Shown piece by piece: positions 1 to 64,000 of a stretch of 64,000 bases of DNA. The DNA lies in contig NZ_JACHIU010000001.1 of the NCBI RefSeq assembly GCF_014207705.1, positions 3,092,501-3,156,500 of the forward strand, written 5' to 3'. The translations under genes and the position numbers were made by a program. The notes under the pieces were generated by a model. The model did not search any database and was not told the DNA's origin. It saw nothing but the letters and a program-made list of their open reading frames with translations. The DNA is from Sphaerisporangium rubeum. Lineage in GTDB: Bacteria > Actinomycetota > Actinomycetes > Streptosporangiales > Streptosporangiaceae. The stretch's first letter is position 1. Each line of letters begins with the position of its first letter.

Positions 1-729
1 CTGGTCACCCCCGTGCCGGCCGGGGTGGCCCGTCCCCTGGTGGAGTCGCTGCGCGAGGAGGCGGTCTGCCACGAGCACGACATCGCACGGTACGTCCCCG
101 ACCCTCCCGGCGGCCTGGTCGGGTTCCGCGAGGCGGTACGCCTGGCGCTGCACCGCATCAAGGAGGCCGACGTCGCGACCCGCTGGTCCTCGGCCGCCAC
201 CCCCGGCGCGCCGAGCGACCCCCTGCCGACCGATCCCGGCTGGTCCGGCGGCAGCCTGTACGTGGACGAGCGCTCGGCGGACGTGGACGCTCCCCCCGAG
301 GCGCTGTGGCGGGTCATCGAGGGGATCGGCGGCGAGCAGGGCTGGTACTCGATGCCGCTGGCATGGGAGGTGCGCGGGCTGCTCGACCGTTTCGCCGGGG
401 GAGTGGGCCTGCGCCGCGGCCGGCGCGACCCCGGCCGGCTACGGGTGGGGGACGCGCTGGACTTCTGGCGGGTGGAGGAGATCGAACCGGGCCGTCTGCT
501 GCGGCTGCGCGCCGAGATGCGCCTGCCGGGCCTGGCGTGGCTGGAGCTGTCGTGCCGTGACCAGGACGGCCGCACGGTGTACGGTCAGCGGGCACTCTTC
601 CATCCGCGCGGCCTGCTCGGCCACTTGTACTGGTGGGGGGTCTACCCGTTCCACGGGTTGATCTTCGGCAGCATGGCGCGCAACGTGGCCAAGGCCGCGG
701 TGGAGGGACGGCGCGCGGTCTCCCCGTAA
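1..729 (+). CDS. C-terminal part of SDR/NmrA-type protein with DUF2867-like domain (5' truncated)
   Basis: The reading frame is open from the first base of the window, so the true start lies upstream; an internal GTG at 13 is only the first possible start visible. Residues ~75-235 look like the SRPBCC-type DUF2867 domain found behind an NAD(P)-binding Rossmann domain in actinobacterial epimerase-like proteins: a long amphipathic sheet pattern with Trp-rich strands and the segment ending LFHPRGLLGHLYWW followed by a hydrophobic helix. The N-terminal ~70 visible residues would be the end of the Rossmann part. Substrate is unknown. The family assignment is from pattern memory; the truncation is seen directly. 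Confidence 0.6.
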   Translation: MVTPVPAGVARPLVESLREEAVCHEHDIARYVPDPPGGLVGFREAVRLALHRIKEADVATRWSSAATPGAPSDPLPTDPGWSGGSLYVDERSADVDAPPEALWRVIEGIGGEQGWYSMPLAWEVRGLLDRFAGGVGLRRGRRDPGRLRVGDALDFWRVEEIEPGRLLRLRAEMRLPGLAWLELSCRDQDGRTVYGQRALFHPRGLLGHLYWWGVYPFHGLIFGSMARNVAKAAVEGRRAVSP

Positions 730-849
730 CGCGGCTGAAACTTTCAGCTTTTACGCAGGTCAAAGGCCAGGTCAGCGGTCTGTCTCCACCGGGAGGGCCG
801 GGAGGGCTCTGTGCGCGGCACGCGGTGCCGTCCTACTGTCGCGAGTGAT

Positions 850-863
850 TGGGAGCGCTCCCA
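850..863. promoter_or_regulatory. CelR/CebR operator (perfect 14-bp palindrome)
   Basis: TGGGAGCGCTCCCA is exactly the operator recognised by the LacI-family cellulose regulators CelR (Thermobifida) and CebR (Streptomyces), which release DNA when cellobiose binds. It ends 26 bp before the ATG of the endoglucanase, so it probably overlaps the promoter or transcription start. The match is seen; control by a CelR homologue encoded elsewhere is inferred. Confidence 0.9.
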
Positions 864-889
864 CAGACGTCCCCCCCTCCGGAGTCCTC

Positions 890-2278
890 ATGAAACGTCA
901 TGCTCTACGGGTCCTGACGGCCGTCATCGCGGCCCTCGGCTCGGTCCTGTTGTCGGTGGCGATCGCCGGGCCGTCCCGCGCGGACACGGTCATCTGCGAG
1001 AAGTACGGCTCCACCACCATCAACGGCGGCCGCTACGTCGTCATCAACAACAACTGGGGTGACGACACCCGCCAGTGCATCAACGTCACGAACACCGGCT
1101 TCACCATCACCGAGGCCAGCCACAACAAGCCGCAGAACGGCGCACCCGGGTCGTACCCCGCCGTCTACGCGGGCTGCCACTACGCCAACTGCAGCAGCGG
1201 CAGCAGCCTTCCCATGCGGGTCACCGACAGCCGCTTCTCCACCGTCAGGACCAGCGTCAGCATGTCGGTCCCCTCCTCCGCCGGGGTCTTCGACGCCGCG
1301 TACGACATCTGGTTCGACCCGACGTCCCGCACCGACGGCCAGAACACCGGCGCCGAGATCATGGTGTGGCTCGCGCACACCGGCAACGTGCAGCCGGTCG
1401 GCAACCGCGTCGGCACCGTCAACCTCGCCGGCGGCACCTGGGACGTGTGGTTCGGCAACATCGGCTGGAACGTCGTCTCCTACGTGCGCACCTCCCAGAC
1501 CAGCTCGATCGACTTCAACGTGGCGACCTTCTGGAACGACACGGTGAGCCGGGGCTACGGCCAGAACTCCTGGTACCTCACCAGCGTGCAGGCGGGCTTC
1601 GAGCCGTGGGTCGGCGGCCGGGGCCTCGCGGTCAACAACTTCTCCTACAGCGTCGGCACCGGCGGTGGCGGCGACACCAGCGCGCCGACCGCGCCGTCCA
1701 ACCTGCGCGCCTCCAACGTCACCTCCAGCAGCGTGACCCTGGCGTGGAACGGCTCCAGTGACAACGTCGGCGTCACCGCCTACGACATCTACCGCGGCTC
1801 CACGCCGGTCGGCAGCGTCGGCGGCACGTCGTACACCCTGTCGGGCCTGTCCGCCTCCACCACCTACTCGTTCACGGTGCGGGCCAGGGACGCGGCCGGC
1901 AACATGTCGCAACCCTCCAACGCCGTCTCGGTGACCACCTCCGGCGGCGGCAACGGCGGCGGGTCCTGCCGGGTCGGCTACTCGGTCAGCCAGTGGAGCG
2001 ACGGCTTCACCGCCACGATCACCATCACCAACACCGGCAGCTCCGCGCTGAACAACTGGACGCTCGGCTGGACCTTCCCCGGCAACCAGCGGATCACCTC
2101 CGGCTGGAGCGCGACCTACAACCAGAGCGGCTCGTCGGTGACGGCCACCAACATGTCGTACAACGGCAGCATCGCCCCCGGCGCCAACACCTCCATCGGC
2201 TTCCAGGGGACCTACAGCGGCTCCAACGCGGCGCCGTCGAGCTTCACCCTCAACGGGGCGGCCTGCTCGGTGGGCTGA
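890..2278 (+). CDS. Secreted endo-beta-1,4-glucanase, GH12 + Fn3 + CBM2
   Basis: Extracellular cellulase of 462 residues. Signal peptide at 1-31 (MKRH start, hydrophobic core, cleavage after a PSRA-type site). GH12 catalytic domain ~32-255 with nucleophile E156 (AEIMVW) and acid/base E238 (GFEPW). Gly-rich linker, fibronectin type III ~264-350, second Gly-rich linker, then family-2 cellulose-binding module ~359-460, bracketed by C360 and C459. The start at 890 has GGAG 9 bases upstream; a longer in-frame start at 845 would overlap the CelR box and is rejected. Cellobiose-responsive control is expected from the operator. A strong terminator follows. Confidence 0.95.
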   Translation: MKRHALRVLTAVIAALGSVLLSVAIAGPSRADTVICEKYGSTTINGGRYVVINNNWGDDTRQCINVTNTGFTITEASHNKPQNGAPGSYPAVYAGCHYANCSSGSSLPMRVTDSRFSTVRTSVSMSVPSSAGVFDAAYDIWFDPTSRTDGQNTGAEIMVWLAHTGNVQPVGNRVGTVNLAGGTWDVWFGNIGWNVVSYVRTSQTSSIDFNVATFWNDTVSRGYGQNSWYLTSVQAGFEPWVGGRGLAVNNFSYSVGTGGGGDTSAPTAPSNLRASNVTSSSVTLAWNGSSDNVGVTAYDIYRGSTPVGSVGGTSYTLSGLSASTTYSFTVRARDAAGNMSQPSNAVSVTTSGGGNGGGSCRVGYSVSQWSDGFTATITITNTGSSALNNWTLGWTFPGNQRITSGWSATYNQSGSSVTATNMSYNGSIAPGANTSIGFQGTYSGSNAAPSSFTLNGAACSVG

Positions 2279-2291
2279 TCCCCCCGCAGGC

Positions 2292-2325
2292 AGGGGCCGG
2301 GTACGCGTCGCCGTACCCGGCCCCT
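2292..2325 (+). terminator. Intrinsic terminator after the endoglucanase gene
   Basis: Perfect 14-bp stem (AGGGGCCGGGTACG and its complement) with a six-base loop, followed by a pyrimidine-rich CTTCTTT tail, 13 bases after the cellulase stop codon. Confidence 0.85.
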
Positions 2326-2422
2326 CTTCTTTGCGTCCGTCTTGTCGGAAACAGCGGTGATCGGACCGGCGGATGGGGGACACTGTCCTGATTCACCGGC
2401 AGATCCCGACAAGGACTGATTT

Positions 2423-3490
2423 ATGGCCGCGACTCGGTTGACCGCGACGGACCCGGCACCGTTCCACCTGCGCCGGAACACCCGCGACCTCGCCCGCGCG
2501 GTCCAGACCCTCGCGGGAAAGCTCCCCGCGCGCGATCTCAAGGACGTGCTCGCCAAGGCCAACCGCACCGCCGTGCGCAAAGGCTCCACCGCGGCCTTCG
2601 GCACCATGAGGCCGCTTCCCGCCGACTGGTACTGCTTCAACGCCGGCGACAACGACACCGTCGACTGGTACCCCCAGGGTGTCGCCTCCAGCTCGGAGGC
2701 CGGCCTCCCCGCCGCCAAGGCGCTCGCCGTCACCTGGTACTGGAAACCGGTGGGGGCCGCCGAGGAGCGCGGCGTCAGGGTGACGTTCCTGGACACCGCG
2801 ACGGCCAGGTACCGGCACGTCCTGCTGGTCGCGCCGAAGGACGACACCTACACGCCGGTCAACATCCACGCCGGCGGCATCGCGTGGTACGGCGACCTGA
2901 TCTACGTCCCCGACACCGCGCGCGGGCTGCGCGTGTTCGACACCCGGCACATCTACGAGGTGGCGGGGGACGACGACAAGGTCGGGCTGCAGAAGGGCAA
3001 GTACCACTCCTACGGCTACCGCTACGTGATGCCGCAGGTCGACTCCTGGATCCTCGCCGGCCCCTCGGGGTCGGCCAGGTTCTCGTTCGCCGCCGTCGAC
3101 CGCACCACCACCCCGCACACCCTGGTGAGCGGCGAGTACGTCGCCGCCGACGAGGCGCCGCAGCGGGACGGCAGGGTGGCCAGGTGGCAGCTCGCCGCCG
3201 ACGGCACGCTGCGCGCCGGCGAGGACGGCGTGGCGCGCGCCGCCGAGGCCTTCACGCTGCCGGCCGCCAAGATCCAGGGCGGGCTGTCCCACAAGGGCCG
3301 CTGGTACCTCAGCCAGGCCGGCACGTCGCGGTCCAACGGCACACTTCTGACGGCCAAGCCAGGCGAGGCGCCGGTCGCCAAGAAGTGGCCCATCGGCCCT
3401 GAGGACCTCACCTGCTGGGCCGAGCGCGGCCAGCTGTGGAGCCTCACCGAGTTCGCGGGCCGCCGCGTGGTGTTCGCCGTTCCCCTGTAG
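2423..3490 (+). CDS. Conserved hypothetical protein, possible beta-propeller-like
   Basis: 355 residues, ATG with AAGGA 7 bases upstream. No signal peptide or membrane segment is obvious. The first ~60 residues are helical and basic; the rest is a regular alternation of short beta strands with aromatic/Gly turns (for example GGIAWYGDLIYVPDTARGLRVFD), which resembles propeller blades. I do not recognise a named family and assign no function. It stands alone between the cellulase terminator and a secreted-protein gene, transcribed in the same direction. Confidence 0.7.
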   Translation: MAATRLTATDPAPFHLRRNTRDLARAVQTLAGKLPARDLKDVLAKANRTAVRKGSTAAFGTMRPLPADWYCFNAGDNDTVDWYPQGVASSSEAGLPAAKALAVTWYWKPVGAAEERGVRVTFLDTATARYRHVLLVAPKDDTYTPVNIHAGGIAWYGDLIYVPDTARGLRVFDTRHIYEVAGDDDKVGLQKGKYHSYGYRYVMPQVDSWILAGPSGSARFSFAAVDRTTTPHTLVSGEYVAADEAPQRDGRVARWQLAADGTLRAGEDGVARAAEAFTLPAAKIQGGLSHKGRWYLSQAGTSRSNGTLLTAKPGEAPVAKKWPIGPEDLTCWAERGQLWSLTEFAGRRVVFAVPL

Positions 3491-3582
3491 ACCGCGCTTG
3501 CAGGTCTCTTGCGCGCACTTGCATCCGCCTGCCGCCGCGGCACGCAAGCCGGAGTCAATGAACGTGCAGGTGGCACGCCGTA

Positions 3583-3599
3583 TCACTGAGAGTGCAAGG
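3583..3599. promoter_or_regulatory. TCACTGAGAGTGCAAGG motif upstream of secreted protein gene
   Basis: Contains an inverted repeat CACT-gag-AGTG and lies 50 bp upstream of the ATG at 3650. Nearly the same motif occurs at 54472-54489 (other strand) and 54757-54773, around the XRE-cupin regulator. Promoter overlap here is inferred; no clear -35/-10 pair was recognised. Confidence 0.4.
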
Positions 3600-3649
3600 C
3601 CCCCCGGCGACAGACCGGGCCGGGAAGCACTCACAGAACGGAGCGCACC

Positions 3650-4369
3650 ATGAAGCGCACCCTGCTCGGTCTCGCCGCCGTCGCCACCCTCGCCGGCGCC
3701 GGCCTGGCCGTCACCGCACCCGCCGCCTCCGCGACCGCCGGCGGCGACTACGGCCCCGACACCTGCCTGGAAGGCTACGTGTGGCGCGAGGCCCGTCCGT
3801 CCGACCACGTCTGCGTCACCTCCGGCGTGCGCGACCGCACCCGCACCGAGAACGCCACCGCGGCCGCCAAGTGGACCTCCGGCGCCTTCGGCCCCCACAC
3901 CTGCGTGCAGGGGTACGTCTGGCGCGAGGCCTTCAACGGCGACGACGTCTGCGTCACCCCGGCCGTACGGGCCCAGGTCCGCGCCGACAACGGCCTGGCC
4001 GCCGACCGCAAGGTGTCCGCGCGCCTGTGGGTCAACCGGTACACCGTGCCGCCGCGCGACAACGGCGACGGCACCTCGACCAGCACCTCGGTCGACGACA
4101 TCCCGCGCATCAAGCTCAGCGGCGACCACTACAACTTCGGCCAGGTCAAGCTGTACATCCGGCTCGACACCGGCCGCACGCTGTGGCAGGGCACCGTGAA
4201 CGCCACCGCGCACAGCGGCTTCGCCGGCGCGAGCTTCGGCAAGAAGACCGGCGTGTTCGACTGCGCCGCCGCCGGCCGTCCCGCCAACGGCTACGCGCAG
4301 GCCTACGACGTCACCTCCGGCCGCTGGTCCCCGAGGATCCCCCTGCGGGTCGGCTGCGCCGTCCTGTGA
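3650..4369 (+). CDS. Secreted protein with two GYVWREA...VCVT repeats
   Basis: 239 residues with a classical signal peptide (1-29, cleavage after an A-S-A type site). Residues ~33-62 and ~83-112 are two copies of a Cys-containing module: C-x2-GYVWREA, ~5 residues, D-x-VCVT, ~2 residues, R. Such modules recur in secreted actinobacterial proteins of unknown role. Residues ~125-239 form a third, beta-rich domain with two further cysteines. The cysteine pairs suggest disulfides outside the cell. Function is unknown. The 3' end of the gene, including its stop codon, is the first unit of a tandem repeat. Confidence 0.75.
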   Translation: MKRTLLGLAAVATLAGAGLAVTAPAASATAGGDYGPDTCLEGYVWREARPSDHVCVTSGVRDRTRTENATAAAKWTSGAFGPHTCVQGYVWREAFNGDDVCVTPAVRAQVRADNGLAADRKVSARLWVNRYTVPPRDNGDGTSTSTSVDDIPRIKLSGDHYNFGQVKLYIRLDTGRTLWQGTVNATAHSGFAGASFGKKTGVFDCAAAGRPANGYAQAYDVTSGRWSPRIPLRVGCAVL

Positions 4370-4503
4370 CACCCCCGGCTCACGGTCCTGTGACCCCCCG
4401 GTTCACCGTCCTGCGGCACCCCCGGGCCCACCGTCCCGTGACACGCCGGCCCGGCGTCCTGTGACACCCCCGGGCCGGCGTCCCGTGACCCCCCGGTCCT
4501 GCC
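4361..4503. repeat. ~24-bp degenerate tandem repeat running out of the 3' end of a gene
   Basis: Copies begin near 4361, 4385, 4408, 4433, 4456 and 4480, each starting GTCCTG/GTCCCG followed by a C-run and G-rich part; a partial seventh starts at 4496. The first copy contains the last codons and TGA of the upstream gene, so the stop codon was copied with the unit. Confidence 0.75.
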
Positions 4504-4576
4504 TCAGGGCCGACCCTGACTCATCCCTGAACCAGGCGGCCGGAGCCCCCACGCGGGCCTCCGGCCGCCTACCGTC

Positions 4577-4750
4577 ATGGACATGGGACGCATACTTCTC
4601 GTCATCGCGGCCGTCGTCGTCGCGTTCTTCCTGCTCGGCTCGCTCATCGGGATCATCACCGGCCTGATCAAGTGGGCCCTCATCATCGGCGTGGTGGTCC
4701 TCGCGGTCACCATGCTCGCCAAGATCGTCCGCTCCTCCCGAACCCACTGA
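4577..4750 (+). CDS. Small two-helix membrane protein (57 aa)
   Basis: ATG at 4577 (second ATG at 4583) reads through two hydrophobic stretches (about residues 5-29 and 33-48), with GLIKW between them and a basic C-terminus KIVRSSRTH. Composition and hydrophobic pattern are those of a small integral membrane protein rather than chance in GC-rich DNA. No good ribosome-binding site is visible, which lowers confidence. It lies between the tandem repeat and the convergent RpiR regulator. Confidence 0.6.
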   Translation: MDMGRILLVIAAVVVAFFLLGSLIGIITGLIKWALIIGVVVLAVTMLAKIVRSSRTH

Positions 4751-4811
4751 TCCCTTCTCCTCACCAGGAGCGGATCGTCCGCTCCACCCGGGACGTACCG
4801 GCCCGCTCCCC

Positions 4812-5729
4812 TCACGGGGAGCGGCGGGACCGGGGGCGGGACTCGGCGACGAACTCGTTCACCGCGTCGCGGGTGGCGCGCAGGGCCTCGTTGGACGACT
4901 CGGAAGTCCGCTGCGCCACCCCCACGAACACGTAGTCCACCAGGAGCAGCTGGCTGATCCTGCTCGCCAGCGCGCCGGGACGGAACGCCGTCTCCCGGCC
5001 CGCGGAGATCAGCACATGGGTGCACAGCTCCGCCAGTGCCGACCGCGGATTGTTGGTGATCGCCACGGTCGTCGCGCCGGCCCGGTGCGCGCGGCGCATC
5101 GGCTCCAGCACGTCCGGCGTCTCGCCGGTACGGCTCACCCCCACCGCCACGTCGCCGGACCGCAGCAGCACGGCGCTGGTCAGTGCCAGATGCGCGTCGG
5201 TGAACGCGTGGGCCGGCAGCCCGATGCGCAGAAGCTTCTGCGCCATGTCGGCCGCCACGAGGCCCGACGCCGCCACCCCGTACACGTCCACCCGGCGTGC
5301 CGCCGTGATGGCGTCCACCACCTCGCCGAGCAGCTCGGGGGACAGCTGCGCCGCGGTGTCCTCGATGGCCTGCGCCTCGGCCCGGCTCACCTTGGTGATC
5401 ACGTCGCACAGCGGGTCGTCGGGAGCGAGGTCCCCCGGCACCAGCCGGTCCGGACCGTTCCGGGTGGCCGCTGCCGCCGCCGCTGCCGCCGCGAGCGCCA
5501 GCCTGAGCTGCGCGTAACCGGAGAACCCGAGGACCCTGGCGGTGCGCACGATCGTCGCCTCGCTGACGGCCGACGTGGCGCTGAGCTCGGTGATGGTGCT
5601 TCCCGCGACGGTGCCGGGGTCGTCCAGGATCATCTGCGCGATGATCCGCGCGGACGGCGTCAGCGACGGAAGCACGGCCCGCACCCGGGCGACCAGGTTC
5701 TCGGGGGTCGAGCGCTGCGGGTCGATCAT
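4812..5729 (-). CDS. MurR/RpiR-family transcriptional regulator with SIS domain
   Basis: 305 residues. Residues ~1-77 are the RpiR helix-turn-helix (SARIIAQMILDD ... AVSEATIVRTARVLGFSGYAQLR), followed by a run of eight alanines, then a sugar-phosphate-binding SIS domain (~130-275; VYGVAASGLVAADMAQKLLRIG and GVSRTGETPD). The family senses phosphosugars such as MurNAc-6-P or GlcNAc-6-P. It lies 70 bp behind the GH3 hexosaminidase gene in the same direction and may share its transcript, although AAGGA before the ATG and the spacer leave room for its own promoter. A role in amino-sugar control is inferred from the neighbours. Confidence 0.9.
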   Translation of the reverse strand: MIDPQRSTPENLVARVRAVLPSLTPSARIIAQMILDDPGTVAGSTITELSATSAVSEATIVRTARVLGFSGYAQLRLALAAAAAAAAATRNGPDRLVPGDLAPDDPLCDVITKVSRAEAQAIEDTAAQLSPELLGEVVDAITAARRVDVYGVAASGLVAADMAQKLLRIGLPAHAFTDAHLALTSAVLLRSGDVAVGVSRTGETPDVLEPMRRAHRAGATTVAITNNPRSALAELCTHVLISAGRETAFRPGALASRISQLLLVDYVFVGVAQRTSESSNEALRATRDAVNEFVAESRPRSRRSP

Positions 5730-5799
5730 GGGGGTTCCTTATCTGTTACCGACACATTACTCAATCATGGGTCGTGCCGACCTCATCGCAGCGCGTGGT

Positions 5800-7284
5800 T
5801 CAGGAGGTCGTGAGCCAGTCCGCCGCGGCCAGCGCCGACACCCGCGAGTCCCCGTGCGTGGCCAGATACACGGCCCCCCGCGCCGGTCCCGGCAGCCCCG
5901 TCTCCACCACGACCGCACCGGGACACCGCCGCAGCGCCTCGGCGAGCACGTCCCGCATCCACGTGTGCCGATGCGCGTCATGCGTGACGATCACCACCGG
6001 CCGGTCCTCCGGCAGCACCGGGAGTTCGTCCCCCTGATGCAGATCCACGGTCCGCGTGCCGGCCAGCCGCTCACCGAGCGCCTCCCCGGGTCCGTACTGC
6101 ACCACCTCGCCGATCGCCTGATGCGGCCGGACCGTCATCCGCACCACCAGCGGCGCGACCGCGAGCACGGGCCGCGCCACCCCGGCCGGCGTCACCCGCA
6201 GCGCCTGCCGCGCGGTCTCCAGCCCGAGCCGCGACACACCGAAGCCGTGGCCGTCCGTCACGTCGAAGCCGTCCGTCCCACCAGGGCTCTCGGCGTGCCG
6301 GTGGGAGAGCGCGCGTACCCGCGACGCGGCCTCCGCCAGGCGTTCCTCGGGAAGGGAACCGTCGTGGACCGCGCGCACGATGCCGGCCCGCAGGGCCGTG
6401 ACGCTCTCACCTCCCGGTGAGGTGATGCCGGCGCAGATCGCGTCGGCCCCGGCGGCGAGAGCGAGGACCGCGATCCGCTCCGGCGGGTACACGGCGGCGA
6501 CGGCCCGCATCTCGATGGCGTCCGTCACCACCATGCCGGTGAACCCCAGCTCCTCACGCAGCAGACCGGTCAGCACCCGGCGGCTCAGCGAGGCCGGCAG
6601 TTCCGGGTCGAGCGCCGGGACGAGCAGGTGGCCGCACATGACGGCCCGCGCACCGGCCGCGACGGCGGCGCGGAACGGCGGCAGGTCGCGCCGTTCCAGC
6701 AGCTCACGCGAGGCGTGCACCGTCGGCAGCGCCAGATGGGAATCGGTGATCGTGTCACCGTGACCGGGGAAGTGCTTGGCGCAGGCGGCGACCCCCGCGC
6801 TCTGCAGCCCCCGCACCCAGGCGGCCGTATGGCGTGCCACCAGACCGGCGAAGGCCCCGAACGAGCGGATCCCGATCACCGGATTGGCCGGGTCGGCGTT
6901 GACGTCGGCGTCCGGCGCGTAGTCCAGCGTGATTCCCGTGGCGGCGAGCATGCGGCCGATCTCGGCGGCCGTCCGCTCGGTGACGTCCTCGTCGTCCACC
7001 GCGCCGAGCGCGGCGTTGCCGGGCCAGGAACTCCCCGACACCGCCTGCAGCCGGGTCACCGACCCGCCTTCCTCGTCCACCGCGACGATCACTTCAGGCC
7101 GCTCGCTCCGCAACCTCGTGATGAGCCCCGCCGCCCCGTCCGGAGGAACGTTGCGAGCGAACAGCACGACCCCCCCGAGCCCTTCCGCGAGCTGCCGCAG
7201 CAGCCAGTCAGGTGCCGTGGTCCCGCCGAAGCCCACCTGGAGCACCTCGGCGGCGAGTCGGTCGAGATCGGGACTGTGCGGCAT
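5800..7284 (-). CDS. GH3 beta-N-acetylhexosaminidase (NagZ-like)
   Basis: 494 residues from the ATG at 7284, chosen because AGGAAG lies 8 bases upstream; a longer start at 7323 has no such site. Residues ~10-320 are the GH3 TIM barrel with the bacterial NagZ signature KHFPGHGDT (170-178), the general acid/base His in DSH (H183) and nucleophile D255 in VVTDAIEM. No signal peptide, so it probably acts on internalised amino-sugar oligomers or muropeptide fragments. The remaining ~170 residues are a C-terminal domain of the longer actinobacterial type. Its position upstream of an RpiR regulator supports a peptidoglycan or chitin recycling role. Confidence 0.9.
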   Translation of the reverse strand: MPHSPDLDRLAAEVLQVGFGGTTAPDWLLRQLAEGLGGVVLFARNVPPDGAAGLITRLRSERPEVIVAVDEEGGSVTRLQAVSGSSWPGNAALGAVDDEDVTERTAAEIGRMLAATGITLDYAPDADVNADPANPVIGIRSFGAFAGLVARHTAAWVRGLQSAGVAACAKHFPGHGDTITDSHLALPTVHASRELLERRDLPPFRAAVAAGARAVMCGHLLVPALDPELPASLSRRVLTGLLREELGFTGMVVTDAIEMRAVAAVYPPERIAVLALAAGADAICAGITSPGGESVTALRAGIVRAVHDGSLPEERLAEAASRVRALSHRHAESPGGTDGFDVTDGHGFGVSRLGLETARQALRVTPAGVARPVLAVAPLVVRMTVRPHQAIGEVVQYGPGEALGERLAGTRTVDLHQGDELPVLPEDRPVVIVTHDAHRHTWMRDVLAEALRRCPGAVVVETGLPGPARGAVYLATHGDSRVSALAAADWLTTS

Positions 7285-7370
7285 GCGTCGAGCTTCCTGA
7301 TGAGTGTGGCCGGTGCGGATCACGTCGGTCGTGATGGTGGTTCGTACAGATCAGGGTCACGCGGTGTTTG

Positions 7371-7533
7371 TCGGGCTTGGCGATGCGGTGCGGTGCCGTC
7401 CTCGCCGTAGTGATCATCGCCGGGACGGGCTCCGGCGACGCACATCACATCGAGGACCGCTTCCTGCACACCCGATCCCTGCTGATGGCCCTGCGTCGGC
7501 TGGTCGTACCGGTCTTGGCTCCTCCTGGGTTTT
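7371..7533 (+). pseudogene. Fragment of a PAP2-like membrane protein gene
   Basis: The frame through 7371-7533 reads a segment with HHIEDRFLHTRSLL, which matches HHIVDRSLRTRPLL in the intact PAP2-like protein encoded at 9112-9993 (minus), with flanking similarity (GL..A..CG.V.A.VI.AG). Nothing resembling the rest of that protein surrounds it, so it is a remnant. It occupies the ~400-bp gap between the GH3 gene and the GHL10 gene; I see nothing else in that gap. Confidence 0.6.
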
Positions 7534-7685
7534 TACGTGGCGGGTGTGATCGCCGGAGGCGGTGGTGCCTCTGGGGCCGGTGTGAGGTGAAGTCCTCTGC
7601 CGTCTTGCGTATCTTCTATGGAGATTTCCTTCTTTCACCCCCCGGGAAGGTCACGGCCTGATGACGATTCTCTTCGGGGTGTGCG

Positions 7686-9029
7686 ATGAGCTGGAAGATT
7701 TCCGTCATGTCCGGCGGTAAGGGTTCCTGGCCGAACCGCCTGATGGGCCGCCGTGCCGTCCTCGGCGGCCTCGCCGGCGCGGCCCTGACACCCCTGGCCG
7801 CCTGGGCCTCCCTGTCGCACATACCCCCGGACGCCGAGCCGGCCACCCGGCCGGACGCCGAGCCGGCCGGTGACCGGCGGATGCGTGGCATGTGGCTCTC
7901 CTCGGTGCTGAACTCCAACTGGCCGTCCCGACCCGGACTGCCGGCCGCCGTCCAGCGCGACGAGTTCGCCTCCTGGATGGACCTCGCGGTCTCACTCAAG
8001 CTCAACTCGGTCTTCGTCCAGGTCAGACCCACCGCGGACGCCTTCTGGCCCTCGCCGTACGAGCCGTGGTCGCAGTACCTCACCGGCGTGCAGGGCCGCG
8101 ACCCCGGCTACGACCCGCTGGCGTTCATGGTGGACGCCGCACACGAGCGCGGGCTCGCCTTCCACGCCTGGTTCAACCCCTACCGCGTCAGCATGCGCCG
8201 CGACACCCCGCTCGCCGCCGGTCACCCGCTGCTGCGCGAGCCGGGGTGGGGTGTCGCGTACGGCGACGGCCTGTACTACAACCCCGGCCTCCCCGAGGTC
8301 CGCGCCTTCGTCCAGGACGCCATCATGGACGCCGTCACCCGGTACGACGTGGACGGCCTCCACTTCGACGACTACTTCTACCCCTACCCCCTGGCGGGCC
8401 AGGAGTTCGACGACACCCGCGCCTACGCCGAACACGGCACCGGCTTCCCCGACCGCGCCGCCTGGCGCCGCCACAACGTCGACCTCCTCGTCCAGGAACT
8501 CTCGACCCGCGTCCGCCGCGACAAACCCGACGTCCAGTGGGGAATCAGCCCCTTCGGCATCTGGCGCAACGCCACCACCGACCCCCTGGGCTCCGACACC
8601 AAGGGCTCCCAGTCCTACGACGACCAGTACGCCGACACCCGCAAATGGATCCGCTCCGGCTGGCTCGACTACGTGGCCCCCCAGCTCTACTGGAACATCG
8701 GCCTCCCCGCCGCCGACTACGCCAAACTCGTCCCCTGGTGGTCCGACGTGGTCAAAGGCACCGGCACCGCTCTGTGGATCGGCCAGCCCGCCTACCGCTC
8801 CGGCGCCCCCGGCGAACCCTCCGTCTGGCAGAACCCCGAAGAACTCACCCGCCACCTGACCCTCAACCGCCCCCACCCCGAGATAACCGGCGACATCTTC
8901 TTCAGCGCCACCGACCTCCGCGCCGACCGCCTAGGCGCCATAACCCGCGTGATCCAGGACCACTACCAAACCCCGGCCACCGCTCCCACCCTGACCCGCC
9001 ACCCGAACCTCCTCCCCTCCTGGCACTGA
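7686..9029 (+). CDS. GHL10 (PF02638) family glycoside hydrolase-like protein, exported
   Basis: 447 residues. The N-terminus carries a Tat-like signal (GRRAVLGGLAGAALTPLAAWA, about residues 20-42). From ~60 it shows the GHL10 barrel: RGMWLSSVLNSNWPS, FVQVRPTADAFWPS, LAFHAWFNPYRV, VDGLHFDDYFYPYP and WGISPFGIWRN, with Asp residues of HFDDYF in the likely active site. The family includes YngK-type proteins found beside peptidoglycan-recycling genes. The substrate is not established. The neighbourhood (NagZ-like GH3, RpiR, sugar kinase) suggests wall or aminoglycan turnover. A hairpin follows directly. Confidence 0.85.
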   Translation: MSWKISVMSGGKGSWPNRLMGRRAVLGGLAGAALTPLAAWASLSHIPPDAEPATRPDAEPAGDRRMRGMWLSSVLNSNWPSRPGLPAAVQRDEFASWMDLAVSLKLNSVFVQVRPTADAFWPSPYEPWSQYLTGVQGRDPGYDPLAFMVDAAHERGLAFHAWFNPYRVSMRRDTPLAAGHPLLREPGWGVAYGDGLYYNPGLPEVRAFVQDAIMDAVTRYDVDGLHFDDYFYPYPLAGQEFDDTRAYAEHGTGFPDRAAWRRHNVDLLVQELSTRVRRDKPDVQWGISPFGIWRNATTDPLGSDTKGSQSYDDQYADTRKWIRSGWLDYVAPQLYWNIGLPAADYAKLVPWWSDVVKGTGTALWIGQPAYRSGAPGEPSVWQNPEELTRHLTLNRPHPEITGDIFFSATDLRADRLGAITRVIQDHYQTPATAPTLTRHPNLLPSWH

Positions 9030-9035
9030 AAGGCT

Positions 9036-9059
9036 CATCCCCTCGGCGCCGAGGGGATG
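9036..9059. terminator. Bidirectional hairpin between convergent genes
   Basis: Perfect 11-bp inverted repeat CATCCCCTCGG / CCGAGGGGATG with a 2-base centre, 6 bases after the GHL10 stop and 52 bases before the convergent PAP2-like stop. There is no clear T-run. Confidence 0.55.
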
Positions 9060-9111
9060 GGCCCACCAAGGCTGCGCCGGGAAGCCCCGATGGGGTGGCT
9101 TCGCGGCGGGG

Positions 9112-9993
9112 TCAGGTGCCGGCGAGGGTGAGGACGAGCCAGGCGGGGGTGGCGCCGGCGGCTACGCCTGCGAGGACCTGGGGGAGGGTGTGGTGGGTGA
9201 CGCGGATTCTGGACCAGCAGACCGCGGCGGTGATGAGGGTGCCGGCTGCGAGGGTGGGGGTCGGGGGGAGGACGTGGGAGAAGACGACCACGGTGCCGGC
9301 GGTGACGGCGGCGTGGAAGGAGATCTTCCACCACAGGGTCACGGGGACGGTCACGGCGAGGCCGGCGAGCATGGCGCCTACGGTGGCGAGCAGCAGGGTG
9401 GGGGCGCCGAGGACGGACAGCAGTGCCAGGGCCGCGAGGACGGCGGCCACGGCCACCAGCAGGGGGCGGGTGCGCAGGGAGCGGTCCACGATGTGGTGGG
9501 AGTCCAGGCGGCCGGAGCGCACCCCGGCGGCGATCACCGCGGCGGGGACTCCGCCGCACAGCGCCGAGGCGACCAGACCCCACGCCGCTCCCCGCCAGCC
9601 GTCCGACAGCAGCCCGACAACCGGCGGCATGCCGATGACCAGCACCTGGGGAGCGAACACGTCGGTGATCCAACGGGCCACGCGATATCCGCCGCGCTGA
9701 GCCGTGGTGTCGGCCATGTGCGCGGGGGTCGTGCCTGTCACGTCGTGAGATGCGCCGCCGGACACGGCGGGAGGAGCGGGGTCCGGCATGTCGTGGGAGG
9801 CGATGTCTGTGACGCCGTGGAGGTCGGTATTCGAGATGTCGGGCCGGGGGGTGTCCGGTGCGCTCGTGGAGGGGGTGCCGGGGATCCGGGGTGAAGGACT
9901 CGACATGGTGCGGGGCCGGGGTTTCGGCGTGCTTGCGGGGGAGGGGCTGGGGGCGAACTCGGGTGGTGTGTCCGGCACGCCGTCGGCTTCCAT
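9112..9993 (-). CDS. PAP2-like membrane phosphatase-family protein with Pro-rich N-terminus
   Basis: 293 residues from the ATG at 9993 (GGAAG 4 bases upstream); the longer open frame back to 10305 is low-complexity and rejected. Residues 1-~105 are Pro/Thr/Asp-rich and probably cytoplasmic and disordered. Residues ~110-293 contain about six hydrophobic helices. The C-terminal motif SRIRVTHHTLPQVLAG fits motif 3 of PAP2 phosphatases (SRxxxxxHxxxxVxxG), and KISFHAA takes the place of the usual SGH motif, so catalytic activity is uncertain. A degraded relative lies at 7371-7533. Confidence 0.7.
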   Translation of the reverse strand: MEADGVPDTPPEFAPSPSPASTPKPRPRTMSSPSPRIPGTPSTSAPDTPRPDISNTDLHGVTDIASHDMPDPAPPAVSGGASHDVTGTTPAHMADTTAQRGGYRVARWITDVFAPQVLVIGMPPVVGLLSDGWRGAAWGLVASALCGGVPAAVIAAGVRSGRLDSHHIVDRSLRTRPLLVAVAAVLAALALLSVLGAPTLLLATVGAMLAGLAVTVPVTLWWKISFHAAVTAGTVVVFSHVLPPTPTLAAGTLITAAVCWSRIRVTHHTLPQVLAGVAAGATPAWLVLTLAGT

Positions 9994-10145
9994 GACACTT
10001 CCGTTTCTCTCGTCCCATGATCCCGGAGGCAGCCTCCCACACCTGGTCGGCGTGTGCGGTCGTGTGTCGCTACCTGGACACCGGTCTGGTGGCGAAAATC
10101 TCCAGCGGACTATACTTCCGCGAAGATGACCGTCCGAGGAGGAGC

Positions 10146-11396
10146 ATGGGCTCGCCGGTACGGCTGGTGATCGGAGTGGACGGCGGTGGCACGAGCACCC
10201 GCTGTGTGGTCGCCACGCTCGCCGGTGATGTCCTCGGCCGTGGTCACGCCGCCGGCGCCAATCCACGTTCGGCCCGCGCACCCGGTGCGAACCTTCTCCG
10301 GGCACTGACCGGCGCGCTCGTCGCCGCCGGGGTCGTCCCGGGCACCTCCGGTGGTCTCGACGGGCCTGGTGCCGAGGCGTCCGATCCGGCTGGTCCGGAC
10401 GGGGGCGGACTGAGCGCTGCCGGGGTGTTCGGGCTGGCAGGCGCCAGTGAGGCGGGGCGGCGGGTCGCTCGCGAGCTTTCCGGCTGGGCCTGGCGTGCCG
10501 CCGGTCTCCAAGGTGATCCTGTGGTCGTCCCCGACGTTCTGGTGGCCTTCACGGGGGCCACCACCGGGCCCTCCGGCGCCGTCCTCGTCGCCGGCACCGG
10601 GGCCGTGGCCGCCCGCATCGAGAACCGCGAGATCGTCCGCAGAGGCGACGGCTATGGGTGGCTCCTCGGGGACGAGGGGTCCGGGGTCTGGATCGGCCGC
10701 CGCGCCGTCCAGTCCGCCCTCGCGGCCCTGGACGGCCGCGGCGCTCCCACGGTCCTCACCAGCCGCGTCCTGCCGACCCTGTTCTCCCGACCGGATGTCC
10801 CGGAACCGCCGGCGTCCGCGGCCGCCGCTCCTGAGACACCGTTCTCCGCCGATGCTCCAACGGGCCGGTCTCCGTCCGACGTTCCTGCGCCGGCGTCCTC
10901 GGATGCTCCTGCACCGGCGTCTTCGGATGTTCCCGCACCGGTGTTCTCAGGTGTTCCTCGATCGGCGTCCTCGGGTGGTCTTGCGGCAGACGCCTCGGCA
11001 GGGGAGTGCGCACTCGAAGGCGAGGCCCTGGCGCAGGCCATCGTGGCCGCCGTATACGACGGTGAACCCGCTCGCCTGGGCCTGCTCAGCCCGGTCGTGG
11101 AGGCCGCCGCCCGCGAAGGCGACCAGGTCGCCCTTGCCATCCTCGACGACGCCGCACGGTGCCTCCTCCATACCCTGGAGGCGGTGACCCCCGACCCTTC
11201 CCTCCCGGTGGTCCTCGCCGGCTCTCTCCTCACCAACCCCACCCTTGTGGCCGGCATCGTCCGCGCGGCCCTCCCCGGCCGTCCCCTGCTCGTCTCGCGC
11301 CAGGCCGCCGCCGGCGCCGCCGCCCTGGCACTCCGCGCCACCTCCCTTTCCGAACCCGAGATCACCGCGGCCCACCGCCGCCTCATCGCTCTCTGA
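10146..11396 (+). CDS. BadF/BadG-type ATPase, probable N-acetylglucosamine kinase
   Basis: 416 residues from ATG 10146 with a strong purine-rich AGGAGGAG site. ASKHA-fold kinase: phosphate-1 motif GVDGGGTSTRC (10-20), second phosphate motif VLVAGTGAVA (147-156), GDEGSGVWIGRRAV (175-188) and a C-terminal adenosine motif VVLAGSLL. The family phosphorylates GlcNAc or similar sugars in the cytoplasm. Residues ~214-290 are an Ala/Pro/Ser insert, absent from usual relatives and containing an eight-residue repeat; a shorter Gly/Pro-rich insert sits at ~65-92. Context (NagZ-like GH3, RpiR, GHL10) agrees with amino-sugar salvage. Confidence 0.8.
   Translation: MGSPVRLVIGVDGGGTSTRCVVATLAGDVLGRGHAAGANPRSARAPGANLLRALTGALVAAGVVPGTSGGLDGPGAEASDPAGPDGGGLSAAGVFGLAGASEAGRRVARELSGWAWRAAGLQGDPVVVPDVLVAFTGATTGPSGAVLVAGTGAVAARIENREIVRRGDGYGWLLGDEGSGVWIGRRAVQSALAALDGRGAPTVLTSRVLPTLFSRPDVPEPPASAAAAPETPFSADAPTGRSPSDVPAPASSDAPAPASSDVPAPVFSGVPRSASSGGLAADASAGECALEGEALAQAIVAAVYDGEPARLGLLSPVVEAAAREGDQVALAILDDAARCLLHTLEAVTPDPSLPVVLAGSLLTNPTLVAGIVRAALPGRPLLVSRQAAAGAAALALRATSLSEPEITAAHRRLIAL
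10878..10973 (+). repeat. 24-bp in-frame tandem repeat inside the BadF-type kinase gene
   Basis: Four units of eight codons: DVPAPASS, DAPAPASS, DVPAPVFS and GVPRSASS, residues 245-276. The first two are nearly identical in DNA. The array lies in a surface insert between conserved ASKHA motifs. Confidence 0.8.
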
Positions 11397-11540
11397 CCAC
11401 GAGCCCCGGCTGATCGCCGCACCACGGCGCCGGCTTCACCGCACCACGTCCCGCCGCGCCGGCGCCGGACAGAACAGCCCTGCACGAGGCGGGGATGCCG
11501 GTGCCCGGCCGGTATGGGAGCCGGCCGAACCGAGGTCTCG

Positions 11541-11792
11541 AAGCGATCCCTACCGGTCGCCTCCATCCCGGCGACGGTTCCGAAGCGATCCTTACCGATC
11601 GTCTCCATGCCGGCGACGGTCCCGAAGCGATCCTTACCGATCGTCTCCATGCCGGCGACGGTTCCGAAGCGATCCTTACCGATCGCTTCCATGCCGGCGA
11701 CGGTCCCGAAGCGATCCTTACCGGTCGCCTCCATCCCGGCGACGGTACCGAAGTGATCCCTACCGATCGTCTCCGTTCCGGCGACCACCTCA
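11541..11792. repeat. 42-bp tandem repeat, six copies
   Basis: Units start at 11541, 11583, 11625, 11667, 11709 and 11751; the last decays at its end. Each carries the imperfect dyad GATCCTTACCGATC. Differences between units fall at more than one codon position in every frame, so no frame shows the third-position bias expected of coding repeats, although three plus-strand frames and one minus-strand frame are open across it. The array fills most of the ~560-bp gap between the kinase and the DeoR gene. Confidence 0.85.
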
Positions 11793-11886
11793 GTGATTTC
11801 GGGGTCGGGAGGTGGGGTGGTGTTCGGCGTGTGGGAAAGGGGCGTGGGTTTGTGTGGAGGTGGAGGGGTTTGTGTGGGAGTGAGGG

Positions 11887-11914
11887 TTGACGGCGGCGAG
11901 TACGCGGGTATAAA
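11887..11914 (+). promoter_or_regulatory. Predicted promoter of the PTS operon
   Basis: TTGACG (11887-11892), 16-bp spacer, TATAAA (11909-11914), 40 bp upstream of the DeoR start. This is close to the housekeeping consensus. Confidence 0.6.
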
Positions 11915-11937
11915 CAAAGGCGAAACCAAATGGAAAC
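11911..11937 (+). promoter_or_regulatory. Candidate DeoR-family operator: three AAAC repeats at 11-bp spacing
   Basis: TAAAC at 11911, GAAAC at 11922 and GAAAC at 11933 recur on one face of the helix, overlapping the -10 element and the transcription start. DeoR/GlpR/FruR proteins typically bind such short phased direct repeats. Autoregulation is inferred. Confidence 0.5.
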
Positions 11938-11954
11938 GGTGGTGAATCAACACG

Positions 11955-12716
11955 ATGTACGCCGAGGAGCGGCAGCAGGAGATTCTGCGGCAGGCGCGGG
12001 CGATCGGGCGGGTCGATGTGATGACGCTGGCTGGGGAGTTCTCGGTGACGACGGAGACGATTCGTCGGGATCTGACGGTTCTTGAGCGTGCGGGTGTGTT
12101 GCGGCGGGTGCATGGGGGGGCGATCCCGGTGGAGCGGCTGGGGTTCGAGCCGGCGCTCGCGGCGAGGGACGAGGTGATGACGGCGGAGAAGGAGCGGATC
12201 GCGAAGGCGGCGCTGGCGGAGCTTCCGGAGGACGGGTCGATCATCATCGACGCGGGGTCCACGACGGGGCGGCTGGTGCAGATACTGCCGGCCGACCGGG
12301 AGCTGACGGTGATCGTGAACTCGCCGCCGCTGGCCACGGTGCTCGCCACGCGGGCCAACCTCAGTGTGATCATGCTCGGCGGACGGGTGCGCGGCCGCAC
12401 ACTCGCCACCGTGGACGACTGGGGGTTGCGGCCGCTGTCCCGGTTGAACGTGGATGTCGCCTTCATGGCGGCCAACGGCTGCTCGGCGGCCCGCGGGCTC
12501 ACCACTCCCGACCCGGCGGAGGCCGCCATCAAGCGTGCCATGATCGACGCCGCCAACCGCAGCGTCCTGCTGGTCGACCACACCAAGTTCGGTGACACCT
12601 ACCTGTCCCGTTTCGCCGCGTTGTCCGAGATCGACGTCGTGATCACCGACAGCGGCGTCGACCCGGCGGTGGCGTCCGAGGTCGCCTCCGCCGGCCCCGA
12701 GGTGGTGCGCGCGTGA
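11955..12716 (+). CDS. DeoR/GlpR-family sugar-phosphate-responsive repressor (FruR-like)
   Basis: 253 residues. N-terminal DeoR helix-turn-helix ~6-57 (ERQQEILRQA ... VTTETIRRDLTVLERAGVLRRVHGGA) and a C-terminal sensor domain ~75-235 with IIIDAGSTTGRL and LLVDHTKFG, the phosphosugar-binding motifs of the family. Its stop overlaps the kinase start (GTGA), so it heads the PTS operon and probably represses it until a fructose- or polyol-phosphate accumulates. Start at ATG 11955; no strong ribosome-binding site is visible. Confidence 0.9.
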   Translation: MYAEERQQEILRQARAIGRVDVMTLAGEFSVTTETIRRDLTVLERAGVLRRVHGGAIPVERLGFEPALAARDEVMTAEKERIAKAALAELPEDGSIIIDAGSTTGRLVQILPADRELTVIVNSPPLATVLATRANLSVIMLGGRVRGRTLATVDDWGLRPLSRLNVDVAFMAANGCSAARGLTTPDPAEAAIKRAMIDAANRSVLLVDHTKFGDTYLSRFAALSEIDVVITDSGVDPAVASEVASAGPEVVRA

Positions 12717-13654
12717 TCCTCACCCTGACCCTCAACCCGAGCCTGGACCGCACCATCGAGATCGGCTCCCTGACCCGCGGCAGCGTGATCCGCGCGAGCA
12801 CGGCCCGCCTCGACCCGGGTGGCAAAGGCGTCAACGTGTGCCGTGCCCTGCTGGCCAACGACGTCGTGTCACGGGCCGTCGTGCCGTTCGGCGGCGCGGA
12901 GGGACATCGGCTGCTCGGCCTGCTGGCGGTGGAGGGGATCGACGTGATCTCCGTCCCGGTGTCCGGCCTGACCCGTTCCAACGTCGCGCTGGCCGAGCCG
13001 GACGGCACCATTACCAAGATCAACGAGCCGGGTACGGCCCTGTCGGCCGCCGAGGTGGACGCGGTGGCCGAGGCGCTGGTGGCCGCCGCGCACTCCGCCG
13101 ACTGGGTGGTCGCCTCCGGCAGCCTGCCACCCGGGGTCCCCGTCGACATGTACGCCAGGCTGACCACCCGGTTCGCCGCGGCCGGCCTCAACGTCGCGGT
13201 CGACACCAGCGGTCCCGCGCTCCTGGCCGCGCTGACCGCGGCTCCCGCGCTGGTCAAGCCCAATCGTGAGGAGCTCGCCGAGGCCACGGGGTCGTCTCCG
13301 CGCACCCTCGGTGAGGCTCTGGACGCGGCCGGCAAGCTCCGTGCGCTCGGCGCGTCCGCCGTCCTCGCGAGCCTCGGCCCCGACGGCGCGATCCTCGTGG
13401 AGGACGGCCGCACCTGGTACGGCCGGTGCCCGGTGCCTGAGCCGCGCAGCACCGTCGGCGCGGGGGACGCCATGCTCGCCGGCTTCCTCGCCGGAGGCGC
13501 TCACGGCGAGGCGGCCCTGGCGGAAGCCCTGGCCTGGGCCTCCGCCGCCGTGTGCCTGCCCGGCAGCCGGATGCCCGGCCCCGCCGACATCCGCCGCGAA
13601 GGCGTGCGGATCCTCGAACCCGACCCCACCCAGCCGTTGACGTCCGGGGACTGA
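12713..13654 (+). CDS. fruK: 1-phosphofructokinase-type PfkB kinase
   Basis: 313 residues, GTG start overlapping the regulator stop. The PfkB fold is shown by the N-terminal TLTLNPSLDRTIE, GGKGVNVCRAL (36-46), SGSLPPGVP and the anion-hole/catalytic motif GAGDAML (249-255) with base D252. The LNPSLDR start is typical of FruK and tagatose-6-P kinases, which phosphorylate a ketohexose phosphate to the bisphosphate in the cytoplasm. In this operon it would act on fructose-1-P, or on the product of the neighbouring dehydrogenase. The exact substrate is inferred. Confidence 0.85.
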   Translation: MILTLTLNPSLDRTIEIGSLTRGSVIRASTARLDPGGKGVNVCRALLANDVVSRAVVPFGGAEGHRLLGLLAVEGIDVISVPVSGLTRSNVALAEPDGTITKINEPGTALSAAEVDAVAEALVAAAHSADWVVASGSLPPGVPVDMYARLTTRFAAAGLNVAVDTSGPALLAALTAAPALVKPNREELAEATGSSPRTLGEALDAAGKLRALGASAVLASLGPDGAILVEDGRTWYGRCPVPEPRSTVGAGDAMLAGFLAGGAHGEAALAEALAWASAAVCLPGSRMPGPADIRREGVRILEPDPTQPLTSGD

Positions 13655-13723
13655 CAACGGCGCGTTCCACCCCCCTTTGTGGCCGGTCCTGTACCGGTCG
13701 CCCCGGAAGGAGCAACACAAGAA

Positions 13724-14881
13724 ATGGCCGACACCTATACCCCGACGGTCACCGGCACCGGCGTCAAGGCATCGATCCAGAGATTCGGCGGCTACCTGGC
13801 CGGCATGATCATGCCGAACATCGGCGCGTTCATCGCCTGGGGTCTGATCACCGCGCTGTTCATCCCCACCGGCTGGCTCCCCAACGAGACGTTCGCCAAG
13901 CTGGTCGGCCCGATCATCTCCAGCCTCCTGCCGATCCTGATCGGCTACACCGGCGGCCGCATGGTCCACGGCCAGCGTGGCGCCGTGGTCGGCGCGGTCG
14001 CCACCATGGGTGTGATCGTCGGGGCGGAGGTCCCGATGTTCCTCGGCGCGATGATCATCGGCCCGCTCACCGCGTTCCTGCTGAAGCTGGTGGACGGCTT
14101 CACCGGCAAGCGGACCAAGGCCGGCTTCGAGATGCTGGTGGACAACTTCACCGCCGGCATCGTCGGCGGCGCGATGGCGCTGGTGGGCCTGCTGGTGATC
14201 GGCCCGGTGGTGAGCGCCGTCACCGACGTCGCCGGCAACGCGGTCTCGTGGCTCGTCGACCACAGCCTGCTGCCGGTCGCGTCGGTGCTCATCGAACCCG
14301 CCAAGGTGCTGTTCCTCAACAACGCCATCAACCACGGCGTGCTCGGCCCGCTCGGCGTCGCCGAGGCCGTACGCGAGGGCAAGTCGATCCTGTTCATGCT
14401 GGAGTCCAACCCCGGCCCCGGTCTCGGCCTGCTGCTCGCCTACATGTTCTTCGGCCCGAAGCTCCTGCGTCCGAGCGCTCCCGCCGCGATCGTCATCCAG
14501 TTCCTCGGCGGCATCCACGAGATCTACTTCCCGTACGTCCTGATGAAGCCGCGGCTCATCCTCGCGGTGATCGCCGGCGGCGCCTCCGGCGTGCTGGTCT
14601 TCATGGTGACCGGTGCCGGCCTCGTCGCGACCCCCGCACCCGGCAGCATCTTCGCCTACCTCGCGGTCACCCCGAAGGGGGGCTGGTTCGGCGTGATCGC
14701 CGGAATCCTCATCGCCGCCGCCGTGAGCTTCGTGGTCGCCTCGGCGCTGCTCGGCTTCGGCCGCGCCAACGGCGACCAGGCGCTCGAGGAGGTGCCGGCC
14801 GGTGACGCGGCCGGACTCCCCGAGGACACCGCCACCACGACCACCGACGAAAGGGTCCAGCGCGCGGACAGAGAGGTCTGA
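13724..14881 (+). CDS. mtlA: PTS mannitol-type permease, EIIC component
   Basis: 385 residues from ATG 13724, behind a GGAAGGAG site 11 bases upstream. Eight or so membrane helices with mannitol EIIC hallmarks: MIMPNIGAFIAWGLITALFIPTG, GGRMVHGQRGAVVGAV, LEPAK-like IEPAKVLFLNNAINHG and GGIHEIYFPYVLMKP. The EIIB and EIIA domains, often fused in MtlA, are encoded as separate downstream genes. The hydrophilic C-terminus (~360-385) is where a fused EIIB would start. Imports and phosphorylates a hexitol, most likely mannitol. Confidence 0.9.
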   Translation: MADTYTPTVTGTGVKASIQRFGGYLAGMIMPNIGAFIAWGLITALFIPTGWLPNETFAKLVGPIISSLLPILIGYTGGRMVHGQRGAVVGAVATMGVIVGAEVPMFLGAMIIGPLTAFLLKLVDGFTGKRTKAGFEMLVDNFTAGIVGGAMALVGLLVIGPVVSAVTDVAGNAVSWLVDHSLLPVASVLIEPAKVLFLNNAINHGVLGPLGVAEAVREGKSILFMLESNPGPGLGLLLAYMFFGPKLLRPSAPAAIVIQFLGGIHEIYFPYVLMKPRLILAVIAGGASGVLVFMVTGAGLVATPAPGSIFAYLAVTPKGGWFGVIAGILIAAAVSFVVASALLGFGRANGDQALEEVPAGDAAGLPEDTATTTTDERVQRADREV

Positions 14882-14887
14882 TCACCA

Positions 14888-15199
14888 ATGCCCAGCATAG
14901 ACAGCAAGGACATCAAGACGATCGTGGTCGCCTGCGACGCGGGGATGGGCAGCAGCGTGATGCTGGCCGGCACGCTGCGCAAGGCCCTGTCGGGCCGGTC
15001 GATCGAGGTCAAGCACACCCCGGTCAACTCCATCCCGGCCGACGCCGACGTGGTGGTGTGCCACGCCGGGCTCGCCCAGCGCGCCGCCAAGAGCGTCGCC
15101 CCCGGCACCGTCCTGATCCCCTTCCAGTTGTTCATCGGCGACCCCGCGGTCAACAAGCTGGTCGCCACCATCAAGAGCGGCGGCACGGTCGATGCCTGA
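14888..15199 (+). CDS. PTS EIIB component, mannitol type
   Basis: 103 residues, 6 bp after EIIC. The phosphocysteine loop is VVACDAGMGSS with C16 as the phosphorylation site, followed by the small alpha/beta fold of mannitol EIIB. It accepts phosphate from the EIIA His and passes it to the sugar in EIIC. Its 3' end overlaps EIIA by 8 bp. Confidence 0.9.
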   Translation: MPSIDSKDIKTIVVACDAGMGSSVMLAGTLRKALSGRSIEVKHTPVNSIPADADVVVCHAGLAQRAAKSVAPGTVLIPFQLFIGDPAVNKLVATIKSGGTVDA

Positions 15200-15650
15200 G
15201 ACGGCGCCGCTGCCGCTCGACCCGCGGGCCATCCGCCTCGACGCCGACGCCGGATCGCGTGAGGACGCGATCCGGCAGGCCGGGCTGGCCCTTCTGGAGG
15301 CCGGTGCCATCGACCCGGCCTACATCGACACCATGGTCGAGCGGGAACGCAGCATCTCGACGTACGTCGGCGAGGGGGTGGCGATCCCGCACGGCACCCT
15401 CGCCGGCAAGGACGCCGTCCACCACGACGCGATCAGCGTGGTGCGCTTCCCGCGCGGCGTCGACTGGGACGGCGAGCAGGTCGTGGTGTGCATCGGCATC
15501 GCCGCCAAAGGCGACGGCCACGTCGAGCTGCTCGCCGAGCTCGCCGAGATCCTCATGGACCCCGGCCGGGCCGAGGCGCTGCGTGAGGCGTCCGACCCCG
15601 GCCACGTCATCCGGCTTCTGCAGCCCGTCAGAGAGGAGACCTCCGAGTGA
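15192..15650 (+). CDS. PTS EIIA component, fructose/mannitol type
   Basis: 152 residues. The Fru/Mtl EIIA fold is shown by the N-terminal helix, TYVGEGVAIPHGT with phosphorylated H67, and VVVCIGIAAKGDGHVELLAELAEIL. It receives phosphate from HPr and hands it to C16 of EIIB. The gene overlaps EIIB by 8 bp and the dehydrogenase start by GTGA. Confidence 0.93.
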   Translation: MPETAPLPLDPRAIRLDADAGSREDAIRQAGLALLEAGAIDPAYIDTMVERERSISTYVGEGVAIPHGTLAGKDAVHHDAISVVRFPRGVDWDGEQVVVCIGIAAKGDGHVELLAELAEILMDPGRAEALREASDPGHVIRLLQPVREETSE

Positions 15651-16687
15651 AGGTCGCACGCTTCCACGCTCCCGGTGACATCAGGGTGGAGGACGCGCCG
15701 GAGCCCGCACCGGGGCCCGGTGACGTCAAGATCCGGGTACGCAACTGCTCCACCTGCGGCACCGACGTCAAGATCTTCAAGCACGGCCACCACCACATCA
15801 GGCCGCCGCGGGTCATGGGCCACGAGATCGCCGGCGAGATCGTCGAGACCGGCGCGGAGGTGACGGGCTGGACGCCGGGGGACCGCGTCCAGGTGATCGC
15901 CGCCATCCCGTGCGGCCGGTGCGAGGAGTGCCTGCGCGGCCGGCTCACGGTGTGCCCCGACCAGGAGTCCATGGGGTACCACTACGACGGCGGCTTCGCC
16001 GAGTACATGGTGGTCCCCGCCAAGGTGCTGGCCGTGGACGGGCTCAACCGCGTCCCCGACGGCGTCGGCTTCGCGGAGGCGTCGGTGGCCGAGCCGCTGG
16101 CGTGCGTGCTGAACGGCCAGGAGCTCGCCAGGGTCGGCGAGGGGGACGACGTCGTCGTCCTCGGCGCGGGACCGATCGGCTGCCTGCACGTGCGGCTGGC
16201 CCGCTCCCGCGGCGCCGGACGGGTGGTGCTCGCCGACCTCAACCCCGAACGGCTCGCCATGGCCGCCGAGCTGGTACGGCCGGACGCGACCATCGGCGGT
16301 CCCGGCGTCGACGTGGTGGACGAGGTGCTGAAGCTGACCGGGGGCCGCGGCGCCGACGTCGTGATCACCGCCGCGGCGTCCGGCGCCGCTCAGGAGCAGG
16401 CAGTGCAGATGACGGCCCGCCAGGGCCGCATCAGCTTCTTCGGCGGACTGCCGAAGGACAACCCGTTCATCCGGCTGGACTCCAACCTCGTGCACTACCG
16501 CGAGCTGACCATCGTCGGCGCCAACGGTTCGAGCCCCCGCCACAACGCCGAGGCCCTCGGCCTGATCGCCTCAGGCGCGGTGCCGGTCGCCGACCTCATC
16601 ACCCACCGGATCCCGCTCACCGAGGTGCTGGACGGCATCGACACCGTGGCACGCGGGGTCGCCATCAAGGTCACCGTGGAGCCCTGA
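15647..16687 (+). CDS. Zinc-dependent polyol(-phosphate) dehydrogenase, MDR superfamily
   Basis: 346 residues, GTG start behind GAGAGGAG. Catalytic-zinc motif NCSTCGTD, then GHEIAGEIV; the structural-zinc cysteine lobe is CGRCEECLRGRLTVC; Rossmann motif VLGAGPIGCLHV. It resembles sorbitol, galactitol-phosphate and threonine dehydrogenases. Located between EIIA and HPr, it probably oxidises the imported hexitol phosphate to a ketose phosphate. It is not a member of the long-chain MtlD family that normally does this for mannitol-1-P, which leaves mannitol, sorbitol or galactitol as possible substrates. Confidence 0.85.
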   Translation: MKVARFHAPGDIRVEDAPEPAPGPGDVKIRVRNCSTCGTDVKIFKHGHHHIRPPRVMGHEIAGEIVETGAEVTGWTPGDRVQVIAAIPCGRCEECLRGRLTVCPDQESMGYHYDGGFAEYMVVPAKVLAVDGLNRVPDGVGFAEASVAEPLACVLNGQELARVGEGDDVVVLGAGPIGCLHVRLARSRGAGRVVLADLNPERLAMAAELVRPDATIGGPGVDVVDEVLKLTGGRGADVVITAAASGAAQEQAVQMTARQGRISFFGGLPKDNPFIRLDSNLVHYRELTIVGANGSSPRHNAEALGLIASGAVPVADLITHRIPLTEVLDGIDTVARGVAIKVTVEP

Positions 16688-16714
16688 ACCCCGCCTGACG
16701 GAGGAGACGTCCCC

Positions 16715-16999
16715 ATGCCACAGAGAACCGTCGTCATCGCGTCGAGCAGCGGCCTGCACGCGCGTCCCGCCAAGTTGTTCGTGCAGGCCGCGGCCCGCCA
16801 GCCCGTCCCGGTGACGATCAGCGTGCCGGGCCGCAAGCCCGCTCCCGCCAAGAGCATGCTCGCCGTGCTGGCCCTCGGCGCCACCCACGGCACCGAGGTC
16901 ACCCTGGAGGCCGAGGGTGACGGCGCCGAGGAGGCGCTGACGGCCCTCGCCGGCCTGCTGTCGCGGGACCTGGACGCCGAGGAGCCCGCCGATGCGTGA
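16715..16999 (+). CDS. ptsH: Phosphocarrier protein HPr
   Basis: 94 residues. Active-site SSGLHARPAKLFV with H15, and the regulatory-site region KSMLAVLALGA with S47. It transfers phosphate from EI to EIIA. An HPr inside the sugar-specific operon, beside its own EI, suggests either the organism's only general PTS proteins or a dedicated set. It overlaps ptsI by 8 bp. Confidence 0.95.
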   Translation: MPQRTVVIASSSGLHARPAKLFVQAAARQPVPVTISVPGRKPAPAKSMLAVLALGATHGTEVTLEAEGDGAEEALTALAGLLSRDLDAEEPADA

Positions 17000-18635
17000 A
17001 CCGGCGCGCGGCCTCGGGGTGAGCCCCGGACGAGCGGCCGGCCCGGCGTACCGGATGGCGCGTCCCCCTGAGCTGCCCGGACGCGCGCCGGTGACGGACG
17101 CGGCGGCCGAGGTGAAGGCCGCGGCCGAGGCGCTGGAGGCGGTGGCCGAGCACCTGGAGCGGCACGCCGCCAAGGCCGCCGACGCCGAGGCCCGCGCCAT
17201 CCTGGAGGCGCAGAGCATGATCGCCGCCGACCCCATGCTGCTGGAGTCGGTCGAGGAGGGGGTGGCGGCCGGGCTCGGCGCGGCCCACGCCATCGACGCG
17301 GGCTGCGCACGGCACCGGGAGGCGCTGCTGGCGGCCGGTGGTTACTTCGCCGACCGCGCCGGCGACCTGGACGACATACGCAACCGCGCCGTCGCCGCCG
17401 TGCTCGGCCTGCCGATGCCGGGGGTGCCGGACCCCGGTCACCCGTACGTCCTGGTCGCCGACGACCTCGCTCCGGCCGACACCGCCACCCTGGACACCGC
17501 GGTCGTGCTGGCGCTCGTCACCGAGCGCGGCGGCCCGACCAGCCACACCGCCATCCTGGCCCGCGCACTCGGCCTTCCCGCCGTGGTGGCCTGCCGTGAC
17601 GCGGCGGGGGTCGAGGACGGCACGTGGGTGGCCGTGGACGGCGGCGCCGGCGAACTGCTGATCGGCATCGCCGAGGACGAGGCCGCCAGGATCGGCGAGG
17701 AGGCCGGACGGGAGAGGGAACGCGTCGCCGCGGGCACCGGCCCCGGTGTCACGGCCGACGGCCACGCGGTGCCGCTGCTGCTCAACATCGGCTCGGCCAG
17801 GGACCTGCGGCCGGACGCCGAGGGGGTCGGCCTGTTCCGCACCGAGTTCCTGTTCCTGGACCGCGCCGGCGCACCCACGTTCGAGGAGCAGGTGGCGGCC
17901 TACACCGTCGTCCTTCGCGCGCTGCCGGGCCGCCGGGTGGTCGTCCGCACCCTGGACGCCGGGTCGGACAAACCGCTGCCGTTCCTCGGCCTGCCGGACG
18001 AGGAGAACCCCGCGCTCGGCGTGCGCGGCCTGCGTACCGCGCGCCGTGACCCCGGCGTGCTGGACACACAGTTGCGCGCCATCGCCGAGGCCCACCGTGC
18101 CTGCGAGGCCGACACGTGGGTCATGGCCCCCATGGTGAGCACGGTCGCCGAGGCCGCCGGCTTCGCCGCCAAGGCACGCGCGCACGGTCTCCCCACGGTC
18201 GGCGTCATGATCGAGGTGCCGGCCGCGGCCCTGCACGCCGAGCGCGTCCTGCGCGAGGTGGACTTCCTCAGCATCGGCACCAACGACCTCGGCCAGTACA
18301 CCTTCGCCGCCGACCGCCAGCACGGCGACCTCGCCGACCTGCTCGACCCCTGGCAACCCGCGCTGCTGCACCTCGTCAAGCTGTGCGGCGACGCGGGCCG
18401 CGCGGCCGGCAAACCGGTGGGTGTCTGCGGTGAGGCCGCCGCCGACCCGCTGCTCGCTCCCGTCCTCGTGGGTCTCGGCATGACGAGCCTGTCCATGTCG
18501 GCCCCCGCCGTGCCGGCGGTGCGCGCGTCCCTGAGCGAGCGCACCCTCGGCTCCTGCCAGGAGCGGGCCGCCGCCGCACTGGCCGCCGCGGGCCCGTCCG
18601 CCGCGCGCGAGGCGGTCACCACGAGCACCCGCTGA
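16992..18635 (+). CDS. ptsI: PTS enzyme I (phosphoenolpyruvate-protein phosphotransferase)
   Basis: 547 residues, a normal length. The His domain carries GGPTSHTAILAR with H185; the PEP-binding barrel carries GVGLFRTEFLF, MAPMVST, DFLSIGTNDLGQYTFAADR and the active-site Cys in GVCGEAA. It starts the phosphate chain from PEP in the cytoplasm. ATG overlaps ptsH by 8 bp. It is the last gene of the operon and is followed by a strong hairpin. Confidence 0.95.
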   Translation: MREPARGLGVSPGRAAGPAYRMARPPELPGRAPVTDAAAEVKAAAEALEAVAEHLERHAAKAADAEARAILEAQSMIAADPMLLESVEEGVAAGLGAAHAIDAGCARHREALLAAGGYFADRAGDLDDIRNRAVAAVLGLPMPGVPDPGHPYVLVADDLAPADTATLDTAVVLALVTERGGPTSHTAILARALGLPAVVACRDAAGVEDGTWVAVDGGAGELLIGIAEDEAARIGEEAGRERERVAAGTGPGVTADGHAVPLLLNIGSARDLRPDAEGVGLFRTEFLFLDRAGAPTFEEQVAAYTVVLRALPGRRVVVRTLDAGSDKPLPFLGLPDEENPALGVRGLRTARRDPGVLDTQLRAIAEAHRACEADTWVMAPMVSTVAEAAGFAAKARAHGLPTVGVMIEVPAAALHAERVLREVDFLSIGTNDLGQYTFAADRQHGDLADLLDPWQPALLHLVKLCGDAGRAAGKPVGVCGEAAADPLLAPVLVGLGMTSLSMSAPAVPAVRASLSERTLGSCQERAAAALAAAGPSAAREAVTTSTR

Positions 18636-18688
18636 CCCCGTCCGCGTACGGCCGTGGCCGGGCCGGCCGGCGCGGGGGTCCGGCGGGC

Positions 18689-18733
18689 CGGCCCGCCGTC
18701 CCGCGATCCGTCACAGCGCGGGACGGCGGGCCG
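18689..18733. terminator. Long GC-rich hairpin between ptsI and a convergent gene
   Basis: A 17-bp perfect stem beginning CGGCCCGCCGTCCCGCG, with an 11-base loop. There is no T-run, but its position between two convergent stop codons fits a bidirectional terminator. Confidence 0.7.
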
Positions 18734-18760
18734 CCGGTCAGGTGCGGGGGACGGCCGCGG

Positions 18761-19609
18761 TCACGGTTTGCGGCCGACGGCGCAGAACTGGGAGACCTGT
18801 TCCTGCGCGTCGAAGTCGTCGGGTTCCGCGCGCCACTGCGAGCAGGAAACGACACCGGGTTCGAGCAGGTCCAGGCCGTCGAACCAGCGGGAGATCTGTG
18901 TGGGGGAGCGCAGCACCATCGGGGCCGAGCCGGCGGCGTTCCACTGGCGGACGGCCTCGTGCATGGCCTCGGCGTGGACCTCGGCCGTGGGGTGGGCCAC
19001 GGCGAGATGGCTGCCGGACGGCACCGCGTCGAGGAGGCGGCGGATGATCGCGGCGGCCTCGGCGTCGTCGGGGATGAAGTTGAGCACGCCGAGCAGCATG
19101 AGCGCGACCGGCTCGGTGAAGTCCAGGGTCTCGCGGGCCCGGTCGAGCACCGTGGTGGTGTCGCGGATGTCGGCCTCGATGTAGTCGGTGGCCCCTTCGG
19201 GGGTGCCGACAAGCAGTGCGCGCGCGTGGGTGAGGACGATGGGGTCGTTGTCGACGTACACCACGCGGCACTCGGGGGCGACGGACTGCGCGACCTCGTG
19301 GGTGTTGGACGCGGTGGGGAGGCCGGTGCCGATGTCGAGGAACTGGCGCAGCCCGGCCTCGGCGGTCAGGTGGCGCACGGCGCGGCCGAGGAACGCGCGG
19401 TCGGCGCGTGCCGAGTCCACCAGGGCCGGCATCACCTTGAGGATCTGGTCGCCGACCTGCCGGTCGGCGGCGAAGTTGTCCTTGCCGCCTAACCAGTGGT
19501 TCCAGACCCGCGCGGAGTGCGCCACCGTCGGATCGATCTTGGTGGGCTGTTGCGGGCCGGAGGTCGGCGTACTTTCGGACACCAGGAGGTTACCCCTTCT
19601 TGCCGTCAT
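18761..19609 (-). CDS. SAM-dependent methyltransferase, Methyltransf_19 (PF04672) family
   Basis: 282 residues. Family pattern: IDPTVAHSARVWNHWLGGKDNFAADR near the start, SAM motif QFLDIGTGLPTASNTHEVAQ (~90-110), VYVDNDPIVLTHARALL, and LLGVLNFIPD. These proteins are abundant in filamentous actinomycetes and no substrate is known. The N-terminus is uncertain: ATG 19609 lacks a good site, while a GTG at 19582 has AAGGGG upstream. It stands alone, convergent to the PTS operon. Confidence 0.9.
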   Translation of the reverse strand: MTARRGNLLVSESTPTSGPQQPTKIDPTVAHSARVWNHWLGGKDNFAADRQVGDQILKVMPALVDSARADRAFLGRAVRHLTAEAGLRQFLDIGTGLPTASNTHEVAQSVAPECRVVYVDNDPIVLTHARALLVGTPEGATDYIEADIRDTTTVLDRARETLDFTEPVALMLLGVLNFIPDDAEAAAIIRRLLDAVPSGSHLAVAHPTAEVHAEAMHEAVRQWNAAGSAPMVLRSPTQISRWFDGLDLLEPGVVSCSQWRAEPDDFDAQEQVSQFCAVGRKP

Positions 19610-19728
19610 GCTCTGAGATCGTGCAGAAGCCCAGCGTAGCTCTCGACACCCGTGAAAACGGGTATTTCCGGACTTGGTAGATAATTGCGCCGTCAGAGGT
19701 TTCGGACGGCGTCAACCGGTGCGGCCAC

Positions 19729-20280
19729 TCAGGCGTCGGTGATCCGCTGCCACTGCGGATCGCGGTACAGCACCACCGACGTGCCGCGCAGCAGCTCGTC
19801 CGGCGCCGAGAGCATGACGAGCTCCCCGCCGGCCTCCATGGCCCGCAGCAGGTCGCGGACCCTCGGCCCCACCGGCAGCCTGCCGACCGGCAGGCCGAGC
19901 TCCAGCCGGATCAGGTCGGCGACCTCCGACAACCGGAACGGTCCTTCGAAGCGCGCGACCGTGTCGCGCACCAGCGCGCTCGTGATGAGCTGCTCGGCCT
20001 CGCTCTGCGCGACCTCCCAGACGAGCTGGACGTCGCGTTTGCCGGTCGCCGCGCACGCCGCGCAGCGCCGTACGAAGCCCGGCACGATCTCCTGGTCGGC
20101 CGAGCCGAGGCAGGCCGAGCACTGACCGGTCTCCATGGCGTGCAACTCGGCCGCCACCCGGTCGGGCAGCGGCTTCGCACACGCGCACCGGAAGCTGCGG
20201 AACCCGCCCTGGACCAGGACGACGTCGTCGGCGTCGTCCGGGATCTCCTGCCACTGCGCGGTGATCGTGTGACTGGTCAT
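19729..20280 (-). CDS. Zinc-ribbon-like hypothetical protein
   Basis: 183 residues. Three Cys pairs in the N-terminal half (CACAKP, CSACLG, CAACAAT, about residues 32-77) suggest one or two zinc sites. The C-terminal half (~95-183) looks helical, with a winged-helix-like stretch (ALVRDTVARFEGPFRLSEVADLIRLEL). No named family is recognised; a nucleic-acid or regulatory role would be a guess. It is divergent from the response-regulator fusion gene. Confidence 0.65.
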   Translation of the reverse strand: MTSHTITAQWQEIPDDADDVVLVQGGFRSFRCACAKPLPDRVAAELHAMETGQCSACLGSADQEIVPGFVRRCAACAATGKRDVQLVWEVAQSEAEQLITSALVRDTVARFEGPFRLSEVADLIRLELGLPVGRLPVGPRVRDLLRAMEAGGELVMLSAPDELLRGTSVVLYRDPQWQRITDA

Positions 20281-20426
20281 CGCTTGCGACTCTACCCAGT
20301 CGGCCCACGGCAGACAGCAGCCCTATGCCCGTCATTCCCGGAATTCTCGCGATTTCCGGAAATGGGGATTACCATCCCGGCCCGGCCGGGGAGCACCGAC
20401 CACCTGGAAGCGCTTAGATTTGAGGA

Positions 20427-22085
20427 ATGGCGAACCCCGCGATCCTGACCGTAGACGACGACCCGGCCGTCTCGCGGTCCGTGGCAAGAGACGTCCGCCG
20501 CCGTTACGGTGACCGGTACCGTGTGGTCCGCGCCGACTCCGGGCCCGCGGCCCTGGACGCTCTGCGCGAGATCAAGCTCAGAGGCGAGCAGGTCGCCCTG
20601 ATGCTCGCGGACTACCGCATGCCCGAGATGAACGGCATCCAGTTCCTCGAGTCCGCCATGGACATCTTCCCCCGTGCCCGCCGCGTGCTGCTCACCGCGT
20701 ACGCCGACACCGACGCCGCCATCGACGCGATCAACGTCGTCGACCTGGACCACTACCTGCTCAAGCCGTGGAACCCGCCGGAGGAGAAGCTCTACCCGGT
20801 GGTCGACGCGCTGCTGGAGGCGTGGCTCGCCGCGCCTGACCAGTCCATCCCCGACACCAAGGTGGTCGGCCACCGCTGGTCGGCCCCGTCGTTCGCCGTG
20901 CGCGACTTCCTCGCGCGCAACCTCGTTCCCTACCGCTGGCTCACCACCGAGGACGCCGAGGGCATGCGCCTGCTGTCGGCCGCCGGAGCCGGCCCCGACG
21001 ACGTGCCGCTCGTCATCACGCCTGACGGGGTCAGCCTGGTCAAGCCCAGCGAGAGCACCCTGGCCGCGCACGTGGGCCTCACCACCACCCCCGCCGAGGA
21101 GTTCTACGACCTGGTGGTGGTCGGCGCCGGCCCCGCCGGGCTCGGCGCGGCGGTGTACGGCGCCTCCGAGGGCCTGCGCACCGTGCTCGTGGAGCAGCGC
21201 GCCACCGGCGGCCAGGCGGGCCAGAGCAGCCGCATCGAGAACTACCTCGGCTTCCCCGACGGCGTGTCGGGAGCCCAGCTCACCGACCGCGCGCGCCGGC
21301 AGGCGCTGCGGTTCGGCGCCGAGATCCTCACCACCCGCGAGGTCGTCGCGCTCGACGCCGGCGGCTCCACCCGTCTCATCCGCTTCTCCGACGGCTCGTC
21401 CGTGGCCGCGCACACCGTCGTGCTGGCCACCGGCGTGTCCTACCGCCTGCTCGAGGTCCCCGGTCTCGCCGAGCTGACCGGCCGCGGCGTGTTCTACGGC
21501 TCGGCGGCCACCGAGGCGCCGAGCTGCTCAGGTGAGGAGATCTACATCGTCGGCGGCGCCAACTCCGCGGGCCAGGCGGCGGTGTACTTCTCCAGGTACG
21601 CGCGGCGCGTCCACATGCTGATCCGCGGCCCCGACCTGACCAGGAGCATGTCGAGCTACCTGGTCGACCAGATCGCGGCCATCCCCACCATCGAGGTCCA
21701 CCCCCACACCCAGGTCGTCGGCGCCTCAGGCGGCGACCACCTGGAGACCCTCACTCTGTGCGACCCCCGCTCGGGCCAGGCGCGCGAGGTGAACACCTCC
21801 TGGCTGTTCATCTTCATCGGCGCGCAGCCGCGCACCGACTGGCTCGACAAGGCCGTCGTCCGCGACGCCAACGGTTTCGTCGTCACCGGCTCCGACCTGG
21901 TGGTGGACGGCAGCCGTCCCGCCGGGTGGTCGCTGCCGCGCGACCCCTACCACCTGGAGTCCAGCATGCCCGGCGTCTTCGCCGCCGGCGACGTGCGCGC
22001 ATACTCGGTCAAGCGGGTCGCCTCGGCGGTGGGGGAGGGTGCCATGGCGGTCTCGCTGATCCACCGTTACCTGGAGGCCCAATGA
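20427..22085 (+). CDS. Response-regulator receiver fused to thioredoxin-reductase-like FAD oxidoreductase
   Basis: 552 residues. Receiver domain 1-~135 with phospho-Asp D62 (LMLADYRMPEMNG) and K in LLKPW. A small thioredoxin/glutaredoxin-like linker domain lies at ~148-212, then an FAD/NAD(P) flavoprotein ~225-552 (GAGPAGLGAAVYGASEG, GGQAGQSSRIENYLGFP, ATGV, VGGANSAGQAAVYFSRYA, GVFAAGDVR). The redox CxxC of true thioredoxin reductases is absent: the equivalent stretch reads AATEAPSCSG, with one Cys. The stop overlaps the start of a histidine kinase (ATGA), so the pair should form a two-component system whose output is an oxidoreductase rather than DNA binding. Confidence 0.9.
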   Translation: MANPAILTVDDDPAVSRSVARDVRRRYGDRYRVVRADSGPAALDALREIKLRGEQVALMLADYRMPEMNGIQFLESAMDIFPRARRVLLTAYADTDAAIDAINVVDLDHYLLKPWNPPEEKLYPVVDALLEAWLAAPDQSIPDTKVVGHRWSAPSFAVRDFLARNLVPYRWLTTEDAEGMRLLSAAGAGPDDVPLVITPDGVSLVKPSESTLAAHVGLTTTPAEEFYDLVVVGAGPAGLGAAVYGASEGLRTVLVEQRATGGQAGQSSRIENYLGFPDGVSGAQLTDRARRQALRFGAEILTTREVVALDAGGSTRLIRFSDGSSVAAHTVVLATGVSYRLLEVPGLAELTGRGVFYGSAATEAPSCSGEEIYIVGGANSAGQAAVYFSRYARRVHMLIRGPDLTRSMSSYLVDQIAAIPTIEVHPHTQVVGASGGDHLETLTLCDPRSGQAREVNTSWLFIFIGAQPRTDWLDKAVVRDANGFVVTGSDLVVDGSRPAGWSLPRDPYHLESSMPGVFAAGDVRAYSVKRVASAVGEGAMAVSLIHRYLEAQ

Positions 22086-23530
22086 CCGAGCCCGCCGACG
22101 GCACCCCCGTGACCGGCGACAGACTCACCGCCGAAGAACTCCGCACACTGTTCCTGTTCGAGTCGCTCGACGACCGGCAGCTCGAGAGGTTCGTCGAGCA
22201 GGGCCGGGTGGAGCGGTTCGCCGGCGGCGAGGTCATCTGCCGCGAAGGCGACCCCGCCACCTGCTTCTACGTGCTCCTGCACGGCACCGTCGCGCTGCGC
22301 AGGCTCGTGCACGGTGACGAGGTCGAGTTCAACCGCACCGAGCAGCGCGGCGTCTACACCGGCGCCGTGCAGGCCTACCTCGCCGGACGCATCGACCAGG
22401 TGTACAACTCCAGCGCGTACGCGGTGACCGAGGTGGAGATGTTCGTGCTGCCGGCCGACGTGCTCGGCGGCGCGCTGCGCGAGTGGTTCCCCATGGCCAC
22501 CCACATGCTCGAAGGCCTGTTCTTCGGCATGCGCGCCACCCAGACCATCGTCGGCGAACGTGAACGGCTGCTCGCGCTCGGCTCGCTGTCGGCGGGCCTC
22601 ACCCACGAGCTCAACAACCCCGCCGCGGCGGCCGTGCGGGCCACCGCGGTGCTGCGCGAACGGGTCGCCGGCATGCGGCACAAGCTCGCGATGATCGCCG
22701 ACGGCAGGCTGGACGGCACCCGGCTGCGGCGCCTGGTGGAGCTGCAGGAGGAGGCCGTCAAGCGCGCGGCGAGCGCGCCGCCGCTGTCCCCCCTGGAGAC
22801 CGCCGACGCCGAGGACGCGCTGTCGGACTGGATGGACGACCACGACATCGCCGGCGGCTGGGAGATCGCCTCCACCCTGGTCGCCGGCGGCGTGGACGCC
22901 GAGTGGCTGGACCGCATCTCCGGCGCCGTCGGCGGCGAGAACCTCGAAGCGGCGGTGCGGTGGCTCACCTACACCGTCGACACCGAGCAGCTGATGATCG
23001 AGATCGACGACGCGGTCACCCGGGTGTCGTCCCTGGTGGCGGCGGCCAAGCAGTACTCACAGCTCGACCGCGCGCCGCACCAGACCGTGGACGTGCACGA
23101 CCTGCTGAGCGCCACGCTCACCATGATGCAGGCCAAGATCCCGCAGGGGGTGCGGGTCGTCAAGGAGTACGACCGCACGGTGCCGATCATCCCGGCGTAC
23201 GCCGCCGAGCTCAACCAGGTGTGGACCAACCTCATCGACAACGCGCTGTGCGCCATGCGCGAGGACGGCGGCACGCTGACCGTGCGCACCGGCCACGAGG
23301 CCGGCTGCGTGTTCGTGGAGATCGGCGACACCGGCCACGGCATCCCGCCGGAGGTGCGGCCCCGCATCTTCGAGCCGTTCTTCACCACCAAGCCGGTCGG
23401 CGAGGGCACCGGGCTCGGTCTCGACATCTCCTACCGGATCATCGTGAACAAGCACCACGGGGACATCCGTGTGGAGTCAGTCCCCGGCGACACCCGCTTC
23501 CGCGTGATGCTGCCCGTCACCGAGAGCTGA
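22082..23530 (+). CDS. Cyclic-nucleotide-binding sensor histidine kinase
   Basis: 482 residues from the ATG overlapping the upstream stop. cNMP-binding domain ~22-145 (FVEQGRVERFAGGEVICREGDPATC), then the phosphoacceptor helix LGSLSAGLTHELNNP with H175, and an HATPase module (NLIDNAL, EIGDTGHGIPPE, TTKPVGEGTGLGLDIS). No transmembrane segment, so it senses a cytoplasmic signal, possibly a cyclic nucleotide. The probable partner is the receiver domain of the gene just upstream. Its last 54 bp overlap the convergent DUF6114 gene. Confidence 0.9.
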   Translation: MTEPADGTPVTGDRLTAEELRTLFLFESLDDRQLERFVEQGRVERFAGGEVICREGDPATCFYVLLHGTVALRRLVHGDEVEFNRTEQRGVYTGAVQAYLAGRIDQVYNSSAYAVTEVEMFVLPADVLGGALREWFPMATHMLEGLFFGMRATQTIVGERERLLALGSLSAGLTHELNNPAAAAVRATAVLRERVAGMRHKLAMIADGRLDGTRLRRLVELQEEAVKRAASAPPLSPLETADAEDALSDWMDDHDIAGGWEIASTLVAGGVDAEWLDRISGAVGGENLEAAVRWLTYTVDTEQLMIEIDDAVTRVSSLVAAAKQYSQLDRAPHQTVDVHDLLSATLTMMQAKIPQGVRVVKEYDRTVPIIPAYAAELNQVWTNLIDNALCAMREDGGTLTVRTGHEAGCVFVEIGDTGHGIPPEVRPRIFEPFFTTKPVGEGTGLGLDISYRIIVNKHHGDIRVESVPGDTRFRVMLPVTES

Positions 23531-24016
23531 CCCCGGCGCCTCGCCGTACCCGGCCGGGCCCGTCCCCGCCTGCGGGGCCGGTGCCCGGCGGCCGGCCCCC
23601 GGCGTCCAGGCGGCGGTGGCGGCCCCGCCGAGCAGGCCGAGGAGCGCGCCGACGAGGAAGCCGCCGACGTTGGCGTACACCACCGAGGCCGCCGACAGCA
23701 GCACGGCCGTCACGCCGAGGAACACCCGCTGCGCCGGCTGCAGCAGGATCACCAGGCCGAGCAGGATCATCGTGATCGACAACACGTAGACGATCCCCGC
23801 AGCGGCCGAGTGCGCGGCCACGAACACCGCATGGCTGGTGAACGGGATGCTCAGCAGCTCCACCCCCGCGAGCACCGTGCACGCCGCACCCCAGAACGGC
23901 CTGCTGCGCCGCCACGCACGCACATGCCGCCGGCCCGTCCGCAGGATTCGCATCGGGAACGCGCGCGGGGTCGGAGGTGTCCTCGTCGGTGGGGGCCGTA
24001 GCCGCGTCAGAAACAT
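23477..24016 (-). CDS. DUF6114 membrane protein
   Basis: 179 residues from the ATG at 24016, which overlaps the DUF6230 stop by 10 bp; a later ATG at 23953 is also possible. Four hydrophobic helices follow WRRSRPFWGAACTVLAGVELLS, the DUF6114 signature, and the C-terminus is Pro/Gly-rich. DUF6114 genes almost always follow a DUF6230 gene in streptomycetes and relatives; function is unknown. The 3' end overlaps the convergent histidine kinase gene. Confidence 0.8.
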   Translation of the reverse strand: MFLTRLRPPPTRTPPTPRAFPMRILRTGRRHVRAWRRSRPFWGAACTVLAGVELLSIPFTSHAVFVAAHSAAAGIVYVLSITMILLGLVILLQPAQRVFLGVTAVLLSAASVVYANVGGFLVGALLGLLGGAATAAWTPGAGRRAPAPQAGTGPAGYGEAPGSALGDGQHHAEAGVAGD

Positions 24017-24600
24017 TCCGGCCCGTTCCTGCGGACGGTGAGATGGGAGTCCGGGACGCTGAACATCTTGGCGGTGACGGCCCAGTTGATGTCGCGGAAG
24101 TTGAAGATGACGCCGGAGGTGCCCTGCTGGCCGAAGTCCCCCGGCGGACCGGTGAAGTTCGGCACGGCGTCCAGCGTGGCGGCGTCCCTGTTGACCTCCA
24201 GGTTGAAGTACGTGATGTCCCCGGCGAGCATGATCTCGTAGGTGGTGAGATCTCTGGCCCGCACAGGACTGTCGTGGCCGCCGGTCACCCTGAGCGTCAC
24301 CGGGCCGATGGGGGTGTGCATGATGGAGCTCTGGCAGAAGTCCCACGCCGACAGATGCGAGATCCGGTTGACCAGCACGGGGATGTGATCTCCCGCGCTG
24401 TTCACCACGTAGCCGCCGTACGACGCGAACGGCCCCTGCCGTACCTCTCTGGCCGACGCCTTGATCGTGCCGTCGGCCACGACGAACGTCGCGCCGATGG
24501 CGCCGCGCATGATGCCGTCGAGGAGCAGGGCCATCACCAGTGCCCCCGGCACGAAGACCAGTGCGAAGCGCTTCCAGAGCACTCGCCCCTCAACCCGCAT
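24007..24600 (-). CDS. DUF6230 family protein
   Basis: 197 residues from ATG 24600 (MRVEGRVLWKRF, as in family members); an upstream ATG at 24657 with AGGGA is an alternative. One N-terminal membrane helix (FALVFVPGALVMALLLDGIM), then an extracellular beta-rich domain. The family has been labelled cholesterol esterase, without support I know of. It is translationally coupled to DUF6114. Confidence 0.8.
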   Translation of the reverse strand: MRVEGRVLWKRFALVFVPGALVMALLLDGIMRGAIGATFVVADGTIKASAREVRQGPFASYGGYVVNSAGDHIPVLVNRISHLSAWDFCQSSIMHTPIGPVTLRVTGGHDSPVRARDLTTYEIMLAGDITYFNLEVNRDAATLDAVPNFTGPPGDFGQQGTSGVIFNFRDINWAVTAKMFSVPDSHLTVRRNGPECF

Positions 24601-24799
24601 GCGGCCCCCGTTCACCCCGCGCGTCCCCCGGCGCACGACCCCGGCGAAGATCATCAATTCCCTGCCGGTGCGCCGCGAAACCGCAGCGCTCGCCAGGACA
24701 TCACCAAGACGTCCGGCTGGAGGCGAGAGGCCCGTGATCTCCCACCGCCGGGAGGGGACGACAAGAAACCCCAGGCCCTGAGGACCTGGGGTGAGATGG

Positions 24800-24871
24800 T
24801 GGGCGATACTGGGATTGAACCAGTGACCTCTACCGTGTCAAGGTAGCGCTCTCCCACTGAGCTAATCGCCC
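24800..24871 (-). tRNA. tRNA-Val (anticodon GAC)
   Basis: A complete cloverleaf can be drawn: 7-bp acceptor GGGCGAT, anticodon loop TTGACAC, TTCAATC T-loop, discriminator A and CCA encoded at 24797-24799. It is one of three adjacent tRNAs in the order Gly, Cys, Val. Confidence 0.97.
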
Positions 24872-24898
24872 GCGCGTGAACGCCGGGTGGGACGTCTG

Positions 24899-24969
24899 AG
24901 GTGGAGACGGGATTTGAACCCGTGTACGCGGCTTTGCAGGCCGCTGCCTCGCCTCTCGGCCACTCCACC
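24899..24969 (-). tRNA. tRNA-Cys (anticodon GCA)
   Basis: Acceptor GGTGGAG/CTCCACC, anticodon in CTGCAAA, T-loop TTCAAAT and the U discriminator typical of tRNA-Cys. Confidence 0.97.
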
Positions 24970-25001
24970 GGGCGAGGCCCCGAACAGGCAAGACCTCTCC
25001 G

Positions 25002-25074
25002 AGCGGACGACGGGATTCGAACCCGCGACCCTCACCTTGGCAAGGTGATGCTCTACCAGCTGAGCCACGTCCGC
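25002..25074 (-). tRNA. tRNA-Gly (anticodon GCC)
   Basis: Acceptor GCGGACG/CGTCCGC, anticodon loop TTGCCAA, T-loop TTCGAAT, discriminator U. First of the three-tRNA cluster. Confidence 0.97.
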
Positions 25075-25253
25075 GTGATCGGCCGGTGAACTCCCCGGCC
25101 CCACGCAGAGAACTCTAGCGAATCCCGGCCAAGTCCCCAAACTCAAATCGGCTTCCCGGGAGGGCCGGCCGGGTCCCGGAGCGGATCCGGTAAGGGGCTA
25201 CCATGCTTGTCACTGGTTACCTAGTGGTGCTGAGGCGGGAGGGTGGCGGCGGG

Positions 25254-26798
25254 ATGGGCAGCGAGTTCGTCGAGGTGGGGGTGGAGAAGCTCGGCTTCGC
25301 CGAGGTGGTCGGGGTGGCCAGGCACGGTGCGGCGGTGCGGCTGAGCGACGAGGCGCTCGCCGCGGTCACGCGCTCGCGCGCGCGGATCGACGAGCTCGCG
25401 AGCGGCCCCGTCCCGGCGTACGGCGTCTCCACCGGGTTCGGCGCGCTCGCCACCCGGCACATCGACCCGTCGCTGCGCGCGGCACTCCAGCGTTCCCTGG
25501 TGCGCTCGCACGCCGCGGGCTCCGGCGCGGAGGTGGAGGACGAGGTGATCAGGGCCATGATGCTCCTGCGCCTGCGCACCCTCGCCACCGGCCACACCGG
25601 GGTGCGGCCCGCCACGGTGCTGCTGCTCGCCGGCCTGCTCGACGCGGGGATCACGCCGGTGGTGCGCGAGTACGGCAGCCTCGGCTGCTCGGGGGACCTC
25701 GCGCCGCTGTCCCACGTCGCGCTCGCCCTGATGGGGGAGGGCACCGTGCGGGTGCGCGGCGGGGAGCCCGTGCCGGCGGCCGAGGCGCTGACGGACGCGG
25801 GCCTCGAGCCGGTGGAGCTCGCCGCCAAGGAGGGCCTCGCGCTGATCAACGGCACCGACGGCATGCTCGGCATGCTGATCCTCGCGCTGGACGACCTGAC
25901 CCGCCTGCTGCGCACCGCCGACGTCACCGCCGCGATGAGCGTGGAGGCGCTGCTCGGCACCGACCGGGTGTTCGCCGCCGACCTCCAGTCGCTGCGGCCC
26001 CACCCCGGCCAGGCGGCCTCCGCGGCCAACCTGCGGGCCCTCCTGCGCGACTCGGCGATCATGGCCTCCCACCGGGACGACACCTGCACCCGCGTGCAGG
26101 ACGCCTACTCCCTGCGCTGCGCACCCCAGGTGGCCGGCGCGGCCCGCGACACCGTGGCCCACGCCGCCGCCGTCGCGTCCCGCGAGCTGGTCGCGGCGAT
26201 CGACAACCCCGTCGTGCTCGGCGACGGCCGCGTGGAGTCCAACGGCAACTTCCACGGCGCACCCGTCGGGTACGTCCTGGACTTCCTCGCCATCGCCGCG
26301 GCCGACGTCGCCTCCATGGCCGAACGCCGCACCGACCGCATGCTGGACGTGTCCCGCAGCCACGGCCTGCCGGCGTTCCTCGCCGACGACCCCGGCGTCG
26401 ACTCCGGCCACATGATCGCGCAGTACACCCAGGCGGCCGTCGTGTCGGAGATGAAGCGCCTCGCCGTCCCGGCCAGCGTCGACTCCATCCCGAGCTCGGC
26501 CATGCAGGAGGACCACGTCTCCATGGGCTGGTCGGCGGCACGCAAGCTGCGCCGCTCGATCGACGGCCTCACCCGCGTGCTCGCCGTCGAACTGCTCACC
26601 GCCGCTCGCGCACTGGACCTGCGCCACCCCCTGACCCCGGCCCCCGCGACCGCCGCCGTGGTGCGCGCGCTGCGCCTGCGGGTCCAGGGCCCCGGCCCCG
26701 ACCGGTACCTGTCCCCGGAGATCGAGGAGGTCACCCGCCTGGTCGCCGCCGGCGTCCCGGTGACCGCCGCCGAGTCGGTCACCGGCCCTCTCGCCTGA
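25254..26798 (+). CDS. hutH: Histidine ammonia-lyase
   Basis: 514 residues from ATG 25254, the start matching family alignments; an in-frame ATG at 25203 adds 17 unlikely residues. The electrophilic MIO prosthetic group forms from C145-S146-G147 in GSLGCSGDLAPLSH; this CSG variant of the usual ASG occurs in actinobacterial enzymes. Y56 in AYGVSTGFG is the catalytic Tyr. It converts L-histidine to trans-urocanate and ammonia in the cytoplasm, the first step of Hut degradation. No other hut gene is nearby, and the next gene starts folate synthesis. Confidence 0.93.
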   Translation: MGSEFVEVGVEKLGFAEVVGVARHGAAVRLSDEALAAVTRSRARIDELASGPVPAYGVSTGFGALATRHIDPSLRAALQRSLVRSHAAGSGAEVEDEVIRAMMLLRLRTLATGHTGVRPATVLLLAGLLDAGITPVVREYGSLGCSGDLAPLSHVALALMGEGTVRVRGGEPVPAAEALTDAGLEPVELAAKEGLALINGTDGMLGMLILALDDLTRLLRTADVTAAMSVEALLGTDRVFAADLQSLRPHPGQAASAANLRALLRDSAIMASHRDDTCTRVQDAYSLRCAPQVAGAARDTVAHAAAVASRELVAAIDNPVVLGDGRVESNGNFHGAPVGYVLDFLAIAAADVASMAERRTDRMLDVSRSHGLPAFLADDPGVDSGHMIAQYTQAAVVSEMKRLAVPASVDSIPSSAMQEDHVSMGWSAARKLRRSIDGLTRVLAVELLTAARALDLRHPLTPAPATAAVVRALRLRVQGPGPDRYLSPEIEEVTRLVAAGVPVTAAESVTGPLA

Positions 26799-26845
26799 CC
26801 GGGGCGCGTCACCGGTGACGAACCAGGACGCGCCACAATGGACGG

Positions 26846-27871
26846 GTGTATTTCGCCCACGTCAACGGCCGGTTGGCCACGCGGCTGCGTGACGTGACCA
26901 CCGACCTCGAGGCGCTCGACGGCGAGGGCTGGTGGGCCGTCGTGGTGACCTACGAGGGAAAGGTCACCTGTGCCAGGTTCGACGACGTGCGTCCCGCGCC
27001 GCTCCCGCCGGGCACCGGCCACTGGCCGGCCGGCCTGACCTGGGCCTCCTCCCTGGACCGCACCGCGTACGAGGCCGGGGTGCGGCGCGTGCGCGAGCTG
27101 ATCGCCGAGGGAGAGGTCTACCAGGCCAACCTGTGCCGGATCCTCACCGCCGGGCTCACCGGCGAGGCCGACCCGCTGGTGCTGGCCCACCGGCTGGCCC
27201 GCGGCAACCCCGCGCCGTACGCCGCCACGATCGAGGTGCCGGGCCTGTCGGTCGTGTCCGCCTCACCGGAGCTGTACCTGTCGCGGCGAGGCGACGTCGT
27301 GGAGTCCGGGCCGATCAAGGGCACCGGCAGGACCGCCGCCGACCTGCTGGAGAAGGACTACGCCGAGAACGTCATGATCGTCGACCTGGTGCGCAACGAC
27401 CTCGGCCGGGTCGCCGATGTGGGATCGGTCACCGTCCCCGAGCTGTGCGCCGTCGAGGAGCACCCCGGCCTGGTGCACCTGGTCTCCACCGTGCGTGCCG
27501 TACTCCCGGCGGGGACGGGGTGGCCGGAGCTGTTCTCGGCGACCTTCCCGCCGGGGTCGATCACCGGCGCGCCGAAGTCGTCGGCGGTTCGAATCATCAA
27601 TGAGCTCGAACCAGAGCCAAGAGGGCCGTACTGTGGGGCAGTGGGCTGGGTCGACGCCGGCAGGCGCGAAGGCGCGCTGGCCGTCGGCATCCGCACCTTC
27701 TGGATCGAGCGCGACCTCATCCGCTTCGGCACCGGCGCAGGCATCACCTGGGGCTCGGACCCGGGGCGCGAGTGGCGCGAGACCGAGCTGAAGGCCTCCC
27801 GGCTCATCGCGCTCGCCTCCGGCCGGTCACCGCGTTCCCGGCCGAGGCCGGAAGAAATGGAGAACCGCTAG
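26846..27871 (+). CDS. pabB: Aminodeoxychorismate synthase component I (chorismate-binding)
   Basis: 341 residues, GTG start. Chorismate-binding fold only, without the long N-terminal domain of anthranilate synthase. Signature motifs: EGEVYQANLCRIL, SPELYLSRRG, SGPIKGTGRT, DLVRNDLGRVADVGSVTV, FPPGSITGAPK and GPYCGAVGW. It aminates chorismate to 4-amino-4-deoxychorismate for folate, with a glutaminase supplied elsewhere. It sits directly before pabC with no gap, so the two steps are co-expressed. Confidence 0.9.
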   Translation: MYFAHVNGRLATRLRDVTTDLEALDGEGWWAVVVTYEGKVTCARFDDVRPAPLPPGTGHWPAGLTWASSLDRTAYEAGVRRVRELIAEGEVYQANLCRILTAGLTGEADPLVLAHRLARGNPAPYAATIEVPGLSVVSASPELYLSRRGDVVESGPIKGTGRTAADLLEKDYAENVMIVDLVRNDLGRVADVGSVTVPELCAVEEHPGLVHLVSTVRAVLPAGTGWPELFSATFPPGSITGAPKSSAVRIINELEPEPRGPYCGAVGWVDAGRREGALAVGIRTFWIERDLIRFGTGAGITWGSDPGREWRETELKASRLIALASGRSPRSRPRPEEMENR

Positions 27872-28702
27872 ATGAACGTTCCGGTGTGGGTCAACGGCGA
27901 GTTGATCGACCCCGCGCAGGCCGCCGTCTCGGTCTTCGACCACGGCCTGATGGTCGGGGACGGCGTCTTCGAGACGATCAAGTGCGTCGACGGCCAGGCG
28001 TTCGCCCTGACCCGCCATCTGGACCGGCTGATGCTCTCCGCCGAGCGCCTCGGCCTGCCGGCCCCCGACGTCGCCGCCATCGCCGGCGGCGTGCGCGGCT
28101 GCCTCGCCGCGGCGCCGCCGTGGCCGCTCGGCCGCATCCGGGTCACCTACACCAGCGGCAGCGGCCCGCTCGGGTCCGACCGCGGCAACCAGGGCACCAC
28201 GTCCATCGTGATCGTGGGTGCGCAGGCGCCGTTCCCCGACGCCGCCGCCGTCACCGTGGTGCCGTGGCCGCGCAACGAGCGCGGCGCGCTCGCCGGGGTC
28301 AAGAGCACGTCCTACGGCGACAACGCCAAGGCCCTGGCGTACGCCAAGGAGCGCGGCGGCCACGAGGCGATCTTCGGCAACCTCGCGGGGAACCTCTGCG
28401 AGGGCACCGGCAGCAACATCTTCATCGTCAAGGACGGCAACCTCGTCACGCCGACCCTCGCGTCGGGCTGCCTGGCCGGTGTGACCCGCGCGCTGGTGCT
28501 GGAGTGGCACGGCGGCGAGGAGGCCGACGTGCCGCTGCAGGAGCTGTACGACGCCGACGAGGCGTTCCTCACCTCGACGACCCGCGACGTGCAGCCGATT
28601 CGCCTGGTGGACGACACCGTCCTGCCGGCCGCACCCGGCCCGGTAACCGCCAAGGCGATGCGGGTGTTCGCCGAGCGGAGCGCCGCCGACCTCGACCCGT
28701 GA
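27872..28702 (+). CDS. pabC: Aminodeoxychorismate lyase, class IV PLP aminotransferase family
   Basis: 276 residues, adjacent to pabB. PLP-fold IV motifs: VFDHGLMVGDGVFETIK, the PLP-lysine K144 in GVKSTSYGDN, GTGSNIFIV and FLTSTTRDVQP. It releases pyruvate from aminodeoxychorismate to give p-aminobenzoate. A branched-chain or D-amino-acid aminotransferase cannot be excluded by sequence alone, but the pabB context supports PabC. Confidence 0.88.
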   Translation: MNVPVWVNGELIDPAQAAVSVFDHGLMVGDGVFETIKCVDGQAFALTRHLDRLMLSAERLGLPAPDVAAIAGGVRGCLAAAPPWPLGRIRVTYTSGSGPLGSDRGNQGTTSIVIVGAQAPFPDAAAVTVVPWPRNERGALAGVKSTSYGDNAKALAYAKERGGHEAIFGNLAGNLCEGTGSNIFIVKDGNLVTPTLASGCLAGVTRALVLEWHGGEEADVPLQELYDADEAFLTSTTRDVQPIRLVDDTVLPAAPGPVTAKAMRVFAERSAADLDP

Positions 28703-28738
28703 CGGCCGGCCCCCCCGGCGGGGTGACCGGCCGGGGGG

Positions 28739-30151
28739 TCACTCGGGGTACGACACCTGGGTCTGCGCGTTGAGCTCCTCGACCGTGACCTTCTTGGCCG
28801 GGTCGGTGAGAGGGTCGTCGATCGCGATGACGTCCAGGCCCTTGGTGATGTCGCTGGAGTAGATGTACCCGTTGTAGTAGTACGCCGACCAGGAGCCGCC
28901 GAGCTGAGGCTCGCCTGAGGACCCGATGGGGCCGCGGTCGACGTACGCGATCTCCTTCGGCGCGGCGGGGTCGGTGTAGTCGACGACCGACACGCCACCC
29001 TGGTACCACGCCTGCACCATGATCGTCTTACCGGGGACCGGGAGCAGCGACCCGTTGTGCGCCACGCAGTTCTCCGCGCCGGTCTGGTTGCGCGGGATCT
29101 TGAAGTACGTGCCGACGCGGCGCAGCTCCCGGCCGTCGACGATGTCGTACACCGCGTCGGCCCCCTTGTCGGGGCCGGTCTTGGCGTCGCAGGTGGCGGC
29201 GATGCCGCCGCCGAGCTCGTCGCTGAAGATCACTCTGCTCGCGTCGTTGCTGAACGTCGCCGAGTGCCAGATCGAGAAGTTCTGCGCGTCGGTGACCTGC
29301 TGGAGCACCTTGGGCTTCACCGGGTCGGAGATGTCCATCAAGATGCCGTTGCCGAGGCACGCGCCGGCCGCGAGGTTCTTCTCCGGGTACACCGTGATGT
29401 CGTGGCAGCCGCTGGTCGCGCCGGGCTGCGACTCGTCGTCGCCGTCCTGGAACAGCACCGGCTGCGCGACCACGGCCGCCTTCGCGGGGTCGTTCACCGG
29501 GACCTCGACGATGGCGATCGAGTCGTGCGGCGGCTTGCACTTGGCGGTGTCAGGGGCCGGGCCGAACGACGACACGTACAGGTAGATCTTCGCCGGGTCC
29601 TTGCCGGGGACCAGCGTGTGGGTGTGGGAGCCGCACTGGGTCTCGATCGACTTCAGGTACCGCGGCTTGGCCGGGTCGGACACGTCGAAGATCCGGATGC
29701 CCTCCCAGCCCTTGATCGAGTCGCCGCGCAGGCTCTCGCAGGTGTCGTCGCTGCGCGGCTCGTCCACCGACAGGAACACGAGGTTCCCCGACACCGAGAT
29801 GTCGTTCTGGCCGCCGGGGCACACCACCCGCGTGATCACCTTGGGCTTGGCGGGGTCGCTGATGTCGTGGATGGTGAAGCCCTCGTAGTTGCCGACGTAG
29901 GCGCGGTCGCCGCGGAACGCGAGGTCGGTGCCCCAGGCCTGCTCGCCGTCGAACGGCGCCGACAGCGGCACGTTGGCCACCAGCCGCGCGTTCGGGCTGT
30001 GCTGCACGCCGTCGGCGGTCGTGGCCCCGGGGGGCTTGGACGCCACCGAGTCGGCCGGGCCCTGCGGAGCCGGTGGGCCGGAGGTGCACGCGCCGAGCAA
30101 TGACACCGCCGCCGCGGCCACCGCGATGGCCCTCATACGCCGCAGGCCCAC
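28739..30151 (-). CDS. LVIVD-repeat beta-propeller lipoprotein
   Basis: 470 residues. Lipoprotein signal peptide with lipobox LLGAC (C21), a Pro-rich spacer, then repeated blades of the type ...IHDISDPAKPKVI..., ...IFDVSDPAKPRYL..., ...MDISDPVKPKVL..., ...VVDYTDPAAPKEI..., characteristic of LVIVD repeats. Exported and membrane-anchored. It is divergent, by under 50 bp, from a DUF305 lipoprotein, a pairing that recurs in actinobacteria; a metal-related envelope role has been suggested for DUF305, but nothing here proves it. Confidence 0.85.
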   Translation of the reverse strand: MGLRRMRAIAVAAAAVSLLGACTSGPPAPQGPADSVASKPPGATTADGVQHSPNARLVANVPLSAPFDGEQAWGTDLAFRGDRAYVGNYEGFTIHDISDPAKPKVITRVVCPGGQNDISVSGNLVFLSVDEPRSDDTCESLRGDSIKGWEGIRIFDVSDPAKPRYLKSIETQCGSHTHTLVPGKDPAKIYLYVSSFGPAPDTAKCKPPHDSIAIVEVPVNDPAKAAVVAQPVLFQDGDDESQPGATSGCHDITVYPEKNLAAGACLGNGILMDISDPVKPKVLQQVTDAQNFSIWHSATFSNDASRVIFSDELGGGIAATCDAKTGPDKGADAVYDIVDGRELRRVGTYFKIPRNQTGAENCVAHNGSLLPVPGKTIMVQAWYQGGVSVVDYTDPAAPKEIAYVDRGPIGSSGEPQLGGSWSAYYYNGYIYSSDITKGLDVIAIDDPLTDPAKKVTVEELNAQTQVSYPE

Positions 30152-30199
30152 ATCGTCCCCTGTTCGTCCGATCTTGAAAACTGCCCCAGTATGGAAGCT

Positions 30200-30862
30200 A
30201 TGTCGTTTCGGCGAAGCACGTCCCGGCTTTTGGTAACGGTTGTGCTGGCATCGGCGCTCGGCGCCTGCTCAGCCGCCGCTCCGCGGCCAGGCGCCGCACC
30301 GGTCGCCGGCACCGAGGCGCCGGTGGTCGTGCCAGGCGCGCCTGGCGGGGAAGGCCGGGTCGCCACGCCGGGGGAACGGGTCGGGGAGCCGGACTCGGTG
30401 ACGTCGGCCGCCGACGTCATGTTCGCCGAGCGGATGATCCCGCACCACCGGCAGGCCCTGGAGATGGCCGCGCTCGCCGCGGACCGCACCACGTCCCCCG
30501 CGGTGACGGCCCTGGCGGAACGGATCACGTCGGGACAGGGCCCCGAGATCGCGGTGATGTCACGCTGGCTGACGGCGCAGGGACGGCAGGTGCCGGCCGA
30601 TCACGGCCACGAGCCGGACCAGGCGTACGGGATGGCGAGCCTCGCCGAGATGAACCGGTTGCGCGCGGCGCGCGGCAAGGAGTTCGACACGCTGCTGCTG
30701 CGCCTGATGATCAGGCATCACGAAGGCGCGGTGCGGATGGCGGGGGAGGAACTGGCCGGCGGGGGCGATCAGCTCATGCTGAAGATGGCCGGGGACGTCG
30801 TCTCCGGCCAGCGCGCGGAGATCGTCCGGATGAGGAGGCTGCTGGACGGGACGCCGTCCTAG
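30200..30862 (+). CDS. DUF305 lipoprotein
   Basis: 220 residues from ATG 30200 (GGAAG just upstream); an ATG at 30191 is also in frame. Lipobox LGAC, Pro/Ala linker, then the DUF305 four-helix domain with its two His motifs, FAERMIPHHRQALEMA and RLMIRHHEGAVRMA. The paired His and Met residues suggest metal binding, copper being the usual proposal. It shares a very short intergenic promoter region with the LVIVD gene and overlaps the convergent ssgB stop by 4 bp. Confidence 0.88.
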   Translation: MSFRRSTSRLLVTVVLASALGACSAAAPRPGAAPVAGTEAPVVVPGAPGGEGRVATPGERVGEPDSVTSAADVMFAERMIPHHRQALEMAALAADRTTSPAVTALAERITSGQGPEIAVMSRWLTAQGRQVPADHGHEPDQAYGMASLAEMNRLRAARGKEFDTLLLRLMIRHHEGAVRMAGEELAGGGDQLMLKMAGDVVSGQRAEIVRMRRLLDGTPS

Positions 30863-31272
30863 GAGCTCCACAGCATGTTGGACAGCTCCTCGTCGAGATC
30901 CATGAAGTCGGCCTCACGGCCGGCCGACACCAGCTCGTAGGTGCGGTGCAGGAACTCGGTGAGAGGCGCCAGCGGCACCTCGAACAGCGCCTGGCCGAAC
31001 GGAGAGGTCAGGCTGATGTTCAACGTGCGCTCGCCGTCGGCGCGCGCGGGCCATACCTGCACGTCCCCGTCGCCGACCCGCCGGACGATGCCGACGGTCA
31101 GCAGTTCACGTGCGAAGATCCACTCGACCGGTTCGTCGTTCCCCACATGGAAGGCCATCCTGATGGCGTACGGGTCGTCGGCGGTATAGCTGAGCCCGGC
31201 GAGCAGGGGGACGGTCGTACGGTCGGGGACCACGAGTCGAAGGCCCAGCTCGGCAGAGACGGTGGCGTTCAT
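30859..31272 (-). CDS. ssgB: SsgB-type sporulation/cell-division protein (SALP)
   Basis: 137 residues. Matches SsgB throughout: MNATVSAELGLRLVV, DPYAIRMAFH, VEWIFARELL, GDVQVWPAR, LEFLHRTY-like TEFLHRTYELV and an acidic MDLDEELSNML C-terminus. SsgB is the SALP conserved across sporulating actinomycetes and recruits FtsZ to septum sites during sporulation. The start has AAAGG 10 bases upstream. Its presence implies a sporulating mycelial host. Confidence 0.88.
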   Translation of the reverse strand: MNATVSAELGLRLVVPDRTTVPLLAGLSYTADDPYAIRMAFHVGNDEPVEWIFARELLTVGIVRRVGDGDVQVWPARADGERTLNISLTSPFGQALFEVPLAPLTEFLHRTYELVSAGREADFMDLDEELSNMLWSS

Positions 31273-31764
31273 CGTCAGCCAAACCTTTCATGGTGGGTCC
31301 CCTGACGGGGCTTGGATGGTGGTGCTCTGAAGGACTTCGTCCGAAAGCTGTGTCAGCGGAACGAAGAGACCTGCAGGAAAGATTCCGCTCCTGGGCCCTT
31401 CTGTAACGCATCTCACAGCGCGACATTTCTGCTGCTACCTGGTCAAACATCGCTTAGGGACGCGTGTTTGCAAGTGTTTTGCGCGTCGATCCGGCCGTCC
31501 TACGGGGCATCTACGGGTGACTGTGGGTAAAGATCATATGTGGTGCGATTCGGATGAGTATGGGGCATGACGATGCTATGCCAACACCCCCCTACCATGC
31601 CGCACTCCCGCCAACCTTTCCTCGTGTCGCCGCCGTCCCCCACGGGCCCGACCCCCTCGCCGCACACGTCCCGAGATCACTTCCCTCCGTCACTTCGCCA
31701 CCGCCCCCCGAAGTGAGGTATGGTTTTCCCCGTCGGCGGATCCACCCGCGACCCCGACGATCAA
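31273..31764. other. Intergenic region between ssgB and tRNA-Val
   Basis: 492 bp with no supportable gene. It must hold the ssgB promoter (minus) and the tRNA-Val promoter (plus). A small inverted repeat, CACTTCG/CGAAGTG, lies at about 31691-31715, just upstream of the tRNA. I see nothing else. Confidence 0.6.
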
Positions 31765-31836
31765 GGGCGATTAGCTCAGCGGGAGAGCGCTTCGTTCACA
31801 CCGAAGAGGTCACTGGTTCGATCCCAGTATCGCCCA
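31765..31836 (+). tRNA. tRNA-Val (anticodon CAC), AICE integration target
   Basis: Cloverleaf: acceptor GGGCGAT/ATCGCCC, anticodon loop TTCACAC, T-loop TTCGATC, discriminator A at 31836; CCA is not encoded exactly (CCCA follows). From 31794 (last base of the 5' anticodon stem) to the 3' end the sequence is duplicated at 46390-46433, so the 3' part is now supplied by the integrated element and the gene remains intact. Confidence 0.97.
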
Positions 31837-31837
31837 C
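31794..31837 (+). other. attL core (44-bp direct repeat)
   Basis: Identical to 46390-46433, with mismatches on both sides. It spans the anticodon loop to one base past the tRNA discriminator. Strand exchange in the anticodon loop is usual for tyrosine integrases. Confidence 0.93.
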
Positions 31838-31847
31838 CCAGCCCACA

Positions 31848-31878
31848 GGCCGCTTCCGAATCGTGGAAGCGGCCTTTT
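31848..31878 (+). terminator. Terminator behind tRNA-Val, element copy
   Basis: Perfect 10-bp stem GGCCGCTTCC/GGAAGCGGCC with loop GAATCGT, then TTTT. The same hairpin lies behind attR at 46444-46470, so this copy is brought in by the element. Confidence 0.85.
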
Positions 31879-31885
31879 CGATCTT

Positions 31886-31906
31886 CTGAGTGACCAACTG
31901 AGTGAC
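31886..31906. promoter_or_regulatory. Candidate integrase arm-type sites, left end
   Basis: CTGAGTGAC at 31886-31894 and again at 31898-31906, 12 bp apart, abutting the int stop codon. The same double motif with one change lies at 46271-46291 near the right end. Repeats at both ends of an integrative element, outside the core, suggest Int or Xis binding. Confidence 0.5.
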
Positions 31907-33072
31907 TAAGCCTCTCCCGGCTCCATCGGGAAGATAATGTCCATGGCCTCCGCTCCCTCCAGCAGCACCGGCCGTATCTGCTTGCGGTAGACCTTCTCCG
32001 TGACCGCCGTTCCCTGGTGTCCTACCAACCGGGAGATGTTCTCCAGAGGCACCCCGCTGTCCGACAGCAGCGAGACGAAGCTGTGTCGCATCTCCCGTGG
32101 TGTCCAGTCCTGAGCCGTCAGGCCGGCGTCCCGCACGATGGCCCGGAACGATCGCCGTACGTTCCCGGCCGCGAGCGCCGTCCCGAACCGCGTGCAGAAC
32201 ACCAGATCCATGTCCCGCCACTTCGCCCCCGCTGTGCGGCGGATGGCGTTCTGACGCTCCCTATGGGCCTGTAGAGCGTCCACACAGCGCTTCGGCATGG
32301 CTAGGGTGCGGCGAGATCTCTGCGTCTTCGTGTCTCCGTGAGCCCGCACCGAACGCCAGACCATGATGGATGGTGGAACAGGCGGTTCGGCGTCGGGCCT
32401 GCCGTCCAGATCCACATGTGACCAGGTGAGCGCGCGAAGTTCCTCAGTCCGAGCGCCGATGAGCAGAGAGAGCACGACGTACGCGTGCAAGGGCTTCCCC
32501 GTCGCTGCGTTCAGCACGGCTTCGGCCTGGTCGAGTGTTAGGGACTTGGACGGCCGGCCAGGCTTTCCCCGTGGCACCTCGCAGAGCAGCACCACATTCC
32601 GCTTCACCTTGTCCCTAGCCTGAGCGCGGCTCACCGCACGCTTGAGGATCGAACGGATGTCCAGCAGGGTCCGCGTGCTGAGCGTCTCTGCCTTGCTCGC
32701 CAACCAGCGGTCCACGTCGTCCGCAGTGAGTTCCCGAAGCTTCCGCGCACCGAGCGCCGGGATCACGTGAGTGTTCGCCAGGATCGTGCGATTCTCGATG
32801 GTGGCGACGTCCCGGCCGGTCAACCCGAACTCCAACCAGTTCCGTACGGCGTCGGCAACCGTGTAGTTCCCCGTGGCCACGGTCAAGCCGTCGTCGTGGT
32901 CGCGCTGAATCTCCTTCAGCTTGTCCTTCGCTTCGGTCTTGGTCTTCCCGCTAGCTCTGCGGACGATCCGCTTCCCCTCCGGCGTATAGCCGACCGTCAC
33001 GGACGCTATCCAGCGGTTCCGTCGTTCGTCCCAGTGCAATCCGCCGTCGCCGCGGCTTCGTCGTTTGGTCAT
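31906..33072 (-). CDS. int: Tyrosine-recombinase integrase
   Basis: 388 residues. N-terminal arm-binding part ~1-65, SAM-like core-binding domain ~70-165, catalytic domain ~175-375. Catalytic residues: R208 (IGARTEELRALTW), K249 in the beta-hairpin, R326-x-x-R329 (the usual HxxR His is replaced by Arg, a common variant), H352 (GHQGTAVTEKVY) and nucleophile Y362. It catalyses site-specific recombination at the adjacent tRNA-Val. ATG overlaps the xis stop (ATGA), so the two are coupled. Confidence 0.95.
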   Translation of the reverse strand: MTKRRSRGDGGLHWDERRNRWIASVTVGYTPEGKRIVRRASGKTKTEAKDKLKEIQRDHDDGLTVATGNYTVADAVRNWLEFGLTGRDVATIENRTILANTHVIPALGARKLRELTADDVDRWLASKAETLSTRTLLDIRSILKRAVSRAQARDKVKRNVVLLCEVPRGKPGRPSKSLTLDQAEAVLNAATGKPLHAYVVLSLLIGARTEELRALTWSHVDLDGRPDAEPPVPPSIMVWRSVRAHGDTKTQRSRRTLAMPKRCVDALQAHRERQNAIRRTAGAKWRDMDLVFCTRFGTALAAGNVRRSFRAIVRDAGLTAQDWTPREMRHSFVSLLSDSGVPLENISRLVGHQGTAVTEKVYRKQIRPVLLEGAEAMDIIFPMEPGEA

Positions 33073-33293
33073 CAGGCGGCTTCCTCTGCTTCCTTCTCCA
33101 AGAGGGCGATGTACTCGCGGATGGCACGGGCGGTGATCAGACGGGACCGGCCTTGCTTGACCGATCGCAGCCGCCCGGAGCGGAGCTGTTCATAGATGAC
33201 GGTGCGGCTCATGCGGAGAAGCCGCATGGCGTCGCTCACTCGGTAGAGCTGGTTATCGTCCAGCCGGACCACGTCCGGCGCCAAGGCGGTCAT
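33072..33293 (-). CDS. xis: Excisionase, MerR-like helix-turn-helix (HTH_17)
   Basis: 73 residues from ATG 33293, which overlaps the upstream gene's stop (ATGA). Typical small excisionase: LYRVSDAMRLLRMSRTVIYEQLRSGRLRSVKQGRSRLITARAIREYI, a winged HTH with the RSRLI wing, then an acidic tail. It probably bends DNA at att and directs Int toward excision. Directly upstream of int. Confidence 0.88.
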   Translation of the reverse strand: MTALAPDVVRLDDNQLYRVSDAMRLLRMSRTVIYEQLRSGRLRSVKQGRSRLITARAIREYIALLEKEAEEAA

Positions 33294-34435
33294 GGGTGCG
33301 GCGTCTCCTCGTTGGCGGGGACCGTGGGGACACCCCACAGAGACGGTTGTCCCTGCGGAGCGGTGGCGTTCACGCTGCTGGAAGTCGAGTCGGGGACGAC
33401 GGGGACCGTGGGGACGGACTCAGGGGATTGCGCGGCGGGAAGCCGGTACCGTCCGCTGACGTCGGCACTGAGCTGGTTGTCGGCGGCCATGCGCTGACAG
33501 GTCTTTTTCACGTTGTCGTAGGCCACTCCGATGGCTTCGGCGATGACCTTCGGTGGACTGCCGGGATGCTGGCGGACGTACCGGAGGATGGCCGCGCGGG
33601 TTGCCGACAGGGTGTGGTCCTCTGGTGGGCCGTCCAGCAGATGCCAGACGCCGGCGTCGGGTTGGAACGCCATGGCGTACTCGGCTTCCTCCACATCGCG
33701 GCCGGTGACGTGCAGGACGCCGTCAGCGCTTCCGCGTGCCCGTTTGAGTACCAGCGTGGCGTCTGCCGCGCCGGCGAGTCCGTTGGTGCCGGACACCTCG
33801 GCGAGGAAGTCGTCCGAGGCCATCTTGCGGACGTGGTGGACGAGGACGACGGCGACGCCGAAGGCGTCGGCCAGGCGTTTGGCTCTGCTCATGGCGGCGT
33901 AGTCGGCGTCGTAGGCCGACAGTCCCGGCGGGGCGATGCCGCGCACCTTGGCGAACACGTCGATGACCACCATGCGGGCACCCACGTTGCGTTCCAGCCA
34001 CCGCGCGATGGCTTCCTCACCACCTTGCGGCAGGGTCGGGCACGTGGTGGCCAAGGTGAGGTCACGCGGTGCCGATGCGCCACCGAGGATTTTTCGCATG
34101 CGGGACTGGAGACGGCGCGGGGTGTCTTCCAGTGCGAGGTAGAGCACCGGCCCGGGTTCCACGGCGATGGCTTCCAGGGCTTTGCCTCCGGCGGCCACGG
34201 CGATGGCGGTACCGAGCGAGAGCCACGACTTGCCGACCTTGGGTGGACCGGCCAGCAGGTTGAGCCCTTCGGCGATGACCCCGGGAACGGCCCACTTGGT
34301 GTCGGGGAAGGTCATGGCCATCAGCTCATCGGCGGTCCACGAGGTGCGGAACGGCACCTCGGCCCCTTCCCGGGGTACCGGGGCGGTGTTGCCTGAGACC
34401 AGCCGCAGATGCGGGGGGCGTTCGTGGTCGTTCAT
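33290..34435 (-). CDS. RepA-like AAA_25/RecA-fold replication ATPase
   Basis: 381 residues from ATG 34435 (overlaps the upstream stop). RecA-like NTPase: Walker A LLAGPPKVGKSW, ARMVVIDVFAKVRG as Walker B, VVLVHHVRK as sensor. C-terminal winged helix ~270-340 (ATRAAILRYVRQHPGSPPKVIAEAIGVAYDNVKKTCQRM). Similar to plasmid RepA/DnaB-type ATPases, which load or act as helicase during autonomous replication of the excised element. It pairs with the primase-polymerase gene just upstream. Confidence 0.85.
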   Translation of the reverse strand: MNDHERPPHLRLVSGNTAPVPREGAEVPFRTSWTADELMAMTFPDTKWAVPGVIAEGLNLLAGPPKVGKSWLSLGTAIAVAAGGKALEAIAVEPGPVLYLALEDTPRRLQSRMRKILGGASAPRDLTLATTCPTLPQGGEEAIARWLERNVGARMVVIDVFAKVRGIAPPGLSAYDADYAAMSRAKRLADAFGVAVVLVHHVRKMASDDFLAEVSGTNGLAGAADATLVLKRARGSADGVLHVTGRDVEEAEYAMAFQPDAGVWHLLDGPPEDHTLSATRAAILRYVRQHPGSPPKVIAEAIGVAYDNVKKTCQRMAADNQLSADVSGRYRLPAAQSPESVPTVPVVPDSTSSSVNATAPQGQPSLWGVPTVPANEETPHP

Positions 34436-35334
34436 GCGGCCACCGTCCGGGGCCGCCTGGCGCCGGCGCGCAGACCGGATGCGATGGTGCGCCGTGCCTC
34501 GCCGGGTCGCTGGCCGACCGTGGCGGCGGCGTCGGCAAGCCACGCGGTGACCTGGTCTTCGTCCAGCGCACCACCGGCCACGAGCTGCCCCAGTGCGACC
34601 GCCGAACGGTACAGCGCGATGTTGTGGCCGTCCGCCGGGGATGCGGTCACCCGCTCCAGTTCTGCGACGACGGCCGCGCGAAGGTAGGAACCGCGCCGGT
34701 CACCGGCCAGCGGCACCGCTACCGGCTTTTGCGGTGGCAGTGGTGCGGGCCGCAGGCGTTCGGCCAGCCACGCGGGCAGCGGTGCCGGTGCGGCGGGGTG
34801 GATCACCTCGTATCGTCCGGCGCCATCGGGCAGGTTGACGAAGCTGCCGGGGCCGACGACGTACCCGCCGTTGCCGCGTGTGTCGATTTTCCAGCCCAGT
34901 CCGTTGCCGTCGTCTCCCTGGGTGTTGCCGAGCGACGGGCCGTCCGGCGCGGCGTAGTACAGATGCACCCCGCCGCGCCGGGTACGGACCTGGAAGGTCT
35001 CGAACGTGGGGAACGGCTGGCCGGCACGCTCGCAGACCACCGCGAGCACATCGGCACCGTCCCCGATCCCGGGCAGGTCCCATTCAGCCGGGGGTGCCTC
35101 GCCGGGCTTGGGTACGTCCAGGTCCACCACGACCAGCCGCGAGGGTCCACACGAGATGCCGACGTTGTAGGGCGTGCGGGTCCACCAGTGGCGGATGCGG
35201 TCGGGGTCGGTGGTGGCCTGCCGGGTCCAGCTTTGGCCTTTGAGCGGCACCTTGTCCCCGGGAGCGAGGGGGAAGACGTGCCAGCCGCGGGCGGCGGCGG
35301 CCAGAGCGTAGCGCAGGATCGGGTTGGTGTTCAT
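34432..35334 (-). CDS. Bifunctional primase-polymerase (Prim-Pol) replication protein
   Basis: 300 residues from ATG 35334. Prim-Pol domain ~10-200: RGWHVFPLAPGDKVPL, a central GISCGPSRLVVVDLDVPK acidic motif (the metal-binding Asp pair), the RTRRGGVHLYYAAP motif and GNGGYVVGPGSFVNLPDG. Initiates DNA synthesis for AICE replication together with the RepA-like ATPase. Overlaps neighbours on both sides by ATGA. Confidence 0.88.
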   Translation of the reverse strand: MNTNPILRYALAAAARGWHVFPLAPGDKVPLKGQSWTRQATTDPDRIRHWWTRTPYNVGISCGPSRLVVVDLDVPKPGEAPPAEWDLPGIGDGADVLAVVCERAGQPFPTFETFQVRTRRGGVHLYYAAPDGPSLGNTQGDDGNGLGWKIDTRGNGGYVVGPGSFVNLPDGAGRYEVIHPAAPAPLPAWLAERLRPAPLPPQKPVAVPLAGDRRGSYLRAAVVAELERVTASPADGHNIALYRSAVALGQLVAGGALDEDQVTAWLADAAATVGQRPGEARRTIASGLRAGARRPRTVAA

Positions 35335-36461
35335 GACGCGATGGCCTCCATCTGGCGGACGCCGGGCAGGTAGTGGCCGGGCAGGAGCGACAGCACGGCG
35401 GTGATGGCCTGTTGCGGGACCACGCCGTTGCCCAGCAGGCGAAGTTGCCCGTTGCGGGGGATGCCGGGGATGCCGGTGACCCATCGGTCGGGCAGGCCCA
35501 TGAGCCATTCGACGAAGTGCGGGCTCAGGCGGTCGCCGGTTCGCCCGGGTTCGGTGGGCCGGGGGGCGGGGCGGCCGAGGATGTGTTCCCAGCGGTGTAT
35601 GGCGGGGCCGTAGGGTCCCCAGTCGGTAGCCGTATGGCCAGTGATGGCAGGGTCAGGTCTCCCGATGAGCCGCGCTGGTTGGGGCCGCCGTTGGTGCCGT
35701 CGGTGGCCTTGGGGGTGGGGAGCAGGGCCACGGCTGTCTCCAGACGGTGTTTGGGGTTGCCCTGGCTGATCTCCCTGCGGGAGGGTCCCTGCATGCTGGC
35801 CAGTGGTGTGGGCATCAGGTGTTCCACCTCGTCGGCCAGCGTCGGTCCATGGCCCCCGGCTCTGCGCTTGTCGGGGTGCTGGGAGCCGCCGTTGACGGCC
35901 AGTTGCGCGGTTGGGGTCTTCAGCAGGGTCGCTGTGCCAGGCGAGGATGAAGACGCGTTCGCGGCGGTGGGGTGCGCCGGCGTCGCTGGCGCGGACAACC
36001 CGCCAGGCCCCCAGGTAGCCGAGCGTGGCCAGTCCCTGAACGACTCGGGCCATAGCGTCCCCGCCGTTCGCAGACAGCAGCCCAGCGACGTTCTCGAACA
36101 CGAGCAGCCGGGGTGGTGGGTCCATTCGGCCAACAGCGGCACAGATGTGGTCGAACAGCCATCGCTCATCGGTGATGCCCTTTCGTCGGCCGGCGGCGCT
36201 GACCGGCTGGCAGGGAAACCCGGCGGTCAGCACATCGGGGGCGGGCACGCCGGCCCAGTCCACAGCGGTCAGATCACCCAGGTTCGGCACCTGGGGAAAT
36301 CGGCGGGCGAGCACCGCGGCGGCGTGCGGGTCGTTGTCGGCCACCCACAGCAGGCGGGTGCCGAGCACGGCGGACACGGCCATGTCCAGCCCTCCGTATC
36401 CGGTGCACATCGAACCGGCAGTCAGCAGGCAAGCCGTGTGGTGGGACGTTGCGGTGGTCAT
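35331..36461 (-). CDS. DNA (cytosine-5) methyltransferase
   Basis: 376 residues. Motif I MCTGYGGLDMAVS (~18-30), motif IV GFPCQPVSAAG with catalytic C84, motif VI FENVAGLL (E123), motif VIII RRERVFILAW; a low-complexity His/Arg/Pro-rich target-recognition region ~180-290; motif X GNGVVPQQA at the end. No cognate endonuclease is adjacent, so it is an orphan, possibly protecting the element from host restriction during transfer or adjusting replication. The WGPYGPAIHRWEHI stretch is typical of phage and AICE enzymes. Confidence 0.9.
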   Translation of the reverse strand: MTTATSHHTACLLTAGSMCTGYGGLDMAVSAVLGTRLLWVADNDPHAAAVLARRFPQVPNLGDLTAVDWAGVPAPDVLTAGFPCQPVSAAGRRKGITDERWLFDHICAAVGRMDPPPRLLVFENVAGLLSANGGDAMARVVQGLATLGYLGAWRVVRASDAGAPHRRERVFILAWHSDPAEDPNRATGRQRRLPAPRQAQSRGPWTDAGRRGGTPDAHTTGQHAGTLPQGDQPGQPQTPSGDSRGPAPHPQGHRRHQRRPQPARLIGRPDPAITGHTATDWGPYGPAIHRWEHILGRPAPRPTEPGRTGDRLSPHFVEWLMGLPDRWVTGIPGIPRNGQLRLLGNGVVPQQAITAVLSLLPGHYLPGVRQMEAIAS

Positions 36462-36467
36462 GGGCGG

Positions 36468-36983
36468 TCAGTCGGTGGCGCTGTCGGCGTGCAGCCACAG
36501 CGTCAGCAGCGCGGCCAGGTGGGTGACGTGCTGGCGTAATTCGGGGTCGCGGGGATAGCGCCGGTGCTGCCTGGCGGTGACGATGTGCCGGGCGATTTCG
36601 CCGAGCGCGGCGGTCGCTTCGGCCAGCCGAGCGCTGTCGAGGCGGTAGGGGGTGGCGGCTTCGTGCCGGGTGGCGCGTAGCCGTTCGATCTCGGTTCGGA
36701 TGTCGTCCACGGCGGCGGCGTGGCGCTGGTCTTCGGCGTGGTCGTGGACGGCGGACACGATGAACTCGGCGACGGCCCGGCAGTCTTCGGCGTCGGCCAC
36801 TTCGATGTACAGGTCCCATTCCTCCTCGCCGGCGGCGATGGCCCATCGGCCGAGCGGGTGACGGTCGGGGTTGCACTCGGCGGGGACAACGCGCCAGGTC
36901 TGGAGGTCGTAAGTGCCGATCTGGTGGCGGGTGGGGATGGTCGGGCGGATGTCGTCGGGGGTGGAGGTGTCCGGGGTGGGCAT
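36468..36983 (-). CDS. Hypothetical AICE protein
   Basis: 171 residues from ATG 36983 with CAGGAGA 9 bases upstream; a longer open frame back to 37331 is rejected. The N-terminal half is mixed alpha/beta with aromatic residues (TYDLQTWRVVPAECNPDRHPLGRWAIAAGEEEWDLYIEVADAEDC); from ~95 it is helical and charged, possibly coiled coil. Not a family I can name. It is part of the minus-strand replication/transfer operon. Confidence 0.7.
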   Translation of the reverse strand: MPTPDTSTPDDIRPTIPTRHQIGTYDLQTWRVVPAECNPDRHPLGRWAIAAGEEEWDLYIEVADAEDCRAVAEFIVSAVHDHAEDQRHAAAVDDIRTEIERLRATRHEAATPYRLDSARLAEATAALGEIARHIVTARQHRRYPRDPELRQHVTHLAALLTLWLHADSATD

Positions 36984-37012
36984 GGTGGTGGTCTCCTGAC
37001 GTGGTGGCGGGG

Positions 37013-37318
37013 TCAGTGGGTGATGTCGCGGTGCAGGCGGCGTGCGTGGTTCCAGGCGCGCCGGCCGATGCGCAGGCGTAGGCCGGTGCCGTCGCAGCGG
37101 CGGCAGTAGCGGGCTTTGCGGCGTAGTCCGCCGGGGCGGGGGCGGATCTTGCCGTCTCCCTCGCAGCGTCGGCAGGGGCCGAACGGGCTCACCGCGCAGC
37201 GCAACAGGTAGCCGGTCAGCCAGAGCCCGGCGGCGAGGGTGAGCCAGCCGAGTACGCCGGCGAGGGAGATGGCGAGGGTCGCGGTTTGGGTGGTTGCGGT
37301 CGCGGCCAGGTGGGTCAT
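37013..37318 (-). CDS. Small membrane protein with DnaJ-type zinc finger
   Basis: 101 residues. One membrane helix (~14-38, ATLAISLAGVLGWLTLAAGLWLTGYLL), then two CRRC-x-G-x-G repeats (CRRCEGDGKI, CRRCDGTGLRL) spaced ~18 residues, which would bind one zinc as in DnaJ. Basic C-terminus. Such short proteins are common beside AICE traB genes; function is unknown. Confidence 0.75.
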   Translation of the reverse strand: MTHLAATATTQTATLAISLAGVLGWLTLAAGLWLTGYLLRCAVSPFGPCRRCEGDGKIRPRPGGLRRKARYCRRCDGTGLRLRIGRRAWNHARRLHRDITH

Positions 37319-37367
37319 GACAAGGCTCCACAGAGGGTTTGGTGGCGTGGTGAGCCGAGCCCGCTAC

Positions 37368-37461
37368 CCGCGACCTGCGGATATCCGGGCTGGTCAGGTG
37401 GGGTTTGTGAGGTCGCGGGGTGGGTCGCGGTGCCGCGACCGGTCGCGGGTGGCGCGCGACC
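37368..37461. promoter_or_regulatory. Candidate clt locus: cluster of GGTCGCGG octamers behind traB
   Basis: GGTCGCGG occurs at 37411-37418, 37423-37430 and 37441-37448, and as its complement at 37368-37375 and 37433-37440, with a one-mismatch copy at 37454-37461. Copies 37423-37440 form the palindrome GGTCGCGG-TG-CCGCGACC. In Streptomyces plasmids TraB recognises repeated 8-bp TRS motifs in a clt locus located just 3' of traB, exactly this position. The identity of the motif is inferred. Confidence 0.6.
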
Positions 37462-37503
37462 CCGGGCGGCGCGGTGTGGGTGGGCCGCCCGGGGGTGCGG
37501 TGG

Positions 37504-39693
37504 CTATCCGGCGGTGGCCTGCCGGCGGGCGATGGCGTCGGTGATAGCGGTTTTCTTGGCGCCCTTGAGGGACTTGCCGTCGCGCTTGATGTCCACGCTC
37601 GGCACTCCGAGTGCGCGCACCTGAGCGGAGATGGCTTCGGGGGTCACCTCGGCGTAGTGCTCGGGGATGCGCTCGGCCAGCCGTGCGGCGGTGAGGGTCC
37701 ACGGCAGGCCGGTCTCTGCGGACTGGAAGACGCTCAGCACGTCGGCCAGAACGTCACGCACCTCGCGGATGGTGGACTGTCCGGCGGCGTGCCCGGACAG
37801 CGTTCCGGCGCGCTGCCGCAGGGCGCGGGCGGCGGTGAGGATCTTCTCGGCGTCTTCGGCGTCGGCCAGGTGGAACCGCACGGTCGGCGTCTCGTCGGAC
37901 GCGCCGCGCAGGATGCCCACGCCCTTGTACCCGGGCAGCAGCGCCGACGAATCGAATCCTTCGGAGTAGGCGCCTGATCCCAGGACCAGGTCAGAGACCT
38001 GCCAGGAACCGGTACGCAGCGCGATGCGGGTCTGGTGGTTGTCGCGGAAGCTGGTGAACGCGGTCGCGGTGTCACCGGTGCCGACTCCGCCGGGTTTCTG
38101 GGTGGCGTCCAGCACGATGACGCCGGCGGCGGGGGCCACCTTGACCAGGTACACCATCAGGGCCGAGATCTCTTTGTTCAGTTCCTTGTCGCCGGTGTCG
38201 AAGTACTCCTGGCACTCGTCGATGACCACAAGCCGCACCGGCATGCGGTACTTGGGGTCACGGGCGATGTCGCGGGTGAGCTTGCCTTCGGGGCAGACCT
38301 CCACCGGCAGTTCGCTCAACCGCTGGTAGCGGTCCTGAACGTCGGCCTTGAGGTCACGCAACGTCTGAACGAAGATCTCCAGTGGGTCACCGTCGCGGGT
38401 CATGGTGAACCCGAACGAGCACGAGTGCGCCACCAGGGCGAACTTTCGCCAGTCGGGTGAGCCCTTGCCGTCGAACACATCCAGCCGCACATACGGGTCC
38501 AGCGCGGCGTACAGGGCCAGCAGGCGGGCGGTGAAGCTCTTGCCCTGCCGGGGTTGCGCGCCGACCAGGATGGACGTCCACAGCATCAGCAGCGCCACCG
38601 CGCGGCCCCGCTCATCGACCCCGAGCGGTGCGGGCTGCCAGATGTCGGTTTCCTTGCACGCCAGCAGCGGGGTACGGCCGGCGGGGATGGCGAGCGGGTC
38701 GGCGTCGGCCACCCACAGCCAGTGACTGCGGTTGCTGGCCGCGTCGCGGGAGATGGTGACCTGTGACAGCGACACGTCCAGCCCGGAGGCGATCTTCTCG
38801 CGGGCCTTGACCGCCTCGCCGAACGTCCGACCGTAGGGAAGGTTGATCAGCACCTTGGACCCGTTGCCGTCGCGGGCCATCTGCGTACCGAACTCGATCT
38901 GCTGGTCAGCACGGTCGGGGTGACCTAAGCCGGCGGCGTAGTACGCGCGCAGCACGATGTCACTGTTCAGCTTGCGGTACCGGCGCTTGACCACCACCGG
39001 CGACACGATCGCGGCACCGGCCGGCCGTCCCTGGTGCGCCAGCAGCGGCACCACCACACCGGCCACCAGCAGCCACCCCCACACCGGCAGCACGGCCACA
39101 CCGACTGACACGGCGGTGATGAGCGCGATGAGCTGACCGATCAGCACGATGCCGTGCCACCGGCGGATGGCCCGTCCCTCACGGCTGAGCTTCAGCCACA
39201 TGGCCGGGTCGTTGTCGGTGGCGGCCTGCTGAAGCAGCGCGTACTGCTCACTGACGGCCCACCAGCGCAACCGGCGACCCATCAGCCGCACCAGCCCGAC
39301 CACCGACCAGGACGCGACCTTGAGCAGGTACCAGGGCGAACGCACCGTGTGGAAGCCCGCCACGTACCCGGCTTCCGCCATCGCGGTGGACAGGGTGTGC
39401 GGCAGGTTGGCGCGACGCAGACCCGCCGGGATGATCGGACGGCGCCGGGTGACGACGGTCGCGCCGGCGTCGGCCAGGTCCACCGCGGGCGGGGTGTCGT
39501 CGGCCGGTGGCTGTTCGTCCAGCACGACTTCATAGGCGGTGTCGCTGGAAGTCGCCTGCTCACCGGTCCCGGGCACGGGCGGGGAGTTGCGGCGGTCGCG
39601 GACGGCGTCCAGCTCCACCACCTTCGCCTGATGGCCGTTGGCCCGGGCGGAGGGGTCGGCGTCGGGGTTGGGGTTGAACGGTTCGTGGGTCAT
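37504..39693 (-). CDS. traB: FtsK/SpoIIIE-like conjugative DNA translocase (TraB)
   Basis: 729 residues from ATG 39693; the upstream extension to 39921 is rejected. Acidic/Pro N-terminus, two membrane helices (~183-220), RecA-like motor with Walker A GAQPRQGKS (378-386) and Walker B RLVVIDECQEYF (~487-498), and a C-terminal winged helix (~655-725) that in this family reads 8-bp TRS motifs. TraB alone moves double-stranded DNA between mycelial cells. A candidate clt locus follows the gene. Coupled to the preceding small ORF by ATGA. Confidence 0.93.
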   Translation of the reverse strand: MTHEPFNPNPDADPSARANGHQAKVVELDAVRDRRNSPPVPGTGEQATSSDTAYEVVLDEQPPADDTPPAVDLADAGATVVTRRRPIIPAGLRRANLPHTLSTAMAEAGYVAGFHTVRSPWYLLKVASWSVVGLVRLMGRRLRWWAVSEQYALLQQAATDNDPAMWLKLSREGRAIRRWHGIVLIGQLIALITAVSVGVAVLPVWGWLLVAGVVVPLLAHQGRPAGAAIVSPVVVKRRYRKLNSDIVLRAYYAAGLGHPDRADQQIEFGTQMARDGNGSKVLINLPYGRTFGEAVKAREKIASGLDVSLSQVTISRDAASNRSHWLWVADADPLAIPAGRTPLLACKETDIWQPAPLGVDERGRAVALLMLWTSILVGAQPRQGKSFTARLLALYAALDPYVRLDVFDGKGSPDWRKFALVAHSCSFGFTMTRDGDPLEIFVQTLRDLKADVQDRYQRLSELPVEVCPEGKLTRDIARDPKYRMPVRLVVIDECQEYFDTGDKELNKEISALMVYLVKVAPAAGVIVLDATQKPGGVGTGDTATAFTSFRDNHQTRIALRTGSWQVSDLVLGSGAYSEGFDSSALLPGYKGVGILRGASDETPTVRFHLADAEDAEKILTAARALRQRAGTLSGHAAGQSTIREVRDVLADVLSVFQSAETGLPWTLTAARLAERIPEHYAEVTPEAISAQVRALGVPSVDIKRDGKSLKGAKKTAITDAIARRQATAG

Positions 39694-39833
39694 GATGTGG
39701 GCACCTCGTGTCTCTTGCAGTGGGCGGGGTGGCAGGGCGTGGCCTGGTCTTGGCGGATTGGGGCCGCGCCCTGCGTGTTGAGCCGAAGTGATACGGGACC
39801 GGTGGGGAAACCGGCCGTGACGCGGTGGGGCAT
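39690..39833 (-). CDS. Small coupled ORF (47 aa) before traB
   Basis: Starts at the ATG that overlaps the stop of the 57-aa gene (TGATG), with AAGGTG 7 bases upstream, and ends in the ATGA shared with traB. The product is hydrophilic with two Cys near the C-terminus (CHPAHCKRHE), a possible zinc site. No relative known to me. Supported mainly by coupling at both ends, in an operon where almost every junction is coupled. Confidence 0.45.
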   Translation of the reverse strand: MPHRVTAGFPTGPVSLRLNTQGAAPIRQDQATPCHPAHCKRHEVPTS

Positions 39834-40006
39834 CAGAACACCTTGTGGTCGGATTCGGCCTGGTGGCCGCAGCAGTGCCGGCGGTGCGCCGACATGCGCC
39901 AGTGGATTTCCGCGCGGACACGCCGGGCGGTGACCACCATGCGCAGGAACGTGAACACCGGGATGGCCAGGCAGATCAAGCTGAGGATGAGTGCGATGGT
40001 GAACAT
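39833..40006 (-). CDS. Small single-helix membrane protein (57 aa)
   Basis: ATG 40006 with GAGGAA 7 bases upstream. N-terminal membrane helix FTIALILSLICLAIPVFTFLRMV, then a basic His/Cys-rich tail (RAEIHWRMSAHRRHCCGH). It lies 18 bp after the Spd-like gene. Small membrane proteins here are typical Spd/spread functions in actinomycete elements; the exact role is unknown. Confidence 0.7.
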   Translation of the reverse strand: MFTIALILSLICLAIPVFTFLRMVVTARRVRAEIHWRMSAHRRHCCGHQAESDHKVF

Positions 40007-40024
40007 GGCGGGTTCCTCGGGGGT

Positions 40025-40996
40025 CTAGGCGGGGTCGGTGGACAGGGAGTCACGGACGGCGCGGGCGGTGTCCATGCCGCATCGCAGAGCACGGCGGATC
40101 TTGTCCGCGCCGGGGTCGGCAGGCAGTTCCCCGGCGGCGATGAGCCGCCGCGCACGCGCCGTCAAGTCGGTGAGATCGGGGCCGTCCCCGCGCGGCCTGG
40201 GGTGCTGGGTGGGGACGTTCGCCCTGTACGACGGCCCGGTAAGGGGGGTACCGGCGGTGCCGTGATCCAGGCGAGTGAAGGCAGCGAGGATGATCGGGAG
40301 CGCGGTCACGACGGCGACCGCCACCACCGGCCCCAGCAGATGCAGCACCAGACGAGAGACACTGAACGACTCGGCGACACCGGGCAGGTACGGCCAGGCG
40401 TTCATGCCGAGCGTCAGCCCCAGGAACAACCACTCGATGCGCACCAGCGTCCGATCGGTCAGCGCAGCGCCACGCGACCCCAGGTAGGCGCGGGCACCGA
40501 CCACGACCAGCAGCGCCATGGACATGAACGGCTCAACCAGCCAGGCGAACAGCCACGCCGGCGAACCTGGCTCGGCACCATCGGCGGCGAACCGCTGCAC
40601 ACCGGCGGTGGACCACGCCAACGCCAGCGTCAGCGACACCATGGCGCACGTCACCAGCACGCGCCGCATACGAGCGGCCTGCCAGGCACGCATCGCCGGG
40701 TCCTGCCCCAGCACATGCAACCGCGCAGCCTCCTGAGCGGCCTTGCGACGCCGGCGAACCCGCTTGGTGTCCACCAGCAGCGGCGCGTCATCGCCCTGAA
40801 GATCGGCCAGCAGATGCGCCTCAGCCACCTCGGCACGCAACCGCCGAACCCGGCGCGTCGCACCATCATCCGCCGCGGCGGACGACGTGGCCGGCGTGGC
40901 CGACGGCGCGACGTCGGCGAGATGCCGCTCCAGCGCAGCCAACCCCTGCGAGATGTCTTCAGGCGTCGGCTCAGGCGTGGGACTGGTGACGCTCAT
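40025..40996 (-). CDS. Spd-like integral membrane protein
   Basis: 323 residues. Basic, helical N-terminus (~40-110, RRVRRLRAEVAEAHLLADLQ), then four hydrophobic helices between ~112 and ~245 (VLVTCAMVSLTLALAWSTAG, WLFAWLVEPFMSMALLVVVG, IEWLFLGLTLGMNAW, LLGPVVAVAVVTALPIILAAF), and a cytoplasmic C-terminus. Spd proteins assist TraB in spreading the element through septal cross-walls. Assigned by topology and position, not by motif. Confidence 0.75.
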   Translation of the reverse strand: MSVTSPTPEPTPEDISQGLAALERHLADVAPSATPATSSAAADDGATRRVRRLRAEVAEAHLLADLQGDDAPLLVDTKRVRRRRKAAQEAARLHVLGQDPAMRAWQAARMRRVLVTCAMVSLTLALAWSTAGVQRFAADGAEPGSPAWLFAWLVEPFMSMALLVVVGARAYLGSRGAALTDRTLVRIEWLFLGLTLGMNAWPYLPGVAESFSVSRLVLHLLGPVVAVAVVTALPIILAAFTRLDHGTAGTPLTGPSYRANVPTQHPRPRGDGPDLTDLTARARRLIAAGELPADPGADKIRRALRCGMDTARAVRDSLSTDPA

Positions 40997-41394
40997 GCGG
41001 CTACCTCCGTCCCAACCTGCTCAGGACCCAACGCACAGTCCAGGCACATGCCGTAGCGGCGCGGGATGACGTAACCGGCGTCGGTGCCACACTCGGTGCA
41101 CCGGCGGCGCGCGGCGTTGGCCTTGCCCAGCGCTTCGAGCTGAGCGGGGGACGCGGTGCGCTTGGGCAACGCGAAACGCACGTCGTACAGGTAGGCGGCG
41201 CGAACACCGGGGGCACCGTGACGGCGCGACCGCCAAAGAATCTGCGCCTGAACACCCTGACCACCGGGACGAAGCCCCCGCGCGGTGAGCTGCCGCAGAG
41301 TGAGCAGATGCGCCGGCGCCATCTGCCAGGGATAGGTGGGAAGCCCGTACTTCTCACCGGCGGGGTCCCAGAAACGGGCACGGATACGGCTCAT
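40993..41394 (-). CDS. RRQRL-motif zinc-binding protein
   Basis: 133 residues from ATG 41394, fixed by the TGATG overlap with the upstream zinc-ribbon gene. GLPTYPWQMAPAHLLTLRQLTARGLRPGGQGVQAQILWRSRR is the conserved part of these AICE proteins (MTARGLRPGGQ region). Cysteines CTECG and CLDC near the C-terminus (~105-125) form the zinc site. Function in transfer is unknown. The stop overlaps the Spd-like start. Confidence 0.8.
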   Translation of the reverse strand: MSRIRARFWDPAGEKYGLPTYPWQMAPAHLLTLRQLTARGLRPGGQGVQAQILWRSRRHGAPGVRAAYLYDVRFALPKRTASPAQLEALGKANAARRRCTECGTDAGYVIPRRYGMCLDCALGPEQVGTEVAA

Positions 41395-41570
41395 CAGCGC
41401 ACCGACCCTCTCCGGAAACGGACACGGCACGAACGGCACCGGGCACGACAGGTAGCGCCATGGACGGGGCAGAGCTGGACGTGACGGCCGGCGGAACTAC
41501 CGCAGCGAGCGCACCCAACGAAACTCGTGGACCGCTGACCGCAGTCAGGACAGCGGAAACGACGACGCAT
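41394..41570 (-). CDS. Small Cys-rich zinc-ribbon protein (58 aa)
   Basis: Its ATG overlaps the WhiB-like stop (TGATG) and its TGA overlaps the next ATG (TGATG). The product begins MRRRFRCPDCGQRS and has CPDC, CARC, a C-x2-H pair and CRARCRSC, enough ligands for two zinc ions, in a strongly basic background (RVRFRRGSVR end). Nucleic-acid binding is plausible but unproven. It is easily missed because of its length. Confidence 0.7.
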   Translation of the reverse strand: MRRRFRCPDCGQRSTSFVGCARCGSSAGRHVQLCPVHGATCRARCRSCRVRFRRGSVR

Positions 41571-41878
41571 CACGCCACCCCCGCCAACAGGTCGAACTCG
41601 CGAAGCTCATCGGCCGTAAGACCAGCCCAGACACCCTCATCGGGACCGAAACTCCGCGCGTAGTCCAGACACAGCGCCAGAGCCGGACAGGCACGGCAGA
41701 TCCTCTTGGCCGACACTTCCCGCGCCTGCCGCATCGCATCGGGCTCATCGTCGGCGTCCGGACCGGTGAAGGTTCGCGCGTCGGCCAGGTCACAGGCAGG
41801 TCCGGCGGCGAGTAAGGCGGCCAGCAGCGCCACCGATCTCTTTCCGCCGAACAGGACGTTCGGGGACCCGTAGGTCAT
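41570..41878 (-). CDS. WhiB-like (Wbl) iron-sulfur transcription factor
   Basis: 102 residues. Four Fe-S cysteines in the Wbl arrangement: C29, then C61-x2-C64-x5-C70 (CRACPALALC), followed by the GVWAG turn (82-86). The C-terminus after GVWAG is short and not strongly basic. First gene of the long minus-strand transfer operon and divergent from the GntR gene, so it may co-regulate element functions in response to redox state or nitric oxide. Confidence 0.88.
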   Translation of the reverse strand: MTYGSPNVLFGGKRSVALLAALLAAGPACDLADARTFTGPDADDEPDAMRQAREVSAKRICRACPALALCLDYARSFGPDEGVWAGLTADELREFDLLAGVA

Positions 41879-41963
41879 GATGAGAACACCTCCATGAGGT
41901 GCCGGGATGCGGGCGGTTTGGCGATCGGACCGTGTCCCGGCTCTATCGTCTCCACCTGGCCAT

Positions 41964-42055
41964 CTTGGCTAGGCAGGTTGTGCAAGCTCAATGCTGACTG
42001 GCTTGCCTAGTCATGTCAAGAGGCATGTCCAACTTGTCTAGGAAAGCTGTTCAAG
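41964..42055. promoter_or_regulatory. Three CTTGNCTAG...CAAG repeats in the divergent promoter
   Basis: CTTGGCTAGG (41964), CTTGCCTAGT (42002) and CTTGTCTAGG (42033), each closed by CAAG 15 to 19 bases further on. They fill the 195-bp gap between the WhiB-like and GntR genes and are good candidates for the GntR repressor's operators, controlling both directions. Confidence 0.6.
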
Positions 42056-42073
42056 CGGCAGTACGCTGGCCGC

Positions 42074-42913
42074 ATGAAACTCGACCTGGACGACCCGCGT
42101 CCCCCGTACCTTCAAGTGGCCGCTCAGCTCAGGGCGGCCATCTTGACCAGGAAGTTCGTTCCTGGAGAGAAGCTTCCTTCCGGTCCCGAGTTGGCCAAGC
42201 GCTTCGGCGTAGCTCGCCAGACCATTCAGCAGGCCATCCGCGAGCTACGTGATGAAGGGCTGGTGGTCTCCAGGCAAGGCAGCGGCGTGTTCGTCCGCGA
42301 ACGGATCGCGCGCCCGGTTGGGCTCCGACCCCACATTGAGCAGGCGTTCAAGAAACCAGACGTCACCATCGAATTCGCCGGCTTCTCCGGCGAAACGTTG
42401 CATGGCGCCATCCAGGAACCACTCGACAGCATCCGTGCCGGACGATTGGTGCCTGAAAGCATCACGGTCCGCGTACTCGTGCCGGATGCTGACCGCCCCT
42501 GGTCTCTTCCCTGCCGAGTCGACAACCTGGAAGACGAACCGCTGTTCCGTAAGCGCGCTGAGAGGATCACATCCCGCCACGCTCAGGCGATCGTGGACTC
42601 TGTGCACGAGCTTCGGGACCTCGGGTTGGTGGCATCCGCGTCTGCCGAAGTGCGGATGAGCGGGGAGCCACCGCGCTTCAAGCTCTACATCATCAACGGC
42701 GAGGAAGCGTTCTTCGGCTTCTACCCGGTGACAGAGCACACCGTGGCCCTTGGTGGTGGACCGCTGCCCATGTTCGACCTAATGGGCAAGGATGCTGAAC
42801 TGTTCCATTTTGCAGTAAGCGACGGCGACGACTCCACATCTGGCCTTTTTGTCCAGCAGTCCCGCGCATGGTTCGACAGCGTATGGAGTACGGTAGGACG
42901 GCCGGTCTCGTGA
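42074..42913 (+). CDS. GntR-family regulator of the element (KorSA/Pra-like position)
   Basis: 279 residues. N-terminal GntR winged helix ~8-75 (PPYLQVAAQLRAAILTRKFVPGEKLPSGPELAKRFGVARQTIQQAIRELRDEGLVVSRQGSGVFV). The C-terminal ~200 residues are an effector-binding region that does not look like a standard UTRA domain to me. By position, divergent from the transfer operon, it is the likely repressor of transfer and excision genes. Its stop overlaps the HAD start (GTGA), coupling the two. Confidence 0.87.
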   Translation: MKLDLDDPRPPYLQVAAQLRAAILTRKFVPGEKLPSGPELAKRFGVARQTIQQAIRELRDEGLVVSRQGSGVFVRERIARPVGLRPHIEQAFKKPDVTIEFAGFSGETLHGAIQEPLDSIRAGRLVPESITVRVLVPDADRPWSLPCRVDNLEDEPLFRKRAERITSRHAQAIVDSVHELRDLGLVASASAEVRMSGEPPRFKLYIINGEEAFFGFYPVTEHTVALGGGPLPMFDLMGKDAELFHFAVSDGDDSTSGLFVQQSRAWFDSVWSTVGRPVS

Positions 42914-43590
42914 CCACGGCGGAAGCTATACAGACGGCGTTGGAACACGTGCAATATGTCCTGCTCGACTTCGATGGGCCAGTCTGCGACATCTACGCAG
43001 GCCTCTCTGCGCCAACCGTCGCGGGCCAGCTCTCCAAGATGCTCACTGCCGCCGGGGTAGACCTGCCCGATCACGTACTAACCCAGGATGACCCTCTTGA
43101 GGTATTCCGCTACAGCGCGGTACTGGGAACTGAGGTTAACCGTGCCTTGCAGGAAGCGCTGACGGACTTGGAAGTGAAGGCGACGGCCACAGCCGAGATC
43201 ACACCCGGCGTAGAAGAGATGATCCGCCGGGCTGTGGAGGTCGGGAAGCCGATAGCTATCGTGAGTAACAACTCTGTTGCTAGCATTACAGCGTTTCTCT
43301 CCGCTCGGGGGCTTCTGTCTGCGGTCAGCTACATATCTGGGCGGACGGACCCGAACCCCGCGCTAATGAAGCCGAATCCGTATCTCGTGAGTCAGGCACT
43401 CGACAAGTTGACAGCCCCATCGGAGCAAACAATGCTCGTGGGGGACTCTCTTTCCGATATCGAGGCGGCCAAAGCTGCTGGAGTTATTTCAGTTGGGTAC
43501 GCCAACAAGCCGGGTAAGGCCGATTCTTTCGCATCCGCCGGGGCCGAGGTGGTGGTGACTCGCCTAGATGACCTTGTGCCCGCGCTGTGA
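42910..43590 (+). CDS. HAD-superfamily hydrolase
   Basis: 226 residues from the GTG overlapping the GntR stop. HAD motifs: I LLDFDGPVCD (nucleophile and acid Asp), II VSNNS, III Lys in MKPNP, IV VGDSLSDIEAAKAAG, with a helical cap between I and II. Phosphoglycolate-phosphatase-like. Co-expression with the GntR regulator suggests it may make or remove that regulator's phosphorylated ligand, an inference. Confidence 0.87.
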   Translation: MTTAEAIQTALEHVQYVLLDFDGPVCDIYAGLSAPTVAGQLSKMLTAAGVDLPDHVLTQDDPLEVFRYSAVLGTEVNRALQEALTDLEVKATATAEITPGVEEMIRRAVEVGKPIAIVSNNSVASITAFLSARGLLSAVSYISGRTDPNPALMKPNPYLVSQALDKLTAPSEQTMLVGDSLSDIEAAKAAGVISVGYANKPGKADSFASAGAEVVVTRLDDLVPAL

Positions 43591-43696
43591 TTGTCCCTCT
43601 CGTCCCCACTGTTACCGCACTGCGTCTAACCAGGGAAAACACCCCTCACTAGAGGGACATCCGGGGGACGACTGTCGTTAGCTGTCCCCCAACTGA
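43585..43696. repeat. ~110-bp diverged repeat, copy A
   Basis: Starts at the last bases of the HAD gene with CTGTGATTGTCCC and aligns along its length with 44639-44750: shared blocks GTCCC, CTGT-ACCGC, ACCAG, AGGGACA, GGGGGACG and CTGTC. It covers most of the 161-bp gap before the Mrr-like gene. Confidence 0.65.
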
Positions 43697-43751
43697 GGCA
43701 CAGCGTCGTCTCGGGTGGCCAGCGTCGGTTTCGTTGAGAGATGATGACCAC

Positions 43752-44486
43752 ATGCCAGCATGGGATGACTATCAGGAGAAGGTGGCATCCTTCTTCCGGA
43801 GCATTGGGTTAGAGGCTACTGTAAAGGTGACCTTGCAGGGTGTTAGAACATCCCACGAGATTGACGTAGTCGTGCGTTCCTCTCACGTCGGCTTTGATCT
43901 CATGTGGCTTGTCGAGTGTAAGTACTGGCAGCGGCGCGTATCTAAGTTGCATGTCCTTGGCCTTCGCGAGATCGTCTCTGACACTGGTGCCGATCGTGGC
44001 ATAATTATGTCTGAATCCGGTTTTCAAAGTGGTGCCGCTGACGCCGCTCATCTAACTAATGTCCAGCTCACATCACTTGCTGACTTGTCTGTTTCCGCAA
44101 GTGGTGCGGTCGGTATGGCGCAACTAAGAATGATTAATGAGCGAATGGACTTCTGTCGAGACCGCTACTGGAGTCTGAAAAAGGCTGACCGCATCAAGTA
44201 TAAATTGCGAACCGATGGGATGGTTAAAGGATATGAAGGGTGGATGATTATAGGCGCTGTGGATGCTGCGCTCAGCGCTGCATTTCGTGGCGCATTCCCT
44301 GTCACGTATAGTCAAGTGTATGGGGCGATCGCAAGCCTAGGTGGCGTAGTACGAAATTGGGTGCCGCAGGAATATGATCTTGTGGCAAACACGCCAGTAG
44401 AATTATGTGTGATTCTCGAACCTGAGGTTGCGGAATTGGAGAGACGTCTCGACGTCGCAGAAGCCGCTATGCGACTGAGTGAATGA
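43752..44486 (+). CDS. Mrr-like PD-(D/E)xK restriction endonuclease-family protein
   Basis: 244 residues from ATG 43752 (a TTG at 43734 is in frame). Mrr catalytic core ~5-110: DYQEKVASFFRSIGLEA, EIDVVV with D38, LVECKYW with E55 and K57, then GADRGIIMSESGFQSGA. The remaining ~130 residues are unlike the usual Mrr N-terminal winged helix and may be the target- or partner-binding part. Base composition is clearly less GC-rich than the AICE core, pointing to separate acquisition. Lies between repeat copies A and B. Confidence 0.82.
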   Translation: MPAWDDYQEKVASFFRSIGLEATVKVTLQGVRTSHEIDVVVRSSHVGFDLMWLVECKYWQRRVSKLHVLGLREIVSDTGADRGIIMSESGFQSGAADAAHLTNVQLTSLADLSVSASGAVGMAQLRMINERMDFCRDRYWSLKKADRIKYKLRTDGMVKGYEGWMIIGAVDAALSAAFRGAFPVTYSQVYGAIASLGGVVRNWVPQEYDLVANTPVELCVILEPEVAELERRLDVAEAAMRLSE

Positions 44487-44625
44487 GCCTGAACGGTGCA
44501 ACCGCTTTACCACTCTCCAGCCAGATGACGTGTTTGAATTCCTGATGGCCGGTTCCTACGCATGGAAGATCTCCCATCACGACTTCCTGATGCACCCGAA
44601 GCCGACGTTCCACTACCTGCCTTGA
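44479..44625 (+). pseudogene. Short 3' gene remnant after the Mrr-like gene
   Basis: A 48-codon frame starting with GTG 8 bp inside the Mrr gene end. It reads FTTLQPDDVFEFLMAGSY...HHDFLMHPKPTFHYLP and stops 14 bases before repeat copy B. The G-S/A-Y...HPxP ending resembles the C-termini of fold-type III PLP decarboxylases, but this is a weak guess. It could be a small coupled gene; a remnant is more likely because the ending looks like the last strand of a larger protein. Confidence 0.4.
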
Positions 44626-44638
44626 GACTGTCGCGACG

Positions 44639-44750
44639 CTGTGACTGTCCCCCTTGTCCCTGCTGTCACCGCGCCGCATCCGACCAGCGTATGTACAGTC
44701 CCGCTTCAGGGACACTTGGGGGGACGCGCTGTCCTTGCTGCCCCCCTCAG
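44639..44750. repeat. ~110-bp diverged repeat, copy B, in a gene-free stretch
   Basis: Counterpart of 43585-43696; begins CTGTGACTGTCCC just after the remnant stop. The whole stretch 44626-45185 has no gene I can support; apart from this repeat it holds presumably the promoter of the AlbA_2 gene, with another GGGGGACAGTGG echo near 44780. Confidence 0.65.
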
Positions 44751-45185
44751 CCAGATCCGTCGTTTCCTGGATCCATGCGGGGGACAGTGGCTACGATGCT
44801 ATCGGCGGTGCTGGGCTGAACTCGACTCCCGCATTGATGATCGGTGTATCGCTGATCTGCATGCTTCTCCCCCATATCTCGTACACCCGTAAGCAGAACC
44901 AAAGCCGGGATAAAAGGGGCAAGGTGGTGCGGGATGAGTGTACTAAGAACCTTGAGTTCTCGATCGCAGGCCGGACGGCGGCGCCCCTGATGACGATGCT
45001 ATACACATCCCTCCTGGGATGGTCATACGTCAATGGGGAGGCGGGTTGAGTCCAGCAACGCTCATGTAGCAGAGTCGCCCCCCCAAATGTTGCAGCCCTC
45101 TGAGGAGTCCTCGCGATTGGGCCTTCCAGTCGCCATATTGCCCTTTGCTTATTGTGGTAAATATCGAAGTCGAAATGACAGGTTG

Positions 45186-46187
45186 ATGCGCGCTCAAGAA
45201 GTAGAGGCTAGGGTGCTCGCTCTGGTGGAGCGGATCCTCGGAGGCACCCCGGTTGAAGACTCACAAGTTGAATGCAAGGCTGACTGGCCAAAGGTTGAGA
45301 AGGCGCGGCAACTTGCGGGACATGCTAATAGTGCCCACGGTGAGCCCATTATGTGGATCATTGGGGTCGACGAAAAGAAGCAATGCCTCACTAAGCGTGA
45401 TCCGTCCGTAGACGCCGCGACATGGTGGAATCAGTTTCAGGCGCGATTCGACGAGGGGATAGCGCCTGACCTTACAAATACTCAAGTCGTGCCAATCGAT
45501 GAGGAAAATTCTGTTGTGGCACTCGTGTTCGAGACCGATAGGGCGCCATACGTAATCAAGGTCTCGAACATGGGGAGCGTAGAACGAGACGTGCCAGTTA
45601 GAAAAGGCACCGGAACGCGCTCGGCCAATCGTAGCGATTTGATAAAAATACTCATGCCCGCACAAAAACTACCGGACGTGAGTATGGTGGAGGCCGAGGG
45701 GAGTGCGCACCTAGTTCCAGCCCGTGATTCACAGCCGGAACATCTAAGACTGATATTCCGCAGTTCTGTATTCCTCTATCAGCCCGTTGGTGGGGTTGCT
45801 GTGCTACCTGCGCACCAGATGCGGGCGACTATCGAGTTTCGACAGAAAGATATTTCCGCTGCGCCAGTAAAGCTACCTGCGCGGCTACTCTACTTCGGTA
45901 TGACTAGAGAGGAGCGCGCTAGTCAGCCACGCTTCGGCGTGCTTGGGTATCCAGATGCCGCTTTCGTGGTTGGGGCCGGCGGACTGACTTTGCATATACA
46001 AAAGGACGTAAACCCTAGGGAATTTGTGATGGTAATTCAGGATTGCCCAGAGGTGGTTCTTTCGTACGCACTATCGGTCTCTGGTGCGACTCGGCCACTA
46101 GCTGTATCAGTCAGCCTGATGAGAGCGAATCCACGGGCTTCCTCAAATAATATTGCTCGTTGGTTACTACGAGGCGACCAGTACTGA
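45186..46187 (+). CDS. Schlafen/AlbA_2 DNA-binding-domain protein
   Basis: 333 residues from ATG 45186, chosen because the domain begins there; an in-frame ATG at 45033 would add 51 residues without domain character. The AlbA_2 (Slfn) fold spans ~6-155: RVLALVERILGG, the acidic-Lys motif VECKADW, LAGHANSAHGEPIMWIIGVDE, APYVIKV and VPVRKGTGTRSANRSDLI. The C-terminal ~175 residues are beta-rich and unrecognised. Related Slfn-type proteins occur in phage-defence loci. AT-rich relative to its surroundings. The start has no strong ribosome-binding site. Confidence 0.75.
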   Translation: MRAQEVEARVLALVERILGGTPVEDSQVECKADWPKVEKARQLAGHANSAHGEPIMWIIGVDEKKQCLTKRDPSVDAATWWNQFQARFDEGIAPDLTNTQVVPIDEENSVVALVFETDRAPYVIKVSNMGSVERDVPVRKGTGTRSANRSDLIKILMPAQKLPDVSMVEAEGSAHLVPARDSQPEHLRLIFRSSVFLYQPVGGVAVLPAHQMRATIEFRQKDISAAPVKLPARLLYFGMTREERASQPRFGVLGYPDAAFVVGAGGLTLHIQKDVNPREFVMVIQDCPEVVLSYALSVSGATRPLAVSVSLMRANPRASSNNIARWLLRGDQY

Positions 46188-46270
46188 AATCTCGCTCCAA
46201 GCCGGGCTGTACTTGTAGCGGCCGGCCGCGCTCTGCGCGATGGCTGCAACACTTGGGGGGTAGCGGGTTC

Positions 46271-46291
46271 CTGAGTGACCAACTGCGTGAC
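46271..46291. promoter_or_regulatory. Candidate integrase arm-type sites, right end
   Basis: CTGAGTGAC (46271-46279) and CTGCGTGAC (46283-46291), the same spacing and orientation as at 31886-31906. They lie 99 bp inside attR. The stretch 46188-46389 otherwise shows no gene. Confidence 0.5.
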
Positions 46292-46389
46292 AACGGTAGC
46301 TGACGATCACGAACGGCGGCGTACCTTCGCGGACGACCATTGGCACGTCCCGAGAGGGTTGAACAAGAACCGGATGAGTGTTCGATTTG

Positions 46390-46433
46390 GTTCACACCGA
46401 AGAGGTCACTGGTTCGATCCCAGTATCGCCCAC
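46390..46433 (+). other. attR core (44-bp direct repeat, tRNA-Val 3' half)
   Basis: Identical to 31794-31837. Preceded by ATTTG rather than tRNA sequence, so it is not a functional tRNA. It is the chromosomal 3' end displaced by the integrated element. Confidence 0.93.
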
Positions 46434-46443
46434 ACAGCCCGAA

Positions 46444-46470
46444 GGCCGCTTCCGAATCGTGGAAGCGGCC
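46444..46470 (+). terminator. Original tRNA-Val terminator hairpin, chromosomal copy
   Basis: The same stem-loop as 31848-31874, including the loop GAATCGT, but followed by TTCT instead of TTTT. It now terminates nothing obvious. Confidence 0.7.
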
Positions 46471-46543
46471 TTCTGATCTTCTGGTGACACAGCGTGCCGG
46501 CGCATGATCGGCACGCGCGCCGGTACGGATGCTGGAGCGTACG

Positions 46544-46810
46544 TCACCCCCCGAGGGGGGAGTCGTGTCTCTCGCGTAGCGTGTCGAGTCTGGCGTGGTA
46601 CTCCTCGGCGTCGATCTCGCCGCGGGCGAACCGCCGTGCCAGCACTTCCTCAGCGGACTGTTGCGAGGGAATCCGGTCGGTGCGTGTGGTCTTGCCGGCG
46701 TAGCGGATCGCCAGCACGATCGTCGCGGCCACCAGACCCCAGAAAACCACCATGCCCAGGGTCATGAGTGCGTATCCCCAGCCACCCATGCCGTCGTGGT
46801 CCCACCACAT
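46544..46810 (-). CDS. SHOCT-domain small membrane protein
   Basis: 88 residues from ATG 46810 (a GTG at 46822 is possible). Residues 1-10 are Trp/Asp/Gly-rich, then one membrane helix (GYALMTLGMVVFWGLVAATIVLAIRY), then the SHOCT motif EEVLARRFARGEIDAEEYHARLDTLRE. Widespread in actinobacteria and of unknown function, perhaps oligomerisation. First chromosomal gene right of the element. Confidence 0.85.
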   Translation of the reverse strand: MWWDHDGMGGWGYALMTLGMVVFWGLVAATIVLAIRYAGKTTRTDRIPSQQSAEEVLARRFARGEIDAEEYHARLDTLRERHDSPLGG

Positions 46811-46926
46811 GATCGTCACCACCCGTTCTCATCGCCGGTGCTCACCATGGTGTGTGCACACCCGGTGCCGGCTGAAGGGGCTTCAGTCCCATGTTACTAG
46901 GGGAAGGGCTGCCGGCGGCTTCGGCT

Positions 46927-47691
46927 TCACCGCGCGGGGCGGCCCAGCGCGCGTAGCTCGTCCGGGGTCAGCGCGGAGACGTTCTCGTCGATCGGTGTTT
47001 CGGTGTACTGGTGGATGGTCCAGGTCTTCCAATCGGCGGGTGGGGTGACGGTGCCCCGGGGCTTGCTGTAGTGCGCGACCCAGAGGGGGTATTCGGCGAG
47101 ACCCTTTCCGTAGGTGTCGGCGAAGTTCCAGCCGCTGTAGAACATCGGGGCGACGCCGGTCTTGGCCTTGACGTAGGAGAGCCAGGTCTTGGCCCAGGCG
47201 TTGACCTCGGCGACGGACCGTCCGTCGGTGGTCTCCAGGTCCAGGGTCAGCAGATCGCCGGGTGCGGCGGGCTGTGAGTTGACCACTGACAGGAAGTGGT
47301 CGGCCTCGGCGATGGGGTCGTTGGCCGGGTGACCGTAGTGGTAGGCGCCACGGACGATGCCCTTCTTCGCCAATGCCTGCCAGTGCCTGGCGAAGGCGGC
47401 GTCGCGGAAGGTCGTGCCTTCGGTGGCCTTGATGATGCCGAACTGGGCGGGGCTGGTCTCCCAGTCGTGCTGGGGCTGGTAGTTGGAGACGTCCTGACCG
47501 TAGGTGAGCGGTGCGGATCGCTCCTGGACGTGGGACTGCTCGTGGTTGAGCGGGGCGGCGAACGCCTGGCCGGGGAGACCCGTGAGGGCTGCGGTCGCGG
47601 CCAGGAACGCACCGGCGAACGCGTAGGAGAGGCGCTTTCCAGGGAGGGTCGGTCGGTTCCTCGACGTGGAGGAGGATCGGGGCGTGAGCAT
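46927..47691 (-). CDS. Secreted GH25 lysozyme (N-acetylmuramidase)
   Basis: 254 residues with a Sec signal peptide (1-46, AFAAP cleavage). GH25 barrel: YGQDVSNYQP with D67, FGIIKATEGTTFRD, GAYHYGHP and the catalytic pair in LTLDLETTDG (D151, E153), then PMFYSGWNF and WTIHQYTETP. Cleaves MurNAc-GlcNAc bonds in the cell wall, probably in growth or spore germination. No wall-binding repeats follow. Confidence 0.92.
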   Translation of the reverse strand: MLTPRSSSTSRNRPTLPGKRLSYAFAGAFLAATAALTGLPGQAFAAPLNHEQSHVQERSAPLTYGQDVSNYQPQHDWETSPAQFGIIKATEGTTFRDAAFARHWQALAKKGIVRGAYHYGHPANDPIAEADHFLSVVNSQPAAPGDLLTLDLETTDGRSVAEVNAWAKTWLSYVKAKTGVAPMFYSGWNFADTYGKGLAEYPLWVAHYSKPRGTVTPPADWKTWTIHQYTETPIDENVSALTPDELRALGRPAR

Positions 47692-48090
47692 GTGAGAGAT
47701 GACTCCTGGCTTCCATGCCGCCTACCGGGTCAGCTGACGGGTTCGGACGTGGAAGTGCCCTACGGACGCGACAGGGTCGGCGTCCGATTCACCCCGGAAA
47801 AGAATGGGTCCCCGGCTCCGCGAAGCGCGGACTCGGCGGCCACGCGTACGTCCCCCGCGAGGGAGCCCCGGGGCAGGACGCGGCATGGTCGGGTGGTCGG
47901 GTGGCGACACCGCTCGTACCAGAACGGCGAGAGTGTGCAGCCGTGGCGAAAGCTACGCAGATTTCTATAAAGAGCGCAAGTAGCGGCAAGACTCTTTGAG
48001 TGTCGTGCGGGGCCGGAACGGCTCAGCGGCCCTTGCCTGCAGGGATTTCCCGGCGGGTAGATCTTTCACCACTCCGGCCGTCCTGGAGTG
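47692..48090. other. Gene-free stretch with a possible DUF397 remnant
   Basis: 399 bp between the lysozyme start and the SDR stop. The plus-strand frame through about 47745-47850 reads VEVPYGRDRVGVRFTPEKNG, which recalls the VEVA...VAVRDSKDPxG core of DUF397 proteins, without start or intact C-terminus. Otherwise only the lysozyme promoter is expected here. Confidence 0.3.
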
Positions 48091-48963
48091 TCAGGCGCGG
48101 TGCAGTTGTCGTCCGGGGCGGGTGACGAGGAGTTCGGGGACGACGGCGTTGGCGGAGAGGCGGGTGAGGGCCATCGCCAGTTCCGCGATGTCCGCGGTGG
48201 CGATCATCTCGGTGGGGTCGATGCGGTCGCGGATCCAGGCGGTCATGTCGGTGTCGACGTAGCCGGGGCAGATCGCGGTGGCGGTGATGCCGGCGGGGGA
48301 GAGTTCGGTGTTGATGGAGTGGCAGAAGGCGGTGAGTGCTGCCTTGGTGGCGCCGTAGGCGGCCAGGCCGGGTTCCGGGTAGGTGCCGGTGATGGAGGAC
48401 AAGACGATGATCTTCGTGCCGGTGCCGGTGCCGGTGCCGGTGCCGGTGCCGGTGGTGCCGGTGGTGGTGGGACGGTCGGCGGCGGTCGTGCGCAGGGTGG
48501 GGAGCAGGGCCTGGACCAGTGCGTACGGTGCGCGGACGTTGACGGCGAACTGCTTGTCGAGGCGGGACAGGGGGGCGGTGCCGAGAGGTCCGGCCGTGCC
48601 GGTGCCTGCCGCGATCACCAGGACGTCGCAGCGGCCGTAGGCGGTCGTGTGCGCTTCGGCGACGCGCAGGACGTCCTGCTCGTGGGCCATGTCGGCGGGC
48701 TCGGGCCGTACCTGGCCGCCGTGGGTGCGGAGACGGTCCGCTGCGGCGGTGAGGCGGCCGGGGTCCCTGGCGCAGACGGTGAGGTCGTAGCCGGCCGCGG
48801 CCAGTCGCTCGGCTATGGCCAGGCCGATGCCGCGGGAGGCGCCGGTGACCAGGGCCGCCGGCCGGGTGGCGCCGGTGACGAGGGCCGCCGGCCGGGTGGG
48901 TGTGCGTGCGTGCTCAGGCGGGTGGTCGCTCACCGCGTGCGCGGTGTCGTCGGTGCCGGTCAT
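48091..48963 (-). CDS. Short-chain dehydrogenase/reductase
   Basis: 290 residues from ATG 48963, which overlaps the upstream stop (ATGA). Classical SDR: cofactor loop TGASRGIG, DMAHE, VIAAGTG, catalytic Ser in IIVLSSITG, YGATK (Tyr/Lys) and PGYVDTDM. Two oddities: the first beta strand is duplicated (RPAALVTGAT then RPAALVTGAS), and a GT-dipeptide run (TTGTTGTGTGTGTGTGT) sits just before the catalytic Ser strand. Last gene of a four-gene acyl-CoA module; it probably reduces or oxidises a hydroxy/ketoacyl intermediate. Confidence 0.88.
   Translation of the reverse strand: MTGTDDTAHAVSDHPPEHARTPTRPAALVTGATRPAALVTGASRGIGLAIAERLAAAGYDLTVCARDPGRLTAAADRLRTHGGQVRPEPADMAHEQDVLRVAEAHTTAYGRCDVLVIAAGTGTAGPLGTAPLSRLDKQFAVNVRAPYALVQALLPTLRTTAADRPTTTGTTGTGTGTGTGTGTKIIVLSSITGTYPEPGLAAYGATKAALTAFCHSINTELSPAGITATAICPGYVDTDMTAWIRDRIDPTEMIATADIAELAMALTRLSANAVVPELLVTRPGRQLHRA
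48421..48450. repeat. (GGTGCC)5 microsatellite inside the SDR gene
   Basis: Five exact hexanucleotide copies, extended by degenerate units on both sides. They encode the Gly-Thr run before the catalytic strand. Confidence 0.9.
48841..48900. repeat. 30-bp tandem duplication inside the SDR gene
   Basis: 48841-48870 and 48871-48900 differ at two bases and encode two copies of a ten-residue beta strand plus glycine-loop start. Confidence 0.9.
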
Positions 48964-49988
48964 GTCGTGGTCCTTCCCAGAGCGTGCAGGCCCGCTGCGG
49001 CCAGGCGTGGGACGGCGGCGCCTACTGTGCCGAAGCCTTCTCCTACGGTGAGGCCCTGGCGGTGTCTGGCGTGGATGCCTTCGGCGACCACAGCGATCTT
49101 GAAGTAGCCGAGCGCGAGGTAGAAGTCCAGGTGGGTGAGGTCGCGGCCGGTGACGCGGGAGTAGCGTCCGGCGAGTGCCTCGGGGGACGGCAGGTGCTCG
49201 GAGACGGAGGCGGCCGAGCCGCCGAGGACCGGCTCGAAGGCCGGGTCGCGGTAGACCAGGTGGAGGCCGAGGTCGGTCAGCGGGTCGCCGACGGTCGCCA
49301 TCTCCCAGTCGACCAGTGCGCGTACCGTGCCGAGGTCGTCGTCGGCGAAGATGGCGTTGTCGATGCGGAAGTCGCCGTGGACGACGGCGGCGGCGCTCTC
49401 GCGCGGCACCGCCTCGGCCAGCCCGGCGTGCAGGTCCTCGATGTCGCGCAGCTCGCGGGTGGCGACCCGGTGCCACTGGCCGTACCACCGGTCGACCTGG
49501 CGGGCCAGGAATCCCTCGGGACGGCCGAAACCGGCCAGGCCCACCTCGGCGTGCGGAACGGCGTGGAGCGCGGCGAGCACGTCCACCAGCGCGTAGGCGC
49601 ACCGGGCCTGCTCCAGCGGGTCGTACCGGTCCAGGTCCTCCCGGGTCCGGACGACCACCCCGGGAACGTACTCCATCACCGAGAACACGCATCCGAGGAC
49701 AGAAAGGTCTTCGCACAGGGTGACGGCGCGCGCCACCGGGACGCCGTTGCCGTGCAGGGCCGCTACCACGCGGTACTCGCGGGCCATGTCGTGCGCGGAG
49801 GGGGTGAGGCCGCCGAGCGGGGGACGGCGCAGCACCCAGGCGCGCCGGCCGTCGGTCAGGCGGTAGGTGAGGTTGGACCGGCCGCCGTGCACCAGTTCGG
49901 CGGTGACCGGGCCGGTCGCCTCCTGGACATGGGTGTCGAAGAATCTCCGCACGGCCACCAGGTCGAGGCCCTCCGGCGCGTGGTTCAC
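48960..49988 (-). CDS. APH-fold phosphotransferase of the acyl-CoA dehydrogenase-linked type
   Basis: 342 residues, GTG start overlapping the acyl-CoA dehydrogenase stop (GTGA), with GGAG 9 bases upstream. Aminoglycoside-phosphotransferase fold: SNLTYRLTDGRRAWVLRRPP, catalytic loop VVHGDFRIDNAIF and metal motif ALVDWEMATVGDPLTDLG. Members next to acyl-CoA dehydrogenases correspond to the kinase part of ACAD10/11, which phosphorylates 4-hydroxyacyl-CoAs so that the dehydrogenase part can act. That makes 4-hydroxy fatty acid degradation the most attractive role here. Confidence 0.88.
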   Translation of the reverse strand: MNHAPEGLDLVAVRRFFDTHVQEATGPVTAELVHGGRSNLTYRLTDGRRAWVLRRPPLGGLTPSAHDMAREYRVVAALHGNGVPVARAVTLCEDLSVLGCVFSVMEYVPGVVVRTREDLDRYDPLEQARCAYALVDVLAALHAVPHAEVGLAGFGRPEGFLARQVDRWYGQWHRVATRELRDIEDLHAGLAEAVPRESAAAVVHGDFRIDNAIFADDDLGTVRALVDWEMATVGDPLTDLGLHLVYRDPAFEPVLGGSAASVSEHLPSPEALAGRYSRVTGRDLTHLDFYLALGYFKIAVVAEGIHARHRQGLTVGEGFGTVGAAVPRLAAAGLHALGRTTT

Positions 49989-51370
49989 CTCGGGTCTCCG
50001 TGCGCCTGCTGGTCGCGGCGTATCTGCTGGTCCCCGTGCGCTTGCTGGTCCCCGTGCGCTTGCTGGTCGCCGCGTACCTGCTGGTCGCCATGCGTCTGTG
50101 CGTTGCCGTGCGCCTGTTCGGCCCCGCGTGCCTGTTCGTTCCCGCGTGCCTGTTCGTCGCCGCGTGCCTGGTCGTTGCCGTGGGACTGTTCGTTCCTGCG
50201 TATCGCGCGGCGTGCGATGGCCCAGCGGTGGGTCTCGGTGGGGCCGTCGTAGATGCGGAAGGGTCGTACCTCGCGCAGGAAGCGGTTGAGTGGCACGTCG
50301 CCGGAGACGCCGAGGGAGCCGCAGATCTGCAGTGCGCGGTCCACGACCCGCCACACCGCCTCGGCGGTGAACGCCTTGGCGATCGCGGTGGACTGCGCGC
50401 CGGACCGGCCCTGGTCGAGTTCCCAGCACGCCTGGAGGGTCAGGGCCCGCGCGGCGGCGATGTCGATCTCCGAGTCGGCGATCATGCCCTGCGCCATGCC
50501 GAGGTCGGCCAGTCGCGAGCCGAACAGCTCGCGGCTCGCGGCGCGGGTCAGCGCGATCTGCTGGGCCCGCCTGGCGATGCCGAGCCAGCGCATGCAGTGC
50601 GTCATCCGGGCCGGGCCGAGCCGCACCTGCGCGTATTCGTACCCTTTGTCCACCTCGCCGAGCACGGCCTCGTCCGGCACGACGCAGTCGTCGAACACGA
50701 CCTCGCAGTGGCCGCCGTACAGGCTCTCGTCGAGGGTGGAGATGTGCCGGACGACCTTCGTCCCGGGGTTCGCGGCGTCGACCAGGAACATGGTCGCTCC
50801 GCCGCGGTCGCCGGGCTCGCCGGAGGTGCGGGCCATGCAGATGGTGAAACCGGCTCCGTCGGCGCCGGTGATGAACCATTTGCGGCCGTCGATCCGCCAG
50901 CCGCCGGTCACCCTGGTCGCGCGCGTGGTCAGCGCGGCGGGGTCGGAGCCGGCCCCCGGGGCCGGTTCGGTCATCGCGAAGCACGAGCGCACCTCGCCTT
51001 GCGCCAGTGGACGCAGGTAACGCTCCTTCTGCGCGGCGCTCGCCACCGCCTCCAGCAGGTGCATGTTGCCCTCGTCGGGGGCCGCGATGTTCAGCGCGAG
51101 CGGCCCGAACAGCGACCACCCGGCCTCCTCGAAGACCGTGGTGCGGTCCCGCATGTCCAGCCCGTGTCCGCCGTACTCGGGGGAGACGTGCGGCGCGAAC
51201 AGGCCGGCCTGTTTGGCCGCGGCCTGGAGCCGGGTCCGCAGCGCCTCCCCGCCGGCGGCCGCGACGCCGTCGTGGCGCTCCTCCTCGGGGACGACGACCT
51301 CGCGGACGAACCGCGCGGTGCGCTCGGCCAGCTCCGTGACACGCGGGTCATGGGACAGATCGACAGGCAC
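49985..51370 (-). CDS. Acyl-CoA dehydrogenase (ACAD11-like) with hexapeptide-repeat tail
   Basis: 461 residues. Flavoprotein core 1-~391: FAMTEPAPGAGSDP, GRKWFITGADGAGFTICMART, DDCVVPDEAVLGEV, QICGSLGVSGDVPLNRFLREVRPFRIYDGPTETHRWAIARRAI. The core ends at a normal family length. Residues 392-457 are then eleven six-residue units of the type G-D-Q-Q-A-H, encoded by an 18-bp tandem repeat, very hydrophilic and unlike any acyl-CoA dehydrogenase domain. Start is GTG/ATG at 51370. Coupled to the phosphotransferase gene. Confidence 0.9.
   Translation of the reverse strand: MPVDLSHDPRVTELAERTARFVREVVVPEEERHDGVAAAGGEALRTRLQAAAKQAGLFAPHVSPEYGGHGLDMRDRTTVFEEAGWSLFGPLALNIAAPDEGNMHLLEAVASAAQKERYLRPLAQGEVRSCFAMTEPAPGAGSDPAALTTRATRVTGGWRIDGRKWFITGADGAGFTICMARTSGEPGDRGGATMFLVDAANPGTKVVRHISTLDESLYGGHCEVVFDDCVVPDEAVLGEVDKGYEYAQVRLGPARMTHCMRWLGIARRAQQIALTRAASRELFGSRLADLGMAQGMIADSEIDIAAARALTLQACWELDQGRSGAQSTAIAKAFTAEAVWRVVDRALQICGSLGVSGDVPLNRFLREVRPFRIYDGPTETHRWAIARRAIRRNEQSHGNDQARGDEQARGNEQARGAEQAHGNAQTHGDQQVRGDQQAHGDQQAHGDQQIRRDQQAHGDPR
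50000..50197. repeat. 18-bp tandem repeat, eleven copies, coding for a protein tail
   Basis: Units run in exact 18-bp register from 50000 to 50197. Neighbouring units differ by a few bases, so the array is diverged but still in frame. Read on the plus strand it gives a hydrophobic Leu/Val pattern; the minus strand frame continues the dehydrogenase. Confidence 0.9.
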
Positions 51371-51409
51371 CGGACCGGCCTCCTGACGGGATAGACGACG
51401 TCGACAACG

Positions 51410-51512
51410 GCTAATGACTGTTAGCCTACTTCTAGCCGCCGACCCCTCTCGCGGTCAAGACCGGCCTCGAAGCGTGGGCTCAGCGACGCCTGACGGGCTA
51501 ACATGGGCTAGC
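51410..51512. promoter_or_regulatory. Two GCTA-N8-TAGC palindromes: probable TetR operators
   Basis: 51410-51425 and 51497-51512 share the same half sites and spacing, one near each start of the divergent acyl-CoA dehydrogenase and TetR genes. The first extends to GGCTAA...TTAGCC. Confidence 0.65.
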
Positions 51513-51536
51513 TTGACCCGAGTCGAGGAGGCGCTT

Positions 51537-52106
51537 ATGGCCGCGCGGGCCGCCGACATCAGGGCTGCGGCGCTGGAGCTGTTCGCCGAACGCGGCTACC
51601 AGGCCACGACCATGGCGGACATCGGCGCGGCCATCGGCATACGCGGGCCGAGCCTGTACAAGCACGTCGGGTCCAAGCAGGAGCTGCTGGCCCAGATCAT
51701 GATCACGACGATGGACGCGCTGATCGCGAACCACCGCGCGGCGATCGAGGGGTGCGCGGACGTCACCGAGCGCCTGCGCCGGGCCGCCGAGGCGCATGTG
51801 CGGTTCCACGCGCGGCACCGGCTGGAGGCCTTCGTCGGGACCAGGGAGATCCGCAGTCTGGAGGAGCCGCACCGGGCCGAGGTGCTCCAGCGCCGCGCCA
51901 GGTACGAGCGCGGTTTCCGTGATCTGGTCACCGACGGGATCGGCGCGGGCCGGTTCCATGTCGTGTCCGCCAAGCTGACCTCGTACGCGATCCTGGACCT
52001 CGGCATGGGGGCCTCCGTGTGGTACCGCGAGGACGGCGACCTCACCGAGGACCAGATCGTCTACCAGTACGGCGACTTCGCGCTGCGGCTCGCCGGCGCG
52101 CGCTGA
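51537..52106 (+). CDS. TetR-family regulator of the acyl-CoA module
   Basis: 189 residues from ATG 51537 (GAGGAGG 6 bases upstream); the long in-frame extension to 51414 covers the operators and is rejected. HTH ~5-50: ADIRAAALELFAERGYQATTMADIGAAIGIRGPSLYKHVGSKQELL. The C-terminal helical ligand domain resembles KstR2/FadR-type TetR proteins that bind acyl-CoAs. Divergent from the acyl-CoA dehydrogenase operon and upstream of an acyl-CoA ligase, so it probably represses both. Confidence 0.9.
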   Translation: MAARAADIRAAALELFAERGYQATTMADIGAAIGIRGPSLYKHVGSKQELLAQIMITTMDALIANHRAAIEGCADVTERLRRAAEAHVRFHARHRLEAFVGTREIRSLEEPHRAEVLQRRARYERGFRDLVTDGIGAGRFHVVSAKLTSYAILDLGMGASVWYREDGDLTEDQIVYQYGDFALRLAGAR

Positions 52107-52132
52107 GGCGCGGCGAGTGGCGACCCCGACCC

Positions 52133-52166
52133 TTGACACGATGTTTCCTTGGTGCAAATCTGCACC
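52133..52166 (+). promoter_or_regulatory. Promoter and GGTGCA-AATC-TGCACC operator of the acyl-CoA ligase
   Basis: TTGACA at 52133-52138, a 17-bp spacer, then AAATCT as -10 at 52157-52162 region. The perfect dyad GGTGCA-N4-TGCACC (52151-52166) overlaps the -10, and a half copy GTGCAGATC follows at 52171-52179. The dyad differs from the GCTA-N8-TAGC sites, so another repressor may act here. Confidence 0.55.
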
Positions 52167-52216
52167 CACAGTGCAGATCGGGCCGTGACCACCGAGGGCC
52201 GACAGATCGGGGAACG

Positions 52217-53770
52217 ATGACACAGTTCGCCTTCACCGCGCTCACCCCGTCGGCCTTCCTCCAGCGGGCCGGCCATGTGTTCCGTGACCGGCTCGCGGTG
52301 GTCGACGGTGAGCTCCGGTTCACCTACGAGCAGTTCCTGCGTCGGTCGCGGCGGCTCGCCGGCGCTCTCGCCGGTCTCGGCGTCGGGCCCGGCGACCGGG
52401 TCGCGGCGTTGTGCGTGAACAGTCACGTCATGCTCGAACTGCACAACGGCGTGCCGATGGCCGCGGCGGTGCTGGTGCCGCTCAACATCCGCCTGTCGGC
52501 CGGTGAGCTGGCCTACATCGTCGAGCACTCCGGCGCGCGGGTCCTGATCGCCACGAGCGAGCTCGCCGAACGGGCCGGTGAGGTCGCGGCGGTGACCGGG
52601 GTCCGGCTGGTCGTGGCCGGTGGCGACGGCGAGTACGAACGGCTGCTCGCCGAGGCCGGACCGCGGGTGGCCGGGTGCGACGACGAGCGCGCGCTGCTGG
52701 CGATCAACTACACGAGCGGCACGACCGGCCGGCCCAAGGGGGTGATGTACCACCACCGCGGCGCCTACCTGCAGGCGCTGGCGATGGCGTTCCACGCGGG
52801 CCTCGGCCCGGACAGCGCCTACCTGTGGACGCTGCCGATGTTCCACTGCGACGGGTGGTGTTTCACCTGGGCCGTCACGGCCGCGGGTGGCACCCATGTC
52901 TGTCTGCGGACGGTCGATCCCGGCCGGATCTGGCGGTTGCTGCGCGAGGAGGGGGTCACCCACTTCAGCGCGGCGCCGACGGTGCTCGGCATGATCGCCA
53001 ATGCCCCCGAGGCGACGTCCGGCGACCCGCCGGACCGGATCGTCCGGGTGCAGACCGGCGGCGCGCCGCCGACGCCGACGCTGCTGGCCCGCATGGCCGG
53101 GCTGCGGATGGAGGTCACCCATCTGTACGGGCTCACCGAGACCTTCGGACCGGTGATGATCAACCAGTGGCAGCCGCCGTGGGACGACCTGCCGGCCGGT
53201 GAGCAGGCCGTGCTGAAGGCACGGCAGGGGGTCGGCAACGTCATCGCCGAGCAGCCACGGGTGGTCGACGCCGGGGGCCGGGACGTCCCCGCCGACGGCG
53301 CGACGATCGGAGAGATCGTCGTACGCGGCAACGACGTCATGCTGGGCTACTACCGCGACGAGGACGCGACCGCCGCGGCCGGGCTCGACGGATGGCTCCG
53401 CACCGGCGACCTGGCCGTACGGCACCCCGACGGCTATGTCGAGATCAGGGACCGCTCGAAGGACATCATCATCTCCGGTGGAGAGAACATCGCGTCGGTC
53501 GAGGTGGAACGGTTGATCGACAGCCATCCCGCGGTGCTGGAATCGGCGGTCGTCGGGGTCGCGGACGACAAGTGGGGACAGATACCCATCGCCTTCGTGA
53601 CCCCCCGGGACGGCGCGGAGGTGTCCGCCGAGGAGATCATCGGGTACGTCAGGGACCGGCTCGCGCACTTCAAGGCCCCGCGCCGCGTCGTCTTCGACGA
53701 ACTTCCCAAGACCTCCACCGGGAAGATCCAGAAGAACCTGCTCCGTGCCTCGGCCGCCGAGGAACCGTGA
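52217..53770 (+). CDS. Acyl-CoA synthetase (AMP-forming)
   Basis: 517 residues from ATG 52217; the longer frame back to 52019 overlaps the TetR gene and promoter. Adenylate-forming signature: P-loop INYTSGTTGRPKGVMYHHRG, HFSAAPTVLGM, GLTETFGPVMINQW, GWLRTGDLAVRHPDGYVEIRDRSKDIIISGGENI, and C-terminal catalytic Lys in TSTGKIQKNLLR. Similar to medium/long-chain or aromatic acyl-CoA ligases. It would activate the acid that the neighbouring dehydrogenase module then oxidises. Confidence 0.9.
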   Translation: MTQFAFTALTPSAFLQRAGHVFRDRLAVVDGELRFTYEQFLRRSRRLAGALAGLGVGPGDRVAALCVNSHVMLELHNGVPMAAAVLVPLNIRLSAGELAYIVEHSGARVLIATSELAERAGEVAAVTGVRLVVAGGDGEYERLLAEAGPRVAGCDDERALLAINYTSGTTGRPKGVMYHHRGAYLQALAMAFHAGLGPDSAYLWTLPMFHCDGWCFTWAVTAAGGTHVCLRTVDPGRIWRLLREEGVTHFSAAPTVLGMIANAPEATSGDPPDRIVRVQTGGAPPTPTLLARMAGLRMEVTHLYGLTETFGPVMINQWQPPWDDLPAGEQAVLKARQGVGNVIAEQPRVVDAGGRDVPADGATIGEIVVRGNDVMLGYYRDEDATAAAGLDGWLRTGDLAVRHPDGYVEIRDRSKDIIISGGENIASVEVERLIDSHPAVLESAVVGVADDKWGQIPIAFVTPRDGAEVSAEEIIGYVRDRLAHFKAPRRVVFDELPKTSTGKIQKNLLRASAAEEP

Positions 53771-53839
53771 CGGGACCGCGAGGAGCGCCGGCGCGGCCGC
53801 CGCCGGGCCGGTGGCCCGGAGGCGCCGCGGCCCGGCGGC

Positions 53840-54439
53840 TCAGAACGTCGGGGGAGTGATGATCCAGACCGCGATGAGGTCGTCGGTGCCGACGCTCTCC
53901 CAGCGGTGCGGCAGGTTGCTCGGGAAGTAGATGGAGTCACGGGGGTCGAGCACCCATTCCTGGTCGCCGACCCAGAAGCGCATCGCTCCCTGGAGCACGA
54001 CCCCGCATTCCTCACCCTCGTGCTGGTGCGGATGACCGCCGCTGCCCTGTCCGCGCGGGGCCTCGACCCAGATGATCTCCATGCGCTTGCGCAGGTTGGG
54101 GGACAGCAACTCGTTGGCGATCTCGGAGCCCGGGTAGACGACGCGGCGGCGGCGGCCGGCGCGAAGGACGGCGACGTCGCCGTCCGCCGTGGGGAATTCC
54201 GGCTGCGACTGCTCCAGCAGGGAACCGATGTTGAAATCGAGCGCCAAGGCGAGCGTCTTGAGGCTGGACAGTGTCGGATTCGCGATTCCCCGCTCGACCT
54301 GGCTGACATAACTCGTCGACACACCCGCGCGCTCGGCGAGCTGGGAGAGGGTTAACTTGCTGGCCTTCCGCCGCTCTCTGATCAGCCGGCCGAGGTCGCT
54401 CGCTTCCAACGTTGTTTCCCCGCTTCTGATTGGCCACAC
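53840..54439 (-). CDS. XRE-family regulator with cupin sensor domain
   Basis: 199 residues, GTG start at 54439; a TTG 10 codons later with GGGGAA upstream is an alternative. HTH ~17-70 (LGRLIRERRKASKLTLSQLAERAGVSTSYVSQVERGIANPTLSSLKTLALAL), then cupin ~115-195 with metal motif HPHQHEGEECGVVLQG and FPSNLPHRW. Regulators of this build control amine, amino-acid or small-acid catabolism. It is divergent from the catabolic operon starting at 55073; matching motifs at both promoters suggest it regulates that operon and itself. Confidence 0.9.
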   Translation of the reverse strand: MWPIRSGETTLEASDLGRLIRERRKASKLTLSQLAERAGVSTSYVSQVERGIANPTLSSLKTLALALDFNIGSLLEQSQPEFPTADGDVAVLRAGRRRRVVYPGSEIANELLSPNLRKRMEIIWVEAPRGQGSGGHPHQHEGEECGVVLQGAMRFWVGDQEWVLDPRDSIYFPSNLPHRWESVGTDDLIAVWIITPPTF

Positions 54440-54471
54440 CGCACCGGCGACCTGACATGAATACTCGACTT

Positions 54472-54489
54472 CCTTGCACTCATAGTGAA
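54472..54489 (-). promoter_or_regulatory. Candidate XRE-cupin operator at its own promoter
   Basis: Minus-strand TTCACTATGAGTGCAAGG, 33 bp upstream of the regulator start. It matches the motifs at 54757-54773 and 3583-3599 except for the central dinucleotide. Confidence 0.55.
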
Positions 54490-54728
54490 ATGTAGAGACT
54501 GGCCTGCCGACCGGTCAACCGCAAGCGTGTCCAGGAAGCCGGCATTCACGTTCGCGCTGGTGAACAGCATGGCGTCGTCCGCCGGGACGGTCGTCGCGCC
54601 TTACCGCCGCCACCGGGGGAACGTAGGACGATGGGGCGATGACCGTGGCCGCCTGCCTGCGACCTCGGCGGTCCGGCCGCCGTTCCGGACGACCGGCCAG
54701 GACCGGAGGCGTGTGACGGATATGAGCC

Positions 54729-54773
54729 TTGACACAGCGAAGCCTTAGTGTAATTGTTCACTGAGAGTGCAGG
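54729..54773 (+). promoter_or_regulatory. Promoter and candidate XRE-cupin operator of the catabolic operon
   Basis: TTGACA (54729-54734), 16-bp spacer, TAATTG as a weak -10 (54751-54756), immediately followed by TTCACTGAGAGTGCAGG (54757-54773). A protein bound there would block initiation. The remaining leader 54774-55057 is ~280 bp with no gene or structure that I recognise. Confidence 0.5.
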
Positions 54774-55072
54774 AGTTGACCTCTACTGCGCGCCATGTTC
54801 GTCTGAGTGCAGCGTCGCCGGACCGCGGAAGCTGAAGGCCTCGCACGCTCCTGTTCACAATCTGACCGTCACCGAGTCGCGGTTCGAGCGACATTCCGCC
54901 ACGTACGCACCGGCGCGTCAGCGCCGTGTCCTTTTTGGCGTGCCATTCGCGATGCCGGCATGTGGCTCTCGTTCGTATTCGCACGGCTCCGGATCACGCG
55001 CACTTCGGAAAAGAGCCGCCTTTCGGCTCGTCACAGCATCAGTGCGTTCCAACCCCCGAGGAGGATCTGCGG

Positions 55073-56791
55073 ATGGCAGGCAAGGAATACGACGTGGTCG
55101 TCCGCGGAGGCACCGTGTTCGACGGCACCGGTGCCCCGCCGGTCGAGGCCGACGTCGCGATCACCGGCGGCCGGATCGCCGCGGTAGGCGCCGGGCTCGC
55201 GGCGGGAGCAGAGGAGATCGACGCGCGCGGCAAGGTGGTGACCCCCGGGTTCGTCGACGTCCACACCCACTACGACGGCCAGGCCGTGTGGGACGACGAG
55301 ATGTCCCCGTCGTCGTGGCACGGCGTCACCACGGCGGTGATGGGCAACTGCGGTGTGGGCTTCGCTCCGTGCCGGCCGTCGGACCGGGACCGGCTCATCG
55401 AGCTGATGGAAGGCGTCGAGGACATCCCCTCACCCGTCATGCACGAGGGCCTGACCTGGGAATGGGAGTCGTTCCCCGAGTTCCTCGACGTCCTCGACAA
55501 GGGGGCCAGGGACATCGACCTGTGCGCGCTGGTGCCGCACGCGCCGGTCCGCGTTTTTGTGATGGGGGAGCGCGCGCTGCGGCTCGAACCCGCCACCGAG
55601 GCCGACATGGCGCAGATGCGGTCCATCGTGGCCGACGGCCTGCGGGCCGGCGCGCTCGGCGTGTCGACCTCCAGGACCACCAACCACCAGAGCGCGACCG
55701 GCGACTACACGCCGACCCTGCGCGCTCTGGAGGACGAGATCCAGAGCCTGGTCTCCGGCATCGAGGACGCCGGCCACGGCTTCCTCGAACTCGTCACCGA
55801 GCTGAACACCCGCGACGTCCTCGACGAGTTCGCGATGCTGCGGCGCGTCATCTCGCGGTCCAAGGTGAACACCTTCTTCAGCCTCACGCAGAACAGGACG
55901 GTCCCGGACCTGTGGCGTGAGCTCATGGACTTCGCCGACGACGCGATCAGCGAGGGCATCCCCATCAGGCCCGTCGTCGCGCCGCGTCCCATCGGCATGC
56001 TGCTCGGCCTGGAGGCCAGCCAGAACCCGTTCGCCGGCACCGCGACCTACCGCCGGATCGCGGACCTGCCGCTGGACCAGCGGGTCGCCGAGATGCGCAA
56101 GCCGGAGGTACGGCGCCGCATCCTGTCGGAGGACCCGACGGAGTTCAGCACCTTCATCTTCCTCAGCCGCATCCCGTACTCGAACATGTTCCGGTTCGGC
56201 AACCCGCAGAACCACACCCCCGGCCCGGAGGACTCGGTGGCGGCCCAGGCGGCACGCGAGTCCCGCGAGCCGGCCGAGGTCGCCTACGACATCCTGCTGG
56301 AGGACGGCGGCACGGGGCTGATCTACACGCCGTTCAACAACTACCACGAGCACAGCATGGCCGCCTGCGAGGAGATGCTGCGCAACCCCAACACCGTCAT
56401 GGGCCTCGGCGACGGCGGCGCGCACGTCGGCTTCATCCTCGACGCGGGCTTCCCGACCTGGCTGCTGTCGTACTGGGTCCGCGACCGGCAGGCCTTCCCC
56501 CTGGAGGAAGGCATCCGGCGGCTGACCAGCGACACCGCCGGCGCCGCGGGCCTCACCGACCGCGGCCGGCTGGCGACGGGCCTGCGCGGTGACGTGAACG
56601 TGATCGACGTCGACGCGTTGAACGCGGGCTACCCCTATGTCGCCTTCGACCTGCCGCTCGGCGGCCGGCGGCTGCTGCAGCGCGTGTCCGGGTACGACGC
56701 GACGCTCGTCAACGGCCAGGTCACCTACCGGAACGGCGAGCCGACGGGTGCCAGGCCCGGACGGCTGGTCCGCGCGGGGAACCGGTCGTGA
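55073..56791 (+). CDS. N-acyl-D-amino-acid deacylase-family amidohydrolase
   Basis: 572 residues from ATG 55073 (GAGGAGGA 8 bases upstream). Amidohydrolase/D-aminoacylase type: VVVRGGTVFDGTG, metal motif TPGFVDVHTHYDGQ (H64, H66), GVTTAVMGNCGVGFAP with C93 in place of the bridging carboxy-Lys as in D-aminoacylases, and GLGDGGAHVGFILDAG with the catalytic Asp. It hydrolyses an amide or cyclic amide. Substrate is unknown. First gene of an operon with a CoA ligase, hydratase and Liv transporter; its stop overlaps the next start (GTGA). Confidence 0.87.
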   Translation: MAGKEYDVVVRGGTVFDGTGAPPVEADVAITGGRIAAVGAGLAAGAEEIDARGKVVTPGFVDVHTHYDGQAVWDDEMSPSSWHGVTTAVMGNCGVGFAPCRPSDRDRLIELMEGVEDIPSPVMHEGLTWEWESFPEFLDVLDKGARDIDLCALVPHAPVRVFVMGERALRLEPATEADMAQMRSIVADGLRAGALGVSTSRTTNHQSATGDYTPTLRALEDEIQSLVSGIEDAGHGFLELVTELNTRDVLDEFAMLRRVISRSKVNTFFSLTQNRTVPDLWRELMDFADDAISEGIPIRPVVAPRPIGMLLGLEASQNPFAGTATYRRIADLPLDQRVAEMRKPEVRRRILSEDPTEFSTFIFLSRIPYSNMFRFGNPQNHTPGPEDSVAAQAARESREPAEVAYDILLEDGGTGLIYTPFNNYHEHSMAACEEMLRNPNTVMGLGDGGAHVGFILDAGFPTWLLSYWVRDRQAFPLEEGIRRLTSDTAGAAGLTDRGRLATGLRGDVNVIDVDALNAGYPYVAFDLPLGGRRLLQRVSGYDATLVNGQVTYRNGEPTGARPGRLVRAGNRS

Positions 56792-58875
56792 CGCGCGACT
56801 CCCTGGAGCTGTTCCTCTCGCCGAAGCACATCGCGCTGCTCGGCGTGTCCCGCGACCGGAACTCCCTGACCGCGCGGCCCGCGACGTACGCCGCCACGCT
56901 CGGCTCGCGGCCACGGGTCACGGTGATCAAGGCCGCCGGCCCGCCTGAGCTGCACGGCCTGCCGGTCTGCCCGTCGCTCGCCGACCTGGACGACCGTCCC
57001 GACGTCGCGATGGTCATGGTCCCGGCGGACGACGTCATCCCGGTGCTGCGCCAGTGCGTGGACGCCGGGGTGAAAGGCGCGGTCGTCATCTCCTCCGGCT
57101 TCGAGGAGGGGGACGGCGCGGCCCGCCGGTCGGCCCTGACCCGGTTCCTGCACCAGAATCCGCACTTCCGGCTGATCGGCCCCAACTGCGTCGGCGTCAC
57201 CAGCCCGGCCGCCGACTGCTGGCTCACCTTCTCCAGCGTGCTGCTGCGCGGCCGGCCGCTCTCCGGCACCGTCGGCCTCGTCACGCAGTCCGGCGCGGTC
57301 GGCAACGGGTTGTTCCTGGCCCTGCAGCAGCGAGGCGCCGGGCTGGCCCACTGGGTCAGCACGGGGAACGAGCTGGACGTCGGGGCACTGGAGATCGCGG
57401 CCGACATGCTGCGCCGGCCGGAGTGCGACGCGGTGGGGCTGTTCCTGGAGGGGATCACCGACAAGGAGTGCCGGGGTGAGCTGGCCGAGGTCGTGGCCGC
57501 GACCGGCAAGCCCGTCGTCGCGCTGCGCGCGGCGGCCAGTGAGCAGGGCAAACGCGCGGCGATGGGGCACACCGGACGGGTCATCGGCCGCGACGAGGTG
57601 GCGCGTGCCGCGCTGGAGGAGATCGGTGTCGTGCTCGTCGACTCGCTCGACGAGCTCACGGCCGCGCTGACCGTCGCGGCCGTGGCCCCGCGGCGCGCGA
57701 ACCCTCGCGGGCCGGCGTCCGTCGCCGTGCTCACCGTGTCCGGCGCGACCGGCGTCATGGCCGCCGACGAGGTGGCACGCCGGTCCAACCTGGAGCTCGC
57801 CGAGTTCGGCGGCGACGTCGCCACGGCCATCGCCGGCAGCCTGCCGTCGGTGCGGCCGTCCGACGTCGCCAACCCGCTCGACATCCCCGTGCTGGGGGAC
57901 TCCGGCACGTTCGAGCGCGCCATCGGTGAGGTGGTCCGCACCGGCGTGGCCGAGGCCACCGTCGCCGTCGTCTCCTCGCTCGCGCACGACTACGAGAGCA
58001 TCAGCCGCACCCAGGAGGCGGCGTCCGGCCCGCTCGTGCTCGCACACCTGTCCCCGGCCGAGGACTTCACCCCCGAGCAGGCGCGGCGGCTCGCCGGCAG
58101 AGGTGTCGCCGTGGTCCGGACCCCCCGCGACGCCATACGCGCGCTGAGCGTGTGGGCCGGCGCGACCGGCCGGCCGGCGGCCCGGGACGCCGGACCCGCC
58201 GAGGTCCCCCTGCCGTCGGGGCTCGAACAGGCCGGGGTGACCGGTACGGCGCGGCTCCTCGGCGAAGCCGTCGGCCGCCGGCTCACGGCGGGACGGCTCG
58301 TCCGTGACGCCGAGGAGGCCGTGGCGTTCGCGCACGGCCACCGCGACCGCGGCGTCGTGCTCAAGGCGGACGGCGCACGCATAGCGCACCGCGCCGACGT
58401 CGGGGCCGTCGTCGTCGGGCTGCGCGGTGACGACGAGGTCAGGCAGGCGTTCGCCGAGGTCGCCGAGGTCTGCGCCGGTCACGGCGACGCCGTGCTGGCG
58501 CAGGCGATGGCGGACCCCGGCCTTGAGCTGATGGTGTCGGTGATCCGCGACCCCGAGGTGGGGGTCGCCGCGCTCGTACGGCCCGGCGGGAGCCTGGTCG
58601 AGATCGGCACCGGATCGGTGGTGCTCACCGGTCTGCGGCGGCACTGGCGGCCCGCGATGGAACGGTCGGCCGCCGGCGCGATGCTCGGTGGCTGGCGAGG
58701 CGGGCCGCCGCTCGACGCCGAAGCCCTCTACGCGCTGCTGGGAGACCTGGTCGACGCCTTCACCCGGCGGCCGGGGATCGAGCTCGTCGAGTGCAACCCG
58801 GTCATCGTCCACGAGCACGGCGCGTCGATCGTCGACCTGCTGTCCTACCACCACCGTCGCGAAGGAGCGATGTGA
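56788..58875 (+). CDS. NDP-forming acyl-CoA synthetase (ACD superfamily)
   Basis: 695 residues, GTG start. Domain order: CoA-binding Rossmann ~10-130 (IALLGVSRDRNSL), succinyl-CoA-ligase-like domains ~145-460 with VTQSGAVGNGLFLALQQRG, WVSTGNELDVG and the likely phospho-His in AAMGHTGR, then an ATP-grasp half ~475-690 (VVLKADGARIAHRADVGAVVVGL, LVECNPVIV). It activates an acid to its CoA thioester with ATP to ADP and Pi, reversibly. Placed second in the operon, it could activate the acid released by the amidohydrolase. Confidence 0.88.
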   Translation: MTRDSLELFLSPKHIALLGVSRDRNSLTARPATYAATLGSRPRVTVIKAAGPPELHGLPVCPSLADLDDRPDVAMVMVPADDVIPVLRQCVDAGVKGAVVISSGFEEGDGAARRSALTRFLHQNPHFRLIGPNCVGVTSPAADCWLTFSSVLLRGRPLSGTVGLVTQSGAVGNGLFLALQQRGAGLAHWVSTGNELDVGALEIAADMLRRPECDAVGLFLEGITDKECRGELAEVVAATGKPVVALRAAASEQGKRAAMGHTGRVIGRDEVARAALEEIGVVLVDSLDELTAALTVAAVAPRRANPRGPASVAVLTVSGATGVMAADEVARRSNLELAEFGGDVATAIAGSLPSVRPSDVANPLDIPVLGDSGTFERAIGEVVRTGVAEATVAVVSSLAHDYESISRTQEAASGPLVLAHLSPAEDFTPEQARRLAGRGVAVVRTPRDAIRALSVWAGATGRPAARDAGPAEVPLPSGLEQAGVTGTARLLGEAVGRRLTAGRLVRDAEEAVAFAHGHRDRGVVLKADGARIAHRADVGAVVVGLRGDDEVRQAFAEVAEVCAGHGDAVLAQAMADPGLELMVSVIRDPEVGVAALVRPGGSLVEIGTGSVVLTGLRRHWRPAMERSAAGAMLGGWRGGPPLDAEALYALLGDLVDAFTRRPGIELVECNPVIVHEHGASIVDLLSYHHRREGAM

Positions 58876-59249
58876 CCGAGCGCTGGGAAGATCACTACCA
58901 GGAGACCCTGGGGAACGTCCCCGAGGCCATCCGCCAGCTGTTCGACCTCGACACCGAGGTCGCCACCGCGTACACGACGATACGCAAGCGGGCCTACACG
59001 CACGCGGAGGGCCACCTCCCGCTGAGGTACCGCGAGCTGGTGTTCGTCGTCGTCGACATCGAGATCGGCAACCACGGCGGCGCGATGAACCACCTGGCGG
59101 CCGCGGTCAAGGCCGGTCTCACCCGCACCGAGCTCGCCGACGCGCTCATCGAGATGCTCATCGTCCGCGGCATCTCCGCCTGGGGACTCACCGGCCACCG
59201 CGTGTGGGCCGACTCGGCCGCGCTTTTCAAGGAGAACGCCGATGGCTGA
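58872..59249 (+). CDS. Carboxymuconolactone decarboxylase (CMD)-family protein
   Basis: 125 residues from the GTG overlapping the upstream stop (GAAGGAG upstream). All-helical CMD fold: AYTTIRKRAYTH, LPLRYRELVFVVVDIEIGNHGGAMNHLAAAVKAGLTRTELADALIEMLIVRGISAWGL. It lacks the CxxC of AhpD-type peroxidases, so a lyase or binding role is more likely. Overlaps the next gene by 8 bp. Confidence 0.82.
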   Translation: MTERWEDHYQETLGNVPEAIRQLFDLDTEVATAYTTIRKRAYTHAEGHLPLRYRELVFVVVDIEIGNHGGAMNHLAAAVKAGLTRTELADALIEMLIVRGISAWGLTGHRVWADSAALFKENADG

Positions 59250-60402
59250 AAGACTGCTCGACTATCACGTCGCCATCACCGACGAGATGATCGACGAGGC
59301 CCGCGCCTACACGGGGATGCCGGTGCGCGTGGAGCCGTGGAACCACGAGGCGACGCTCGACACCATCCGGCACTACGCGTGGGGCATCGGCGACGCCAAC
59401 CCGCTGTGGTGCGACGAGGAGTACGCCGCGTCCGGCCCGTACGGGACCGTGGTGGCGCCGCCGGCCTTCCTCTACTCGAGCTACGACGGCGCGATCGGCC
59501 TCGGGTTCCCCGGCGTCCAGCCGTTCTACTCCGGCACCGAGTGGCGGTTCCACGACGTGGTGCGGCGCGGCGACCGGATCAGGCCCGAGGCCACGATGGG
59601 TGACCTGGAGGTCCGCGAGGGGGCCAACGCGGGACGGTTCGTCATCCAGCGGGTCCACACGCGGTACGTGCGTGAGGCGGACGACGTGGTCGTGGCCGAG
59701 GCGACGGCGGGAACGTTCCGGGTGGCGCGGTCACAGGCGAGCGGGGGTCTGCGGTACGAGGCGCGCGGCGCGCACCGGTTCACCGACGAGCAGCTCGACG
59801 ACATCGCCAGGCAGGCGTTGTCCGAGCCGCTCCAGGGGGACAAGCCCCTCTACGTCGACGACGTCCGGGCCGGCGAGAGCATCCCGCAGGTCGTCAAGGG
59901 ACCGCTCAAGCAGATCACGATGACCGCCTACTACGCCGGATGCATCGGCTCGCCGGGCTACAAGGCCGACGAGGTCGCGTGGCGCTACCGCGACTGGGCC
60001 CTGCACGACCCCGGGAAGCTGCCGAACAACTACGACCCGACGTACTTCTCCGAACGCGTTCTCCCGAGCCTCGGCCACCAGAACGCCGACGTCGCGCGTG
60101 AGCTCGGCATGCCGGGTGCCTACGGCAACGGGCCGCAGAAATGCGGCTGGATGTCCCATCCCATCACCAACTGGATGGGTGACCACGGCCGTCTCGAACG
60201 GCTGGAGGTGCGGCTGCGCCGTCCCGACGTCTTCGGCGACGTCACCTGGTGCGGCGGCACGGTCACCGCGGTCGACGAGGGGGAGGGGCCGACCGGCACG
60301 GTCACCCTGGCGTTGCGCGCCACCAACCAGCGCGGCGAGGTCACCGCGGAAGGCACGGCCGAGGTGGCGCTTCCCCGCCGCCGGCCGGCGGACCCGGCAT
60401 GA
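59242..60402 (+). CDS. Two-hotdog MaoC-like dehydratase/hydratase
   Basis: 386 residues. N-terminal hotdog ~30-165 of the FAS1-like dehydratase kind (ATLDTIRHYAWGIGDANPLWCDEEYAASGPYGTVVAPPAFLYS) and a C-terminal hotdog ~195-380 (LKQITMTAYYAGCIGSPGYKADEV...; WGTV-like core WCGGTVTAVDEGEGPTGTVTLALRATNQRGE). It hydrates an enoyl-CoA or dehydrates a hydroxyacyl-CoA. The hydratase His/Asp motif is not as clear as in classical MaoC (D51 and the VAPP loop are candidates). Operon context suggests it acts on the CoA ester made by the upstream synthetase. Confidence 0.82.
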   Translation: MAERLLDYHVAITDEMIDEARAYTGMPVRVEPWNHEATLDTIRHYAWGIGDANPLWCDEEYAASGPYGTVVAPPAFLYSSYDGAIGLGFPGVQPFYSGTEWRFHDVVRRGDRIRPEATMGDLEVREGANAGRFVIQRVHTRYVREADDVVVAEATAGTFRVARSQASGGLRYEARGAHRFTDEQLDDIARQALSEPLQGDKPLYVDDVRAGESIPQVVKGPLKQITMTAYYAGCIGSPGYKADEVAWRYRDWALHDPGKLPNNYDPTYFSERVLPSLGHQNADVARELGMPGAYGNGPQKCGWMSHPITNWMGDHGRLERLEVRLRRPDVFGDVTWCGGTVTAVDEGEGPTGTVTLALRATNQRGEVTAEGTAEVALPRRRPADPA

Positions 60403-60423
60403 CGACGAGGAAGAGGGACCCGC

Positions 60424-61062
60424 ATGGACCTTAAGGAGTCCTTCGAGGTCGAGGCGCCGGCGAGCCTCGCCTGGTCGCTGTTGCGCGACCCGGTGACGGT
60501 CGCCGAGTGCTTCCCCGGCGCGCGGCTCGGCTCGGTCGACGGTGACGTCTACGCCGGCAGCATCGTCGTCAAGTTCGGCCCGACCACGGTCGCGTTCCAG
60601 GGACAGGCCGAGATCGCGTACGACGACGCCGACCGCACGGTGACCATCAACGCGCGCGGCCGGGACGGCCGTGGCGCGACGCGGGCCTCCGCCGCGGTGA
60701 CCGTGGCCGCGCGGGACGGCGTGGCCGGCCGCACGCTGGTCGAGGTCACCGGCGACGTGGACGTCGTCGGACCGCTCGCTCAGTTCGCACGCACCGGCGG
60801 CGTCTTCGTGACGCGCCAGCTCCTGCGCGACTTCGGCGCGTGCATCGGCACCCGCGTCGTCTCCGGCGACGCGGCCCGGCCGGCCGGCGACGCGGCCGAG
60901 GCCGCCGAGCGGCCGGCGGGGACCGCGCCGGCGCCGTCCGGCGCGGCCCCCGCCGCCGCGGCGGCCAAGCCCGTCGGCGCGTTCTCCCTGATGGCCCGCT
61001 CACTGGTCGCGTGGTTCACCGAGCTGCTCAGGCGGCCGCGACGGGACAGGCGTTCGACATGA
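60424..61062 (+). CDS. CoxG-like SRPBCC protein with Ala/Pro-rich tail
   Basis: 212 residues. Residues 1-~150 are the CoxG fold: MDLKESFEVEAPASLAWSLLRDPVTVAECFPGARLGSVDGDVYAGSIVVKFGPTTVAFQG and FARTGGVFVTRQLLRDFGACI; then a ~40-residue Ala/Pro linker and a short amphipathic C-terminus (AFSLMARSLVAWFTELLRR) that may bind the membrane. CoxG homologues anchor molybdenum hydroxylases, yet none is in this operon within the window. Its stop overlaps livH (ATGA). Confidence 0.85.
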   Translation: MDLKESFEVEAPASLAWSLLRDPVTVAECFPGARLGSVDGDVYAGSIVVKFGPTTVAFQGQAEIAYDDADRTVTINARGRDGRGATRASAAVTVAARDGVAGRTLVEVTGDVDVVGPLAQFARTGGVFVTRQLLRDFGACIGTRVVSGDAARPAGDAAEAAERPAGTAPAPSGAAPAAAAAKPVGAFSLMARSLVAWFTELLRRPRRDRRST

Positions 61063-61946
61063 CGACGTTCGTGCAGCAGGCGTTCAACGGGGTCGCGGTC
61101 GGCGCGATCTACGGGTTCGTCGCCGTCGGGTACTCCCTCATCTTCGGCGTGCTCAAGGTGTTCAACATCGCGCACGGCGACGTGGCGATCCTCGCGGCGT
61201 ACGTCGGCCTGGTCGTCGTCGGCGCCGGCATCGGCAACGTCTGGGTCGTGGCGCTCATCGTGCTCGCGTCGGGTGCGCTGCTCGGAGCATTGGTGGACCG
61301 CGTCTGCATCCGGCCGGTGTCCCGCGGCCCCTGGTCGGCACCCCTGCTCACCACGCTCGGCGCGGCGATGGTGCTCGCGGGGGCCATGCGGATGCTCTTC
61401 GGCCCCGACGTGCGTCCGTTCCCCCTTGAGGTGACGACGGGGACGATGGAGATCCTCGGCATCAGCGTGGGCCGCATCTACGTGATCGTGGCGTTCAGCG
61501 CGGTGGCGCTCACCCTGATCATGGAATTCGTGCTGGCCAGGACGGCCGTCGGCCGATGGCTGCGCGCGGTGTCGGAGAGCCCGGCCGACGCCGCGACCGT
61601 GGGGATCCCGGTGGCCGGTGTCCGGCTCGGCACCGTGATGGTGTCGTCCGCGCTCGGCGCGGCGGCGGGGCTGCTGCTCGCGGTCCTGCTCGGCGGCCTC
61701 GCACCGGCCATGGGCCTGACGCTGGCGATCAAAGGCGTGATCGTCCTGATCGTCGGCGGCATGGCGAGCCCGCGCGGCGCGATGGTGGTCGGTGTCGCGC
61801 TCGGCACCACCGAGGCGCTGACGGCGGCGTACGTCTCCTCGTCGCTGCGCGACCTCGTGGCCTACGCGTTCCTGCTGGTGGTCCTCGTGATCCGGCCGGC
61901 CGGAGTGTTCGGCAACGCCAAGGCGCTCGTGGGGGTGCGGCCGTGA
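61059..61946 (+). CDS. livH: Branched-chain-amino-acid-type ABC permease, LivH family
   Basis: 295 residues from the ATG overlapping the CoxG stop. About eight membrane helices with LivH features: FNGVAVGAIYGFVAVGYSLIFGVLKVFNIAHGDV at the start and SPADAATVGIPVAGVRLGTVMVSSALGAAAGLL with the EAA-like loop. With LivM, LivG and LivF it forms a HAAT-family importer. In catabolic operons such importers often take up aromatic or other acids or amides rather than leucine. No periplasmic binding protein is in the window yet; it may lie beyond 64000. Confidence 0.92.
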   Translation: MTTFVQQAFNGVAVGAIYGFVAVGYSLIFGVLKVFNIAHGDVAILAAYVGLVVVGAGIGNVWVVALIVLASGALLGALVDRVCIRPVSRGPWSAPLLTTLGAAMVLAGAMRMLFGPDVRPFPLEVTTGTMEILGISVGRIYVIVAFSAVALTLIMEFVLARTAVGRWLRAVSESPADAATVGIPVAGVRLGTVMVSSALGAAAGLLLAVLLGGLAPAMGLTLAIKGVIVLIVGGMASPRGAMVVGVALGTTEALTAAYVSSSLRDLVAYAFLLVVLVIRPAGVFGNAKALVGVRP

Positions 61947-62863
61947 TCGACTTCGACGCCTACGGGGGTCAGCTCGCCGTCAACTTCGCGATGACCGGGA
62001 TCGTGGTCATCGGGTTCTACATCACCTTCATGTCCGGCCAGCTCTCGATGGCCCACCAGATGTTCATGGGGGTCGGCGCGTACGCGGCCGGCTACGCGAG
62101 CACCGCGCTCGGCTGGGGCCTGTGGCAGACCCTGCCGCTCTCGGTCGTCCTCGCCGCCGCGGCCGGCGCGCTCACCGGAGTGCTGACGATGCGCTTCTCC
62201 GGCATGCATCTCGCGGTCGCCACGCTGGCGCTGGCCGAGGCCGTCGTCGTGGTGCTCAACAACACGCCGATCCTCGGCGGCATCGAGGGGATGGCCGGCA
62301 TCCCGCTCAACACGACCGGCGAACTGGCGATCCTCGCGTTCCTCGTCGTCGTGCTGCTCACGGCGCTGCTCGAACGCACGTCGCTGAACCTGTGGTTCCG
62401 CTCGACCGGCGACGACGAGCTCGCCGCGCGGTCGGTCGGCGTCCGGGTGATCACGACCAGGATCGCCGCCTTCACCCTCGGCGCCGCGGTCGCCGGGCTC
62501 GGCGGTTCCCTGTACGCGCAGTACTACGGCTTCGTCGAGCCCATGACCTTCGGCCTCACGCTCGGCATCAGCCTCCTGCTCGCGATGAAACTCGGCGGCG
62601 CGGGCTTCGTCGGCGGCCCGATCCTCGGCACGGCGGTCGTCGTCGGCCTGCCGGAGCTGCTCCGGCCGCTCGGCATCGACCAGGAGGTCGCCTTCGGCCT
62701 CATCTTGATCCTCGTCGTGATCGTGCGGCCCGACGGCATCGTCGGCAAACGCGGCGAACTGGCGAACGTGTGGCGGCGGCTGCGCGGCACCGGCCGTACC
62801 GGCACGCGGGAGCAGCCGGCGCCACGGGTGAGCGGCGAGTCGCTACAGGAGGTGGACCGATGA
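61943..62863 (+). CDS. livM: Branched-chain-amino-acid-type ABC permease, LivM family
   Basis: 306 residues, GTG start overlapping the livH stop. LivM pattern: GFYITFMSGQLSMAHQMFMGVGAYAAGYAST, MRFSGMHLAVATLALAEAVVVVLNNTPILGGIEGMAGIP, and the EAA loop STGDDELAARSVGVRVITTRIAAFTLGAAVAGLGGSLYAQYYGF. The C-terminus is hydrophilic and charged. Partner of LivH in the membrane. Confidence 0.92.
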   Translation: MIDFDAYGGQLAVNFAMTGIVVIGFYITFMSGQLSMAHQMFMGVGAYAAGYASTALGWGLWQTLPLSVVLAAAAGALTGVLTMRFSGMHLAVATLALAEAVVVVLNNTPILGGIEGMAGIPLNTTGELAILAFLVVVLLTALLERTSLNLWFRSTGDDELAARSVGVRVITTRIAAFTLGAAVAGLGGSLYAQYYGFVEPMTFGLTLGISLLLAMKLGGAGFVGGPILGTAVVVGLPELLRPLGIDQEVAFGLILILVVIVRPDGIVGKRGELANVWRRLRGTGRTGTREQPAPRVSGESLQEVDR

Positions 62864-63612
62864 CGTCACGACCGGCTCGGGACGGTGACGTCCTCACCGC
62901 GACCGGCATCTCCAAGTCGTTCGGCGGTGTCCGCGCGCTGCGGGACGTCGGGCTCACGGTGTCCCCCGGGACGATCTGCGCGCTGATCGGCCCGAACGGC
63001 GCGGGGAAGACGACACTCGTGAACGTCCTCACCGGGGTCTACACCCAGGACGCCGGGGACATCACCTTCAAGGGACAGGACATCGGCAGGACCGGCGCGG
63101 ACCGGCGCGCTCGCGCCGGCATGGTCCGCACCTTCCAGCGTGTGCGGCTGTTCCCCCAGCTGTCGGTGCTGGAGAACGTGCTCGCCGGACAGTGGTCACG
63201 CCGTCCGTTCGGCGGCAGGCCGGCCGCGACCAAGGAGCGCGCGCTGCGTGAGCTGGAGGAGTTCGGGCTGCTCAAGCACGCGCACCGGTCCCCGGCCGGG
63301 CTGACCTTCGCCGACTGCCGCCGCGTGGAACTGGTCCGCTGCCTGCTCGGCGACCCGGCGCTGATCCTGCTGGACGAGCCCGCCGCCGGGATGAACCCCG
63401 AGGAGGCCCAGCGGTTCGTCGAGCACGTCGCCGAGGTCCAGCGGGAACGCGACCTCACGATCCTGCTCATCGAGCACAACATGAACGTCGTGATGAGCCT
63501 GGCGTCGTGGATCTACGTCCTGGACTTCGGTCAGCTCATCGCGGCCGGCACTCCCGGCGAGGTCCGGCGGGACGAACGCGTGATCAAGGCCTACCTGGGA
63601 GCCGGAGAATGA
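62860..63612 (+). CDS. livG: ABC transporter ATPase, LivG family
   Basis: 250 residues, ATG overlapping the livM stop. Walker A GPNGAGKTT, Q-loop FQRVRLFPQLSV, Walker B LILLDEPAAGMNP and switch His in LIEHNMNVVM. The ABC signature, normally LSYGQQRR in LivG, reads LTFADCRRVELVRCL, lacking both the Ser-Gly and Gln of the consensus. The ATPase may depend on LivF for the functional composite site. Confidence 0.92.
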   Translation: MTSRPARDGDVLTATGISKSFGGVRALRDVGLTVSPGTICALIGPNGAGKTTLVNVLTGVYTQDAGDITFKGQDIGRTGADRRARAGMVRTFQRVRLFPQLSVLENVLAGQWSRRPFGGRPAATKERALRELEEFGLLKHAHRSPAGLTFADCRRVELVRCLLGDPALILLDEPAAGMNPEEAQRFVEHVAEVQRERDLTILLIEHNMNVVMSLASWIYVLDFGQLIAAGTPGEVRRDERVIKAYLGAGE

Positions 63613-64000
63613 TCGTCGTCGAGTCCCTGCAGGTCTCCTACGGAGCGATCCGCGCCGTCGAGGATCTGTCGCTGACGGTGGCCCCCGGCTCGATCGTGGC
63701 CCTGATCGGCGGCAACGGCGCGGGGAAGTCCTCGACGCTGCGCGCCGTCGGCGGCCTCGTCCGGCCCGCGCGCGGGTCGATCACGGTGGACGACCACGTC
63801 GTGACCGGCCGGCCGGCCCACAAGATCGCGCGGCTCGGCATGCGGCTCGTCCCCGAAGGCGGCGGGGTGTTCGCGACGATGTCCGTCGAGGACAACCTGC
63901 TCACCGGCCTCACCGGGACGAAGGGCAAGGAGTCCGGGGTCGAGGCCGCCTACGAGCGCTTCCCCGTGCTGGCGGAGCGGCGCAGGCAACTCGCCGGGTC
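63609..64000 (+). CDS. livF: ABC transporter ATPase, LivF family (3' truncated by window)
   Basis: 130 residues visible from the ATG overlapping the livG stop. Walker A GGNGAGKSS and the LivF-type GMRLVPEGGGVFATMSVEDNLLTG Q-loop region. The signature, Walker B and H-loop lie beyond the window. GGNGAGKS rather than GxNGAGKT is a minor variant. Confidence 0.92.
   Translation, partial: MIVVESLQVSYGAIRAVEDLSLTVAPGSIVALIGGNGAGKSSTLRAVGGLVRPARGSITVDDHVVTGRPAHKIARLGMRLVPEGGGVFATMSVEDNLLTGLTGTKGKESGVEAAYERFPVLAERRRQLAG

Follow-up and report, generated by a model that had tools for sequence, protein, structure and literature searches.

The short repeats directly behind the traB gene of an AICE most likely form its clt, the predicted docking site of TraB, which the protein would read through its winged helix (probability about 0.87, on the evidence of sequence comparisons). 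The first-pass annotation of the window (the whole 64-kb stretch of DNA that was analysed, part of one 7.5-Mb contig) had proposed a clt/TRS of new specificity at this place, matched to the winged helix of TraB. The layout of the array in relatives, and letters unlike those of pSVH1, support a probable clt of new specificity. The match to the winged helix is borne out by co-variation, with the signal apparently lying mainly in the wing hairpin and less in helix alpha3. Across relatives, the repeat letters are matched to a few TraB residues, which suggests a readable transfer code.

The repeats lie within a 14.6-kb integrated element (31794–46433) bounded by an exact 44-bp direct repeat (Table 1). 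It has an integrase, an excisionase, a replication module and TraB, and its att repeats lie at a tRNA gene. The integrase, excisionase-like, AAA_25, Prim-Pol, C5 methyltransferase and TraB proteins, together with WhiB and GntR proteins, identify the element as an AICE with a Prim-Pol replication module, a gene set described in the accessible part of PMC3218068. The 101-aa protein encoded 3′ of traB has a weak match to DnaJ CXXCXGXG, below the curated cut-off.

Table 1. Features of the integrated element and of the predicted clt (positions in the window).
Feature	Position	Strand	Remarks
attL	31794..31837	+	within tRNA-Val 31765-31838; 44-bp exact direct repeat
Tyrosine integrase	31906..33072	-	PF00589 7.6e-16
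Excisionase-like HTH_17 protein	33072..33338	-	PF12728 3.5e-10
AAA_25 protein, probable replication role	33290..34543	-	PF13481 3.6e-34
Prim-Pol replication protein	34432..35508	-	PF09250 2e-44
C5 cytosine methyltransferase	35331..36461	-	PF00145 2.8e-36
Next ORF 3′ of traB, 101 aa, zinc-finger-like	37013..37318	-	start overlaps repeats 8-10
Predicted clt array	37277..37461	.	eight GGTCGCG cores and four one-base variants among flanks
Repeats 8-10, two exact octamers and one GGTTGCG	37277..37305	+	first codons of next ORF
Repeat 7, GGTAGCG (odd site)	37362..37368	-	A even in most C-type loci
Repeat 6	37368..37375	-	
Companion motif CTGACCAG	37390..37397	-	between repeats 5 and 6
Repeat 5	37411..37418	+	
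Repeat 4	37423..37430	+	
Repeats 2+3, perfect 16-bp palindrome CCGCGACCGGTCGCGG	37433..37448	.	
Repeat 1, GGTCGCG	37455..37461	-	offset 42; near copy GGTCGCGC at 37454-37461
11-bp stem hairpin directly 3′ of traB, probable terminator	37460..37494	-	RNA fold
traB, 728-aa FtsK-like DNA translocase	37504..39690	-	ORF; Walker A GAQPRQGKS, by eye
C-terminal winged-helix domain of TraB, aa 661-728	37507..37710	-	AlphaFold2
Wing hairpin, aa 699-712	37555..37596	-	D700, K706, S707 letters track repeat type
attR	46390..46433	+	second copy of 44-bp repeat

Five exact copies of GGTCGCGG, one near copy and a perfect palindrome had been reported between 37368 and 37461, just 3′ of traB. All of these were found as described, the exact copies being at 37368 (-), 37411 (+), 37423 (+), 37433 (-) and 37441 (+). 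The extent needed revision: the 94-bp array stands, but the true cluster is about twice as long, since a further pair of exact copies (37277 and 37298), lying within the opening codons of the next ORF, extends it to 37277–37461. Successive sites are spaced by 14, 7, 11, 12, 42, 7, about 64, 6 and 15 bp. The 14-bp core of CCGCGACCGGTCGCGG occurs at two places in the genome, the other one without further repeats nearby. The companion motif belongs to a pattern, CTGAYCWG, that is present in 59 of 105 clt regions across repeat types (1.7 expected by single-base shuffling) and also in pSVH1; it is perhaps a site for another factor, or reflects shared ancestry.

Local enrichment, which the first-pass annotation had proposed to check by a genome-wide count, is evident. 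The 1719 + 1607 copies of GGTCGCGG in 7.5 Mb correspond to 0.042 expected per 94 bp, giving a Poisson probability of about 1e-9 for at least five. The window contains 37 copies, against 17.1 +/- 4.7 in shuffles, and among 40 simulated windows of 64 kb none had an 8-mer at more than 3 copies per 94 bp. Octamer density alone was nevertheless rejected as proof: GGTCGCGG is common genome-wide (980 + 800 for the control read backwards), and a denser repeat, eight copies of CACCGGCA in 94 bp, is found at 48382–48475 and looks like a tandem repeat with no relation to the clt.

Because the octamer is common and its density is not unique, what decides the matter is the layout that relatives have preserved. 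Among 29 loci aligned for site layout, the spacing seen in the window is kept in most of the 17 nearest (the window and 16 relatives), with sites in both orientations, 8 bp in place of 7 bp in L047, and a few sites lost (L027, L032). The 42-bp gap is 32 bp in L014, L015, L017, L018, L025, L026 and L039 wherever both sites survive. Five further loci (L051–L053, L057, L093) keep the palindrome pair, the single sites and the direct pair at different distances, and lack the sites in the next ORF. Base 4 of the repeat is C or A depending on the locus, and nearly all sites of one locus agree, apart from repeat 7, L015 (6 A, 4 C) and isolated sites in other loci. Repeat 7 (37362–37368) reads GGTAGCG in most GGTCGCG-type loci, and is switched too in L046, L092, L052 and L093. 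A DNA-only pattern of five sites, with the C/A choice left free, was run over 345 genomes of the order and gave 15 matches spread over 12 genomes, of which 14 lie directly behind a traB; the reversed control gave 0.

A complete C-type clt was also seen at L147:8881-9045 (G081:C8, around 262210–262260), on a stretch encoding integrase, RepSA (E 3.6e-166), AAA_25 and GntR proteins. Two TraB queries found no match near it over 18 kb. The same genome carries two C-type TraB elements (L009 and L010), and L147 may be the remains of an element, or may depend on the TraB of another element for its mobilisation.

TraB is 31% identical to the FtsK/SpoIIIE protein of pSVH1 over aa 281–660 (E 6e-27, tblastn); it matches no Pfam or NCBIfam profile, and Pfam finds no FtsK domain in it. 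Its relatives comprise 19 loci at 59–88% identity, the nearest named ones being from Microtetraspora, Nonomuraea, Microbispora and kin. An AlphaFold2 model of the last 100 aa (pLDDT 84.6) has its elements in winged-helix order, and places aa 706 and 707 in the second strand of the wing; a full-length model (pLDDT 59) was too poor for use. Foldseek matched the domain to winged helices at E 0.012 or worse, with no FtsK gamma domain among the best 50 of 794 matches, and a profile search against PDB sequences gave nothing.

Repeat type was compared with wing residues in 50 loci (those with 43% identity or more, a wing that could be recognised and 330 bp of downstream sequence), drawn from 106 distinct loci among the matches listed. 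Thirty-five could be typed, 14 as GGTCGCG and 21 as GGTAGCG, and the other 15 had mixed or other repeats. Lys is present in the wing loop of all 14 GGTCGCG loci and in 1 of the 21 GGTAGCG loci. In an unrestricted scan of 717 TraB columns, aa 707 and 706 ranked as the top two, while aa 693, at the end of helix alpha3, came 14th, the top columns lying in the wing. As judged by co-variation, the specificity signal appears to lie more in the wing than in helix alpha3. Residue 707 (Ala/Ser/Lys vs Val/Thr/Asn) separates 35/35 typed loci, with the residue classes for aa 706 and 707 picked after the data had been seen, 707 chosen after the scan, and its place in L052 and L093 depending on the alignment of a two-residue insert. 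Lys706 alone was rejected as the code, having one exception (L047).

On a tree of the TraB motor (last 85 residues removed), repeat type changes about 8 times, at least 4 of them on supported branches; both TraB trees gave long-branch warnings. A Pagel test (own short implementation) gave LR 42.7 (p 1e-8) for residue 707 and LR 36.3 (p 3e-7) for Lys706. Where supported branches allow independent pairs, these agree in direction in 4/4 cases for residue 707 and in 3/4 for Lys706, one pair not differing; sign tests on the supported branches of the two TraB groups (4 and 5 pairs) did not reach 0.05. These counts are inflated by joint inheritance of wing and repeats through recombination, since the wing codons and the repeats are only about 100–300 bp apart.

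A natural swap is seen between two elements of one Microbispora genome (L023 and L024), compared over the C-terminal 353 aa of each TraB and beyond. In the motor DNA, 55–60 of 60 positions are identical per window after the first (about 95%), falling to 50–52 of 60 over the helix alpha3 and wing codons, and to 19–46 of 60 over the C-terminal tail and the repeats. In the next ORF, identity is again 53–60 of 60 for about 180 bp, and low beyond. One element of the pair combines the wing SVNIKRDGQT with GGTAGCG, the other SVDIKRDGKA with GGTCGCG. The same pairing of wing and repeat is found in genome G255, in another TraB clade (L093 vs L053 and L094). There, as in L052, the Lys that accompanies C-type repeats is part of an insert of two residues and so is more than a copy of the same cassette; the inserts of L052 and L093 may be of one origin. 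The repeated switches, the two different contexts of the Lys and the ranking of columns argue for function, short of proof.

Streptomycetaceae-type and distant TraB proteins, 30–48% identical to that of the window, have palindromic blocks directly behind traB, with other half-sites and 4-bp centres. In 40 of 42 scorable loci (of 47), the centre of the palindrome follows the identity of one wing residue: Trp with GGTC/GACC (18), Gly with xCGx (14) and Ser with CCGG (8, against 2 exceptions). A scan of 733 columns put its 7 best in the wing segment, as placed by alignment. The centre rule was fixed before a held-out set of 47 loci was read (30 loci and 20 of 41 other matches listed, minus 3 already included), and its column was checked on 47/47 references. 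Of the 34 held-out loci that could be scored, 30 were right, 1 was wrong and 3 had another centre; 2 more were without a block and 11 without a prediction. Scoring by regular expression gave 15 right, 5 wrong and 27 unscored, and 3 of the 5 wrong loci have a block of the predicted class together with a near variant. A scoring with the wrong alignment column, which fits 25/47 references, was discarded; it had classed 6 loci as right, 20 as wrong and 2 as other, with 2 lacking a block and 17 a prediction. The held-out set was found via Trp-type TraB and so hardly tests the Ser rule. That rule, holding in 8/10 and failing in the only held-out case (L186), was rejected; all three failures have AAGC half-sites. 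A different repeat arrangement, outside the block-search scoring, was noticed behind traB in L117, L122, L125, L127 and L130.

The residue at the end of the wing was compared with the half-site in both sets (83 loci scored, 11 not). Arg is accompanied by C at the TAGC half-site in 66/67, the remaining one being mixed, and the 16 other wing-end residues go with A (10), G (3) or C (2, both Tyr), with 1 mixed. In family f19, mostly GTAGC repeats accompany a wing of SVD/SVN with Arg (SVD/N..RKG, 5/5), and mostly GTAAC repeats one with Ala and Gln (SVA/SIA..QKG, 6/6); L049, of another clade and with the wing SVP, also has GTAAC. The f19 loci are close kin and so represent few independent events. 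Classically, Lys and Arg are preferred facing G, and Gln facing A; the predicted pairing of Arg and Gln with G and A in f19 fits these preferences.

That the repeats are instead replication-origin iterons, read by Prim-Pol or AAA_25, is highly unlikely. Both proteins are encoded by the element, and plasmid Rep proteins do bind iteron arrays (PMC3583192, accessible part), but the array follows traB and its letters track TraB wing residues in a scan of TraB columns. Prim-Pol has a relative in 10/19 loci and AAA_25 in 5/19, which is weak evidence because the flanks are short, down to 1.8 kb downstream. A terminator or RNA hairpin region 3′ of traB, whose concerted letters would be compensatory changes in stems, is slightly less probable again. 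The strongest hairpin (RNA fold of 37455–37503, -30.6 kcal/mol, z -4.5) is at 37460–37494, just outside the array; stems formed by repeat pairs have z -2.8 and -2.5, yet the switch also affects single sites and those within the next ORF, and hairpins leave the tracking of TraB residues unexplained.

An operator, through which a regulator of the element would control the downstream gene, has no better odds than the terminator. The array does end in the first codons of the zinc-finger-like ORF, and the element has GntR and WhiB genes, but relatives of these are found in 10/19 and 14/19 loci (flanks short), and L051–L053, L057 and L093 keep most of the array in front of a different-looking ORF. 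The zinc-finger-like ORF has a relative in 18/19 loci and other element genes in fewer (some flanks short); its later part is nearly identical in L023 and L024 despite their different repeats. The argument that only traB recurs in 19/19 loci was dropped, because the loci were found through traB and the count proves nothing.

The scan of TraB columns, in which wing residues track the repeat letters, is the ground for choosing TraB as the probable reader of the array. On the clt reading, TraB would dock on the array via its C-terminal winged helix, with helix alpha3 reading the constant part of the repeat and the wing residues K706/S707 (with D700) reading base 4, which is C here and A in sister elements. 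The docked protein would then assemble as a hexamer and pump the double-stranded element into the mating partner. Wing and clt would form a matched specificity cassette, swappable between elements. On balance it seems probable, taking the following details jointly, that AICE TraBs of several actinobacterial families share a near-digital wing code and a swappable cassette of wing and clt, predictable from sequence. Lys with Ala/Ser vs Gln/Leu/Val with Val/Thr would specify one base, Asp and Arg vs Ala and Gln the next, Trp/Gly/Ser the central bases, and Arg vs Ile/Thr/Gln/Asn another base, and the cassette would decide which elements, orphan clt sites and chromosome stretches are moved by each pump.

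The TRS of pSVH1 is the octamer GACCCGGA. In this positive control (NC_007431.1), five copies of it are present at 8158–8256, starting 16 bp behind the traB stop (8142), and the cluster scan ranked it joint first with an 8-mer that overlaps it there. The first-pass annotation was thus correct that a Streptomyces TRS of different letters is found at the same place; the repeat of the window is GGTCGCGG and not GACCCGGA. Both systems have an FtsK-like TraB with a cluster of 8-bp repeats behind traB, and the companion motif is present in pSVH1 too, as CTGACCTG. They differ in the repeat letters, in the carrier (an AICE, not a plasmid) and in their TraB proteins, which are 31% identical over the aligned region. 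The gamma domain of FtsK is the winged helix of a hexameric DNA pump and reads 8-bp motifs (KOPS) that are dispersed and oriented along the chromosome; unlike KOPS, the sites of the window are clustered and in both orientations. According to the accessible part of PMC3583192, it is with helix alpha3 of the winged helix that pSVH1 TraB recognises its 8-bp motifs, whereas in the group of the window the tracking residues are in the wing. The same part describes the clt of the conjugative Streptomyces plasmids pIJ101, pJV1 and pWTY27, with the repeats GC/AAAC, CCGCACA[C/G][C/G] and TGACACC; these are short direct and inverted repeats like those found here, and that of pWTY27 is bound by the tra protein and lies in part within the tra gene. 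For the three plasmids, neither a layout common to a family nor a residue code is described there.

TraB is stated to bind 8-mer clt repeats present on AICEs, no letters being given in the part of PMC6722414 available, and similarly on conjugative plasmids and chromosomes (PMC12857230, in part); for pSAM2, PMC9513070 states that a clt had not been described. The literature searched, partly accessible and with subscription papers outside its scope, yielded no AICE clt sequence, and among the matches listed for the repeat letters the titles look unrelated. The kind of site is already known; what appears to be new is its specificity here, together with the layout across the AICE family and the wing code.

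Double-stranded DNA is the form in which TraB pumps transfer entire elements as well as segments of the chromosome. Being able to find a clt in sequence, type it and pair it with its TraB makes such transfer testable, and would predict cross-compatible co-resident elements as well as the chromosomal sites that a pump would use. The TraB-clt types also represent a natural series for how an FtsK-family winged helix reads DNA. The host genome itself carries a second TraB (L098, G000:C1:5571971-5574079) with a clt of another type, made of CTACCGGTAG blocks, so that two pumps of different predicted specificity are present in one cell.
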